Part shown: piece by piece, positions 1-42,740 of the stretch | Position numbering within the stretch: the stretch's first letter is position 1 | Layout of the letters: each line of letters begins with the position of its first letter | Virus record (IMG/VR): IMGVR_UViG_3300010883_000094 | Location: 1-42,740 of that record | Length of the DNA stretch: 42,740 bases | Reading direction: 5' to 3' (one strand) | Origin: a virus | Notes under the pieces: generated by a model | Told to the model about the DNA's origin: nothing | Seen by the model: the letters and a program-made list of their open reading frames with translations, nothing else | Database searches by the model: none | Position numbers and translations under genes: made by a program

Positions 1-345
1 ATCGATAAGATAATGAATGACCTACTAAGAATAACTAAGCAACATAACGTATGGATAGGTTTAGTATCACATCTAAGAAAAATGCAGCAGACAGGTAAGT
101 CTTTTGAGGAAGGACACATGCCTACAGTAGACGACATAAGGGGTTCAGGCTCTATAAAACAAATCTCACATGACATAATTGCTTTTGCAAGAGACATCTC
201 AAGTGAAGATGAGTCAGCAAGAAATACTATATCCCTTAAAGTATTAAAGTCCAGGTTCACAGGTGATACAGGGCCTGCTGGAAAAGTAAAGTATAACTCA
301 GACACGGGTAGGCTAGACCCAGTAGGTTCTGAAGTAACATTCTAA
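1..345 (+). CDS. Replicative DNA helicase (T7 gp4-like), C-terminal fragment
   Basis: The reading frame is already open at base 1, so this is the C-terminal part (about 114 residues) of a longer gene cut by the window edge. The visible part matches the end of the RecA-type ring helicase domain of T7 gp4 and the DnaB family. It has the SHLRK segment (T7 CHLKN, motif H3), the IRGSGSIKQISH segment (motif H4, DNA-binding loop region) and the LKSRFTGDTG segment, where the arginine corresponds to the arginine finger that reads ATP in the neighbouring subunit. Whether a primase domain is fused at the N-terminus cannot be seen. The next gene follows after 11 bases with a good ribosome site, so the two are co-transcribed. 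Confidence 0.9.
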   Translation: MDKIMNDLLRITKQHNVWIGLVSHLRKMQQTGKSFEEGHMPTVDDIRGSGSIKQISHDIIAFARDISSEDESARNTISLKVLKSRFTGDTGPAGKVKYNSDTGRLDPVGSEVTF

Positions 346-356
346 GGAGAGAAAAC

Positions 357-2777
357 ATGAGCGGTATAGAAGAAGTAGCAAACTACCTCCGAGAGAGGGT
401 CGAGAAAGTTAATCCTAATAATCCCAAGGCAAACTCTGGTGCAGTACTTCTTAAATTTTATTCTAAGTTTAACGAAGAGGCAGAGAAAGTAGTTGTTATG
501 GCAACAGACATAATACAAGCTTTCTTTTCCAGAGACACAAGGGCAGTACCAGCAGGTAAGGCCAAGCTCACAGCGCTATCCACGAGGATAGGGTCCACGA
601 TAACTAAGTACATAACAAAAGAAACAATGTCTTGGCGTAATGAGATATGTTTAGGGGATCTGATGTTAGAAGCCTTCCTACAACGAGGCTATATAAAAAT
701 CTTTAGAGACCCAGGATTCTCTGAGTTAGATAAAGACGCACCGTTTATGGTTGAGCCTACAAGCTATTGGGCTGAGATAAATATAATACCTATAGCAGAA
801 GACAGGGACGTTCTTGTCGCAACCCACCACAACGAACCCGTAGAGATAAACAACTTGTTCAGAGGTGGAAGGCCCATTATTAAAGGCTGGGATGATGAAA
901 ACTCTAAAGAGTTTAATAGGTTACTTAACAGACCCTTTGTTAACGCAGCTAATAAGCTTGAACGACAAGCCTGGAAAGTAAATAAAAAGCTTTACGATGT
1001 TATCAATAGTAAGTTGTTAGATATTTTACCTAACATACCTGATATGCCTGAAGAAGGATCTAAGTTAGATCTTAAGAACGCTTACCGGGCAATGAAGAAG
1101 AAAGATAATAAGAAAACCAGGGACCGTTATAACAAGACAGCTGCCTTGTGGAATAGAAAGCTTAATGTATTACGCTCTATGTCTAAGACTAACGAGATAA
1201 GAATAACTCTACGTAAGGCAGAGGCTATGTTAAACCTTGAGGTGTTCTATCAGACTATAGAGTTCGATTATCGTGGTCGCATCTACTATAGAGAACCTTT
1301 CCTAAACTACCAAGGTAGTGATATGGCTAGAGGGCTTATGATGTTTGCTGAAGGGGCCCAGCTGAACGAAGACGGAGTAGCAGCCCTGAAAGTACACACG
1401 GCTAACTCCTTCAATCAGAACTATAATATAAATGAAATACCTAGCTGGGTTGAGTGGAACTACAAAGAGTATCTTGAGAAGGAAGGCTTAGATAATATCT
1501 CTGTAGATAAAATGTCTTTAAATGATAGGGTAATGTGGTGTGAGGAGAACGCTGACATGATTCTTATGACAGCCACCGATAATACTATACATGACTGTGA
1601 AAAACCTTTTGTATTTTTAGCTTGTTGCTTTGAGTGGGCAGCCTTCGAAGCTGATCCTGAACATAAGGTCTGTATACCTACTCCTATTGACGGTACTTGT
1701 AACGGTTATCAACACTCAGCTGCGATAGCTAAAGATGGAGAAACAGGCTTGTACGTAGGTCTTGAGGATACTACTATCCCTGTAGACTTATACATACAAG
1801 TTGCTAAAGAATTATTATCTTCTGAGAAACAATTCTTTGAGGATAGAGGGATGAACTTATCTCAGATAAGAAAAGGAATAGCCAAGCGGGCCACAATGAC
1901 TAGGGCTTACTCGGCCGGAGAAGAAACAATAGCAGACAGTATGTTCAGTGATCTATATCAGTTCGGTTATGATATTAAGTTTAATATTTCTATGTTAGAC
2001 TGTGAACACTTAGCTAAGAAAATAATAGAAGCTATTGCTAAGGTCTGTCCTGGTGGGCAGAAGACAATGAAGTACTTACAGAACCTAGCTGCCTACGAGC
2101 TAGGTATGTTCACAGTATATGATAAGAACGGAGATGTAGTCTCCCTCAACCAAAGAAGAAAGGATTATGAAAAGGCGAAGAAGATGAGAGCACAACTCAG
2201 AGAAGAACCAGATAATCTAGAACTACTTAAACAACTTAATGAGATCTCTAATGATATGACCAGAAGAACTAGCGTTCTTGAAAGAGGTAACGGCAGTAAT
2301 TATATTAGCTGGTCAGCCCCTTCAGGCTTCCCTATAAGGTACGAGTCTTTCTTAACAAGATCAGAGAAATGTTTATCCACGTTAAGAGGAGTAGAAGGTG
2401 GTCAGAAGAGCCAGCCAGGTCGCATCAGACACGTAGCCCAGGTATCTACTGAACACGCAGATAAACGAGCGTTCGCAGCAGGCATATCACCTAACTACAT
2501 TCACTCACAAGATGCAGCTCACATGGCTATAGTAATTAGTAAGTGGAATAAAGCCTTCGGCGCAGTACATGACTCCTTTTCCACTCATCCTAATGATATC
2601 AAGGAGTTATCCCAGATAACACGAGACGTGTTCAGGGAAATGTATGAGAAAGATAATGTGTTTGAACAGATAAAAGAAAACATCTTGTCTAAATCAGAGC
2701 AGTGTGATGTAGTAGTGCCTGATAACGGTGATCTAGAGATTGAGTTAGTCTCTGACTCTACTTACTTTTTCGCGTGA
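357..2777 (+). CDS. T7-type single-subunit DNA-directed RNA polymerase
   Basis: This 806-aa protein (T7 enzyme 883 aa) should transcribe middle and late phage genes in the host cytoplasm from phage-specific promoters. All catalytic motifs are present in order: the DxxGR motif DYRGR at 304-308; motif A IDGTCNGYQH with metal-binding D445 (T7 D537); motif B KRATMTRAY with K510 and Y518 (T7 K631, Y639); and motif C VHDSF with H738 and D739 (T7 H811, D812). The chain ends in YFFA, like the T7 C-terminal FAFA foot that lines the active site. A strong AAGGAGAG ribosome site precedes the ATG. The gene follows the helicase, whereas in T7 the polymerase gene precedes it. No phage promoter consensus could be derived from this window. 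Confidence 0.97.
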   Translation: MSGIEEVANYLRERVEKVNPNNPKANSGAVLLKFYSKFNEEAEKVVVMATDIIQAFFSRDTRAVPAGKAKLTALSTRIGSTITKYITKETMSWRNEICLGDLMLEAFLQRGYIKIFRDPGFSELDKDAPFMVEPTSYWAEINIIPIAEDRDVLVATHHNEPVEINNLFRGGRPIIKGWDDENSKEFNRLLNRPFVNAANKLERQAWKVNKKLYDVINSKLLDILPNIPDMPEEGSKLDLKNAYRAMKKKDNKKTRDRYNKTAALWNRKLNVLRSMSKTNEIRITLRKAEAMLNLEVFYQTIEFDYRGRIYYREPFLNYQGSDMARGLMMFAEGAQLNEDGVAALKVHTANSFNQNYNINEIPSWVEWNYKEYLEKEGLDNISVDKMSLNDRVMWCEENADMILMTATDNTIHDCEKPFVFLACCFEWAAFEADPEHKVCIPTPIDGTCNGYQHSAAIAKDGETGLYVGLEDTTIPVDLYIQVAKELLSSEKQFFEDRGMNLSQIRKGIAKRATMTRAYSAGEETIADSMFSDLYQFGYDIKFNISMLDCEHLAKKIIEAIAKVCPGGQKTMKYLQNLAAYELGMFTVYDKNGDVVSLNQRRKDYEKAKKMRAQLREEPDNLELLKQLNEISNDMTRRTSVLERGNGSNYISWSAPSGFPIRYESFLTRSEKCLSTLRGVEGGQKSQPGRIRHVAQVSTEHADKRAFAAGISPNYIHSQDAAHMAIVISKWNKAFGAVHDSFSTHPNDIKELSQITRDVFREMYEKDNVFEQIKENILSKSEQCDVVVPDNGDLEIELVSDSTYFFA

Positions 2778-2785
2778 GGTGTAAC

Positions 2786-2998
2786 ATGAAAAACAAAAAC
2801 TATAACTGGAGATACTTACAGGGCATGAAGACGGTTACCGATGATATATACTGTAATACACTGGCTCTCCCCCAGACTCTGGCTTATACGCCAGAAATAA
2901 ACGAGTGCTTTATAGCAGAACAACAAGATCCCGAGAAGGCCCGACAGGAAATAAGAATCCTTATGGCTAACCGAGGGATATTACCAGAAGGATATTAA
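2786..2998 (+). CDS. Small conserved-looking protein A, downstream of RNA polymerase
   Basis: A 70-aa soluble protein of unknown function. An upstream GTG at 2774 lies in frame and overlaps the polymerase stop, but the ATG at 2786 has GAGGTG a few bases before it and is the better start. It shares a pattern with the next gene product: KNYN near the N-terminus, a Cys, then a leucine-rich stretch ending LAYTPEIN (LAFTPGLN in the neighbour). The two therefore look like diverged tandem duplicates. The location directly behind the polymerase suggests, by inference only, a role in controlling transcription or host takeover. No catalytic motif or membrane segment is visible. Confidence 0.8.
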   Translation: MKNKNYNWRYLQGMKTVTDDIYCNTLALPQTLAYTPEINECFIAEQQDPEKARQEIRILMANRGILPEGY

Positions 2999-3000
2999 TC

Positions 3001-3249
3001 ATGGCAGAAAGAAAAAACTATAACACGGCAGCTAAAATGGGGATGGATATAAATGATTTAGAAGTCTGTGAAGACCTTAATCTAGACCCTGCTTTAGCCT
3101 TCACCCCCGGTTTAAACAAAGCGGCAATGGAAGCAGTATATCAAAGGAACGTAGCAGACTTACAACAAGACGGTATGACTGAAGAAGATGCTATGAAGGA
3201 AGCTAGTAAGATGAGAAGCCTTGCAGATAAGTTTAATAAAAGTCTTTGA
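3001..3249 (+). CDS. Small conserved-looking protein B, paralogue of the preceding gene
   Basis: An 82-aa, charged, probably helical protein, starting two bases after the stop of protein A with AAGGAT as ribosome site. It shares KNYN, a cysteine about 20 residues in, and LAFTPGLN with protein A, then extends into a longer charged C-terminal helix rich in Asp, Glu, Met and Lys. The function is unknown. It is the last plus-strand gene before the convergent terminator, so it is the distal member of the helicase-polymerase operon. Confidence 0.82.
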   Translation: MAERKNYNTAAKMGMDINDLEVCEDLNLDPALAFTPGLNKAAMEAVYQRNVADLQQDGMTEEDAMKEASKMRSLADKFNKSL

Positions 3250-3253
3250 AATA

Positions 3254-3291
3254 AAAAACCCCAAGAATCTTAATTGATCCTTGGGGTTTTT
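3254..3291. terminator. Bidirectional intrinsic terminator between convergent operons
   Basis: A perfect 12-bp inverted repeat (AAAAACCCCAAG at 3254-3265, CTTGGGGTTTTT at 3280-3291) encloses a 14-base loop. T-rich runs follow on both strands. It lies between the plus-strand gene ending at 3249 and the minus-strand gene ending at 3297, so one hairpin can stop transcription from both sides. Confidence 0.92.
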
Positions 3292-3296
3292 AATTT

Positions 3297-6200
3297 TTAA
3301 TACACTAAATTGTTATTCCATTTTTTAACTCTACTCATTAACTCTCTAAGTTTTTTATTTTCAGAGTCTGCTTTCACTTTGCGACCCATTCCATCTGTCC
3401 TTTGACTAGTTATCATTGCTTTAAGCATTGCAGAATAAGAAGAGTTAGGTGTAGCTTTATACTTTCTACCTGTAGCGCTGACTCTATTTATATAATCATC
3501 TCTATTCCCTAGATTACTTTTCCATTGACTAGTAGCAGACAAGCCTAAACTTTCTTCTATAAGAGTTAAAAGTCCTGCGAATTCTTTCCCGTCAACTCTC
3601 ATAGTTGCTCTTATAAAATCTGAATTAGGATCATTAGAGTTAGGAGGTTCGTAGCCTAATTTTTTAGCTTCTTCTATAATAACTTTATTGTATTTTGTTT
3701 GTTGTTCAACTTGATTTGCTACTTGAGGCCTAGCTAATTCTCTAGGGCTGTAAAAGCTATTATCATTTATTCTAGCATTTATTTTATCTAAGTAGGCAGT
3801 GACACCGGAAAACCCACTTAATTCTCCCTTAGAAGAAGCAGTTTTAACCGTAGATAAACTAACTAAAGGAGGTTCTTCTCCTGCTATAACAGCAGCGTTA
3901 TAATCCCCTAAGTGTTTTTCTCTTAAAGATTCTAATTGATTCCCCATACTACTAATAACAGAGCTCATAACTTCTGGGGCTCTTTGAGCTGCCATGTGGT
4001 AGGCTATGTTATCATAAGCATTTTTAAATTTGAGAGTAGAGCCTGCAGTAGTTATACTAGCGTCGTGAATACCTAATTGATTTAAAGGTTTACCGTCAGG
4101 TTTTGAAGCCATTAAAGCTGCTACAAACATCATATAAGCATCAGCTGATTGTACTAAGTCTACAGGTATAGCATTAGTAACTTGACTACCTAACTCTCCT
4201 GGGTTATCATTAACTATACCAAGTTCTTTGGCTAGTTCGAAAGATCTTTTCTTAATATTATTAGCGGAAGAGACACCTGAGTCGTTTACTTTTACATAAC
4301 GACCTAGCTCATAGTCTACCTGGCCTATATTCATTCTTTCCGGGTCGCTTTCTGCTAACAATCTTTCTTTGATTTCTCTACTAACATCATGCATTGGAAG
4401 GAGATTATCTTTAGCCAGAGTTATAGGCCCTAAAAATCCCTCTATATCCGTAGAACCATTAATCATAGAGATTATAGTGCCAGTACCCTTCATAAAGTTT
4501 TGATACTTATACAAAGAACCCATAGAAGCTTTCATAGAGCTAGTAAAAATTTCAGCTAAATCTTCTTCCATTTGTTTAGTGTTGCCCCCATACTCACTCT
4601 CTAAATCTTTCATAATGTCTTCATCTAAAGCATTGATTTGATCAAACATTTCTCTTGCTTCACTATACATTTTTCTAGAAGTTTTACCGTACAAACCAGC
4701 AACTACTAAACCCCTAGCGTATAACTTAGCAGGGTTAGCTCCCTCTAAGTTATTTATTTTATTAAAGAAATTTTTATAGGCTTCTTTTCCTGGTCTATCT
4801 TCAGGCCCTGTTAAAGCATTTTCAACATCATTTTGTATATTCTTCCATATTTTATCTCTTAGATCCCCAAACTCTCTAGTGTCTACTCCTTCTAGCAAAC
4901 CTAAAGTTAAGGCTATTTCTGTATCTCCCATGATTAAAGACATATTAGCTGCATTAGATTGGGTAGCATCCATTTCCATTGTGTAATCAAATTTAACTAA
5001 GCTACTTCCTGGAATTCCTTGTTTAATATTTTCTAGTTTAATAGCTTGAGATAACACACTAACAGGATACATCCACTCACCCTTGTGACCATTAATTAGC
5101 CCTTGCAGTTCAGTAGATAGTCCTTCAAAAGAATCAGGCTGCTGTTGTAGCTGTTCGTTTGTCATTCCACTTAATTTAGCTTGACCCTCTTGCCATCCAA
5201 CTATTTCCTTAGATAATCCTACGGCTGTTTTAAAATTAGTTAATCCATGCCTAACTGCCGCTACAGGGTCTGAGAATTTTATCCCATTCATTTTACCTAA
5301 CACTAACCCTAAAGCATAATGATAATCTAATAGCTGCATATCTTTTTCTGGTAGAGCATCTAACTTTTGTTTAACAGTATAGCCTAAATTAACTCCACTA
5401 GTACCATCAGTACTTAAAGCAGATTTAGCTAAACGCATTACTTTACTATTCTCAATATTATTACTAGGTACTTCTAAATCAGCTGAAGTTACAGTGATAG
5501 GGTCTACGTTAGCAAAAGAAAGTGCCATTCTTATAACGCCTTTTCCATTCATATACTGTAGATCTCTTACTGCAGCAAAGACTCTGTTAGTAGCTTGAGA
5601 CTGTACGTGATTAATGAATCTAGTTTCTCCATCAGCAAAGATAGGTCTAATTTTTTCTTCTAAATCTCTTTGTATACCGGCCCAATTAATGTCTATTTGT
5701 CTTTGAGCTTGTTGAGCAAAAGTATTTTCAGGGTCTTCAAAAAGAGTTTTAAATAGAATTTCCTGATGCAGGTGTAATCTTTCATCTTGTCTAGCCCGTT
5801 TAGCTCTTCTTAAATATTTCTTAAAAGATTTAGGCCCTACTTCTCCTAAGGTCTCAGCCATAGGGTGAGGTATTCCTCCGTTCATTCCTGTTTGACTTTT
5901 ATCTATGGCTCTTTTCATATCAAAAACCATTTTAGTCATCATCTCATAGCCCAAAGGATTTATTTGTATTCCTACATTACTTCTATCTGTCAAGTATTGT
6001 TCTGCTATTTTGTCATTACCTTCTAATGACTTACCGTTTTTGGCTATACTAATATTTCTTTTTTCACTTGCAAATTTATTTTTATTAAATGGAGTTCGTT
6101 GTGCATTAGGGTAGTTTATATTAGGGTCTCTTAAGTTAGCCAAGTAAGCTTTGAGTAGTATATCGTTACCAAAAGTATTTAATACGTTATCTGAGGTATT

Positions 6201-7343
6201 AATAGGCACTACTCTGCCTTGTTTGTTAACCCCCCAACTAATCATACCTTTTTCAGTCATATACTCTAGGAAAGCAGCTGCACCGTAGTTACCTTTAACC
6301 CCTACATCTTGCCCATTATTTAATAGAGAAGACATAGTAGAGCGAACACCTCCTAGCATACTTCTAAGAATAGGTTGAGAATCAGGTCTTCTAAAAGCTT
6401 TATGTAATAGTTTTAAGGATTTAGCAATTCTCTCTTCAGGGTTTAGAGAAGAATCTTTAGCGTTAACTGCTCTCATGTCATTTTCTAGAGCAACTCCCTC
6501 TTCGAATTCATCTGCTTTAGAACCTAAGTGTTCATTACCTTCTTCATTCATTCCGCCGTGATATTTAAATGTAGCTATACCTTTAGATAATTCCATAGCA
6601 GCTACTGTAGCAACACTGCCAAAGTTATTTACGTTAACATCATTTAGTCCAAATTCTTTTTCCATTTTTTCGTAGACTATTTCGTCGCCCTCACTATGTC
6701 TCTTTAAAAAAGGGGTGCTTGGAAAACTTCCATCCGAATTAATCCTGATTGAATTGTCAAAGTCTTCTGTTAACTCTGCCATACCGTCTAGTCTTTTAGT
6801 GTTAGTGAAAGCTCTTATCTTAGCGTCTGTTTGAGATCTTGCGCTTTCTTGTAACTCAGATGGTGTTAGAGGTGCAGTATCATCTGCTTCTTTTATCTCT
6901 AATGCCTGTAACTCAGGAATAGAAGGTGCAAATTGATTTAGAGTGTCAGTAATTCTTTGACGCGACCCAGCTAATTCAGTAGGGGCATTAGGGTCTCTTC
7001 TAAAGTCAGGAAGTCTTGTTTCAACATCAAGAGCAATGTTACTAGTTTCAATATCTCTTTGCCTTAATTCTTCTACAGTTGATGGGGGAACAGGGTACTG
7101 AGTTCTCTGACCTCCAGCAACACCAGATTGCAATCCAGTAAAAGTTTGCCCAGGGACTTGCTCACTTATTAAAGGTTCTACCGCAGAGGTTCTATCGGTA
7201 GTTGCTGTAGTTGCCATAGTCTTATTTAGCAAGCCTACAGGATCAATAGCTGTAGCTAAATCTTCTACCATACCATCAGTACTCGTAACGGGAGGAGCTA
7301 ATGGTGCTTTTCTTTGAAGGGTACTGCCTGCTTTTACGAACAT
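3297..7343 (-). CDS. Putative virion-carried RNA polymerase (N4 vRNAP-like), 1348 aa
   Basis: The last gene of the late operon, placed directly after the ejection proteins. The central part shows the polymerase core of the T7/N4 family. Motif A: DYTMEMDATQSNAANMSL with D792 as predicted metal ligand, ending LIMGD where T7 has MLRD. Motif B: K873-x3-R877-x7-Y885-G886, the spacing of the N4 pattern R-x3-K-x7-YG with the two basic residues exchanged. Motif C: GIHDAS with H1093 and D1094. Before motif C, IPVDLVQSAD matches T7 IAPNFVHSQD. Spacings D792-Y885 (93) and Y885-D1094 (209) fit the family (T7 102 and 173). The T/DxxGR motif is not clear; the best candidate lies near 597-640. The N-terminal 550 residues and C-terminal 230 are unassigned. 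GGAG precedes the ATG. By position it is probably packaged and injected. Confidence 0.8.
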   Translation of the reverse strand: MFVKAGSTLQRKAPLAPPVTSTDGMVEDLATAIDPVGLLNKTMATTATTDRTSAVEPLISEQVPGQTFTGLQSGVAGGQRTQYPVPPSTVEELRQRDIETSNIALDVETRLPDFRRDPNAPTELAGSRQRITDTLNQFAPSIPELQALEIKEADDTAPLTPSELQESARSQTDAKIRAFTNTKRLDGMAELTEDFDNSIRINSDGSFPSTPFLKRHSEGDEIVYEKMEKEFGLNDVNVNNFGSVATVAAMELSKGIATFKYHGGMNEEGNEHLGSKADEFEEGVALENDMRAVNAKDSSLNPEERIAKSLKLLHKAFRRPDSQPILRSMLGGVRSTMSSLLNNGQDVGVKGNYGAAAFLEYMTEKGMISWGVNKQGRVVPINTSDNVLNTFGNDILLKAYLANLRDPNINYPNAQRTPFNKNKFASEKRNISIAKNGKSLEGNDKIAEQYLTDRSNVGIQINPLGYEMMTKMVFDMKRAIDKSQTGMNGGIPHPMAETLGEVGPKSFKKYLRRAKRARQDERLHLHQEILFKTLFEDPENTFAQQAQRQIDINWAGIQRDLEEKIRPIFADGETRFINHVQSQATNRVFAAVRDLQYMNGKGVIRMALSFANVDPITVTSADLEVPSNNIENSKVMRLAKSALSTDGTSGVNLGYTVKQKLDALPEKDMQLLDYHYALGLVLGKMNGIKFSDPVAAVRHGLTNFKTAVGLSKEIVGWQEGQAKLSGMTNEQLQQQPDSFEGLSTELQGLINGHKGEWMYPVSVLSQAIKLENIKQGIPGSSLVKFDYTMEMDATQSNAANMSLIMGDTEIALTLGLLEGVDTREFGDLRDKIWKNIQNDVENALTGPEDRPGKEAYKNFFNKINNLEGANPAKLYARGLVVAGLYGKTSRKMYSEAREMFDQINALDEDIMKDLESEYGGNTKQMEEDLAEIFTSSMKASMGSLYKYQNFMKGTGTIISMINGSTDIEGFLGPITLAKDNLLPMHDVSREIKERLLAESDPERMNIGQVDYELGRYVKVNDSGVSSANNIKKRSFELAKELGIVNDNPGELGSQVTNAIPVDLVQSADAYMMFVAALMASKPDGKPLNQLGIHDASITTAGSTLKFKNAYDNIAYHMAAQRAPEVMSSVISSMGNQLESLREKHLGDYNAAVIAGEEPPLVSLSTVKTASSKGELSGFSGVTAYLDKINARINDNSFYSPRELARPQVANQVEQQTKYNKVIIEEAKKLGYEPPNSNDPNSDFIRATMRVDGKEFAGLLTLIEESLGLSATSQWKSNLGNRDDYINRVSATGRKYKATPNSSYSAMLKAMITSQRTDGMGRKVKADSENKKLRELMSRVKKWNNNLVY

Positions 7344-7347
7344 AGTA

Positions 7348-10300
7348 TTAATTCTCCGTTAGTTTTTTAAGGAATTCTATTTCTTTTTCTCTAGTTATTC
7401 TTATGTCACCTAAGAAGGGAGTTCTCTTAGCTATTCTTTCCGCTATGTCCGCCCCGCCACTTATTTTTCTTACTTCACTATCTACTGTATTTATAGCAGG
7501 AGATTGACTTATTACTGCATCGTATAGATTTTCTAGAGGGCTCATCTTGCTAGCGTTAGCACTCATTTCTGCTATAGCCTCTAATGCCATAGCAGGGGTT
7601 CCCATCCAACCAGTGTACTCTGCTGCTCTCCAGTTAGAGGTTCTAGTAAATCTACCTTCTTCGTCATCGTCTTCTAACCAAGGGGCTTTTTCACCGTATA
7701 CTATATAGTCTTTTACCATCATAGATAACATAGCTAGCATATAAGCAGTTAAAATAGAATTAAAAACACTCCTACTCATTGCAGGGTTGCCACTTCTGAT
7801 ATAACCATTCCAAGCCCTGGGAATTACTTGTGCAGTGAAATGGGATATAAATCTTTTAAACTGAGTAAACAGGGCTAGATGAGGGTCTTCTAATATTTTA
7901 GGAGAAGAACCTGGCTCTGGTCTGACAGAGAATTCATCTGTAAAGTTAGTAACCCCTATGATATACTGTTCTTTAATAAACTGAGCATCAGCCGGGTCCA
8001 TTCCTATTCCGTCTAGAATATCTTCTTCTGTTTTACCTGCTATCTTGTCTAGCCTAGCTATAAGCCCTTCAACGTTAATACCATAGTAATTAAGTCTGTC
8101 TCTAGAGTATCTGCCAGCTTCAGTAGTACCCATGCCTAGGTCCTGATCTTGTTTAATTATAGTAAGCATCTTAAGCATTTCATTCCAAGCCGGGCCTGCT
8201 CGAGCTGCTCTCATACCTAAAGTCTGGTTCTCTACTAAATTTAATTTATAAAGTAATGCTGAAGCTTTTTTATAAAAATCAGAATTTAAGTTAGCCCCTT
8301 CTAAGTGGGCAATATCGCTTTTAGGCCTGAGAATCCCTGCTTCTACCTGACGTCTTACCCTAATATCAGTAACAGCTAGTTGTCTTTTAGTTTTATAAGA
8401 TTTACCTGCAATACGACTAGTGCCTTCTTTAATGTCTAGCCCTATTCCTCTAACAAAGATAGCCGCAGCGTCTTTAAGATAAGTTCTCATTTGTTTAGCG
8501 TTTAAACCTATTAAACCATAACTCATTTCCGCTACGTTAGCAAAGAAGTTAGTGTCCATATAAGTTAAGGTAGAAGCAAACAAAATATTTTCTTGTGCCC
8601 ACTTCATTCTTCTGTTTTTAATAGGTCTAAACTCCCCCTTAACCATTTGAATATAGCTTTCAGTGAGGTTAGCAAACTGTAACATTTCGTCTTCAGTTAT
8701 CTCCCCGGCAGCATGGGCTTGTTCTAATAGTCTTGCAGCTACCTCTCCGTTCTTACCGAATCTACTTGCAATACCTATTTCTCTGGTAATAGAGTCCACG
8801 GTTTGTAGAGTATCATTATAGACATTACTGCTTCTATACTTAGCAAACTTAGGGTTACCAAAAACCCCTGCTTCTCTCAATAATTTTCTATCTTCAGAAT
8901 TAAGCCGAGAGTCTTTAGCTCTATCTACAAGCCCTACTATTTGTTTCTCAGTTAACTTTATAGGTGTTCTTTTACTAGTACGCTTATCTGTAGGTAGTGA
9001 CACACCGTCTTCTAATTCAACTCCTCTTAATAAGTCAGAAAAGTTTTTATCTATAGAGCTAGGCAATAAGTTATTAGGTGTTGTAAGAAATCCAGGTATT
9101 AACTGTTTCTTCCCATCTATAGTAGTAGTTATTCCTATTTCATTTTCAGTGCCTGTTGTTTCTAAGTAAGTAATTATATCTTCTTCTATACTAACAAGAG
9201 AATCTTTTAAAGCTTGTAGTTTAACTTTATCTACGTTGGCAGGTAATGTAGCTGGATCCTGATTGAGGTAAGTATATAGGGAGCTCAGCTCTGAGTTAGC
9301 CCCTACTATTTCTTTAATATCAGACTCGCTAGGCATCCCCTTAAACATAGAAGAAAAAGAGACCCCTTGTTCTTGAGTAACACTTAGACCGCTAAATATT
9401 CTTAGCCCGCCAATTAGACCGCCAAGAGTTTGTATATTAATATTATCACTGCCATCTGTTTTTCTATAGTTATTATCTAAAAAGTTTCTGAAGGCTTGCA
9501 AAGCTCTCTTGTGAGGTTTCTTCCCTCCAGTTAAGTTAAGGAAGTCTCTCCAGTATCCCGCACCCTTAGAGTCTTGGTATCTATTAGATAGCTTCTCTAA
9601 GTTATTACTAGAAGATAATTTTTCTTTACCTTGCCAAAGACCTTTACCCTCTTTAACGTCTTTAACTACTTGCAATGGACTGAGCTTTACTCCGTTGTTT
9701 CTTTCCCTCATATTCTCTTCAATAAGAGATACTACTTGTCTTCTTTCTGCGCTCTCAGGGGTCATTTGAGCTACTGAGGAGTTGATACGATCATTCCTAC
9801 TTAATATCCCAGGTATACTATACCCACCACCAACAACAGAACCTATTGCCCCGGCCTCTATCATAGTATACATAAGATTAGTGTAATCTAATTCTGTAGA
9901 GGTAGTAGCGGCAAGCCCTATTTCTTGTATGGCTTCTTGAATAGATTCTGTTGCACCTTCTATACTGCCTCTTTTACCCGCTTCTTTAATAAAGTCAGTT
10001 ATAGTTCTTTTAGCAAGTATCTGTTTCTTTGCTAGTATTTCTAATGTATCACTAGCCTTAAACAACTCTTCCATAGTAGCTTTGTCTAGGTTTTCACTAG
10101 CTGTTTTTCTAATCTCATCAGTTGTAGGCCTAACACCATCAGGTAATTGAGGGCCCATATTTAGTCTATCTTCTTCTCGCTTAACAAATTTTTCTAGTAA
10201 CTCTCTTCTACCATCTTTAGTAAAAGCATTAGATCCTGCAGTTAATTTAGAGAAACCAAACCTATCTACTAACGCTATAGGCATAGCAATACCTGCAGCT

Positions 10301-11469
10301 ATGAGAGGGTCTTTCTCTCCTTCGGGTTGTCCCTGGTAGACAGAAGAAACAGCCATCATGAATGTTGTAGCAGTACCTGCAACGAGAGAGCCAACGGGTC
10401 CACCCACAGCAAAACCTCCTGCGGAAGCTGCTCCAATCACCCCAAGCTGAGGACCGTATTGGATTATAGAAGATGACACGAACCTCCCTACATCTAAAGG
10501 ATTTCTGATATCCCATAGCCCTGTGGTGTAGCCTGCTTCTAACAATCTATTTTCGTTTTCAGCTACCCACTCTTCTCCCCAAGTCTCTATTGTGTTAGAA
10601 TTAACTAGGTCTCCGCCCCATTGAGTAACACCTGCAGCTGTATTCTCTAGGAGATATAAACTTTTTTCTCCAGCGTTCCACATTTCTCCCCAGAATTTAG
10701 GTTTACCTTGATCTAGCTCGTTGAATTTTTTATCTATACTATAGGCAGAGGGTTCACTGTTAACCGAAATAGTTAATGCTTCTCTATTAGCAAGCAGTTC
10801 TTGCTCTAGCTCTGCTCTTTTTGTTTCGTCTTTTTCTTTCTCTAGTGCACTCTTAATTTTATTTATCTCAGCAACGTAATAATCTTTTTGTAAATTAGAC
10901 CCGTGAAATAGTTGATCTGCAGTCCCATAAACGGACCTTAAAAAGTCTTCTGGTCTAACAACGCTTTCAACTATCGCCCTGGCTTTATCCCCTGCAGAGA
11001 TATTACTACCTTTGTCTCTAAAACTATCAGAGAAAGCCCCGATATTTCTTAGGGCTTGCTGTTCTTTTTTCATAAAACGATTAACGCTTACTACTCTTTC
11101 TTCGTGGAGATAATTTGAAAGGGTTTGTCCGTCTGCGCTCTGAGGGTCACCTAGGTTTCTACCGAAGAAACCTTTTTTACCAGTCAAATTTTCTTGGTCA
11201 AAATTTCTACCTGTTATAACATCTCTTACCGCTTTCTGCGAGGCTCTAGCTCCGTACTGCCCTACTTGAAACTCCCCTTGTTCTCCAAACCTAGCAACTT
11301 CAGGGGTGTCTATATTTTCTAATCTAGTACTGATACCGTTTTCAGTGGTGAGAGTATCACCGTCTCTCACAGAAAAAGTTTTATCCCCTAATATAATATC
11401 GCTACCGGGGAGTGTTGCAGCAGGTTCTTTCTTTTCTGCGTCAGGTATTAAGAAACTAAAATCTCGCAT
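7348..11469 (-). CDS. Large ejection (internal virion) protein with N-terminal staphylococcal nuclease domain
   Basis: A 1373-aa protein in the position of the large T7-type internal core proteins. Residues 30-130 form a staphylococcal nuclease (thermonuclease) domain with all active-site residues in place: D36-G-D38-T39 (SNase D21), R49 (R35), D54 and E57 in RLENIDTPE (D40, E43), and R104 in FGRNLG (R87), followed by a DG-x-LSNYL segment as in the family. A predicted coiled coil covers about 196-232. A glycine-rich hydrophobic stretch at about 341-376 and another hydrophobic segment near the C-terminus (about 1255-1275) could contact membranes during DNA delivery. The gene lies between the transglycosylase and the polymerase-like gene with very short gaps. 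The nuclease assignment is strong; the role in ejection is inferred from context. Confidence 0.85.
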   Translation of the reverse strand: MRDFSFLIPDAEKKEPAATLPGSDIILGDKTFSVRDGDTLTTENGISTRLENIDTPEVARFGEQGEFQVGQYGARASQKAVRDVITGRNFDQENLTGKKGFFGRNLGDPQSADGQTLSNYLHEERVVSVNRFMKKEQQALRNIGAFSDSFRDKGSNISAGDKARAIVESVVRPEDFLRSVYGTADQLFHGSNLQKDYYVAEINKIKSALEKEKDETKRAELEQELLANREALTISVNSEPSAYSIDKKFNELDQGKPKFWGEMWNAGEKSLYLLENTAAGVTQWGGDLVNSNTIETWGEEWVAENENRLLEAGYTTGLWDIRNPLDVGRFVSSSIIQYGPQLGVIGAASAGGFAVGGPVGSLVAGTATTFMMAVSSVYQGQPEGEKDPLIAAGIAMPIALVDRFGFSKLTAGSNAFTKDGRRELLEKFVKREEDRLNMGPQLPDGVRPTTDEIRKTASENLDKATMEELFKASDTLEILAKKQILAKRTITDFIKEAGKRGSIEGATESIQEAIQEIGLAATTSTELDYTNLMYTMIEAGAIGSVVGGGYSIPGILSRNDRINSSVAQMTPESAERRQVVSLIEENMRERNNGVKLSPLQVVKDVKEGKGLWQGKEKLSSSNNLEKLSNRYQDSKGAGYWRDFLNLTGGKKPHKRALQAFRNFLDNNYRKTDGSDNINIQTLGGLIGGLRIFSGLSVTQEQGVSFSSMFKGMPSESDIKEIVGANSELSSLYTYLNQDPATLPANVDKVKLQALKDSLVSIEEDIITYLETTGTENEIGITTTIDGKKQLIPGFLTTPNNLLPSSIDKNFSDLLRGVELEDGVSLPTDKRTSKRTPIKLTEKQIVGLVDRAKDSRLNSEDRKLLREAGVFGNPKFAKYRSSNVYNDTLQTVDSITREIGIASRFGKNGEVAARLLEQAHAAGEITEDEMLQFANLTESYIQMVKGEFRPIKNRRMKWAQENILFASTLTYMDTNFFANVAEMSYGLIGLNAKQMRTYLKDAAAIFVRGIGLDIKEGTSRIAGKSYKTKRQLAVTDIRVRRQVEAGILRPKSDIAHLEGANLNSDFYKKASALLYKLNLVENQTLGMRAARAGPAWNEMLKMLTIIKQDQDLGMGTTEAGRYSRDRLNYYGINVEGLIARLDKIAGKTEEDILDGIGMDPADAQFIKEQYIIGVTNFTDEFSVRPEPGSSPKILEDPHLALFTQFKRFISHFTAQVIPRAWNGYIRSGNPAMSRSVFNSILTAYMLAMLSMMVKDYIVYGEKAPWLEDDDEEGRFTRTSNWRAAEYTGWMGTPAMALEAIAEMSANASKMSPLENLYDAVISQSPAINTVDSEVRKISGGADIAERIAKRTPFLGDIRITREKEIEFLKKLTEN

Positions 11470-11487
11470 ACGAGTACCTACTCTTTC

Positions 11488-14331
11488 TTATTTAGCTATG
11501 TATTGCCCTAATAGAATAGTCCTAACATAATCATTAGGTGCGTTAAGAATATTTCTTCGTTGTTTATCTTTCTCAGGGGATCCGCTGAGTTCAGAAAACC
11601 CTGGGGTCAACTTAGCTTGATCTAGACTAGTATACAAGCTAGCACCACTTTGTGTGAGGTACTGTTCTATTTCTTGTACTGCCATGTTGGCACTTTTAAT
11701 GCCACCTAAATCAGATATAAACTTATCTATATCTTTTTGCCCCATGTTTTCTATCTTTTTTATTTCGGCCTGTTGAGAACCACCGAGTGCTAATAGTTTA
11801 AACATAGACTCTAAGCCAATACCCTCTGGTATCATCTCAGGATTTAACTTTAAAAGATCATCTAGTATATGTACCATATCTTCATTAGATCTGTTAAGAT
11901 ACTTACCTGCTTTTACCACAGCTTGATTGATTGAGCTTTCAGATAGTTCTTCTCCACCCCCAAACTTTTTGCTTAAGTTTTTATTTTCTTCTTTTGATAG
12001 GGCTTTAAAGTAATCAGCAGCCCAATCAGGATTGTTAGTAATAATATCTTGAGAAGTGTCTTCCCATTCTTTTCCGACCTCAAACGGAGTCATTTCCCCG
12101 TTTATCATAGTGACTCTTCTGCCTGTACCGTCCATTAGAGGCCAAGAATCCTGTAAGTATCTTGTACCAACTTTACGGACTTGGTCTGCAGCTTTACTAA
12201 AGTCTACTAACCCAGCCCATTCACTCATTTGGCTTTGATCTGCCATAAGAGTCCTGGCAAGTATTTCATCTCCTGCAGCTAAAGCAGCTTGAATTTTCTT
12301 TCTTTGTTCAGGGGTGTAGAAGTCAGACCCTTTTCCGAAGAGACTTCTAAGACTGTTCATTACTTGTTGTCTGTTTCCTGAAGCTCTTGACCCCAGTGTT
12401 TGCCTAAGTTTAACATCATCAAGTACCTGCTTACCAGCAAATCTCATTGAACCGCCGTGGCTACCACCTGATAATCTACCTCCAGCATAATACAACATAG
12501 CTCTCATAACGTCTTGTTTGTTAAAACCAAAGGTTTCTTCTATAGTTTTAAATATATCTGTACCATCAGTTTTATTTCCGTCAGGGCCAGCTATTACTAT
12601 TTTTCCTTTATCTTGGCCTTCATTTAAAAAATCATTATCTGACATTTCTACTGTATGTATACCGTCTGTAACAACTTTTCCATCTGGAGAAGTAATTACT
12701 TTTTCACTTAAACGTTTAGTAATTACTTTTTCACTTAAACGTTTAGTAATCTCTTCATCATAAGTACTATCGGGTAAAGGGCCAACTGCAGGGGGTTGCT
12801 TTGTAATAAAAGAGTCTAACATTTTATTACGTGCTACTACTTCTGCGTCTTCTCTTCTTTCTAATAATGGTTTAAAATTTATAAACTTATTAAAGTTTTC
12901 AGTAACTGCACCGGTTAAATTATTAAACCTATCTCCCACAGAAGAAAGAGGTTCTACAACATGGGGTCCAGGGACGTTTTGAATACTTGAACTTAATGTT
13001 TTTTTCATTTGATCAACAAAATTACGAGTAGGATTATAACCTAACCTTACTGCTTCATCTTGTCTTAGTTTTTCATACTGGGAGATAGGCCCAGTAGCTG
13101 CCATAGTATTTTTAAGCCTGTAGTCTTTTCTTCCAGACTCTCGTCGTTCATCTTCTCTTTGAATACTTCTGCCTTGCTCTATCATTCTTGATATAATAGC
13201 ATTATTAGCGGGTATTTGAGCAGCCTCTGCGGGTATAACTGCTTCTCCAGGGGTTAGCATAGCTGGAACAGTATCATCAGCAGTTCCTCCAGGAGGATTA
13301 CGCATTGCTTCAACATTATCTAGTATTTCACCTACATTCATATCGCTGAGATTTCTGTCGGTAGGCCCTCTTCTACTTAGTATATCAAGATAGGTAGAGA
13401 TGTCAGGTTGTACCATACTATTTCCTTTATTATATCCTTTTATTACTACTCCTGGATTCTGAATAGCTTGTCTTTGTATTTGTCCTGCCTTTATTGCACT
13501 TAACGCGTTAGCGTCAATACCCATCGGCGCAGGTACAACAGAAATACTACTAGTATTAATGTCACCCCCAAGTGCAGGCACGACTGCACCACTATTTCCT
13601 TCCTCTAATCTTTGCGCTATTAAAGCTTGCAAAGCAGCATCATAAGGATCTTGTGTGGAAGGAGTATTTAATTGAGCAACTTCCATAGGTCTAGGTAAAG
13701 GAGGAAATCCATTTTCAATTTGACTAAAGTTAAAAACGCCTGCTAGAGTATCTTTACCTTTATCTGTCTTAATATAAGGTGGTTTTTCTGTTGTTCCAAA
13801 ATCTTTAGTATAGCCTAAAATAAAGTTTAGATAATCAATAGTCTCTTGATTGTTAGGCACTCCGCCAATTTTAGAGACTGCACCGAAGCCTGCGTTATAA
13901 GCAGCAACAGCTAAGTCGTAGTCGCCATCATACCTCTTTAATAATGCCTGTAAGTAGTTCCCTGAAAAATCTAAATTAGTTTTTTCATTATGCATATTTG
14001 GTATTATAGAGTTAATCCAATTATTTTTTTCTTCTTTGGACAAACTCTCCCAAAAAGATTCTGGCCCTCGATCTTTTTCTTCTTTATTGGCTCTATCTGT
14101 ATTATAAGCTTTTTCTAATTTATTATACGAAGGAGAAAATCCCTCAACCCCTATTCCGGGCTGTAAAAAGGTAGAAGGAAGGATCTGACCTAACCCTCTT
14201 GCGTTGTCTTCAGAGATTTTACTAGTGTCAAAAGAGCTTTCTCTAAAAACAAGTTTTTCAAATATACCGGGGTCTATCTTTCGATCGGCTGCTACCCTTT
14301 TAAGGTACTCTATAATCTGTTGTTCATTCAT
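11488..14331 (-). CDS. Ejection protein with N-terminal lytic transglycosylase (SLT) domain
   Basis: A 947-aa protein whose first roughly 180 residues are a soluble lytic transglycosylase domain: catalytic E31 in FRESSFD, then ARGLGQILPST, and the AVAAYNAG motif followed by an ETIDYLNFIL helix. In T7, gp16 carries the same domain at its N-terminus and opens the murein when the genome enters the cell. The rest is low-complexity and helical, with a DDTVPAMLTPGEAVIPA segment often seen in phage structural proteins. An exact tandem duplication of nine residues (VITKRLSEK) sits in the middle. The start has only a weak ribosome site, 14 bases behind the previous stop, so translation may be coupled. 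Confidence 0.9.
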   Translation of the reverse strand: MNEQQIIEYLKRVAADRKIDPGIFEKLVFRESSFDTSKISEDNARGLGQILPSTFLQPGIGVEGFSPSYNKLEKAYNTDRANKEEKDRGPESFWESLSKEEKNNWINSIIPNMHNEKTNLDFSGNYLQALLKRYDGDYDLAVAAYNAGFGAVSKIGGVPNNQETIDYLNFILGYTKDFGTTEKPPYIKTDKGKDTLAGVFNFSQIENGFPPLPRPMEVAQLNTPSTQDPYDAALQALIAQRLEEGNSGAVVPALGGDINTSSISVVPAPMGIDANALSAIKAGQIQRQAIQNPGVVIKGYNKGNSMVQPDISTYLDILSRRGPTDRNLSDMNVGEILDNVEAMRNPPGGTADDTVPAMLTPGEAVIPAEAAQIPANNAIISRMIEQGRSIQREDERRESGRKDYRLKNTMAATGPISQYEKLRQDEAVRLGYNPTRNFVDQMKKTLSSSIQNVPGPHVVEPLSSVGDRFNNLTGAVTENFNKFINFKPLLERREDAEVVARNKMLDSFITKQPPAVGPLPDSTYDEEITKRLSEKVITKRLSEKVITSPDGKVVTDGIHTVEMSDNDFLNEGQDKGKIVIAGPDGNKTDGTDIFKTIEETFGFNKQDVMRAMLYYAGGRLSGGSHGGSMRFAGKQVLDDVKLRQTLGSRASGNRQQVMNSLRSLFGKGSDFYTPEQRKKIQAALAAGDEILARTLMADQSQMSEWAGLVDFSKAADQVRKVGTRYLQDSWPLMDGTGRRVTMINGEMTPFEVGKEWEDTSQDIITNNPDWAADYFKALSKEENKNLSKKFGGGEELSESSINQAVVKAGKYLNRSNEDMVHILDDLLKLNPEMIPEGIGLESMFKLLALGGSQQAEIKKIENMGQKDIDKFISDLGGIKSANMAVQEIEQYLTQSGASLYTSLDQAKLTPGFSELSGSPEKDKQRRNILNAPNDYVRTILLGQYIAK
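12691..12744. repeat. 27-bp exact tandem duplication inside the transglycosylase gene
   Basis: Two identical 27-bp copies (12691-12717 and 12718-12744), with the first bases of a third, encode VITKRLSEK twice in frame. The identity at DNA level points to a recent slippage event that kept the reading frame. Confidence 0.95.
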
Positions 14332-14345
14332 AAGATTACTTTCTT

Positions 14346-15995
14346 TTAGTCAGCCTTATTTCTCTTCATCATCATGTCATAGAGCTTAGCATCATGTAGT
14401 TCATCTGCTCTTTGTTCAGATCTCTGAACTTTAAAACTATCTAACTGTTTTTTAGATGAAGGGCCTCCAGACATAGGGCCTGCTACCCCTCCTCCAGGAC
14501 CACTAAATGGCCCAACTTGATCAAGAATATAAGGTGAAAGTCTTAAAAAATTTTCTTTCATCTTATCCATAAAACTGCTCCTTCTTTCAGATGGCTCAGA
14601 ATTAGATGAAGGGCCTCCAGACATAGGGCCTGCTATCCCCCCAAGGCTAGGAATTAGGTAATCAAGATCACCTGAAGGGTAAGGTTTTAAGAACTTTTCT
14701 TTCATCCTATCTATAAAACTACTCTCTCCAGCTGCTGGAGGAAGAGGAGATTCTCTTATTCTATCGTGAAAAGGCAAATTGTCAAAGTCCCTGACTGGAG
14801 GAATTTGTGGTCCAAAGAAAGGAAAATTTCTTGGCCCTACTGGAAGCTGAGGTCTTCGATCCATAGCAGGCATATCATATCCATTAGAAGGAGTTTCGGG
14901 GACTATCTCTACTGGCATACCTTTACCCCCACCTAGAGTACCCGCATTGCCCGGAGAGTAGGACCTATAAGTTCCCGCTGGGTTTCTATAAATTAAATCA
15001 TCAGAAAAAGCACTGCCAGTAAAAGGACTTGCCATAGGCCCGTTGAAGACAAAATTATTAGGGTCTGTAGGACCATCGTAAATACCTTCGAATCTTCTAG
15101 GGTCTGTAGGGCCATCGTAAATACCTTCGAATCTTCTAGGGTCTGTAGGTCCACCATAAACGAGAGGGTCTATTCTTATAGTAGGGTCTACACCAGAGGT
15201 ACCGTGATTAAAGCCTTGCATAGGCAAATTATGAGGCTGTACGTAAGGAGTAGGTATCATTCCTACGCTTGCCTGCATAGGTGTTACTCCTTTTCTAGAA
15301 GTAAGATCAGCATAAGCGTCTCTTATCATTTCATCTTCAGAAGACATTGGTGTAGGAGAATCATATTTAACAAAATTAGACCCATCACCGTATTTCATAG
15401 GGTTTATTCCCGCTACATTAGCAGTGCCTTTGTTAAGAGGTATACCCATTCTTAGTTTATGTTCATCTTCGGGACTAAGTTCAAAAATCATTTCAATATC
15501 ATCATGATCAGCCCAAGCGCCACTAGGCATAGCTCTCCTATAATTTTGTTTAGCTGCATGATAATCTAATCTTGGCCCGTAGGTTTTAAATATAGGAGAG
15601 CTCGAAGCCATATCCATATAAGAAGGATGGCTCTCTTTCTTTTTAACTTTTTCAGTACCTTGTTTAAACATAAAAGGTAATGCGGCAATAGCTAAAGGGC
15701 CTAACATAGGGGCTAGACTTGCCATAGCACCTCCGGCACCACTCATAGCACCTAATATTCCTGACCCAGCAGTAGCAGCAGGCCCCATAGCTTGTAACAC
15801 CCCTGGTGCAGCATTAGACGCAACTGTACCTGCTGTGCCTAATACTTTAGGTATCAGTGCTTCTCCTACCGCAGTCCCTAGGGCTGCATTCATTTCTCTT
15901 TCTTGATTAACAGGAGCACCTGGAATACCTGCTCGCTGTACTCCTGGTAACATAGACATATTTTCTTTTTCTTTATTAATACCTAAGCTTAACAT
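14346..15995 (-). CDS. Hydrophobic, repeat-bearing virion protein (probable ejection protein)
   Basis: A 549-aa protein that I do not recognise as a family. Residues about 45-110 are rich in Gly, Ala, Met and Pro and hydrophobic (for example APMLGPLAIAALPFMF), suited to membrane insertion. The rest is Pro/Gly-rich and probably disordered. It has a 13-residue tandem repeat (DPRRFEGIYDGPT) and a duplicated segment of about 50 residues near the C-terminus around AGPMSGGPSS and a basic helix (xxFMDKMKENFL). A strong AGGAGG site precedes the ATG. It lies between the gp14-like and transglycosylase genes, which suggests that it is injected and helps form the trans-envelope channel; this is inference from position and composition. 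Confidence 0.75.
   Translation of the reverse strand: MLSLGINKEKENMSMLPGVQRAGIPGAPVNQEREMNAALGTAVGEALIPKVLGTAGTVASNAAPGVLQAMGPAATAGSGILGAMSGAGGAMASLAPMLGPLAIAALPFMFKQGTEKVKKKESHPSYMDMASSSPIFKTYGPRLDYHAAKQNYRRAMPSGAWADHDDIEMIFELSPEDEHKLRMGIPLNKGTANVAGINPMKYGDGSNFVKYDSPTPMSSEDEMIRDAYADLTSRKGVTPMQASVGMIPTPYVQPHNLPMQGFNHGTSGVDPTIRIDPLVYGGPTDPRRFEGIYDGPTDPRRFEGIYDGPTDPNNFVFNGPMASPFTGSAFSDDLIYRNPAGTYRSYSPGNAGTLGGGKGMPVEIVPETPSNGYDMPAMDRRPQLPVGPRNFPFFGPQIPPVRDFDNLPFHDRIRESPLPPAAGESSFIDRMKEKFLKPYPSGDLDYLIPSLGGIAGPMSGGPSSNSEPSERRSSFMDKMKENFLRLSPYILDQVGPFSGPGGGVAGPMSGGPSSKKQLDSFKVQRSEQRADELHDAKLYDMMMKRNKAD
14452..14635. repeat. Direct repeat pair, 34 bp, spaced by 150 bp
   Basis: The same 34 bases occur at 14452-14485 and 14602-14635 and encode the AGPMSGGPSS segment in the 549-aa protein. 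Flanking sequence is also similar, so a 150-bp (50-codon) unit seems to have been duplicated in frame and then diverged. Confidence 0.85.
15061..15138. repeat. 39-bp tandem repeat, two near-identical copies plus a partial third
   Basis: Copies at 15061-15099 and 15100-15138 differ by a single base, and a third diverged start follows. They encode the 13-residue DPRRFEGIYDGPT unit in frame within the 549-aa virion protein. Confidence 0.92.
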
Positions 15996-15996
15996 A

Positions 15997-16662
15997 TTAT
16001 TTTCCTCCTGTAGCTTGTTGGTTAGCGTTATTTCCTATACCAAAGAGGGCAGCCATTCTTTCTAGCCCTTGATAATTAGCGTCTAGTTCAGATTGTTGTT
16101 GTTCTTGCTTAAGCCCTCCTACTTCTGCCAGAGTAGTACCTCCCGCTGTAGCTCCAGTCATAGCTTCTTGTCTAGCCGCGTCTTGTCTGGCTTGATCTCC
16201 CCTCATAGCATCATAGTCTATACCAGCAAACTGGGCAGCCATTTCAGCATCGAACACAGAGTCTCTTACACCATCTCTTCCGCCTCCTACATTGGAGAGG
16301 GTCCCCATAGTAGCTCCCTCGCCTTTTCTACCTACCTGTGCTCGATAAGCTGCAGCATTTTTTAACGCCTCAGTATCAGTAGCTCCTCCTCCGCCAGCTA
16401 TACCTGCAGCTAGCCCAGCCATTTTATCTTGCATAGCAGCACCGCCGGTAAGGGCGTCAAAGCCTGCGTTCTGTTCATTGGTCAGCCCTGCTACTTGACT
16501 GAGATCCCCTGAATTGAAAGCATCCTGTACTGATGACATACCTCCTTCAATATAAGGCTTCATCCAATCAGGAAGTGTTTCAACTGTTTCAGCGCCTCCG
16601 CCTTTCCAGTTCATGTGTTCTACGACTGGTTTCATATATTGATTAAAAGGGTGGTATAACAT
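15997..16662 (-). CDS. Internal virion protein, T7 gp14-like
   Basis: A 221-aa protein rich in Ala, Gly and Gln, with helical Gln/Ala-rich C-terminal part (QEQQQSELDANYQGLERMAALFG) typical of gp14-like ejection proteins of T7-type podophages. No catalytic motif is seen. It starts with AGGAG nine bases before an ATG that overlaps the previous stop (TAATG), and ends next to the start of the 549-aa gene. In T7, gp14 is the outer-membrane part of the injection channel; that role here is inferred from gene order and composition. Confidence 0.65.
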   Translation of the reverse strand: MLYHPFNQYMKPVVEHMNWKGGGAETVETLPDWMKPYIEGGMSSVQDAFNSGDLSQVAGLTNEQNAGFDALTGGAAMQDKMAGLAAGIAGGGGATDTEALKNAAAYRAQVGRKGEGATMGTLSNVGGGRDGVRDSVFDAEMAAQFAGIDYDAMRGDQARQDAARQEAMTGATAGGTTLAEVGGLKQEQQQSELDANYQGLERMAALFGIGNNANQQATGGK

Positions 16663-17111
16663 TATTTTGTCTCCTCAAGGAACATTGACATTACGGTATA
16701 GGATTCTTTATAGCTTTCCCCCTGTTTACCGATTAATTTTTTAAGGTGTTTTTTCCACCCTGATCTTCCGTACATTTCTATTCTGATAGCCCCTATACCT
16801 CTGGCATAGTCTTCTATAGTATGATGAGCTAGTTTGTAATTATCCCATGACTCACCGTTAAGAGAAGTAGTAGTAATAAGGTGAAGGCTAGTGTGTTGTG
16901 CATACTTGTTTACCTTTGTTACACTTACGTTTACCGGGGTATTATCTCTGAGAACAACCCAACACTGGGCGTACCCAGGGTTCATAAGCCATTGAAATAA
17001 ATCAAAGGTTGTAGACTCACCTACCGAGTGCCTAAGCGCTTTCTTCAGCGCAGGCTCTATTACAGGCCAGTGTTCTAATACTTCTTGAGGAGTTAATCTA
17101 ACTACCTTCAT
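16662..17111 (-). CDS. GNAT-like small protein in the gp13 position
   Basis: A 149-aa soluble protein with an acetyltransferase-like layout: N-terminal helix, CWVVLRDNTPVNVSVTKV strands in the middle, a helix, then RIEMYGRSGWKKHLKK and a final strand. T7 gp13 and its relatives in other podophages have the same place, length and overall pattern; gp13 is needed for morphogenesis, and its acetyltransferase activity is doubtful. The clear acetyl-CoA-binding (R/Q)xxGx(G/A) loop is not obvious here either. AAGGAG precedes the ATG. Confidence 0.65.
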   Translation of the reverse strand: MKVVRLTPQEVLEHWPVIEPALKKALRHSVGESTTFDLFQWLMNPGYAQCWVVLRDNTPVNVSVTKVNKYAQHTSLHLITTTSLNGESWDNYKLAHHTIEDYARGIGAIRIEMYGRSGWKKHLKKLIGKQGESYKESYTVMSMFLEETK

Positions 17112-17121
17112 CTGCTTCTCC

Positions 17122-17484
17122 TTACTCCGGAGGGGTAGGCCATGTAACTGAACTAGGGAATCCCTCTTGTTTAGTTATATCTCTTAGTGCTGTTCTATAC
17201 GCTAACCAATCTGCTTTAGATCCTGGGTGTGTACTATCTCCTACCTGAGTCCAGTCTGTAGCAGATAACAATTGGTCTCTTTCTTTTCTTATTTTGTCTT
17301 CTAAAAAAGAATTAGAAGAATAAAATTCTTTAGTATCTGGATTATATTTATCTTTTTCAGGGGGAGGAGTAACATTCTCTAATAGCGTCTCTCCTTCTTT
17401 AGTTGAAAATTTAGTTTCACTTTCATAAAATCCATTAGATAAAATTTCATTAGTAGAAGAATCAATTAAAGTATAATGGGGCAT
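17122..17484 (-). CDS. Phage tail assembly chaperone-like protein (copy 2)
   Basis: A 120-aa protein whose C-terminal 55 residues carry the tail-fibre assembly chaperone signature: RDQLLSATDW, then an AWLAYRTALRD-type helix, ending in FPSSVTWPTPPE. The same signature is in the gene at 32110-32562. It starts in a TAATG overlap with the stop of the preceding 557-aa tail gene, so that gene product is the likely client. Such proteins help fold or trimerise fibres and are usually absent from the finished particle. Confidence 0.72.
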   Translation of the reverse strand: MPHYTLIDSSTNEILSNGFYESETKFSTKEGETLLENVTPPPEKDKYNPDTKEFYSSNSFLEDKIRKERDQLLSATDWTQVGDSTHPGSKADWLAYRTALRDITKQEGFPSSVTWPTPPE

Positions 17485-19157
17485 TATGTAAATCTAACCT
17501 CATGTATTGTTCCTGCAACGCTTAAGGATGTGACCATAGTTGAAGCATTTTGATCTGTTCTCTGTACAAAAGGTTCATAAGTTGACCCCTTAACTACTAT
17601 AGGTATTGTAACAGAATATATAAGGGGTACATATGAATAAGCTCCTACATTATAAGTTTGGGAGCTGCTATTAACAACTATACTGTTATCTCTTATTAAC
17701 CCAAATGCAAAGCCAACAGTACCGCTAGAAGAATTATGCCTAAATTTTCCAGTTAAATTTACAACAATACCAGTATTAAATCTTGTATCATTTTTAGTAG
17801 TGTGAGTGTGAGTCGTTCGATAACCAAATGCAGTCACTGGCCCTAAACTTTGTACTTGATTATATCCACCAGTAATTTGTTCTACTACACCTACTCCGCT
17901 AATAAGAGGGAGATTGTTTCCAGAACCAGCGGCACTAAAAGTTAAGGTACCTGTTTGTATTCTGTTAGCTACAATAGTTTGAGCGTTTAAAAAATTAACA
18001 TCTATACTGTCTGCAAAAATACTAAGCCTGTTCCACTGTGGGGTAGATTGAGACGTTGTCTGATAAAACATATACTGGTATTGGGTAGTAGTATCGTAAT
18101 ACTTATCACCTACTTGCAGAGCGCTCCCATCAGTTCTTGTTGTAGGGGGGCTATGGCCTGCACCACTAGTTATTATAGTACCAAAACCTAAAGTACGTTG
18201 AGCAGTAGCACTAAGTTGTGTTGTTGCTATAGTATTTGTTTCGATACGCCCGCCGTGTATTGTTGTAGTGGCTCCAAACCTATCGGTTGAAGCACCGGCA
18301 TAATCAGTAAAAGTAACCATACCATTAAAAGAGGTACCTCTGACAAGCTGAGAGGTGGTTTGGGTAGTGGTTAACGCAGAACCTGTTTGGTCAATAAAAG
18401 TTAAAACAGCAGAATATTGTACTCCTTGAGCTACACTTTCTGGGTTTCTAGTAGCAGGGTATATGCTCCATACGTTTTGCCCTGAAGCGTTTGTATCATC
18501 AGGCCCTGTGATTTGGTCAACCAAGCCAGTAAGCCAAGTTATCCTTGCAGAAACAGTAACTCCTGAGATAACATTAGCGTTATCTGTGCCTGTACCGGGG
18601 GTGTTAGTTCCTTGATAATAGAGAGTAACTTTTGTTGTTCTTGCTAAACCATTAAGGCTTGAGTTACCTATAAACTCGGGCTGAGTCCAACCTAAGTCCG
18701 TAACTACTCCTGTAGTACTGTCAGAAACTACTACCGCTCTAGACTTATACCACCAGTAAGACGATGCATTAGCATTAGCAGCTATAGTACCATAGGCTGC
18801 CCATCCCCCTGAAGGAAAAGTAGTAACACTGCCTGCGGTGGCTGAAGTAAGAGTGTAAGTTCCTCCTGTTGGCGTAGCAGGAAAAGCATCAGCTGGGTTT
18901 CTTAAATAATAAATCTCTGCTAACTGTTTAAAAGTAGTAGGACTTACTGGGTTCCAAGTACCAGCTCTAAACACAAACAAGTTGCTAGTAGCAGCATTAT
19001 AGTGGAGCCTGCCGCCTCTAGTTTTAGTAGTATTAGGGTCTTCATTAGTGATACTAACATCTAAGGCGTCTATGGTTCTGATAATACTATCAAGGCTTTT
19101 TCTTAACTCAAGATCAGTAATACCATTACTTATATAAGGTTTTATTATACCGCTCAT
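17484..19157 (-). CDS. Tail/appendage structural protein
   Basis: A 557-aa Thr/Ser/Gly/Asn-rich, beta-rich protein without catalytic motifs. The N-terminus (MSGIIKPYISNGITDLELR...) is a short helical attachment-like part. The middle contains a GGRIETNTIATTQL segment and a IDVNFLNAQTIVANRIQTGTL segment, patterns that recur in central fibre or J-like tail proteins. The C-terminus is beta-rich. It overlaps the nozzle gene by four bases (ATGA) and is followed by a chaperone gene, so I read it as a fibre or tip protein bound near the nozzle. The precise role is unknown. Confidence 0.65.
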   Translation of the reverse strand: MSGIIKPYISNGITDLELRKSLDSIIRTIDALDVSITNEDPNTTKTRGGRLHYNAATSNLFVFRAGTWNPVSPTTFKQLAEIYYLRNPADAFPATPTGGTYTLTSATAGSVTTFPSGGWAAYGTIAANANASSYWWYKSRAVVVSDSTTGVVTDLGWTQPEFIGNSSLNGLARTTKVTLYYQGTNTPGTGTDNANVISGVTVSARITWLTGLVDQITGPDDTNASGQNVWSIYPATRNPESVAQGVQYSAVLTFIDQTGSALTTTQTTSQLVRGTSFNGMVTFTDYAGASTDRFGATTTIHGGRIETNTIATTQLSATAQRTLGFGTIITSGAGHSPPTTRTDGSALQVGDKYYDTTTQYQYMFYQTTSQSTPQWNRLSIFADSIDVNFLNAQTIVANRIQTGTLTFSAAGSGNNLPLISGVGVVEQITGGYNQVQSLGPVTAFGYRTTHTHTTKNDTRFNTGIVVNLTGKFRHNSSSGTVGFAFGLIRDNSIVVNSSSQTYNVGAYSYVPLIYSVTIPIVVKGSTYEPFVQRTDQNASTMVTSLSVAGTIHEVRFT

Positions 19158-20764
19158 CTCTTACCTCGTGGTTTTATTTCAAACTCAGCCCCTGTAAGTT
19201 TAACGTCTGTGGTAGAGGGTAACTGTACTTTCAAATCAAAGTATCTTCCTGTTTCTCTGAAGCCTAGTTTATGATCATTAACAGGGTTAAAAGATTTAGT
19301 AGTAATAGAAGCGCTAGTAGGAATATTGTCTGTAGAGGTTACACCTATATTTAAAGTACCGTTAGACATAGGGTACATAGCAGTCATAGTTTTAACAGTA
19401 GCGTTAGTATCTAATGGTCTATTTAAAAATTCTACTGATCCACTTGCTATTACCGCAGTACTACTAAGCTCTTGTAGTTGAGCGTTGTCAGGGCTTAAAG
19501 CAAAAATTCTAGTCACCCCTAAAAGTTCTGTAATAAAAATATGAGTATAATTATCTAAGTCTCTTGTATACCAAGAGTCTGTTTCCTCAGCATAACAATA
19601 AGCCTTGTCACAACCTTCTTTACCAGAACCTAAACTAGAGGTAGGAATACAAAACCAGGTTTCTTTGTCTTGATTGTGCCTAAAAGTAAAACATTGGTTT
19701 ACTCTAGTTCTATCTATATCTGCATATAAAGCATCATGTATTTTATTTTTAGATACTACTTGTTTTTGGTTCTCTCCGTTATGAATGTATACACCGTAAT
19801 TACCAAACACTATGTGTTGACTGTTACCTATAGCTTCAAAACATCTAGAAGAAATTATCCCATCATCGTCTTGAATAGCTTTACCTACTATAAAAGGTTC
19901 AGAGGTTACCTCCATATAAGATAAAACAGAGTCTGACTTATACACAATAAAGTTGGCCCCTAGCTGACCCCCGTCTAGTACTGGCCCAGGGCTCTCTGTT
20001 ATAATATCATCCGAAGCAGAGTTAGTGTTAGATGCTAACCACTCTATTGCTTGTATACTAGAAATATCTTTTATTGGGGAAGAAAAAAAGATAGTTGCTC
20101 TTTCATTATAATCCACATCTCCATACATACTCATAGCAACTACTCTATTTCCAAACTTAGATATTTTACCGGCATAAATATCCTGGCCACCATGAGTTGA
20201 CTGATTTGTAAGGGTATTTTCAGTTGGCCAATCTTTTAAAGGTACAGCAACAGTACTTCCACTTATTACTTCTGTTTTTCCAGTAGGAAAATTAATAAGT
20301 GCTGCCCCCTGTGAAGGCATATACATAGGTACATGAGTACCTAAATTAACTATTAATACCTCATTAAATACTAACATATCAGAACCATACTCAGTACTGT
20401 ATTGGTTAGATCCTGTCCAATCAGTTACTCCGCTAGTACTAACAGTTATTGTTTGATTCCCAGAAAATTGAGTAGAGCTTTGACTAAAGCCTCTGACAGT
20501 AAAAGTGCTACCTGATTTTACCAGGGCAAAAATATTATAGTACTGACTACCTGCTGGGGTAAACTGAACTGCATCGTAAATCCCTGCTACACCAGACCCA
20601 AATCCTATGTTAGTTTCACTATCAAAACTATTAACCCCACTCAGCGCCCCGTTAACAGACCGCATATTGTTACCTGAATCAAAATAATCTAAAGATAAAG
20701 ATTGAGAGGGTACATCAGTCACTAGGCCTTTAAGCCCTAAGGGGGTTATGGGTGTCTTTACCAT
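19154..20764 (-). CDS. Tail nozzle / gp10-like tail hub protein
   Basis: A 536-aa beta-rich protein with a layout like the nozzle (P22 gp10-type, SU10-type) proteins at the end of short tails: N-terminal LKGLVTDVPSQSL followed by a repeated beta-propeller body (FIVYKSDSVLSYMEV, IVFGNYGVYIHNGE, DKAYCYAEETDSWYTRDL) and a C-terminal domain with RETGRYFDLKVQL and LTGAEFEIKPRGKR. In T7-type phages this position is that of tail tubular protein B (gp12). It should form the distal tail tube that the fibres and the ejected DNA pass. The AAGGGAG ribosome site lies inside the small gene upstream. Confidence 0.75.
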   Translation of the reverse strand: MVKTPITPLGLKGLVTDVPSQSLSLDYFDSGNNMRSVNGALSGVNSFDSETNIGFGSGVAGIYDAVQFTPAGSQYYNIFALVKSGSTFTVRGFSQSSTQFSGNQTITVSTSGVTDWTGSNQYSTEYGSDMLVFNEVLIVNLGTHVPMYMPSQGAALINFPTGKTEVISGSTVAVPLKDWPTENTLTNQSTHGGQDIYAGKISKFGNRVVAMSMYGDVDYNERATIFFSSPIKDISSIQAIEWLASNTNSASDDIITESPGPVLDGGQLGANFIVYKSDSVLSYMEVTSEPFIVGKAIQDDDGIISSRCFEAIGNSQHIVFGNYGVYIHNGENQKQVVSKNKIHDALYADIDRTRVNQCFTFRHNQDKETWFCIPTSSLGSGKEGCDKAYCYAEETDSWYTRDLDNYTHIFITELLGVTRIFALSPDNAQLQELSSTAVIASGSVEFLNRPLDTNATVKTMTAMYPMSNGTLNIGVTSTDNIPTSASITTKSFNPVNDHKLGFRETGRYFDLKVQLPSTTDVKLTGAEFEIKPRGKR

Positions 20765-20876
20765 TTTCTTCTCCCTTGTGTTTTATTTTTCGAGTATATT
20801 TATTTTTATCTCTAACTACTTTCATGCGAAACCTAGGTGTTCTAAGTTCTTTCGCATGAAAGTTTCTGAGTTTCAT
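20730..20876 (-). CDS. Small very basic protein, 48 aa
   Basis: An ORF too short for usual cut-offs: it starts 11 bases after the reductase stop with AGG eight bases upstream and runs past the nozzle start, overlapping it in another frame by 35 bases. The product is strongly basic (FHAKELRTPRFRMKVV, then RKIKHKGEE). Short proteins with an HAK...RxKVV...YxRK pattern occur in many phages; I believe this is one, but no function is known. The coding region contains a perfect 14-bp inverted repeat, so part of its conservation might come from RNA structure and not from protein. Confidence 0.6.
   Translation of the reverse strand: MKLRNFHAKELRTPRFRMKVVRDKNKYTRKIKHKGEENGKDTHNPLRA
20818..20863. repeat. 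Perfect 14-bp inverted repeat with 18-base loop
   Basis: ACTTTCATGCGAAA at 20818-20831 and its exact reverse complement at 20850-20863 would form a strong RNA hairpin between the reductase and the nozzle gene. No good T-run follows on the minus strand, so it is not a typical terminator. It could be an RNase III-type processing site or a protein-binding site; it also codes for part of the 48-aa basic protein. Confidence 0.85.
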
Positions 20877-20887
20877 TTTGTTACCTG

Positions 20888-22759
20888 TTATATTTCACAA
20901 GCACCCCCGGTGCAAGCTAAGGTTTGAGCACCCTCGGTATTATCTGTATCTTCATAATCAGATAATTTATTAAAGTTTATTTGAGAAGGGAAATTATGAA
21001 AGGCTTTTTCATACTCTTCTTCTCCAATATCTTGATAAGGCGCTTGAGCGTAAGTATGTTCTGAGTAAGGCAGAAAACTTATTCCTGATACTAGATCAAA
21101 GTTCTTGTAAACCCAACTACCCACCTCAAGCCACTCATCTTCTTTAACATAAATGGTAACTGAAGGTTTATGCTCACACCAGTGCATAGCAAATAGTTTC
21201 CAATTTTCAAGTTGTTCTATAGCGGACTGGTCATTGGCCATAATAGCCGACTTAGGTGAGCTGATAGGAAAACTAAAAACTGAAGTGTTATTAGGGTTCA
21301 TTACATCGTCTTCATAAGGGACTCCTTCGTCCATTAAGAAAGCTGTAATCGGGTCCTTTTTATCTTGACGTACTGTTCGTATGTAGTAAGGTGCGAACCT
21401 ACCGTGTATTCCTGAAGCAGAGTTTACTAACTGGCTTACGGTACCACTGGGTTTAACACAAGTTATTGCAGTAGAACTAGAAATATTTAATAACTTAGCG
21501 TATAACTCATTGGTTTCTATAGCAATATTCTTTAGATAGATTAAATCTTCCGCACTAGGTTTCTGTAATATTTTACAGTCCTGTATTCCTGTAAGAGAGA
21601 CTCCAAGTAATCTTTCGGCCTCTGTATTTTCTTTCCAGACTTTCCTCAGATAAGTGAAGTCTGTAAGAGTAGATTGCAAGGTACCTAGGATAGTAGCTAA
21701 CTTAACTTTTTCTCCTAGCTCATCTAAAGTATCATTTTCTCTACAGATTACTTCACTGAGGTTACATACTTGATTCGGCCTAAGAATTATTTCTGAACAA
21801 GGGTTTGTACCCCAGGCAAAACCTGTTTCTCTTCTCATAGACTCTGCTACTTTTTTATCTGCAGCTTCTCTAGAAAAAATTCCTCGTTCTCCCGAACCAG
21901 ACTTTATCAGAGATATCCATTCTTCTAAGAAAACGGGTAAGCTAGGCTTAGACTTGTAGACAGCAGAGTTATTTGCAAGAGCAAAGTGCGCTTCGTTTTC
22001 CCACCACGCCCCACTCTTAGCATCTCTCATTTCCCTGTCACCAAGGTCACTAAGAGAAATCATAGCTGATCTTCTTACTCCACCGACTACTACTACTTCA
22101 CCTATCTTACACATAATAGAATGACACTCTATTGAGGTAAGTTTTCTTCCCGCTGCTTTTCTAAAAGTGGCTTCGGTAAAAGATAATAGATCTTCCAAGG
22201 GATCTGGCCCTGAGGCTCTTCCTCCCATAGTATGTAGTCTTGCCCCAGCAGGCCTAACCTGACTGAAGTCAAACTTATGTACTCTACCCAGGTAAAGATC
22301 TGCAATGTGCTTTCTTAAAGCTTTAGCCCAACCTTCTTTAGAGTCCTCTACAATGATAACTCTATCTGAACTTTCAAAGTGATCGTTTACTATAGGTAAT
22401 TTACTTATATTTTCGCTCTCAACACTGAAGCCTACACCGGTACCTGACATAAGTACAAACATAGTTTCGTCAAAAGTCCTTGGGCTGTCTACTGCTACGT
22501 AACTACAGTTATAACCCGCCATATTGTTTTTCTCTAGAGCAGGACCAGCACACCACATACTTCTCATAGATGGCATTACTTGTTTATTCTCTACAGCAAA
22601 TCTTAATTCTTCAAATAAAGTGTCAGGTAGGCTATTTACGCGGCCCTTCCAAAAGTCGATTAATCTCTGCACCGTTTCTTCCCAAGTTTCTCTTCGACCT
22701 TTATTGTCTAGCCAACGGGAATAGCGACTTAGATGAATAATCTGTTCGTAGATATCCAT
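20888..22759 (-). CDS. nrdJ: Class II (adenosylcobalamin-dependent) ribonucleotide reductase, monomeric type
   Basis: A 623-aa enzyme that reduces ribonucleotides to deoxyribonucleotides with coenzyme B12 as radical source, feeding phage DNA synthesis. Compared with Lactobacillus leichmannii RTPR (739 aa) all active-site residues are present: C85 (C119), the radical cysteine C321 (C408), E323 (E410) in NPCSEI, C332 (C419) in QVCNLSEV with the same 11-residue spacing, the PSGTVSQL phosphate loop, and the C-terminal redox pair C616-x4-C621. It is shorter than the bacterial enzyme. AGGAG lies eight bases before the ATG. It sits in the late minus-strand block between the lysis cassette and the nozzle, away from the replication genes, directly behind a terminator. 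Confidence 0.96.
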   Translation of the reverse strand: MDIYEQIIHLSRYSRWLDNKGRRETWEETVQRLIDFWKGRVNSLPDTLFEELRFAVENKQVMPSMRSMWCAGPALEKNNMAGYNCSYVAVDSPRTFDETMFVLMSGTGVGFSVESENISKLPIVNDHFESSDRVIIVEDSKEGWAKALRKHIADLYLGRVHKFDFSQVRPAGARLHTMGGRASGPDPLEDLLSFTEATFRKAAGRKLTSIECHSIMCKIGEVVVVGGVRRSAMISLSDLGDREMRDAKSGAWWENEAHFALANNSAVYKSKPSLPVFLEEWISLIKSGSGERGIFSREAADKKVAESMRRETGFAWGTNPCSEIILRPNQVCNLSEVICRENDTLDELGEKVKLATILGTLQSTLTDFTYLRKVWKENTEAERLLGVSLTGIQDCKILQKPSAEDLIYLKNIAIETNELYAKLLNISSSTAITCVKPSGTVSQLVNSASGIHGRFAPYYIRTVRQDKKDPITAFLMDEGVPYEDDVMNPNNTSVFSFPISSPKSAIMANDQSAIEQLENWKLFAMHWCEHKPSVTIYVKEDEWLEVGSWVYKNFDLVSGISFLPYSEHTYAQAPYQDIGEEEYEKAFHNFPSQINFNKLSDYEDTDNTEGAQTLACTGGACEI

Positions 22760-22790
22760 TAATTAGTCTCCTATAATATAAATAATAAAA

Positions 22791-22821
22791 GAAACCGGGG
22801 AGAGAGAGGGACCCCGGTTTC
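22791..22821 (-). terminator. Intrinsic terminator-like hairpin between lysis cassette and reductase
   Basis: A perfect 10-bp GC-rich stem (GAAACCGGGG at 22791-22800, CCCCGGTTTC at 22812-22821) with an 11-base loop. On the minus strand it is followed by TTTTATTATT. It would stop or weaken transcription leaving the lysis genes, about 30 bases before the reductase start. Confidence 0.8.
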
Positions 22822-22879
22822 CTATAAGGGATCTTTATATTTTTAAGGACTTATTAAGTCTGTTGGGCTACTCATTATT

Positions 22880-23083
22880 TCATATCCTTATTGACTTGTC
22901 AACACATTTATATTTTATTGTATGTGGAGCAGGAAGATCGGGTACTATTTGTGTTACAAATGCACCTACTACCTTTATGCATTCTTGCTGTGTTGTTACA
23001 AGTTCAGGTGAGTTAAACATCTTACAACTCACAGACTGATCTAATACAGACAGAAGACATATTGTAACTACAGGTAAAAACAC
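22880..23083 (-). CDS. Small exported cysteine-containing protein
   Basis: A 67-aa product starting at a GTG that overlaps the endolysin stop (TAGTG). The first 20 residues are hydrophobic like a signal peptide (VVTICLLSVL) and end in SVSC, a poor lipobox. Four cysteines (C9, C20, C35, C60) suggest a periplasmic, perhaps disulfide-bonded fold. It is the last gene of the lysis cassette, where T7-like phages keep spanin-type proteins, but no Rz/Rz1 sequence pattern is clear. The function is unknown. Confidence 0.6.
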   Translation of the reverse strand: MFLPVVTICLLSVLDQSVSCKMFNSPELVTTQQECIKVVGAFVTQIVPDLPAPHTIKYKCVDKSIRI

Positions 23084-23535
23084 TAGCTTAATTCAAAGTG
23101 TGGACCATCAATAAATGGTCTTCTACCTTGCCCCCTTCTTAAATCAATGTATGCATTCATGGCATCTTCCATTGTACCACTCCACTCACGCATGTCATTT
23201 ATATGCCAAGCAGCCCCCCAACGTAAAGCCGTACCTACTTCTCTTGCAGCCTTTTGCATCGCGTCAGCTATGTCATCGTAAACATTAAGCTCCCAAGAAG
23301 CCCGTCCACCTACGTAAGCCATTAAGTCTACCGCATGTCCGTCTAAGTGTTTACTCTTCATAGTCTGAGAAGCACCTTTATCTACCAGGGTCTGCTGTTC
23401 TTCTATTGTTCTCATACCGCAGATAACTCCGAAGTCTATATCGGTTAATACTATAGCAGTCTTCACTACGGTTATGAGGTGTTCGTTAACTCCCTCTAAC
23501 CTATCTAAACTTTTTTGTGATAATTGAAAACTCAT
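23083..23535 (-). CDS. Endolysin, M15-type L-alanyl-D-glutamate / D,D peptidase
   Basis: A 150-aa zinc peptidase of the M15 family (type: phage T5 lysin, Listeria Ply500) that cuts peptide stems of murein to free progeny. The zinc site is visible: H63 and D70 in SKHLDGHAVD, H146 in DGPHFE, with D143 at the place of the catalytic acid (D-x2-H spacing). The N-terminal SQKSLDRLEGVNEHL helix is typical. There is no signal peptide, so it needs the holin. Its ATG overlaps the stop of the zinc-ribbon gene before it. Confidence 0.93.
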   Translation of the reverse strand: MSFQLSQKSLDRLEGVNEHLITVVKTAIVLTDIDFGVICGMRTIEEQQTLVDKGASQTMKSKHLDGHAVDLMAYVGGRASWELNVYDDIADAMQKAAREVGTALRWGAAWHINDMREWSGTMEDAMNAYIDLRRGQGRRPFIDGPHFELS

Positions 23536-23708
23536 AAGCCTTCCTTTCTTTTGCTACGGATCAGGGATAATTCTTTTTCTCTGCAAACTACACAGACACC
23601 CTCTACTGTTTTAAATTCTTTCTTTCGTGTATAAACCTTATAATGATTAATAGGCCCTAAACAAACAGGGCAAGTCTTTGGCTCTATATAATAAGAGCCT
23701 TTATTCAT
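23532..23708 (-). CDS. Small zinc-ribbon-like protein, 58 aa
   Basis: Between holin and endolysin there is a 58-codon gene ending in an ATGA overlap with the endolysin start. The product has two CxxC pairs (CPVC near residue 13, CVVC near residue 39) separated by a basic stretch, the pattern of a zinc ribbon, and ends in a basic KRKEG tail. It could bind nucleic acid. A DNA-binding protein in a lysis cassette is unexpected; the function is unknown. The ribosome site is weak (AGG). Confidence 0.7.
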   Translation of the reverse strand: MNKGSYYIEPKTCPVCLGPINHYKVYTRKKEFKTVEGVCVVCREKELSLIRSKRKEGL

Positions 23709-23733
23709 TACGGCCTAGCAGTTTTCTTAGTAG

Positions 23734-24135
23734 TCATTTAGTTATCCCCTTTTGTTTTTCATATGTACGTAAACCGCCAAGCCCAAGCATACCCATAAGC
23801 ACTGTCATAAGAGAACTCATGTCAAACTCTGGTATTGGAGGTATATTAACTCCTGTGAGTGCTACCCCAAATAAGATTAAAGGAGATAAAATAAAGTGAT
23901 ATAACAAAGCTATACCACATACCCAACCTACGAAGGGTCTCCATCCACCCTTAAATAGACTACCTGAAGCAGCCTCAGCCTTGTTAACTTCTATCTGAGC
24001 TATAGCCAGTTGTTGGGCATGTTGATCAGACATAGTAGCTATCTCATGAGCTAACCTAGCTTTTTCGTCGGCATCAGGTACTACCTTGTCAAGAATACTA
24101 GATACAGGGCCTATTAAACTAGCTATAATACTCAT
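23734..24135 (-). CDS. Holin, 3-TM type (GTA/phage holin family)
   Basis: A 133-aa membrane protein with the pattern of the 3-TM holin family: N-terminal amphipathic part with a charged helix (KARLAHEIATM...IEVNKAEA), then GGWRPFVGWVCGIALLYHFI, hydrophobic residues to about 95, a loop with PPIPEFDMSSL, and LMGMLGLGGLRTYEK near the end. It should form the membrane lesion that releases the M15 endolysin. Its start overlaps the stop of a 30-codon gene, and GGGGGAAG lies before the ATG. Confidence 0.9.
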   Translation of the reverse strand: MSIIASLIGPVSSILDKVVPDADEKARLAHEIATMSDQHAQQLAIAQIEVNKAEAASGSLFKGGWRPFVGWVCGIALLYHFILSPLILFGVALTGVNIPPIPEFDMSSLMTVLMGMLGLGGLRTYEKQKGITK

Positions 24136-24224
24136 TTCTTCCCCCCTGATAAATAGTTAATTTTCTTTTTATCTGTATTTAAACACTTTATTAATCTAAT
24201 AATTAAGCTGTTTATTAAGCTCAT
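24132..24224 (-). CDS. Mini-gene, 30 aa, amphipathic
   Basis: A 30-codon frame starts five bases after the stop of the 84-aa membrane protein and ends in an ATGA overlap with the holin. The product has a hydrophobic/amphipathic N-terminal half (SLINSLIIRLIKCL) and a basic tail (KKKINYLSGGKK). The tight fit at both ends suggests that it is translated; it may only couple translation into the holin, or be a small lysis regulator. The frame extends over most of an otherwise empty 94-base gap. Confidence 0.5.
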   Translation of the reverse strand: MSLINSLIIRLIKCLNTDKKKINYLSGGKK

Positions 24225-24229
24225 TAATA

Positions 24230-24484
24230 CTACCTCTCTGACATTTCTACTTCATTTCCTTTAGTCTTAGACACTGATCCTGATGTTTTAGAAAAACCAA
24301 AATAAGCACCTACTAACCCACTCAAGGCTATATACTGAGTCATTATAGCCCCGTCAGCGTGGGCCATTCTTACAGGGTCCCATATAGTAGCTAGTGTAGT
24401 TATTGTCATAAGCCCGAGGGCTATATAACACATAATTCTTCTGTTAGATTGATATGCTTTTTTATCTGGGACCATTTCATTCAT
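24230..24484 (-). CDS. Two-TM membrane protein of the lysis cassette
   Basis: An 84-aa protein with two membrane segments (about 18-38, IMCYIALGLMTITTLATIW, and about 47-65, MTQYIALSGLVGAYFGF) and hydrophilic, charged ends. Similar two-TM proteins with a GAYFGF-type second helix are found next to holins in marine phages. It could be a second holin or an antiholin acting on the 3-TM holin; which one cannot be told from sequence. Confidence 0.7.
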   Translation of the reverse strand: MNEMVPDKKAYQSNRRIMCYIALGLMTITTLATIWDPVRMAHADGAIMTQYIALSGLVGAYFGFSKTSGSVSKTKGNEVEMSER

Positions 24485-24491
24485 GCTTGCC

Positions 24492-24602
24492 TCATTTAAT
24501 TAATAACCAAGATGGAGGGAACTCTTGAGCGTGTAACCAAGCTATAGCTACAATTAATAGTAACACTAGCTTATCGTACTCATGGAGCGAGGGAGGTAGC
24601 AA
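24492..24602 (-). CDS. Possible mini membrane protein, 36 aa
   Basis: A frame starting at TTG within the end of the upstream gene and filling the gap before the two-TM gene. Its product has one hydrophobic helix (KLVLLLIVAIAWLHA) followed by EFPPSW. GGGATGG lies before the TTG, but a start at GTG further in is also possible. The hydrophobic content and the full use of the gap are the only support. Confidence 0.3.
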   Translation of the reverse strand: MLPPSLHEYDKLVLLLIVAIAWLHAQEFPPSWLLIK

Positions 24603-24978
24603 ACCAAACCATCCCAGCTAATCCCCCAGCAAAGACTATTACACCTAGTATAATAGATAGTATGTTCATTATTTTATTTCTACGAGCTATCTGAGCGTAC
24701 TTACTTTTACGTTCACCTTCAGCTGCCTGTGCCCGCATCCTTTTAAAGGTTGCTACACCCTTTGATCCTCTTGTATCAAAAATAATTTGTTCAAGTTGTT
24801 TTTCCATATCTAAAGCTTTTTCATAAGCTATATAGTCAGACAGAGGGTCGTTTTTGTTTCCTGTTTTTTGGGCGGCTTTTGCACCGTCGATAAAAGCGAA
24901 CAAATTATTTACATCTTTGCTCATCGCCATCAGGTCTTTGCCTACGCTTATACCTTTTTTAACCGCAGCAAAAGCCAT
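24580..24978 (-). CDS. Membrane-anchored protein with charged domain, lysis cassette
   Basis: A 132-aa protein: N-terminal amphipathic helix (AFAAVKKGISVGKDL), a central charged helical region with DPLSDYIAYEKALDMEKQLEQIIF and RMRAQAAEGERK, and a C-terminal membrane segment (about 107-128, ILSIILGVIVFAGGLAGMVWF). This arrangement recurs in phage proteins encoded near lysis or tail genes in marine phages. The role is unknown; spanin-like or holin-like activity is possible. Confidence 0.7.
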   Translation of the reverse strand: MAFAAVKKGISVGKDLMAMSKDVNNLFAFIDGAKAAQKTGNKNDPLSDYIAYEKALDMEKQLEQIIFDTRGSKGVATFKRMRAQAAEGERKSKYAQIARRNKIMNILSIILGVIVFAGGLAGMVWFATSLAP

Positions 24979-25006
24979 TAGTGCTGCGCTAATTGGTTCT
25001 ATAGTA

Positions 25007-25228
25007 TCACCTCATTAATTTAATTATTTCTGTCATGCCTAACTGATCTAGTAAGTATAGCGCTATCATTCCTATAGCAAACCATTTTAATTGGATCAAA
25101 GTCTTTTCAATCCCATACAATGATTTTTTAAGGTGATGAGTAGTGTCAGACAAAGACGCTAGTTTACTTTCGTGTTGATCTATAGTCCACTCTAGTTTAG
25201 AAATTTTATTTGCAACTTCATCTGACAT
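25007..25228 (-). CDS. XhlA-like small coiled-coil/TM protein
   Basis: A 73-aa protein with a coiled-coil N-terminal part (KISKLEWTIDQHESKLASL, then HHLKKSLYGIEKTL) and one membrane segment (about 49-65, WFAIGMIALYLLDQLGM). This is the layout of the haemolysin XhlA family, which works with holins in cell lysis. It is the first gene of the lysis cassette, behind a promoter-like sequence and with AAGGAG before its ATG. Confidence 0.65.
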   Translation of the reverse strand: MSDEVANKISKLEWTIDQHESKLASLSDTTHHLKKSLYGIEKTLIQLKWFAIGMIALYLLDQLGMTEIIKLMR

Positions 25229-25290
25229 AATCTACTCCTTTATTAATCATTGCTATATTCTGGATTGGGTCTATGGTCTTACTCCCTTAT

Positions 25291-25319
25291 ATTATATCAC
25301 ATTTAGTCTGCATCTGCAA
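25291..25319 (-). promoter_or_regulatory. Possible sigma70-type promoter ahead of the lysis cassette
   Basis: On the minus strand TTGCAG (25319-25314), a 17-base spacer and a perfect TATAAT (25296-25291) are followed by AAGGGAG. The -35 box matches the consensus only in its first half. The 109-base gap it lies in is the longest gene-free gap in the window. It could let host RNA polymerase express the lysis genes; no phage-polymerase promoter repeat was found. Confidence 0.45.
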
Positions 25320-25337
25320 TGGTTATGTCACCTGCGT

Positions 25338-25514
25338 CTACTTGTTCCAATTATGATACTCATCATCTTCTTCAGCAAGTTCACACGCAAGACAGTCTAC
25401 TTCTTCACTAACTTCTTCAGTCTCAGTATTTAAATAACGAACTATTGTAGCCACATTATCACATACCGTACAAACCGTTGCTATGGGCATACGTGAAGTC
25501 TCAATTATTGCCAT
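25338..25514 (-). CDS. Small CxxC-CxxC acidic protein, 58 aa
   Basis: A 58-codon gene behind AGGGA, following the propeller-like fibre gene. It has four cysteines in two CxxC pairs (C15/C18 and C41/C44), a metal-site pattern, and a very acidic C-terminal half (ETEEVSEEVD, LAEEDDE). The function is unknown. It is a different protein from the basic 58-aa zinc-ribbon protein at 23532-23708. Confidence 0.72.
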   Translation of the reverse strand: MAIIETSRMPIATVCTVCDNVATIVRYLNTETEEVSEEVDCLACELAEEDDEYHNWNK

Positions 25515-25528
25515 TTTTAAATCCCTTT

Positions 25529-27133
25529 CTAACCAATATCAACTAGTGTAACACCGCCACCTGTTTCAGCAGCAACAGTAATGTCAGATGCAGACGCATC
25601 TGATGTCTGAGTAACTGCGCCAATAGTACGAGTAGCAGCATCCCTTACAGTAATAGTGCCTGAAACAGTAGCAAATGCAAAATCTGTATTAGTTATTTTG
25701 TATATACCGTGTTGTCCTGCAGTTAATCCCCCAATAGCACTACCTAATTGACCTTCAGGAATTTTTAACACTGATGCTTGGGCTGAGTTACCATACATAT
25801 TTATCAAACAATACAAATTACCGCTTGCGTCCATGTCTATACCCGCACCCATCACATGCATAGAATCGTCATTATAACCTAATGCAAAATTCCATTGTTT
25901 TACTCCACTAGAATTAAATTTAGCTACAAACGCACTAATTTTACTATCTCCAGAAACTATGCCACGCCCTATAGCATAAATATTGCCTGAAGAATCTTGT
26001 ACATTACCATAAAACGAAAAACCTACACCTGCAGAAGCGGCTGTCACCCAAAACAGTACTGCCCCATCGCTACCTTGAAGTTTCATTAATCCAGGGTAAT
26101 TACCATTTGTAAAACCCGTTTCAGATACCCTATAATTATTGGTTGCTAAAATCATGTTTCCACCCACCCAAGATGTACCATAAGGTTGTATTGTGTAGGG
26201 GTAACTTGTCCCACCATAACTATATTTTTTCTCAAAAACTTTACTTTTGTTTGAAGCATACTTATTAAAATTTAATCCCTTTTCAGCCGTAGTGCTACTA
26301 CTAGGCTGCAACATATTACCACTTCCATCTATAAAACCTGCTCCTCTACCCCAGTTACTACCTGACCCTTCAATTGAAATAAACTCATCGGTCCAAGCAC
26401 CATCTGATTTTTTTATTTTCGACCACCACGCACCATGACTACCTACAGTACTACCACTTATCCCGCTGCCATACATAGTCCCAAATATATAAATGTATGT
26501 TCCGTCATCGTAAATTTTACTAGTCTCTGGTTGTGTAGCAATAAACTCTGATACAGATGGTACATCGTATTCTCTTTCAACCTGTTCGACACCTGAAGAA
26601 TTTAATTTTACTAATCTTCTTCTATTGTCAGTTTGGTATGCAACACCATTTAAACTTCTCCACCAAACAAATATTTCGTCTGCGCCACTTGTTAAAGCAA
26701 CGTGAATACTAGGGTTGTATATCTTATCTGCTACACCATCAATACGCTTGTTCCAAGCAACTGAACCGTCTGCGTTAATTTTAGTTATATTAAATTCTGG
26801 ATTTACGTTACTTGAATCCGAATTATGTTGATTCATACCAAATTTACTTGTCAGTATATATGTACCATCACCACTTTTACTTGCTGCCCCCCATACGTCA
26901 TATAGTGCATTAGTTGGTACTGCTGCTATACCACTGTCAATAGTTAGAACAACAAGCCATGCTCCTGCTGCTGACAACCCAAAAAATTGATTCATGGCTA
27001 TTGCACCATCTGTGTCAGACGCTAATGCTCTTACATCTGCATCACCCAAAGCTACAGTGCCACCAGAAGATTCACCTAGCTCAACGTGTATCTGGTCTAA
27101 AGATATAGAATTTCCTGATGCAGGTAATGTCAT
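25529..27133 (-). CDS. Propeller-like tail appendage / adhesin
   Basis: A 534-aa protein. Residues 1-55 (ISLDQIHVELGESSG ... ALGDADVRALA ... AMNQFFGLS) match a short N-terminal module that anchors many marine-phage appendage proteins. The body is a series of four-stranded repeats typical of a beta-propeller (DGTYIYIFGTMYG, DSSGNIYAIGRG, DASGNLYCLINMYG), which suggests carbohydrate or protein binding. Its ATG overlaps the stop of the S74 fibre gene (TAATG). It probably acts as a receptor-binding or decorating protein; no enzyme motif is visible. Confidence 0.7.
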   Translation of the reverse strand: MTLPASGNSISLDQIHVELGESSGGTVALGDADVRALASDTDGAIAMNQFFGLSAAGAWLVVLTIDSGIAAVPTNALYDVWGAASKSGDGTYILTSKFGMNQHNSDSSNVNPEFNITKINADGSVAWNKRIDGVADKIYNPSIHVALTSGADEIFVWWRSLNGVAYQTDNRRRLVKLNSSGVEQVEREYDVPSVSEFIATQPETSKIYDDGTYIYIFGTMYGSGISGSTVGSHGAWWSKIKKSDGAWTDEFISIEGSGSNWGRGAGFIDGSGNMLQPSSSTTAEKGLNFNKYASNKSKVFEKKYSYGGTSYPYTIQPYGTSWVGGNMILATNNYRVSETGFTNGNYPGLMKLQGSDGAVLFWVTAASAGVGFSFYGNVQDSSGNIYAIGRGIVSGDSKISAFVAKFNSSGVKQWNFALGYNDDSMHVMGAGIDMDASGNLYCLINMYGNSAQASVLKIPEGQLGSAIGGLTAGQHGIYKITNTDFAFATVSGTITVRDAATRTIGAVTQTSDASASDITVAAETGGGVTLVDIG

Positions 27134-28737
27134 TATTTTAATTCCCCTTCTAACTCTTTAACTTTAGCTGACAGTTCTTTGATAGCCTCAATTAATGCAC
27201 CTGTAAGTCTACCATAGTCTACACTCTTAGTTCCTCTTTCGTCATCTGCTGTAAGCACAACCTGTGGAAATACTTCTTCTACTTCTTGAGCTATAACACC
27301 AAGCTGTTGTCCATTTTCTTTAATGTCATTTCTAGTATATGTAACACCTCTAAGTTGCTCTACTTTCTCAAGAGCATTTTCAACAGTTTGAATGTCAGAC
27401 TTTAACCGCCTATCAGAAAAAGCTGTTATGTTAGCTGTTTGAGTTAAGTTTCCGCTACTATCTATTGTGGTACGAGTAGCTCCATTTGTGTTAATCTTTA
27501 ACGAGTCACTTGCATGTGAATACTCAAACATGCCTCGTTGAGGACTTGCAGTATTGTCGGCAAAACAAATGCGACCCCCATTACTTGTACCACTTACAAT
27601 CGTCATTCCGTTTTCGCCAGATGTCGTTCCGATTACAAGGTTGTCAATTAGAGATCCAAAGGCTTCGGGATCACTATTACCAATCCCAACATTCCCTGCT
27701 GCTGTGATACGCATACGTTCTGTACCTGCGGTGGAAAGACCTAATATATTTGCCCCTGCTCTATACATTCCAGTATCTGCATCACTATAAAAAGTATGTG
27801 TTGGAGCACCTGCTGTACCGTTGCTTGTACCTACTTGTCCGTTCACATTTAATGGCATTTGGTAATAGGGAACCATGCCTATACCAACACGATTATTACC
27901 CCCATCAACATTAATCATATTGGTGTTGCCATTTGATTCAACACGGAAGTCTACATCAGCAGAAGTCTCGTTAAAGACTACACCACCATTAGCTGTGACT
28001 GTGCCTGTAAAAGTTGGGGCATCTATAGGTGCTTTAGTAGCAATACTATTAGTTACAGTAGTGCTAAAGTTTGCATCATCCCCTAGCGCAGCAGCAAGTT
28101 CATTTAAAGTATTAAGAGTAGCAGGGGCTGAATCTGCAAGATTAGCTATTGCTGTAGTTACATACGCAGTAGACGCTGCTTGAGTAGTATTCGTAGAGGC
28201 ACTAGCAGTAGGTACTGCGGGAGTCCCTGTAAAAGTTGGGGCATCTATAGGTGCTTTAGTATTTACTACTGTTGTAGTTGCTTTAGCGTCTAATTGAGTT
28301 TGAATAGAAGAAGTAACACCATCAACGTAACCTAACTCAGTTGAAGTTAACCCTGCAGGGGTGCCATCTAACTTGTTTAACTCTGCAGCAGTTGTTGTAA
28401 CTGCTACCCCTGCTATTTTTAAATTATCTTTTTGTACACTGATACTGCCAGTAACATCACCACCAAATATACTAAATACGTCATAAACTAGTACTTCTAC
28501 AATATCGTTAGCAGCTAGTGCAGTTAAACCTGCAATAGTATCTGTAGTATTAGTATTATAGTCTGTACCATGTACCAGAAGTAAACCATTAAGATATACA
28601 TCTACATACTTAGCGTCTGCATAATTAAGGACCAATCCATTGTCATCTGCACCTGAAAGAGAAGTTTCAGAGCCGGAGGTAGTGTAGTAATATCGTTCCC
28701 TTACACCTTGTGTCGGTGTCTTACCTATGTACGGCAT
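27133..28737 (-). CDS. Tail fibre with C-terminal peptidase S74 auto-cleaving chaperone
   Basis: A 534-aa fibre. The N-terminal part (MPYIGKTPTQGVRERYYYTT...) resembles attachment domains of marine-phage fibres. The middle has two TKAPIDAPTFTGT repeats of the phage fibre repeat type. The last 95 residues are an S74 intramolecular chaperone: the conserved SDRRLKSDI with the S441/K446 dyad (S-x4-K, as in endosialidases S911/K916), GVIAQEVEEVFPQVV, and a C-terminal coiled coil (LIEAIKELSAKVKELE). This domain trimerises the fibre and then cuts itself off. The final trimer should end before S441. Confidence 0.92.
   Translation of the reverse strand: MPYIGKTPTQGVRERYYYTTSGSETSLSGADDNGLVLNYADAKYVDVYLNGLLLVHGTDYNTNTTDTIAGLTALAANDIVEVLVYDVFSIFGGDVTGSISVQKDNLKIAGVAVTTTAAELNKLDGTPAGLTSTELGYVDGVTSSIQTQLDAKATTTVVNTKAPIDAPTFTGTPAVPTASASTNTTQAASTAYVTTAIANLADSAPATLNTLNELAAALGDDANFSTTVTNSIATKAPIDAPTFTGTVTANGGVVFNETSADVDFRVESNGNTNMINVDGGNNRVGIGMVPYYQMPLNVNGQVGTSNGTAGAPTHTFYSDADTGMYRAGANILGLSTAGTERMRITAAGNVGIGNSDPEAFGSLIDNLVIGTTSGENGMTIVSGTSNGGRICFADNTASPQRGMFEYSHASDSLKINTNGATRTTIDSSGNLTQTANITAFSDRRLKSDIQTVENALEKVEQLRGVTYTRNDIKENGQQLGVIAQEVEEVFPQVVLTADDERGTKSVDYGRLTGALIEAIKELSAKVKELEGELK
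28004..28261. repeat. Exact 36-bp direct repeat pair in the S74 fibre gene
   Basis: The same 36 bases are found at 28004-28039 and 28226-28261 and encode TKAPIDAPTFTG in frame. Exact identity could allow recombination that deletes or adds fibre segments. Confidence 0.93.
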
Positions 28738-28752
28738 TCTATTCTCCTATTA

Positions 28753-31700
28753 TTATAATGATGCACTTGGCGGGGTGAAAGAGGTATTGTAGATTGCTGT
28801 ACCTTTTATAACTCTAAAGTCTGCTATATATGCATAAGCATTTTCTGATGATGATAAATCACCGCCGATAGTAAGCGGTTGGTTTGCATAGTCCCGTGCC
28901 GTCGTTCCTGATCCTACAAAAATACCATCTCTAAATATTTGATGGGTAGATGTTCCACTAATAGTTTTTCGCTGATAGGCAAAATGCATCCATTTTTTAA
29001 TTTCAAAAGGAATATTTTGGATGATATAACCCCCTGAATAAACATACATATTGCCAGAGTAAGAATAACCCAGTCCAAAACCACTAGTATTATTTGACAC
29101 ACGGGTTCCAAACAACGCACCATAACTTGAAATATGCCCCACTATGTAAAAATAACCTTCAATAGTAAAATCACCAGTTCCAAGATGAATATTAGTATTT
29201 GCTGCAACACTATTTATATCATTACCATCATAGTAAATACTGTGAGATACAGTAGAATCAGGTGGTGTAAAAGTTGAAACAGTAGGTGAGCCTTCTGATG
29301 CAGTAACCGTAAGTCCGTTTGGCGAACTAGGAATAGTTGATGCATTAGCAAACTGTAAAGATGTTCCACTTACGGCTGTTAGAGCTTCTTGTGGTCTTTC
29401 ATTTGGATAAGTCGTATGACCTTTTAAATATCGAAAATCTTCTATGAATCCTGCCATAACATTAGAGAGTCCGTACCATCCACCTATTGTAATTCCATTA
29501 GTGCTGTAATCGTCCGTGTTAGCTCTGCCAGTTGCCGTATCTTTATTTACACCATCAACAAAGGTATATTGTTTTCCGTTTCTTCTAACGACTGCCACAT
29601 GATGCCAAGCATTCTGGCTCCAATGAGTGCCTAAGTTTGTTTGACCATTATCTGTTACCCAAAAAGATGTTCCAGTAGTACCGATTGCTACTCCGTTTGT
29701 ATTATTACTGAGTGGCGAAAATGCTTTAAACATTCCAGAGTCGCCAGTATTAGTTTGATACCACCAACCTTCTATTTGAAAATCACTAGTTCTTGGTGCC
29801 TCAACATTATCAATAATAATGTAATCTCCAGCGCCATCAAACTTTATGCTTGTAGTAGCGTACTTAGTTTGAGTTGTACTTTCTTGTGTGTTACCATACA
29901 GTTTTAGAGAATTTTTACCAACAAGATCAAACATCCCTGCTTGGGCAAAATTAAGTTTTAACTTCGTGTTTGAATCTAACGCTGTTAAAGCTGTTGGTAG
30001 AGTAAACGCACTTGTATATTTAGCAGTCCCTTTTACAAAGTGAGTATCTGATAGATACCCTGTATAATATCTTTGTGCCCCACCACTTGTCGTTGACCGT
30101 CCAACTTGAACCCCTGTTGTTGGATTTGTTATTGCAGTTGAACTTGTTGCACTTCCAGTTTGAACACCGTTAACGAAAATTTTATAATAAGACCCATCCC
30201 ACGTTACTGCGATATGTGACCAAGACTTGTTAACAATCACTACACTAGAAGAAAGGGTTACCCATGATCCTGCGTAATACGAAAGTTTTGGGGTTGAACC
30301 ATTGCTGCTCATATCAATAACAAAGCCATTACTGCTATCAACACCAGTTTGATAAATAGGGTTAAAACCACTGCCCAAGTTTGTTGGATAAACCCATGTT
30401 TCAAAAGTCCAAGCTGTTGCTAAGTCAAAGTCTGCACTGTCTGCTATAGTTAAATAATCACCTGAGCCATCGAAATAACCTGAACCCCCTACGCTTGAGC
30501 CCCATTCGTCAGGTAAGGTTAATGGGCTATTAGTTAATACTTCTGGGGTATTTGTAAAAGTAATTGTTTTAGCGTTACCGCCAGAGTTGTCTTCAAAACT
30601 TTTGCTATTACAAGTTAATAATTTTGTTCCTGTTATAGCCGTCAATGGGTCTAAAGGTGGTTTAAACGAATTGAGATAAACATCATCACCAACAACAACC
30701 CTAAAGTTCGAAATATATCCTTTAAAACTATGACCATATGACCCTGTTATTGTTCCCCCAATCGCTAGTTTATTGTTTGAGTTGGCAATTGAACCTGTAT
30801 GTGCTACTGACCAACTTTCTTTGCCATCGACCCACAAATAAATTTTGTTAGTTGTGGTATTTTTCGTAAGAGCAACGTGTGTCCATTTTCGTATTGGAAC
30901 TGCTACTGTAGTATCTGTAGCGATTGTCCATGTGGTTGCGTTAGCAATAAGAATCATAAAGTTCCCATTAGATTGCATATGAAGGTTGACACCACGTTGG
31001 TCTGTTCCATGCTTCATTCCCCAGATGTTACCTTGGCTAAAACTTCCAGCCTGATGACCTTCGCAAAATATCCAACTTTCAACGCACCACTCATTTGTTC
31101 CAAAAACAAAGTCTGATGAATGTCCAAACACAACATTTTCTACAGTTGCCCCTGCTCCCGCAAAGTAATTTGACCATGCACTATTGTGCGGAGTAAGGCT
31201 TGTTTGGTATGCATCTCCGTTAGCTGTAACTGTATGATTGCCAGTTGAAGCATCATCGAAAGCTGAATTGGTTCTTGCGTTATTCCCAGAAGTTTTTACT
31301 TTTAAAGTCGTTGAGAAATGTTGCGGAACAGCAAATGCAAGAGTAAATGAACTTGAGTTGTTAACGACATTTGCCCCGTCTGTCGCAGAAAATACAACGC
31401 TAAACACCCCTGCATGGGCTGCATTCGAGGATGGAGTTACTGTGAATACATTTGTATTTGAGCCTGTTCCTTGGGTGATTGTTGCTTCCGTTCCAAGCCC
31501 AGTTGCTGTGTGACTAAAAGTTAAGGGGTCACCTTCTGGGTCACTTGATGAAAGTGTTACGACCGTAGCGGCACCATTGGTTGCTAAAGTATAATTTAAA
31601 CTTGCGCCTGTTACAGTAGGGGCTGTATTCGTTAATACGACTGAATACCAAGCAGTGCCGTTAAATATATAAAATCTTTTATTTGAGGTTACAAATGCCA

Positions 31701-32100
31701 TGTCACCAGAGGTTGCGGAAGCAACTGAAGGAAGACTTGAGGTATTAGCGTAAACAGAGGTACTACCCCCTACCTCTGCTGTTGTTGCAGTTCCAGAGTT
31801 GTCTGTTGTAGCAAAGCCAACCGATCCGTCTGTTTGACGTTTCATAACAGCTTTTGATGCCCCAGTACCTAAATGTATCTCAGAGGCCATAATCTTTTTA
31901 AATGCCCCGGACCCATCTTTAAACTCTGCATCACCATTAGCGTCTTTTGAAATAGCTAACCCACCAATATCGACGGTTGATGCTGAGAAAAACCCATCGT
32001 TAAATCTTGCACCCGCTGATCCTAGTGAAAATGCTTCGTGCGACGCAGGGATTACATTGCCAGTAATCTTTCCGTCGGCTCTATCTCTTGCTCTGGACAT
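28753..32100 (-). CDS. Giant adhesin with four LamG/concanavalin-like domains
   Basis: An 1115-aa protein. Residues 1-155 are a fibre-type attachment region (NVIPASHEAFSLGSAG, ARFNDGFFS). A cadherin/Ig-like domain lies at about 157-258 (NTAPTVTGASLNY, SSSDPEGDPLTFS). Four laminin-G-like lectin domains follow, at about 305-480, 545-715, 745-920 and 955-1112; each has the W-E/T-x-W-[IVF]-Y strand (WTFETWVYP, FQIEGWWYQ, FTIEGYFYI), a W-x-H-[VI]-A strand and a closing GYISNFRVV-type strand. Such domains bind glycans or proteins, so this is the best candidate for host surface recognition. AGGAG precedes the ATG. Confidence 0.85.
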   Translation of the reverse strand: MSRARDRADGKITGNVIPASHEAFSLGSAGARFNDGFFSASTVDIGGLAISKDANGDAEFKDGSGAFKKIMASEIHLGTGASKAVMKRQTDGSVGFATTDNSGTATTAEVGGSTSVYANTSSLPSVASATSGDMAFVTSNKRFYIFNGTAWYSVVLTNTAPTVTGASLNYTLATNGAATVVTLSSSDPEGDPLTFSHTATGLGTEATITQGTGSNTNVFTVTPSSNAAHAGVFSVVFSATDGANVVNNSSSFTLAFAVPQHFSTTLKVKTSGNNARTNSAFDDASTGNHTVTANGDAYQTSLTPHNSAWSNYFAGAGATVENVVFGHSSDFVFGTNEWCVESWIFCEGHQAGSFSQGNIWGMKHGTDQRGVNLHMQSNGNFMILIANATTWTIATDTTVAVPIRKWTHVALTKNTTTNKIYLWVDGKESWSVAHTGSIANSNNKLAIGGTITGSYGHSFKGYISNFRVVVGDDVYLNSFKPPLDPLTAITGTKLLTCNSKSFEDNSGGNAKTITFTNTPEVLTNSPLTLPDEWGSSVGGSGYFDGSGDYLTIADSADFDLATAWTFETWVYPTNLGSGFNPIYQTGVDSSNGFVIDMSSNGSTPKLSYYAGSWVTLSSSVVIVNKSWSHIAVTWDGSYYKIFVNGVQTGSATSSTAITNPTTGVQVGRSTTSGGAQRYYTGYLSDTHFVKGTAKYTSAFTLPTALTALDSNTKLKLNFAQAGMFDLVGKNSLKLYGNTQESTTQTKYATTSIKFDGAGDYIIIDNVEAPRTSDFQIEGWWYQTNTGDSGMFKAFSPLSNNTNGVAIGTTGTSFWVTDNGQTNLGTHWSQNAWHHVAVVRRNGKQYTFVDGVNKDTATGRANTDDYSTNGITIGGWYGLSNVMAGFIEDFRYLKGHTTYPNERPQEALTAVSGTSLQFANASTIPSSPNGLTVTASEGSPTVSTFTPPDSTVSHSIYYDGNDINSVAANTNIHLGTGDFTIEGYFYIVGHISSYGALFGTRVSNNTSGFGLGYSYSGNMYVYSGGYIIQNIPFEIKKWMHFAYQRKTISGTSTHQIFRDGIFVGSGTTARDYANQPLTIGGDLSSSENAYAYIADFRVIKGTAIYNTSFTPPSASL

Positions 32101-32109
32101 TAGTTACTC

Positions 32110-32562
32110 CTATTCTGGCTTTGCTGGAAAATCTATATTGGGAAAGTTTGATTGCGTTGGAAAATCACGCAATGCTTGTCTGTAAGTTTTCCAAGCGTCC
32201 GACATTGTAACATCACTCAATGCCATCCAATCGGTTTCGGCTAGTAAACTATCTCGCATTGATCTTTTATCGGCAACAAGTTGAGCATTTTTTTGATCAA
32301 GCTCTTCTTGAGGAACGGCTGTAACTGTATAATCTAATTCCCAAACAGTATTATTTAAAACAGGGAGAGCGTCTGCTTTTGCAAAATGCGTTTGATTATT
32401 AAATTCATCTATTGCTTTTGAAACAACACTATAGACGTTAAAACTATTTAAAGTTTCTTCTGCCATTACTTTCGGAAAAGAAGTATTCTTATTATCTCTT
32501 CGTAGTTGTAAAAGTGTGTATGGGAATTGGTCAATAGAACCATTTATTACTTTAACGTACAT
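32110..32562 (-). CDS. Phage tail assembly chaperone-like protein (copy 1)
   Basis: A 150-aa protein with the tail-assembly chaperone signature in its C-terminal third: RDSLLAETDWMAL, AWKTYRQALRDFPTQSNFPN and final FPAKPE. It shares this with the 120-aa protein at 17122-17484. It lies between the 506-aa propeller-like protein and the LamG adhesin, one of which is the likely client. The N-terminal 90 residues differ between the two copies, which may set client specificity. Confidence 0.75.
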   Translation of the reverse strand: MYVKVINGSIDQFPYTLLQLRRDNKNTSFPKVMAEETLNSFNVYSVVSKAIDEFNNQTHFAKADALPVLNNTVWELDYTVTAVPQEELDQKNAQLVADKRSMRDSLLAETDWMALSDVTMSDAWKTYRQALRDFPTQSNFPNIDFPAKPE

Positions 32563-32573
32563 AGTTAGCCTTT

Positions 32574-34094
32574 CTAAATAATGATTGTATTGTTGCCATA
32601 TGAATTAGTTACTTTTGAAATAATAGAATCTGCTGTTGCGTTGTAATTGTATGTACCAGTAAAAGCAGTAACCAAGCCTGTATCCGCAGTGCCAGCCTGT
32701 TTTAAAGTTCCAGTTACAGCGTGAGATGTTGTTACCGTAGTCATCCAAGGTGCGTCTAACGAATAAGAACTGTCTTGATAGCTGTTATTTGGTACTACAT
32801 TTGGTCTGATGTGCATAGGATCAGACTGAGAGCTTGTCTGAGTAAGAGTGTCAGTAAAGTCTGTGTTTAAACATATTACAGAACAGCCAAGATGATTCGT
32901 AGTGCTATCAGTCCCACGCTTCCCTACGGCGAAAACTTTTCCATCGTGAACATTACCCCCAGTAATACCAAAATTATCAAAAAACCCCAAGCCATAATGT
33001 TTTGTGCCTGTAGCGGTTCTGTTTGTAGCATCGATTGTAACTCTTGAAATACAAGATTTTAAATATCCTCCAACCCAAAGGTAACCATCAGCATCAAACC
33101 CTAAAGCACCGTTAGCGTAATAAGTTATGTTTTGAGCTGTTGCTTGCCCTCCCCCAGCTGTCCCGGTCGCGGGCATAGCGGCGTCGGCAGAAAAATACCA
33201 AATGTCGCCGTTTGTAAAATTCCAAATATAAACTTTGTTATTATAAGCCCACGCACCTAGAGTTCGGGCAGGGTTAAAGTGTAATTTTTTTGAGTTATTC
33301 TTTGTATCGTTGGCCAGATTTTTCCAAACACTTGTTCCTGTTGACCCTATTTTAATGGTCTCTTCTTTCCCATTTAAAACGATTGAACCGTCTGAACACT
33401 CGATTAACTCTGGGTAACTCCCCTCCCAAGTAAAACTTCCACGCCAAACTGTAGAGCCACCAGAGTTTATTTTTTCAACATAAATGCGTCGAAGTTGGTA
33501 TCCGCCTATGTTCTCGAATTGCTGCATGAGCCTATAAGTAGCACCAGTTGTTACTGCACTTTCATAGCTGTCTGAGTTATAGGTTATGAATCCTTGGCCA
33601 TCGCTTCCCCCATCTGGGGCAGTAGCGCTGCCGCTCTCCTGATAGTACTCTACGGCTTCTGTTGCTAGGTTAGAGTGCTGCCCATCAATAGGAAAGCCAG
33701 ACGCTTCTGTAAAATCTTGGAATTTTAGAAAAGGGGTATTAGTTCCTGCATGGGCAGCTACTCCTACTGTAAATGTTTTTGTGCCTGAGGTTCGACATCT
33801 TGAAAAATTACCTGTCATATAGAAAGCCAATGGCTGTGTATAAACAGCAGTCCCTGCATCGTTCGTACTAAAAGCAGTGCCAAGACCACTAAACCCAGTA
33901 ACCTCTTCTGTACCAGTGGCTCTATTATAGCTTGAACTTGGCATAGCCCCTCTAATAAGAAATGCACCAGTTTTTACCATTAGGATGTCAGTAGGAGTAA
34001 AACCGCCTATAGTTGAAAGACCAAAAAATGATGGGAATTGTGTCACGCTACCTCCTGTTGATCCTGATAAAATTAATGTTGTTTTCCAACTCAT
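32574..34094 (-). CDS. Propeller-like appendage protein
   Basis: A 506-aa beta-rich protein with repeated strands of the propeller type (GSIVLNGKEETIKIG, NNKVYIWNFTNGDIWYFS, GFDADGYLWVGGYL, HDGKVFAVGKRG). It resembles in style, but not closely in sequence, the appendage at 25529-27133. No catalytic motif is seen. AAGGAAA precedes the ATG. It lies in the fibre cluster and is probably an adhesin or decoration protein. Confidence 0.6.
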   Translation of the reverse strand: MSWKTTLILSGSTGGSVTQFPSFFGLSTIGGFTPTDILMVKTGAFLIRGAMPSSSYNRATGTEEVTGFSGLGTAFSTNDAGTAVYTQPLAFYMTGNFSRCRTSGTKTFTVGVAAHAGTNTPFLKFQDFTEASGFPIDGQHSNLATEAVEYYQESGSATAPDGGSDGQGFITYNSDSYESAVTTGATYRLMQQFENIGGYQLRRIYVEKINSGGSTVWRGSFTWEGSYPELIECSDGSIVLNGKEETIKIGSTGTSVWKNLANDTKNNSKKLHFNPARTLGAWAYNNKVYIWNFTNGDIWYFSADAAMPATGTAGGGQATAQNITYYANGALGFDADGYLWVGGYLKSCISRVTIDATNRTATGTKHYGLGFFDNFGITGGNVHDGKVFAVGKRGTDSTTNHLGCSVICLNTDFTDTLTQTSSQSDPMHIRPNVVPNNSYQDSSYSLDAPWMTTVTTSHAVTGTLKQAGTADTGLVTAFTGTYNYNATADSIISKVTNSYGNNTIII

Positions 34095-34109
34095 AGAAAT
34101 TTCCTTTCA

Positions 34110-34985
34110 TTACGCAGAACTTCCAATCCAAACGCCATAAAGCGTAGACGAAATTTTATAAAATACTAGCTGATCTGAGGCCGTAAGAGTTGGCGCAGAA
34201 TTTCCTGTGGCTGATACCCAAGTTATTGTTGGGAAAGTAACTGTATGAGAAGAACCATTAATTAACTTTAAAGACATACTTTCACCAGAAGCCAAACTAT
34301 CTGTTAAAGAAACATTTCCACTAAGAGTTTTAATTTGTGAAGTTCCATTGTTAGGATCAAGTGCTGTGCCAGTAAGAGTGTAAACTGTTTCTACAACTGC
34401 ATTTGTAAGCTTTAGATCTCCCGATACGACTACCTGACCAGTTCCGTTTGCCGATACGTTAAGATTGCCGTTTGTATCTGTTGCGGAAATTGTATTCCCA
34501 TCAAGTTTTATATTTTCAACTTCAATATCTGTAGTAAAATTCGGAGAATTTAAGGCGGCTTTAGCGTCTACAGCAGCCTGTAAACCATCTACATTAGCTA
34601 TAGTGTGATTGTGACTATCATCTGCAATGGTAGTAGTTATAGTTATACCAACAGACCCATTAAAGTTAGCAGTGCCACTTACATCCCCTGTAAGGGTTAT
34701 TGCTCTAGCAGTTGTTAAAGTAGCAGCTGAACCAGTAGTGTTTTGATTTAATGTTCCAATAACAAAATCTAGAGTATTGTCTAAATCTTGATAGGTTACT
34801 GTAATTCCTGTTTCGTTATTACTAGTTACCATAGCACCAACGGTGTCTGCTATAGTCTCTGATAATGTTATACCATCGACTGTAATAACATCTGCTTCTA
34901 GGGTTCCCCCGATGTCTGCATCACCAGTAATATTTAAACTTTGTGTAGTAAGTAAGCCAGTATGGGTGTTCCCTAAATAAGGCAT
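34110..34985 (-). CDS. Tail fibre-like protein
   Basis: A 291-aa Thr/Ser/Gly-rich protein with short-period beta repeats (SLNITGDADIGGTLE, AITLTGDVSGTANF, DIEVENIKLDGNTIS) typical of trimeric phage fibre shafts, and a beta-rich C-terminal domain (SLKLINGSSHTVTFPTITW). Its ATG overlaps the stop of the preceding small gene by one base (TAATG). It lacks the S74 domain found in the fibre at 27133-28737. Confidence 0.7.
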   Translation of the reverse strand: MPYLGNTHTGLLTTQSLNITGDADIGGTLEADVITVDGITLSETIADTVGAMVTSNNETGITVTYQDLDNTLDFVIGTLNQNTTGSAATLTTARAITLTGDVSGTANFNGSVGITITTTIADDSHNHTIANVDGLQAAVDAKAALNSPNFTTDIEVENIKLDGNTISATDTNGNLNVSANGTGQVVVSGDLKLTNAVVETVYTLTGTALDPNNGTSQIKTLSGNVSLTDSLASGESMSLKLINGSSHTVTFPTITWVSATGNSAPTLTASDQLVFYKISSTLYGVWIGSSA

Positions 34986-35335
34986 TAATCAATCTCCATA
35001 ATACTCAATGTTGCGTCTATTTTAGCTGCAGTGTCACACTCTACTTTTATTATATCTCCGGCTTGAACTATAACTTTATTCCCAGATAATATTTCTAAAG
35101 ATGACCCTGAAGGAATTGGCGCTTTTCTTAATAAGTATACTGTCTGATTAGTTTCTACATCATTGGTAGCAGAAACTAATTGAACTGATACTGTAACTTG
35201 ACTAGTATGAACGTTTGCCAGTATTAAACCTAATACAACCGCTCTCTCGTTAGCTGGAACAGTGTACAAAACATCAGGGCTATTTGCTGATCCAGACATA
35301 GCTGCATTTGTTTTAACTTTAAATGTATTTGCCAT
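34985..35335 (-). CDS. Small beta-sandwich structural protein
   Basis: A 116-aa protein predicted as all-beta (LYTVPANERAVVLGLILANV, TVSVQLVSA, DIIKVECDTAAKIDATLSI). Proteins of this pattern lie beside fibre genes in many marine podophages and may cap or join fibres. The function has not been established to my knowledge, and no motif points to an enzyme. Confidence 0.65.
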   Translation of the reverse strand: MANTFKVKTNAAMSGSANSPDVLYTVPANERAVVLGLILANVHTSQVTVSVQLVSATNDVETNQTVYLLRKAPIPSGSSLEILSGNKVIVQAGDIIKVECDTAAKIDATLSIMEID

Positions 35336-35344
35336 AATTTTTCC

Positions 35345-37012
35345 TTACCCTAGGGCTATTGCAAGAGCAGTAACATCATCGGAAGTTACTGAAACTGCGG
35401 TTACTTTAGCGGCAACGTAAGCTGTTGTAGCTATTTTAATAGAATTATCAGAAGTTGCTTGAGTTGGTGCTGTAGGGTTTCCTGTAAGAGCAGCGTTAAG
35501 TGCAACAGCGTAACCCGCTGAAGCATGATTCCCCCAACCAAAAGCCGTATTCCAATTACTGCTATTGTCTGTTAGTATACTATAAGACCCTGAGCTTGCA
35601 CCTCTTAGTATAATTCCTTGAGAGCCAAAATCAGAGTCAAACAGAGCCCCAGCAGTATTAAAGACCGCTTGTTGCCAGGCTGAACCATCATAAAGATAAA
35701 GAGTATTACTACTGGTATTGTAATAAAGATCACCGTCATCGTTGTCTGAACTGGGGGCAGAGGAAGCTATTCTGTATTTATTTGCAAAGTTATTAATAGA
35801 ACTAAGATTAGTAACTGCAAGATTAATATTACTAATAGCTGTTGCAACAGTGTTAATATTGTTAGTAGGGCTTATTTGTCCTGCAACATCATTGATGTCT
35901 GATACTGCGCCACTGGTCCCTAGTAGCCCTACATTGGTAGCGACCCCGGATACGTTACTTAAGTGTGTAGTATTGATCCCTGCTACAGTGGTTACATTTC
36001 CGTGTATAGCTGCAACAGCAGTTACAGCACTATCAATGCCTGCAACTGTAGTCACATTACCGTCTATTACTGCAACTTTAGTTACGTTAGCATCTATATC
36101 AGCAACTTTAGTTACGTTGGCATCTATATCAGCAACTTTAGTTACATTAGCGTCTATATTAGCAACTTTAGTTACGTCAGCTTGAATGTTTGTTACTGTA
36201 CTTATATTACTAATAACCCCTGAACCATTCAAAGCATTAATATTATTAATAACATCTGTTCCGTTTAAGTTACTTATATAGGTTAATACGTTAGTCCCAT
36301 TCAAAGCATTAATATTACTAACTACGGCAGGATTACCTAAGGTCCCCATTGCAGTAACATTAACAGAAGTACCTAAGTGCCCCATTGCGGTAATATTAGC
36401 ACTAGTGGCTAAGTCATTCATATCAGAAATAATGTCTGAAGTAGCAAGAGTGTTTAGATCTGCTACAACATCACTGGTGCCCAGTATAGCCATATCTGCT
36501 ACTACATTAGTAGTACCTAAGATTCCCATATCTTCTACTGCTGCTGCAGTACCAAGATGTCCCATTGCAGTAATATTATTACTAGTACCTAACAATCCTA
36601 TTTCAGTAGCTTTGCTTGCTACCTCACCTATGTCTGCAGCGTCCGTAGCTACAGCGTTAACCAGAGCAAGATTCTTAGTTGTTCCGCTGGTGGCTGTAGC
36701 GCTGCCATCAAACTTATTTAGTAGTATATCTATATTAGCTAGACTAGTATCTCCAGGAGACATTACTATAAAGCTTGTCCCATTATGTACTTTAGTTATA
36801 TCATCAGTAGTATTAAAATAAATCATCCCTTCTGATACTGCAGTACCATAGGCTGTAGTTGTTGGATCAGAGCTAAGCGCCCCTAAATAACTTTCCTGGA
36901 AAGATTTAAGAGAAGCATCAGAGGCAGTTGCAGCATGAGACTGAATATCTTTAGAAGCGTTAAACACTCCCCCAGGAGAATCGTTGTCAACGTTAGTTAA
37001 TGTAAAACCCAT
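35345..37012 (-). CDS. Long repeat tail fibre
   Basis: A 555-aa fibre, first of the appendage cluster after the adaptor. N-terminal helical attachment part (NASKDIQSHAATASDASLKSFQESYLG), then a 12-residue repeat series (ILGTTNVVADMA, ILGTSDVVADLN, HLGTSVNVTAMG and others) at about 135-260, then a 10-residue series (NVTKVADIDA and variants) at about 270-345, a DGDLYYNTSSNTLYLYDGSAW domain and a fibre repeat near the C-terminus (LTGNPTAPTQATSDNSIKIATTAYVA). Low Cys and high Ala, Asn, Val, Thr fit a long trimeric shaft. AGGAG precedes the ATG. Confidence 0.82.
   Translation of the reverse strand: MGFTLTNVDNDSPGGVFNASKDIQSHAATASDASLKSFQESYLGALSSDPTTTAYGTAVSEGMIYFNTTDDITKVHNGTSFIVMSPGDTSLANIDILLNKFDGSATATSGTTKNLALVNAVATDAADIGEVASKATEIGLLGTSNNITAMGHLGTAAAVEDMGILGTTNVVADMAILGTSDVVADLNTLATSDIISDMNDLATSANITAMGHLGTSVNVTAMGTLGNPAVVSNINALNGTNVLTYISNLNGTDVINNINALNGSGVISNISTVTNIQADVTKVANIDANVTKVADIDANVTKVADIDANVTKVAVIDGNVTTVAGIDSAVTAVAAIHGNVTTVAGINTTHLSNVSGVATNVGLLGTSGAVSDINDVAGQISPTNNINTVATAISNINLAVTNLSSINNFANKYRIASSAPSSDNDDGDLYYNTSSNTLYLYDGSAWQQAVFNTAGALFDSDFGSQGIILRGASSGSYSILTDNSSNWNTAFGWGNHASAGYAVALNAALTGNPTAPTQATSDNSIKIATTAYVAAKVTAVSVTSDDVTALAIALG
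36072..36180. repeat. 30-bp tandem repeats coding the decapeptide series
   Basis: Three full 30-bp units (from 36072, 36102 and 36132) and a partial fourth, nearly identical, encode NVTKVADIDA-like units of the 555-aa fibre. More diverged copies continue on both sides. Confidence 0.9.
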
Positions 37013-37021
37013 TTTATTCTC

Positions 37022-37915
37022 CTAGATTAAACCATTAGCAGAAAAACTTATAGAAATATTCCCGCCTTTTGCTATTCTTCTTGCTTCCTCTCCATTTAAT
37101 CTATCTATTTCATCGTAGAATCTTTTCTCGAATCTTGTAGATAGCTCATTCTCCTCTAAGTAGTCGTACGCTTCTGCTAGCCCGCCATATAAAAGAATTC
37201 TCTCATTTTCATCTCTTAACCAGTTAGCAATATGATTAGGTAACATATGTGCTGTTACACTATAATTAACTCCACTTATGGTCCCTGAAACAAGTGATGC
37301 TTGAGTAGGGGTGTACGCATCTATTTGACTGGTAGTTGTACCGGCAGGAAAATAAAGGATAGTAGAGGCTTTATTAAAATCAGTAGCACTACTGGATGAA
37401 GCTTGTCGTGTCATAGCAGCAATACCTTGAGTCCCTTGTAATAAGTAATTAGCCTCAGTTATAGCGTATTGAGCGTCTAAAGCTTGGAGTCTTCGATAGT
37501 AGTGGACTTCCAGCACATCATTTACGTTTATAGTGCCGTGTAAAAGAAAATTAGAGCCCACTCTAGTATAAAAATTAAAACTAGTTTTATCGGCAAACCT
37601 GTCGTGGAAAGTTCTGGAATCAACTTTAGTGTTCCAAACTATCCCTGCCCCTTTTCTCTGTATATAGATAAGTTCAATAAGATCACTGGGTGCCGCCATC
37701 TTCATTTCCGTACCTAGATTAGAAGGGTTAGTTACTATATCTGCTGCTGTAACTGTGAAATCTGCTGTTGTTTCTAAAGCAGGTATTCTGAGGCTACGAT
37801 AAGCTTTATCCGCAGCAAAAGTAACAAACTTTTTAACTAAAGCATTACTTAAAATACTTGAATCTCTATCAGACCAGTCTCTTAAGTTGTTGAGGGTTTC
37901 CTCGTAGGTTGCCAT
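37022..37915 (-). CDS. Head-tail adaptor (tail tubular A-like)
   Basis: A 297-aa protein in the position of T7 gp11 (tail tubular A), after the capsid. Its pattern resembles SU10-type adaptor proteins: N-terminal helix TYEETLNNLRDWSDRD with VKKFVTFAADKAYRSLRIPALE, a beta-rich centre (MKMAAPSDLIELIYIQR, VLEVHYYRRL), and a C-terminal helical part (NHIANWLRDENERILLYGGLAEAYDYLEE). It would bind under the portal and connect to the nozzle. A strong AGGAGG site precedes the ATG. Confidence 0.75.
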   Translation of the reverse strand: MATYEETLNNLRDWSDRDSSILSNALVKKFVTFAADKAYRSLRIPALETTADFTVTAADIVTNPSNLGTEMKMAAPSDLIELIYIQRKGAGIVWNTKVDSRTFHDRFADKTSFNFYTRVGSNFLLHGTINVNDVLEVHYYRRLQALDAQYAITEANYLLQGTQGIAAMTRQASSSSATDFNKASTILYFPAGTTTSQIDAYTPTQASLVSGTISGVNYSVTAHMLPNHIANWLRDENERILLYGGLAEAYDYLEENELSTRFEKRFYDEIDRLNGEEARRIAKGGNISISFSANGLI

Positions 37916-37925
37916 TGCTATCCTC

Positions 37926-38243
37926 CTAAGTGCTAACCACCAGATATGGATACTCTTTTATGATTATGTTTTTAAATTTTTTCATTTCCCACTTGTCGCT
38001 TATAACTTCGGGGTCATGAATATTTATTCCATGATTAGTCATAACTTCTATTGCTACTACATCTGGTATAGAGGCAAATTTTCGGTAGTGAGTTTTCTTA
38101 TTAAACCCAATATCTCTTTGTTCTTTAGCTTCTTTAAGGAAAGGATCTATATCTTGGGTGACACTCCACCCTCGCACTCCACCTTCAAACTCTATCTTAC
38201 CCTCTACATCTCCGAGGTCTGTTGAATGTTTAAATCTTGCCAT
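37926..38243 (-). CDS. Conserved small head/tail protein, unknown
   Basis: A 105-aa soluble protein with DIDPFLKEAKEQRD, YRKFASIPDVVAIEV, GINIHDPE and KNIIIKEYPYLVVS segments, a pattern I associate with small proteins beside the adaptor of marine phages. The last residues (EYPYLVV) may bind a partner. No enzymatic motif. Context suggests a head-completion or scaffolding helper; this is inference. Confidence 0.7.
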   Translation of the reverse strand: MARFKHSTDLGDVEGKIEFEGGVRGWSVTQDIDPFLKEAKEQRDIGFNKKTHYRKFASIPDVVAIEVMTNHGINIHDPEVISDKWEMKKFKNIIIKEYPYLVVST

Positions 38244-38247
38244 TTTA

Positions 38248-38472
38248 TTAACTTCTCAATACTGTTGAAAATTCTCCGTGTCGAGTAATTTCTCCGACTT
38301 CGGCTTTATGGCCACTAGGCACAGCGACATAACTACCGCTGTTATCCGCTTTATAATGAGTTATAGCGTTAACACTAGTAGTAATTACTGAACTAAAAGA
38401 CACGTACATAAACCCCCCATCAGTAACGTTAGCTACCGTACCACCGGAGTTATTAGTAATTTTTAATAACAT
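38248..38472 (-). CDS. Small beta-rich structural protein
   Basis: A 74-aa product. A longer frame exists back to 38526, but it runs through the terminator hairpin; the ATG at 38472 has GGAG six bases before it and lies just after the T-run, so it is the right start. The sequence is beta-rich (LLKITNNSGGTVANV, GGFMYVSFSSVI, SYVAVPSGHKAEVGEI). It may be a head decoration or tail-tube-linked protein; unknown. Confidence 0.7.
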   Translation of the reverse strand: MLLKITNNSGGTVANVTDGGFMYVSFSSVITTSVNAITHYKADNSGSYVAVPSGHKAEVGEITRHGEFSTVLRS

Positions 38473-38482
38473 TTTATTCTCC

Positions 38483-38514
38483 AAAAAAAGACCCCTGGGT
38501 TTTACCCCAGGGGT
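38483..38514 (-). terminator. Strong intrinsic terminator after the capsid gene
   Basis: On the minus strand a 9-bp stem (ACCCCTGGG with CCCAGGGGT), a 6-base loop and a run of seven T follow the major capsid gene. It lies in the same place as T7's T-phi terminator after gene 10 and would raise capsid relative to downstream tail mRNA. Confidence 0.93.
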
Positions 38515-38525
38515 AGTTGTGAACA

Positions 38526-39674
38526 TTAAGCTCCGTTAAGTCCTAGAATCATTGCAGAACCGGAAGGGTTAGAACACTCAAGAGTGCACTCTTCAACAAT
38601 CATACCGACTGTTGAGTCACCTTTTTGGCCTACATCGACTTCTTTCAGAGGACGTAGTGTAGCTGATTTAAACCACTGTGGATCATAAACCAATATCATC
38701 AGATTAGCCATTGCGCCGTTCTGAACATTAGAAGCATGGTTACCTACTCTTAAAGAAGAGTTTTTAGCCAGACCCATAATGTAGTTTGGTTCAATCATAA
38801 TATCACCAAAATCAGACATATACACGTCTACGGAAGCACGTAGCTTACCGCCTTCGTCTATATTTCTACGAACATTGCTGTTTGCAGCCTGAGCTTTAGA
38901 AGAGAAAACTCTCCTATTTTTAGGTGACATCATTGCACGGGTGGCTTTACCACCAGCTTCGTAAATGTTTTCCATTGCCTGATCTACGTAGGAAAGCTCT
39001 AGAGCAACCCTAGTATCTGTAGCAGCAGTTAAACCAATACGATGTGCCCCAGTACCATCAGTGCCTGCTCCTGTAGGGAGGGTTGAAGGTACTTGAAAAG
39101 TAGAACCAGTTGCAAGCACTGTGTTTGCAGCAGTATTCATCCAAGACATAACAGCGCCCATTTTACCTTTAGTGCCGGAAGCACCTGGTATAGCAATGTT
39201 AGTTGAATGAATCATATCTGATTCTACGTCACGACGAAGTTCAGTACCACGCTTTTTAAGCTGGTAAGCATACTCGTCTGCGACACCTGTTTGATCAACA
39301 GCACGCTTAGTTCCAGACACAGAAACAGTTTTACCGTTAATCTGTGTGTAGTTACCTAGACGTGTTCTGTTTCGGCTAGAGATAGTGTTACCTCCATCCG
39401 CTGCGTCTGTTGCTCCGTCAGGACCAACGTTATCAAAGTCAGCGCCCTGCTTCATTGTAGAATCAGCTGGTGCGTTTAACTCATCTGTTTGCCACTCATG
39501 GTATATACCTGTGGCTTTTGTTTTGCCGATAGACGACATAAACGGTGTTTCGGCGCGTGTAATCATACTAATAAAATTAGCTAGATCCTCATTCTCTGAG
39601 ACTGCCGCTCCTGCAGTTCCGGAGTCAAAACGATTATCGCTTGCCCCTTGGGTTGCGTATGAACCTGATGCCAT
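38526..39674 (-). CDS. Major capsid protein (SU10-like, HK97 fold)
   Basis: A 382-aa shell protein. Features of the SU10-type major head protein family: TRAETPFMSSIGKTKATGIYHEWQTDEL near residues 35-65, NYTQINGKTVSVSGT, a long helix with LKKRGTELRRDVE, MSPKNRRVFSS, YMSDFGDIMIEPNYIM, and the closing VGMIVEECTLECSNP segment. It directly follows the scaffold gene, with AGGAGG before the ATG, and precedes a terminator. It forms the icosahedral head after scaffold release. Confidence 0.93.
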   Translation of the reverse strand: MASGSYATQGASDNRFDSGTAGAAVSENEDLANFISMITRAETPFMSSIGKTKATGIYHEWQTDELNAPADSTMKQGADFDNVGPDGATDAADGGNTISSRNRTRLGNYTQINGKTVSVSGTKRAVDQTGVADEYAYQLKKRGTELRRDVESDMIHSTNIAIPGASGTKGKMGAVMSWMNTAANTVLATGSTFQVPSTLPTGAGTDGTGAHRIGLTAATDTRVALELSYVDQAMENIYEAGGKATRAMMSPKNRRVFSSKAQAANSNVRRNIDEGGKLRASVDVYMSDFGDIMIEPNYIMGLAKNSSLRVGNHASNVQNGAMANLMILVYDPQWFKSATLRPLKEVDVGQKGDSTVGMIVEECTLECSNPSGSAMILGLNGA

Positions 39675-39676
39675 TG

Positions 39677-40780
39677 TTATCCTCCTAATGACTTAGTTGC
39701 GTATTGTTTCATGAAAGCATCTTGATCTTCTTTGGAAGCGTTTTCTTTCATTGCTCTGGCCTTAATCATCTGCTCACGATCCTGTCGGACTTTTTGTTCC
39801 GGGGCAGCTCGCTTCACAGGTGTCTTAAGTTTACGTACTTCTTTGCGTTTCACAGAACCTTTACTTACACCTTTTTTAAGTTGCTTATAATCATAAACAA
39901 ACTTAACTATGGTAGGGTCTGTAATAACATTAAGTAATCGTTCTGGTAATCCTTCTTCTAAGGCAAACTCTCTCAACTCTTTTGCTACAGCTTCAGACCA
40001 GTCTGGAATAGTATTAATGATTTGTTCATTAAAATTTTCCACATTTCTTTGAAATTGAGCTTGTTGATTAGTTTCTTGATGTTTCTTTACCTCAGTTAAA
40101 ACAGCTTCTCTGTTGTTTCTGGCTTCCCAATAATTACGTTGTGCAACAGTACGTTGTTTAGTCAACTCACCTAACTCGTAGGTATCGTCTTCTGCCGTTG
40201 CTTTTTCAATCTTAGCTGTTAATTCTACATAAACCTGTTGTGCTTGCGCTTCGGTTTGATACAGACCAGCAGCTAACGCTGATCCTAGTTGATCAAGCTC
40301 AGTTAACTTCTTAGACTTTTCGTCCTCTAAAGCTTTCTTTGCTTCACCTAGTTCTCGACCTTGTTTAGACAAGTGCTGCTTGGTAGCAGAAGAAGCAATC
40401 CATTCTGATAAGGGTAAAGTAATATCTTCACCGTCTATCTTGTGAGTTACCATCACATCTTCTAAATCAGATAAGGCGTACGTCTCGGTTTCGGTAGACT
40501 TATCATCTCCACCTTCGGTATCTTTTTCTGATTTTTCTTCTGTGTCTTCTTCCTCAACATCGTCCTCGTTTTCTGCAACTTCAGTTTCTGGGGCAAGGTC
40601 TTCAACGATTTCCTCAGCTTCTGTAGTCGGGTTCTTTTCGGCCTCAGGTAGAGATTCTGGCACAATCCCTGCAGCTTGCGCTAACGGGGATCTACTTAGA
40701 ATGTCATTGAGTTGTGCGTCTTCATCACCGCTGTTAACAATTACGTCATCCTGTGGGGTAGAGGTTTGTCGTTCAGCCAT
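39677..40780 (-). CDS. Scaffolding protein
   Basis: A 367-aa protein with the composition of a phage scaffold: acidic N-terminal third (runs such as NEDDVEEEDTEEKSEKD), a central LSDLEDVMVTHKIDGEDITLPL segment, long coiled-coil helices (LGEAKKALEDEKSKKLTELDQL, LTAKIEKATAEDDTYELGEL), and a basic C-terminal part (KRKEVRKLKTPVKRAAPEQK) that should bind the coat. It lies before the capsid gene as in T7 (gp9-gp10). It guides procapsid assembly and leaves afterwards. Confidence 0.93.
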   Translation of the reverse strand: MAERQTSTPQDDVIVNSGDEDAQLNDILSRSPLAQAAGIVPESLPEAEKNPTTEAEEIVEDLAPETEVAENEDDVEEEDTEEKSEKDTEGGDDKSTETETYALSDLEDVMVTHKIDGEDITLPLSEWIASSATKQHLSKQGRELGEAKKALEDEKSKKLTELDQLGSALAAGLYQTEAQAQQVYVELTAKIEKATAEDDTYELGELTKQRTVAQRNYWEARNNREAVLTEVKKHQETNQQAQFQRNVENFNEQIINTIPDWSEAVAKELREFALEEGLPERLLNVITDPTIVKFVYDYKQLKKGVSKGSVKRKEVRKLKTPVKRAAPEQKVRQDREQMIKARAMKENASKEDQDAFMKQYATKSLGG

Positions 40781-40998
40781 TAGTTATCTCCCTTTTTAGA
40801 AACGGGAGCTTTATTTGTTTTAGGTTTATCACCCTCAACAAAATCTCTTATTTTAAGCAGATCAGAAACTATCTGAGCGCTTACTCTAACTTTGAAGGAC
40901 CCTGTGGGCCCTGCAAACTCAGTATTAAAAAAATAATCTAACGAGGTATTTATGTTCCCCATTATTGCTTCTCTATTTTCTTCTTTAATTAATCCCAT
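40780..40998 (-). CDS. Small protein, unknown, between portal and scaffold
   Basis: A 72-aa protein overlapping the end of the previous gene by 14 bases and sharing the first base of the scaffold start. AGGAG precedes the ATG. It has a TGSFKVRVSAQIVSDLL beta/helix segment and a basic tail (KPKTNKAPVSKKGD). No family is recognised. Confidence 0.75.
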   Translation of the reverse strand: MGLIKEENREAIMGNINTSLDYFFNTEFAGPTGSFKVRVSAQIVSDLLKIRDFVEGDKPKTNKAPVSKKGDN

Positions 40999-41299
40999 TC
41001 TTATTCTCCTTTATAGTCTCCAAATTACTTCCATAAGTTTCAATTTGAAGCATCTTCTCTTTGATAGACCCGAGAGCCATTGCGCAGTGGTACAAGTGAT
41101 CTCGCGACTTACTTTCGTGTGGTTCCGTATTTAACCATTGTACAAACAAATCAACGAGAATATCACCGTAAGCGTCAGTAAAAAATTCTTCTCGATGTTG
41201 TTTAGAGAACTTTGCATTAGCTAAAGCTAGTTGCGCTGCTCTGTCCGGATGTACTTTTCCGGTTAGCCTCTTCTCGGCTGCATCTTTATACTTGTTCAT
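40985..41299 (-). CDS. Small helical protein, unknown, between portal and scaffold
   Basis: A 104-aa, probably all-helical protein (KYKDAAEKRLTGKVHPDRAAQLALANAKF, RDHLYHCAMALGSIKEKMLQIE). Its ATG follows the stop of the 48-aa gene with no gap, and GAGGGA lies just upstream. Proteins with a RDxLYxxAMALGxIKxKxxQ-like helix are found near portals of other phages, but I cannot name the family. Unknown function in head assembly. Confidence 0.78.
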   Translation of the reverse strand: MNKYKDAAEKRLTGKVHPDRAAQLALANAKFSKQHREEFFTDAYGDILVDLFVQWLNTEPHESKSRDHLYHCAMALGSIKEKMLQIETYGSNLETIKENKNGIN

Positions 41300-41446
41300 T
41301 TATCCCTCAACTGGAGTTACAACCGTAACTTCTTCCTGTTTATACTTTTTATTAAACTCTTCTAATTGTTTAGCAGCAATTTTAATCTCTTCTAATCTTA
41401 ATATTTCTTTATATTCTTCGTGGGAAAAAGCTACGTCATCAGTCAT
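41300..41446 (-). CDS. Small charged helical protein, 48 aa
   Basis: A 48-codon gene: AGGAG (inside the portal end) lies seven bases before the ATG, and the stop abuts the next ATG. The product is a single charged helix (HEEYKEILRLEEIKIAAKQL, EEFNKKYKQEE) with a short VTVVTPVEG tail. It is too short for usual ORF cut-offs. Unknown; coupled translation with its neighbours is likely. Confidence 0.78.
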   Translation of the reverse strand: MTDDVAFSHEEYKEILRLEEIKIAAKQLEEFNKKYKQEEVTVVTPVEG

Positions 41447-41450
41447 CTAA

Positions 41451-42740
41451 CTACTCCTGGGGTTGACCTTGTGGTGGTGCAGGTTTAGTGGATAGCCCCT
41501 CCAGTATTTCTTTGGAGGTAGCTATTAACTGTTGGAAGTCAGGAGCCTCTGGAACCTCGACTTCATCTTTATTAGCTTTCATTCCTATGTCCGCCCACTT
41601 CTGGAAGTGAGTGTCTATAGCAATAGCCAGTTGTCTTGCGTTATCTTGATAAGCGTTATCGGCCTGAATGTCTGTGTAGCGTACGTTAGCCTCTGCCTGA
41701 GCCTGTTCTGCTTTAGCCTTAGCTTCTGCTATAGCCTTTAACTTGGCCTGATCTTCTTCTCCCTGTTTCTTTCCAGCCTGGGCTTTCTTAAGAAACTCTT
41801 CGGTCTCGTGATCTTCTAAGTAATCCGAAGGATTCAAATCCAGGGACGTTAATAGTTGATTTGCAATAGTAGCATAAGCATCTACTTTCATCAAAGAACC
41901 CGCGCCTGCCTGATTTAACAGTGGTATTAGTTCTTTGGCTAACATCTGTAACTTGTCACGTTTATTAGCGTTGGAGTTTTCTCCAAGATCTACATCAACC
42001 TCTAGCTCTAAACTTTTAGGGAGTGCTTTAATGTCTACATCAAGTGCACCGTACTTAGGGTCTTGAACAGTCATTTTATCTAGGTTAGCTTTCATAGTAC
42101 TGTAGACACCTTCAGCCAAGCGTTTAAAGCCTGTTTCAGCGAAGCGCCTTACTATGTGTTGAACTCTTTTCTGAGAGGCATTCATTACTTGAGCTAGTTT
42201 AACCTCAGAGTTACCTGAAACATAAAGTTCATCCTGTAAACCTTGGGCTGCTTTAGACATACCCGTGGCTTGCTCTTTATGAGTTTGTAAGTACTCTAGT
42301 ATAGGCACAGTACCAGTAGAAATTTGTTCTGGGGGCAAGGCAGCAACTGCTGTTGCAGGATTACCGTTAGTAGGAATAAGGTCTTTAGGTTTCATATTTT
42401 GTAGTGCACTGAAGTCTACTACGTTAGGATCAGCTAACTTAGGACTGTAGTTAGTGAGGTAAGTATTTTCAACAAAACCCCTTAGTATGGCTGTGGCCGC
42501 AAGAGTAGAACTTCTTGTCATGTCCGCCACACTTAAACCATAGAACTCGTAAGGTACTTCAAAAGGGCAAATAGAACAAAGAGGAACCGACTTAGCATCT
42601 TCTTCGTACAGGATAACTGTTCCTGCCACAATAAAGTGTTTTAACTCTGCGATACCATCGCCATCCCTGTCTACTTTGACCCAACACTCTGTTACATCAA
42701 CAGTAGAGTTAGCTTCCAAGCCTACGTCTTCCCCATCGTA
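41451..42740 (-). CDS. Portal protein (P22-like), 5' end cut by the window
   Basis: The frame is open to the right edge (seven more codons beyond the nearest TTG), so the N-terminus is missing. The visible 429 residues include the portal signature CPFEVPYEFYGLSVADMTRSS followed by the LRGFVENTYLTNYSP helix, then NGNPATAVAALPPEQI, and SGNSEVKLAQVMNASQKRVQ. The C-terminal part is a long Ala/Lys/Gln-rich coiled coil (barrel/crown-like region) with acidic ends. It forms the dodecameric ring through which DNA is packed and ejected. The terminase is expected just outside the window. Confidence 0.9.
   Translation of the reverse strand, partial: YDGEDVGLEANSTVDVTECWVKVDRDGDGIAELKHFIVAGTVILYEEDAKSVPLCSICPFEVPYEFYGLSVADMTRSSTLAATAILRGFVENTYLTNYSPKLADPNVVDFSALQNMKPKDLIPTNGNPATAVAALPPEQISTGTVPILEYLQTHKEQATGMSKAAQGLQDELYVSGNSEVKLAQVMNASQKRVQHIVRRFAETGFKRLAEGVYSTMKANLDKMTVQDPKYGALDVDIKALPKSLELEVDVDLGENSNANKRDKLQMLAKELIPLLNQAGAGSLMKVDAYATIANQLLTSLDLNPSDYLEDHETEEFLKKAQAGKKQGEEDQAKLKAIAEAKAKAEQAQAEANVRYTDIQADNAYQDNARQLAIAIDTHFQKWADIGMKANKDEVEVPEAPDFQQLIATSKEILEGLSTKPAPPQGQPQE

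Follow-up and report, generated by a model that had tools for sequence, protein, structure and literature searches.

The stretch of viral DNA analysed here (the window) comprises 42,740 nucleotides, positions 1 to 42,740 of IMG/VR record IMGVR_UViG_3300010883_000094, and raises the question of what the 1348-residue product of the last gene in its ejection module does. The first-pass annotation had proposed a virion-type RNA polymerase. The analysis below leads to a similar answer: very probably its product is a T7/N4-type RNA polymerase, the second of this phage, that travels in the virion and is injected along with the DNA to start transcription.

The gene and its family

The open reading frame has the length originally ascribed to it and lies on the minus strand, where it closes a leftward late operon (Table 1). 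Its position at the end of the ejection module was likewise borne out, with 4 bases separating it from the ejection genes. The initial viral scan with the 1348-residue protein as sole query returned no relatives; these were recovered once the alignment with Roseobacter phage CRP-7 served as the query. They comprise CRP-7 gp33 (QBQ72826.1; 27% identity, E 6e-70), recorded as 'hypothetical protein', and proteins from 13 IMG/VR contigs. Identity within the family is 24-31% and lengths range from 1231 to 1498 residues. CRP-7 gp33 occupies the same position among the same neighbours and also lacks cysteine. In the available portion of the CRP-7 genome paper, a T7-like RNA polymerase (ORF30) is the only RNA polymerase named (PMC6918029).

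No relatives were found when bacterial and archaeal genomes were scanned, and neither the individual proteins nor the family profile matched anything in searches of Pfam, PHROGs, NCBIfam and PDB sequences. None of the 11 family members tested matched PF00940 or the vRNAP family model phrog_2206, against which N4 itself scores 1230 bits.

Table 1. Positions of the polymerase gene, its motifs and its neighbours in the window.
Feature	Position	Strand	Remarks
T7-type RNA polymerase, ordinary	357..2777	+	806 aa, 11 cysteines; PF00940 1.9e-55, phrog_414 5e-106
Stem-loop and T-run, AAAAAACCCCAAGAATC...GATCCTTGGGGTTTTT	3250..3296	.	between two convergent polymerase genes
Probable virion-type single-subunit RNA polymerase	3297..7343	-	1348 aa, cysteine-free; closes late operon
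Motif C, I1092-H1093-D1094-A1095-x-I-T	4050..4070	-	catalytic Asp D1094 aligned with N4 D951
IPVDLVQSAD segment, 5' of motif C	4140..4169	-	register: T7 IAPNFVHSQD, N4 GIPFMTIGTGD
Motif B (O-helix), K873-x3-R877-x7-Y885-G886-K887	4683..4727	-	invariant except R877 (G in L014)
Motif A, E790-M-D792-A-T-Q-S-N-A	4950..4976	-	catalytic Asp D792; E790 matches N4 E557
Block S582-x2-T585-x-R587-x-F589 ... K601-G602-x2-R605	5529..5600	-	conserved
Large ejection-type protein	7348..11469	-	1373 aa, cysteine-free; divergent in L003 together with polymerase
Internal virion protein, transglycosylase (SLT) domain	11488..14331	-	947 aa, no cysteine; PF01464 3.6e-13, phrog_342

Catalytic motifs and predicted fold

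The motif residues named in the first-pass annotation (D792, K873, R877, Y885-G886 and H1093-D1094) are all present at the claimed positions, and the IPVDLVQSAD segment was found at residues 1059-1068, in register with its T7 counterpart. Motif B has the spacing and the Y885-G886 pair, but the order of its basic residues, Lys-x3-Arg, departs from the Arg-x3-Lys-x7-Tyr-Gly of T7 and N4. All 14 aligned family members have D792, K873, Y885, G886, H1093 and D1094; R877 is kept in 13 of the 14. Invariance extends in motif A to E790, A793, Q795, S796, N797 and A798, and in motif C to A1095. Few parts of the protein are as well conserved as the blocks MExDAxQSNA, AKxYxRGLVVAGLYGK, PVDxxQxxD and IHDA. 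Since the catalytic residues are invariant while most of the protein drifts, the pattern is that of a working active site. The Glu two residues ahead of the motif A Asp, missing from the T7-type RNA polymerases compared, is equivalent to N4 E557, which is invariant in 15 vRNAPs and holds the initiating NTP by its phosphates (PMC4496689). In the block towards the N-terminus, S582, T585, R587, F589, K601, G602 and R605 are invariant in the members having that region; judged by eye, it may be the counterpart of the T/DxxGR motif and K437/R440 region of N4 mini-vRNAP.

Two outcomes had been named beforehand as refuting the proposal: a structure search without a match to the RNA polymerase palm/fingers fold, and a confident model with the motif residues far apart. 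The first clearly did not occur, as Foldseek comparison with the PDB returned single-subunit RNA polymerases, N4 mini-vRNAP included. For residues 230-1348 the first 44 matches were all of this class (best E 1.4e-7, prob 1.00), with N4 mini-vRNAP at E 2.9e-6 (3c46) and 6.7e-6 (2po4); for the core, residues 530-1275, the first 33 were. The viral library again gave single-subunit RNA polymerases (pSb-1 vRNAP, E 3.2e-7). Confidence in the AlphaFold models is modest (pLDDT 62/65, pTM 0.57/0.58), and the TM-scores of the best PDB matches are mostly 0.25-0.46. As modelled, D792 is located at a strand end, K873, R877 and Y885 along a single helix (core-model residues 342-356), and H1093-D1094 between two strands; these are the canonical secondary-structure elements of the RNA polymerase fold, and the second refuting outcome was addressed indirectly, through these elements. 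Over motif C the family profile matches the Schitoviridae vRNAPs, correctly in register, with a score of 42.2 (P 4e-4), the best of 60 block-shuffled controls scoring 29.1. The profile-profile probability against N4 vRNAP is 28-34%, for the motif C region alone, and the T7-type RNA polymerase profile gave no significant match to the family. What the analysis shows directly is the conservation of the catalytic motifs and, from the models, a match to the single-subunit RNA polymerase fold.

Motifs A, B and C are common to single-subunit RNA polymerases and to family A DNA polymerases or primase-like enzymes, and the protein might belong to the latter group. The loose motif pattern also occurs in another T7 frame, whose length (710 residues) and place fit T7 DNA polymerase gp5. 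DNA polymerase I does occur in the Foldseek list, but further down (E 0.05 and worse), the best single-subunit RNA polymerases being five orders of magnitude ahead; a family A DNA polymerase identity was rejected on this ranking. The HD of motif C is moreover set in a T7-type QxxD...HD context, and in the related CRP-7 a DNA polymerase is annotated separately; we regard this assignment as very improbable. Chance resemblance in a helical structural protein would account for the lack of a sequence family match, and the loose A-B-C pattern arises in 68 of 20,000 shuffled versions of its sequence (~0.3%). The motif pattern is nevertheless well beyond chance because the same residues are invariant across the family, and the structure matches are exclusively single-subunit RNA polymerases. 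At the level possible with models, the fold search refutes coincidence, to which we attach almost no credence.

Gene neighbourhood and probable packaging

Just downstream of the 1348-residue gene, and convergent with it, lies a T7-type RNA polymerase gene in the window, in CRP-7 and at all 13 IMG/VR loci; it encodes one undivided chain of about 806-829 residues. This neighbour is absent from the first-pass annotation. Inspection of the stem-loop between the two genes suggests a transcription terminator. Cysteine is missing from the roughly 15,000 residues of the 1348-residue family (13 members counted), as it is from N4 gp50/51/52 and T7 gp15/16, whereas the adjoining T7-type enzymes have 11-14. 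In contig L003 the polymerase gene and that of the 1373-residue protein diverge as one block while the flanks are 97% identical; the cassette breakpoint lies near 12.4 kb, within the gene of the 947-residue internal virion protein. From the gene position, the lack of cysteine, the L003 cassette shared with an ejection gene and the convergent, cysteine-rich T7-type RNA polymerase, we strongly infer that the 1348-residue protein is packaged in the virion and ejected.

A protein of this fold could be ejected and yet be a degenerate polymerase whose sole task in the ejectosome is to form a channel or pull DNA, as the altered motif B (the Lys/Arg swap and the Gly of L014) might indicate; T7 gp16 shows that such a size and place do not imply a polymerase. 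The two catalytic Asp, the Glu of motif A, the motif B Tyr-Gly and the motif C His-Asp are all invariant at 24-31% identity, which makes such a loss of activity unlikely. Packaging, for its part, is deduced from the features above, and a working enzyme might instead stay out of the virion as a late-expressed second polymerase acting in the infected cell; phage Peru-2 is described as having a second T7-like RNA polymerase gene (PMC13320782). This reading, to which we give little weight, is at odds with a cysteine content of zero, as in the injected T7 and N4 proteins, next to a polymerase with 11, and with a gene placed directly after the ejection genes and diverging with them as a cassette.

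Proposed role and relation to known polymerases

The preferred reading, which we consider likely, is that the 1348-residue protein is a catalytically competent single-subunit RNA polymerase, made late, packaged and injected, that transcribes the early genes until the T7-type RNA polymerase takes over. It would be packed into the head with its 1373- and 947-residue neighbours as ejection proteins, and would enter the cell with or ahead of the DNA. There the injected polymerase would act on the early genes of the phage and so bring about expression of the T7-type enzyme, which would then run middle and late transcription. Early transcription and the hand-over are proposed by analogy to N4.

Like N4 gp50, the protein combines the single-subunit fold, an E-x-D motif A, the motif C catalytic Asp in register and the lack of cysteine; its gene likewise ends the late operon and faces the early/middle operon, and a partner phage RNA polymerase serves later genes. 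In contrast, N4 vRNAP has ~3500 residues, with N- and C-terminal domains (1231-1498 here), Phe-Asp in motif C where this family has the His-Asp of T7, and the opposite order of Lys and Arg in motif B, and its partner is the gp15/gp16 heterodimer (RNAPII) rather than one 806-residue chain. The protein is placed outside the N4 vRNAP family because of its one-third size, the missing phrog_2206 match, the motif B swap and the lack of a split RNAPII. As regards the Schitoviridae, the portal (phrog_1216) is common to N4 and this phage, whereas the major capsid protein is phrog_1328 here and phrog_1357 in N4. With the T7 RNA polymerase family (Autographiviridae gp1, mitochondrial RNA polymerase) the protein shares the fold, motifs A, B and C, the HD dipeptide and the QxxD segment, but identity is ~10-12%, by structure alignment only, PF00940 does not match, and the protein is several hundred residues longer, cysteine-free and encoded in the late operon. 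T7 gp16 is of similar size, is encoded last among the ejection genes and lacks cysteine, but is not a polymerase, and the transglycosylase domain is here on the separate 947-residue protein.

The promoter search, with N4-type hairpin promoters as the standard (5-7 bp stem and 3-nt loop, before early genes), tied no promoter family to the enzyme, the window being without an early region. The repeat TAGTCCNNTATTAAAAGG has four exact copies in CRP-7 (50 kb) and none in the window; a T7-type promoter, a host promoter or a leader element is a likelier identity for it than a promoter of the injected enzyme. A perfect 5-bp/3-nt hairpin in the CRP-7 early leader (378-390) was dropped, as it is missing in L054, and the most conserved hairpin block is a hammerhead ribozyme instead. 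Two further hairpins of this leader have a common loop and longer stems than the N4 type. Conserved CRP-7 hairpins at 335-345 and 1136-1146 are candidate promoters. Sigma-70-like sites in the leader are slightly fewer than in shuffles, a signal too weak for use.

Injected single-subunit RNA polymerases are treated as a hallmark of the Schitoviridae (PMC12633501), although a vRNAP has been claimed or assumed for a few further phages (PMC11654794, PMC10747016). A role so far almost wholly tied to the N4 phage family is very probably found in marine phages. Their phage group is reported to be widespread in the ocean (PMC6918029). CRP-7 has been grown (host FZCC0042), so that both the packaging of the protein and early transcription independent of the host can be tested directly. 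The family would add a compact kind of injected RNA polymerase, invisible to every family model tried, and at one third of the N4 size it may reveal which part of the giant enzyme ejection and transcription truly require. More tentatively, it may represent a second lineage of virion RNA polymerases, perhaps brought into the head in a recruitment separate from that of N4 gp50, with a compact injected enzyme acting early and a complete T7-type enzyme after it. If so, a marine podovirus would rely for all its transcription on two polymerases that it encodes itself.

Predicted fold and active-site residues

The 1348-residue polymerase was modelled by AlphaFold2 from 12 sequences, and confidence was modest both for residues 230-1348 (pLDDT 62, pTM 0.57) and for a core of residues 530-1275 (pLDDT 65, pTM 0.58; core numbering is residue minus 529). 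In Foldseek searches of the PDB, the first 44 matches of the longer model were consecutively single-subunit RNA polymerases (RNAPs), with values of 1.4e-7 for yeast mitochondrial RNAP, 2.7e-6 for T7 RNAP, 2.9e-6 and 6.7e-6 for mini-vRNAP, the core of the N4 virion RNA polymerase (vRNAP, gp50), and 1.4e-3 for whole gp50; DNA polymerase I followed at 0.05. The core model matched 33 single-subunit RNAPs consecutively before the probability dropped to 0.08. In the viral library, a 1235-residue entry (the same length as Roseobacter phage CRP-7 gp33) preceded RNA polymerases that included the pSb-1 vRNAP. The models thus show the single-subunit RNAP fold expected by the first-pass annotation. Because whole-chain TM-scores stay low (mostly 0.25-0.46), the modelled domain arrangement is untrustworthy.

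In the core model, D792 closes strand 259-263 and is followed by a helix, K873, R877 and Y885 share a single helix (342-356), and H1093-D1094 lies between strands 560-563 and 566-570. In this model, motifs A, B and C have their canonical layout. A 14-sequence alignment shows conservation of the active site: D792, K873, Y885, G886, H1093 and D1094 never vary, one sequence (contig L014) has Gly in place of R877, and the conserved blocks are MExDAxQSNA, AKxYxRGLVVAGLYGK, NAxPVDxxQxxD and IHDA. The three motifs originally proposed therefore stand as conserved residues, but the order within motif B, Lys-x3-Arg, is the reverse of the Arg-x3-Lys of T7 and N4. E790, two residues ahead of the catalytic Asp, corresponds to N4 vRNAP E557, a residue that stabilises the phosphates of the +1 NTP (PMC4496689). 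This Glu is unchanged across 15 Schitoviridae vRNAPs, whereas the T7-type RNAPs compared have no counterpart. Further upstream, conserved T585, R587, F589, K601, G602 and R605 tentatively resemble the T/DxxGR region and, assigned by eye, the K437/R440 region of N4 mini-vRNAP.

Comparison of the core family profile with 15 Schitoviridae mini-vRNAPs by hhalign paired IPVDLVQSAD...IHDA with N4 GIPFMTIGTGD...IFDG in the correct register, with a score of 42.2 (P 4e-4, probability 34%); among 60 block-shuffled controls the highest was 29.1. The earlier line-up of IPVDLVQSAD with the T7 segment before motif C recurs in the same register against the T7-type profile, but without significance.

Genomic setting and a probable cassette exchange

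The polymerase gene lies at the end of the ejection module, as first described, starting 4 bases past the 1373-residue protein gene. In the opposing rightward operon, the last members are the T7-type RNAP and one small ORF; this second polymerase does not appear in the first-pass annotation. The 42,740-base IMG/VR virus record has no terminal repeats. Pseudomonas phages KPP25 and phiR18 encode structural proteins that match residues 1053-1299 of the 1373-residue protein (E 9e-6 to 5e-5). The CRP-7 ribonucleotide reductase is split as if interrupted by an intron or homing element.

Features of the window and of CRP-7 (L042) and its relatives
Feature	Location	Strand	Remark
T7-type RNA polymerase, ordinary	357-2777	+	PF00940, 1.9e-55
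Stem-loop with T-run			47 bases; separates polymerase gene from opposing rightward operon
1348-residue polymerase gene	3297-7343	-	Final ejection gene of leftward block
Leftward gene block	3297-42719	-	Mostly structural: portal (phrog_1216), scaffold, major head protein (phrog_1328), tail fibres, ribonucleotide reductase; ejection genes last
Ribonucleotide reductase gene	20888-22759		Intact, within structural operon
CRP-7 ribonucleotide reductase (gp44-gp46)	L042:35552-38170		Two annotated pieces flanking a small ORF
Hairpins with CCTGTAATGGG loop	L042:335-345; L042:1136-1146		Differing stems; ahead of early genes
Type II hammerhead ribozyme	L042:570-633; L054:4363-4426; L057:12303-12366		RF02276
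Repeat TAGTCCNNTATTAAAAGG	L042:2027, 7148, 14765	+	At gene starts
Repeat TAGTCCNNTATTAAAAGG	L042:38262	-	At gene start

Among 50,697 phage records, the sole annotated relative was CRP-7 gp33, a 'hypothetical protein' (E 6e-70, 27%). An alignment of the window protein with gp33 retrieved twelve contigs from IMG/VR, and L040 came from a later scan (13 in total); none turned up when bacterial and archaeal genomes were scanned. The T7-type RNAP gene is convergent and immediately downstream in 13/13 contigs, and likewise in CRP-7.

Between the window and contig L003, the T7-type RNAP is 99.9% identical and the gene for the internal virion protein with a transglycosylase domain (SLT protein) is 97% identical in DNA beyond about 12.4 kb. 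From about 3.0 to 12.4 kb DNA similarity collapses, with 97% identical DNA on both sides; the proteins encoded in this stretch have diverged strongly, namely the polymerase (down to 31% identity), the 1373-residue protein and the C-terminal end of the SLT protein. A chimeric assembly is formally possible, but both flanks match and the reading frames in the L003 counterpart are intact, which speaks for a genuine exchange of the polymerase-plus-ejection cassette.

The CRP-7 early region

A scan of the CRP-7 early leader for N4-type promoter hairpins gave no clear-cut promoter. One striking conserved hairpin block proved to be a type II hammerhead ribozyme (E 9.4e-9 in CRP-7); it lies in the leader of an early gene and is also present in two relatives. 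Two conserved hairpins sharing the loop region CCTGTAATGGG, equally present in contigs L054 and L057 and without a match in Rfam, may serve the injected polymerase as promoters or be some other RNA element. The annotated gp03 start (1142) falls inside a hairpin loop and is probably wrong. The repeat TAGTCCNNTATTAAAAGG, with 5 matches at up to 3 mismatches versus 0.8 expected, is a candidate promoter in CRP-7 and is absent from the window. The ends of the linear CRP-7 record MK613349 (58106 and 1) are contiguous in L054; the start of the CRP-7 record is thus an arbitrary cut, which the early leader spans.

Relation to N4 vRNAP and proposed role

The 6,359 residues of the ejected proteins N4 gp50, gp51 and gp52 and T7 gp15 and gp16 include not a single cysteine, against 6-14 in each phage polymerase, helicase or primase that was counted. 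Cysteine is equally missing from the polymerase family, over about 15,000 residues, and from its two large neighbours in the window and CRP-7. The remaining window genes average 0.54% cysteine, so about seven would be expected in the polymerase. Some other structural proteins of the window likewise lack cysteine; its absence is therefore not exclusive to ejected proteins. Several separate signs suggest that the polymerase is packaged in the virion.

By the tests applied, the polymerase is outside the vRNAP family: it differs in size and in its partner RNAP, and the family has no match to the vRNAP model phrog_2206. The phage shares its portal family with N4, but the capsid family differs. Outside Schitoviridae, earlier work has claimed a vRNAP for vB_PunP_Y3 (PMC11654794) and assumed one for StenR_269 because of its size, absence of cysteine and helix content (PMC10747016); in the passages located, the CRP-7 genome paper mentions only the T7-like RNAP (PMC6918029). 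Given these failed matches and earlier claims, the family is best described as a virion-type RNAP of compact size outside Schitoviridae, which goes together with a complete T7-type RNAP.

A working scheme like that of N4 is most likely. By this analogy, the polymerase would be made late, stored in the head and injected together with the other ejection proteins. A role in early transcription, which we infer solely from the analogy, would have it transcribe the early genes while the DNA enters, and thereby lead to the T7-type RNAP for the later genes.

Follow-up and report, generated by a model that had tools for sequence, protein, structure and literature searches.

To our knowledge, the enzymes carried on podovirus ejection proteins are peptidoglycan cutters or, in N4, an RNA maker. 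In phage SU10, gp20–24 leave the particles upon genome release, according to PMC9509320 (we take the gp numbers used there as those of the GenBank record), while the N4 virion RNA polymerase is a large ejected protein that reaches the cytoplasm (excerpt of PMC12633501). A search of titles and abstract beginnings in open-access PMC yielded no ejection protein described as having a nuclease domain. In the review PMC8954989 there is no word beginning with 'nuclease', nor is there one in the passages of the paper describing Roseobacter phage CRP-7 (PMC6918029). These state that the CRP-7-type group is the rarest of that paper's four groups of RCA phages, yet abundant and widely distributed. The group considered here comprises marine viruses of bacteria.

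Late structural operon

The window, that is, the whole analyzed stretch, is a virus record of 42,740 bases and represents part of the genome of a short-tailed phage. Its portal, major capsid, and adaptor proteins belong to SU10 families, and 152 phage records, among them many LUZ24-like ones, contain matches to its 536-aa protein. The genes central to this analysis, and the predicted staphylococcal nuclease (SNase) domain, are as follows.

3297–7343, minus strand: E3, a partner of E2, 1348 aa, no cysteine, with relatives in the corresponding position of CRP-7 and of contigs
7348–11469, minus strand: E2, an ejection-type protein of 1373 aa with a predicted SNase head, no cysteine; relatives of its body are LUZ24 gp50 and KPP25 ORF088
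11026–11400, minus strand: predicted SNase domain, E2 residues ∼24–148, supported by profile, hhalign, and model
11488–14331, minus strand: E1, a partner of E2, 947 aa, with an N-terminal lytic transglycosylase (SLT) domain (PF01464, 49.5 bits), no cysteine

The E2 gene lies in the end region of the late structural operon, adjoining the transglycosylase gene E1, among other large internal proteins; SU10 shows the same arrangement. E1 matches phrog_342, an internal virion protein with an endolysin domain, while no known domain was found in E3 by Pfam and phrog comparison.

Several other genes of the window deserve mention. A gene for B12-dependent ribonucleotide reductase (20888–22759, minus strand) has tail-type genes on either side and thus sits within the operon for virion proteins. 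It is a single ORF, unlike its counterpart in CRP-7, where a group I intron (Rfam RF00028, 79.2 bits; L002:6349–6559) separates two annotated reductase halves. A 549-aa protein (14346–15995, minus strand) carries tandem copies of a motif of the G-P-T-D-P-R-R-F-E-G-I-Y-D type; Pfam matches it weakly, below threshold, to RFEGP repeats. A 150-aa protein (23083–23535, minus strand) matches Peptidase_M15 with 27.6 bits at a cut-off of 25, and is perhaps the endolysin.

Nuclease domain

The first-pass annotation had placed an SNase at the N-terminus of E2 and proposed a search with the family profile. PF00565 indeed matches at this place when the window alone is searched (17.7 bits, E 1.3e-4), with no second match anywhere in the window, but the score stays under the Pfam gathering score of 21 bits, which is a detection threshold and not a biological feature. 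With the N-terminal 173 aa of E2, hmmscan gives 17.0 bits (E 0.008), again below the cut-off. The whole 1373-aa protein yields nothing in Pfam at the E limit of 0.01, and nothing in NCBIfam. The 21-bit cut-off is likewise not reached in any of 15 other records, of which L006 scores 13.9 bits and 14 have no match.

More sensitive comparisons point the same way. A profile of ten N-termini, run against 177,635 PDB sequences, retrieved thermonuclease (4h7b, E 5.7e-6; 2sns, E 6.6e-5). Seven designed 'Cake' proteins outranked thermonuclease in this list, which also held an eighth; we rejected them as an artefact of repeats scoring ∼9 bits each. The comparison of the E2 head with stand-alone SNase genes by hhalign gave a probability of 94.8 and E 4.9e-8, and aligned D38, R49, D54, E57, and R104 with their counterparts. 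The AlphaFold2 model of the domain, built from ten alignment rows (mean pLDDT 75.8, pTM 0.73), has an OB-type barrel with strands and helices in the SNase order. In Foldseek, 49 of the 50 best rows were SNases (E from 5.2e-4, TM 0.36–0.53), the remaining one being SND1, a Tudor-SN protein; in VIA-align the best 50 rows were all SNases (Z 8.3–8.7, rmsd ∼3.7 over ∼115 residues). The structural model thus bears out the predicted nuclease fold. These structural scores are moderate; the assignment of E2 residues ∼24–148 to the SNase family, as judged from sequence and model, is firm because the PDB profile match and hhalign add to the fold matches. A chance match to SNase is ruled out, since whole-protein relatives carry the same residues at 20–37% domain identity and the family profile retrieves thermonuclease from the PDB.

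The domain residues corresponding to the catalytic ones are listed below, together with their SNase equivalents. Counts refer to distinct sequences.

11362–11364, minus strand: D36, equivalent to SNase D19; unchanged in 11/11
11356–11358, minus strand: D38, equivalent to D21, a Ca2+ ligand; unchanged in 11/11
11323–11325, minus strand: R49, equivalent to R35, a catalytic arginine; unchanged in 11/11, with a counterpart in hhalign
11308–11310, minus strand: D54, equivalent to D40, a Ca2+ ligand; kept in 10/11, N in L015, with a counterpart in hhalign
11299–11301, minus strand: E57, equivalent to E43, the general base; unchanged in 11/11, with a counterpart in hhalign
11158–11160, minus strand: R104, equivalent to R87, a catalytic arginine; unchanged in 11/11, with a counterpart in hhalign

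The five residues D38, R49, D54, E57, and R104 are therefore where they had been reported in the 1373-aa protein, and D36 is present as well. The invariant domain columns in the 11-row alignment are D36, D38, T39, R49, E57, G65, F90, R104, and G114, and an independent full-length alignment reproduces them. In the nine-row alignment (the same without L015 and L019), the invariant columns number 16 of 107 and comprise all six catalytic-equivalent positions (hypergeometric p 4e-6 for nine sequences, ignoring kinship). Together with the profile and hhalign, this upholds the earlier claim of a complete active site. The active-site residues are constant at 20–37% domain identity to the window, while most other domain positions vary. 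The residues following D54 are the canonical T-P in the window (motif DTPE), A-G in nine members, and A-F in L015. The most distant member, L015:9032–13258 (likewise L016 and L017), has N at the D54 position and keeps the other catalytic residues; judging by this substitution, its nuclease may be altered or lost.

Relatives and selection

In a tblastn search of 50,697 phage records, the sole full-length relative of E2 was gp34 of CRP-7 (28.9% identity over 97%), annotated as hypothetical; a C-terminal match was also seen in two KPP25 records. The SNase domain of the window alone, searched by tblastn against cultured phages at E up to 10, retrieved CRP-7 (E 0.007) and five further records with weak matches (E 0.9–9), while a stand-alone SNase query matched 118 of the 50,697 records. 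A scan of viral contigs with the window protein alone found no relative. With a two-sequence alignment, 13 loci were found in IMG/VR, and the N-terminal profile added one locus (L019) and two stand-alone SNase genes (L027, L028). The scan of genome contigs with the two-sequence alignment found no prophage or host relative, which is weak evidence, as it was based on two short patterns.

All 13 environmental contigs that cover the N-terminal end keep the SNase domain, as does CRP-7. L014, one of the 14 environmental relatives, begins at residue 318 at the contig edge and stands outside this count, and L033 is a fragment of the L015 protein, likewise without the N-terminal end. As several contigs are copies, the set comprises 11 distinct N-termini including those of the window and CRP-7; the first 260 residues are identical among L010–L012 and also among L015–L017.

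The SNase domain is under purifying selection. In four members of the CRP-7 clade (six pairs), dN/dS was 0.032–0.059 in the SNase part (residues 36–160 of these members' proteins), 0.049–0.105 in the rest of the protein, and 0.49–0.93 in the first 35 residues, before the SNase part; in the pair L006–L007 it was 0.10 in the SNase part against 0.22, the absolute values being rough because synonymous sites are near saturation.

Body of E2 and its partners

By hhalign, the E2 body is homologous to LUZ24 gp50, a 'phage particle protein' (E 1.4e-12, window residues ∼269–560), and to KPP25 ORF088, a 'structural protein' (E 2.2e-12), their virion status being taken from annotation. The first-pass annotation had described the nuclease as fused to an ejection-type virion protein, and this homology agrees with it. 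No match between the E2 body and SU10 gp24 was detectable by profile comparison.

The SNase domain was not found in LUZ24 gp50 or in the KPP25 piece by profile comparison, nor by eye in the first 183 residues of KPP25 ORF088. Of 15 records, 12 were positive with the SNase profile, and the missing ones were exactly KPP25, LUZ24, and SU10. Loss of the domain from related phages with the rest conserved, which would have refuted the first-pass annotation, did not occur within the group, as CRP-7 and all 13 informative contigs retain it. Ejection therefore does not need an SNase, and the head looks lineage-specific, as distant relatives of the body and SU10 are without it. Either the CRP-7 lineage or an ancestor of it gained the head, or other lineages lost it.

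AlphaFold predicts the ∼1200-aa body as helical at low confidence, and with a pLDDT of 47.5 this model is unfit for comparison with solved ejectosomes. In regard to the membrane-active segment, rich in glycine and alanine, that podovirus ejection proteins are expected to have, hydropathy peaks of 1.66–1.84 occur in five of six E2 proteins examined, whereas the window E2 has none over 1.6. The head of the upstream partner E1 is SLT in the window, L005, and L015, and pesticin-like in CRP-7 and L009; no wall-cutting head was detected in L008, L011, L007, and L019, the last two of which end at the contig edge. Thus, the wall-cutting head of E1 varies among members, whereas the SNase domain of E2 stays in every informative one.

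Cysteine content

E1, E2, and E3 together contain no cysteine in 3668 aa, compared to 56 in 9894 aa of the other main ORFs of the window (P 9e-10) and 22 in 7670 aa of the other proteins of its structural region (P 2.7e-5). All 24 examined E-type proteins of relatives lack cysteine, too. Known ejected sets have one cysteine in 10,820 aa, while other proteins of the same phages, which we picked ourselves, have 130 in 17,731 aa, about 0.7%. We defined these sets as T7 gp14–16, the N4 virion RNA polymerase and its two neighbors, P22 gp7/16/20, and SU10 gp20–24. LUZ24 gp50 and gp51 have no cysteine, gp49 has three.

The lack of cysteine fits proteins that would unfold, cross the oxidizing periplasm, and refold, and may be read as independent support for the ejection of E2. 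It is not proof, since several other structural proteins here are also without cysteine. As an observation in its own right, the ejected proteins of podoviruses look nearly cysteine-free (window 3297–14331, minus strand; L039, L040, L041, L042, L043), and in this small, hand-picked set near-absence of cysteine is a candidate marker for predicting ejection proteins. In the titles and abstract beginnings of the literature searched, we found no statement on cysteine-free ejection proteins.

Exchange of the E1–E3 block

A further contig, L005, carries a second version of the region.

3302–12397, unstranded: block with a divergent version in L005, the flanks being 97% identical to the window

The 97% identity of L005 DNA extends over window positions 1–3301 and 12398–14570. 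In the 9.1 kb between these flanks, matches are short and reach at most ∼80%. The RNA polymerases of L005 and the window are 99.9% identical, compared to 74% for E1, 42% for E2, and 31% for E3. Therefore, the C-terminal third of E1 together with E2 and E3 has been exchanged as a block among close relatives, which suggests that ejectosome parts may be exchanged as one co-adapted unit. The nuclease active site is intact in both alleles of the cassette.

We also considered that the SNase domain of the window was swapped into its protein from another SNase. This is unsupported, as the body topology is not rejected by the domain (AU p 0.12). The window domain is less like the domains of relatives than its body is like theirs, and sits on a long branch. 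The body data reject the domain tree (p 0.001); this asymmetry is expected because the domain is short and has little signal.

Possible function

In this short-tailed phage of the LUZ24/SU10 kind, E2 is probably an ejection protein with a catalytically competent SNase as its N-terminal head. Most likely, the ejectosome delivers the head as a functional, Ca2+-dependent nuclease; we infer its activity, location, and target. The phage head would pack E2 together with the peptidoglycan cutter E1 and with E3. At infection, the three cysteine-free proteins would traverse the tail before the DNA, at least partly unfolded. The SNase head, small and without disulfides, could then refold past the outer membrane, take Ca2+ from the seawater-like periplasm, and cut, within the envelope or at the inner-membrane exit, any DNA or RNA that the ejection channel does not shelter. 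All four steps are proposed rather than observed, and the substrate is the least certain part.

SNases need calcium at levels of seawater and, presumably, of the periplasm, far above those of the cytoplasm. For this reason, we favor the periplasm or the inner-membrane exit as the place of action. Several points count against our reading. Next to packaged DNA, and in Ca2+-rich seawater, an active nuclease would have to be restrained; since the genome survives beside it, we infer that inside the capsid the head lacks calcium or is unfolded or blocked. Further points are the change of D54 to N in L015 and of T-P to A-G or A-F in 10 of 11 members, the scores below the Pfam cut-off, and the absence of the domain from LUZ24, KPP25, and SU10.

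The same hazard of packing a nuclease with the genome, and the same N in L015, would be accounted for if the fold were non-catalytic, an OB-type domain gripping DNA or a partner protein in assembly or ejection, its residues being kept for structure or binding. The Foldseek row with SND1 shows the fold in a protein with a mainly binding role. Still, we regard this as unlikely, since all six catalytic-equivalent positions fall within the 16 invariant columns, and binding alone leaves the joint retention of metal ligands and both arginines unexplained. If the nuclease acted in the cytoplasm, on the chromosome or RNA of the host as infection begins, it would supply nucleotides and stop host expression. 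Large ejected proteins can enter the cytoplasm, as the N4 polymerase does (excerpt of PMC12633501). Moreover, the phage has a ribonucleotide reductase gene, and therefore nucleotide supply matters to it. On the other hand, entering phage DNA would be equally exposed there, and the calcium need of SNase far exceeds cytoplasmic levels; cytoplasmic action is thus possible but doubtful.

If E2 were not ejected but exposed on the particle or released at it, the nuclease could clear DNA outside the cell, be it on the cell surface or among lysis debris. Calcium is abundant in seawater. Moreover, the baseplate hub protein of a Bacillus prophage-like element bears an SNase domain (excerpt of PMC2147016). 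However, the position of the gene, next to that of a lytic transglycosylase protein where the structural operon ends, the homology of the body to LUZ24 gp50, and the lack of cysteine all fit an ejected internal protein better, which makes extracellular action quite improbable. A role in processing the genome of the phage itself, for instance by trimming or freeing the leading end on entry, is highly improbable. Although the nuclease would be the first enzyme beside that end, LUZ24, KPP25, and SU10 manage without the domain, and SNase enzymes are not sequence-specific, so that the own genome would be at risk. Finally, the exchanged alleles might represent an injected weapon or shield, destroying DNA of competitor phages or other incoming DNA in the periplasm while the own DNA is sheltered by the channel. 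We consider this distinctly unlikely; if true, superinfection would be excluded right from the first seconds onward.

A nuclease head delivered by the ejectosome, our preferred reading, becomes testable in CRP-7, which is an isolated phage. The head is present in every informative member and has been missed by standard annotation. It also poses the puzzle of what keeps a nuclease packed beside the genome from cutting it.

Comparison with known systems

The E2 head shares with the staphylococcal nuclease (thermonuclease) family PF00565 the predicted fold, the order of its elements, the Ca2+ ligands, and both catalytic arginines. It differs in scoring below the Pfam cut-off and in being fused to a giant phage protein, without a signal peptide of its own; the phage members of the family, among the matches listed, look like separate small genes. 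T41-P42 of staphylococcal nuclease is retained in the window, but replaced in the other ten of the 11 group members.

LUZ24 gp50 and KPP25 ORF088 have a body homologous to that of E2, encoded in the same part of the virion operon. Unlike E2, they are without an SNase domain, and in LUZ24 gp50 just 71 residues precede the part in common. SU10 has portal, capsid, and adaptor proteins of the same type as the window, and its gp20–24 are large, lack cysteine, and are encoded where the late operon ends, similar to E1–E3; SU10 has no SNase domain, and its gp24 has no detectable sequence match to the E2 body.

T7 gp16 and similar long ejection proteins resemble E2 in having an N-terminal enzyme head (excerpt of PMC11440229). 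The T7 head, a lytic transglycosylase, cuts peptidoglycan; in the window such a head is on E1, and the predicted nuclease is on E2. The nearest precedent on record places the SNase domain on a different virion protein, the BtI1 baseplate hub protein of Bacillus thuringiensis, at the N-terminus as in E2. According to the excerpt of PMC2147016, the hub is of myovirus type, comes from a Gram-positive host, and is not an ejection protein.
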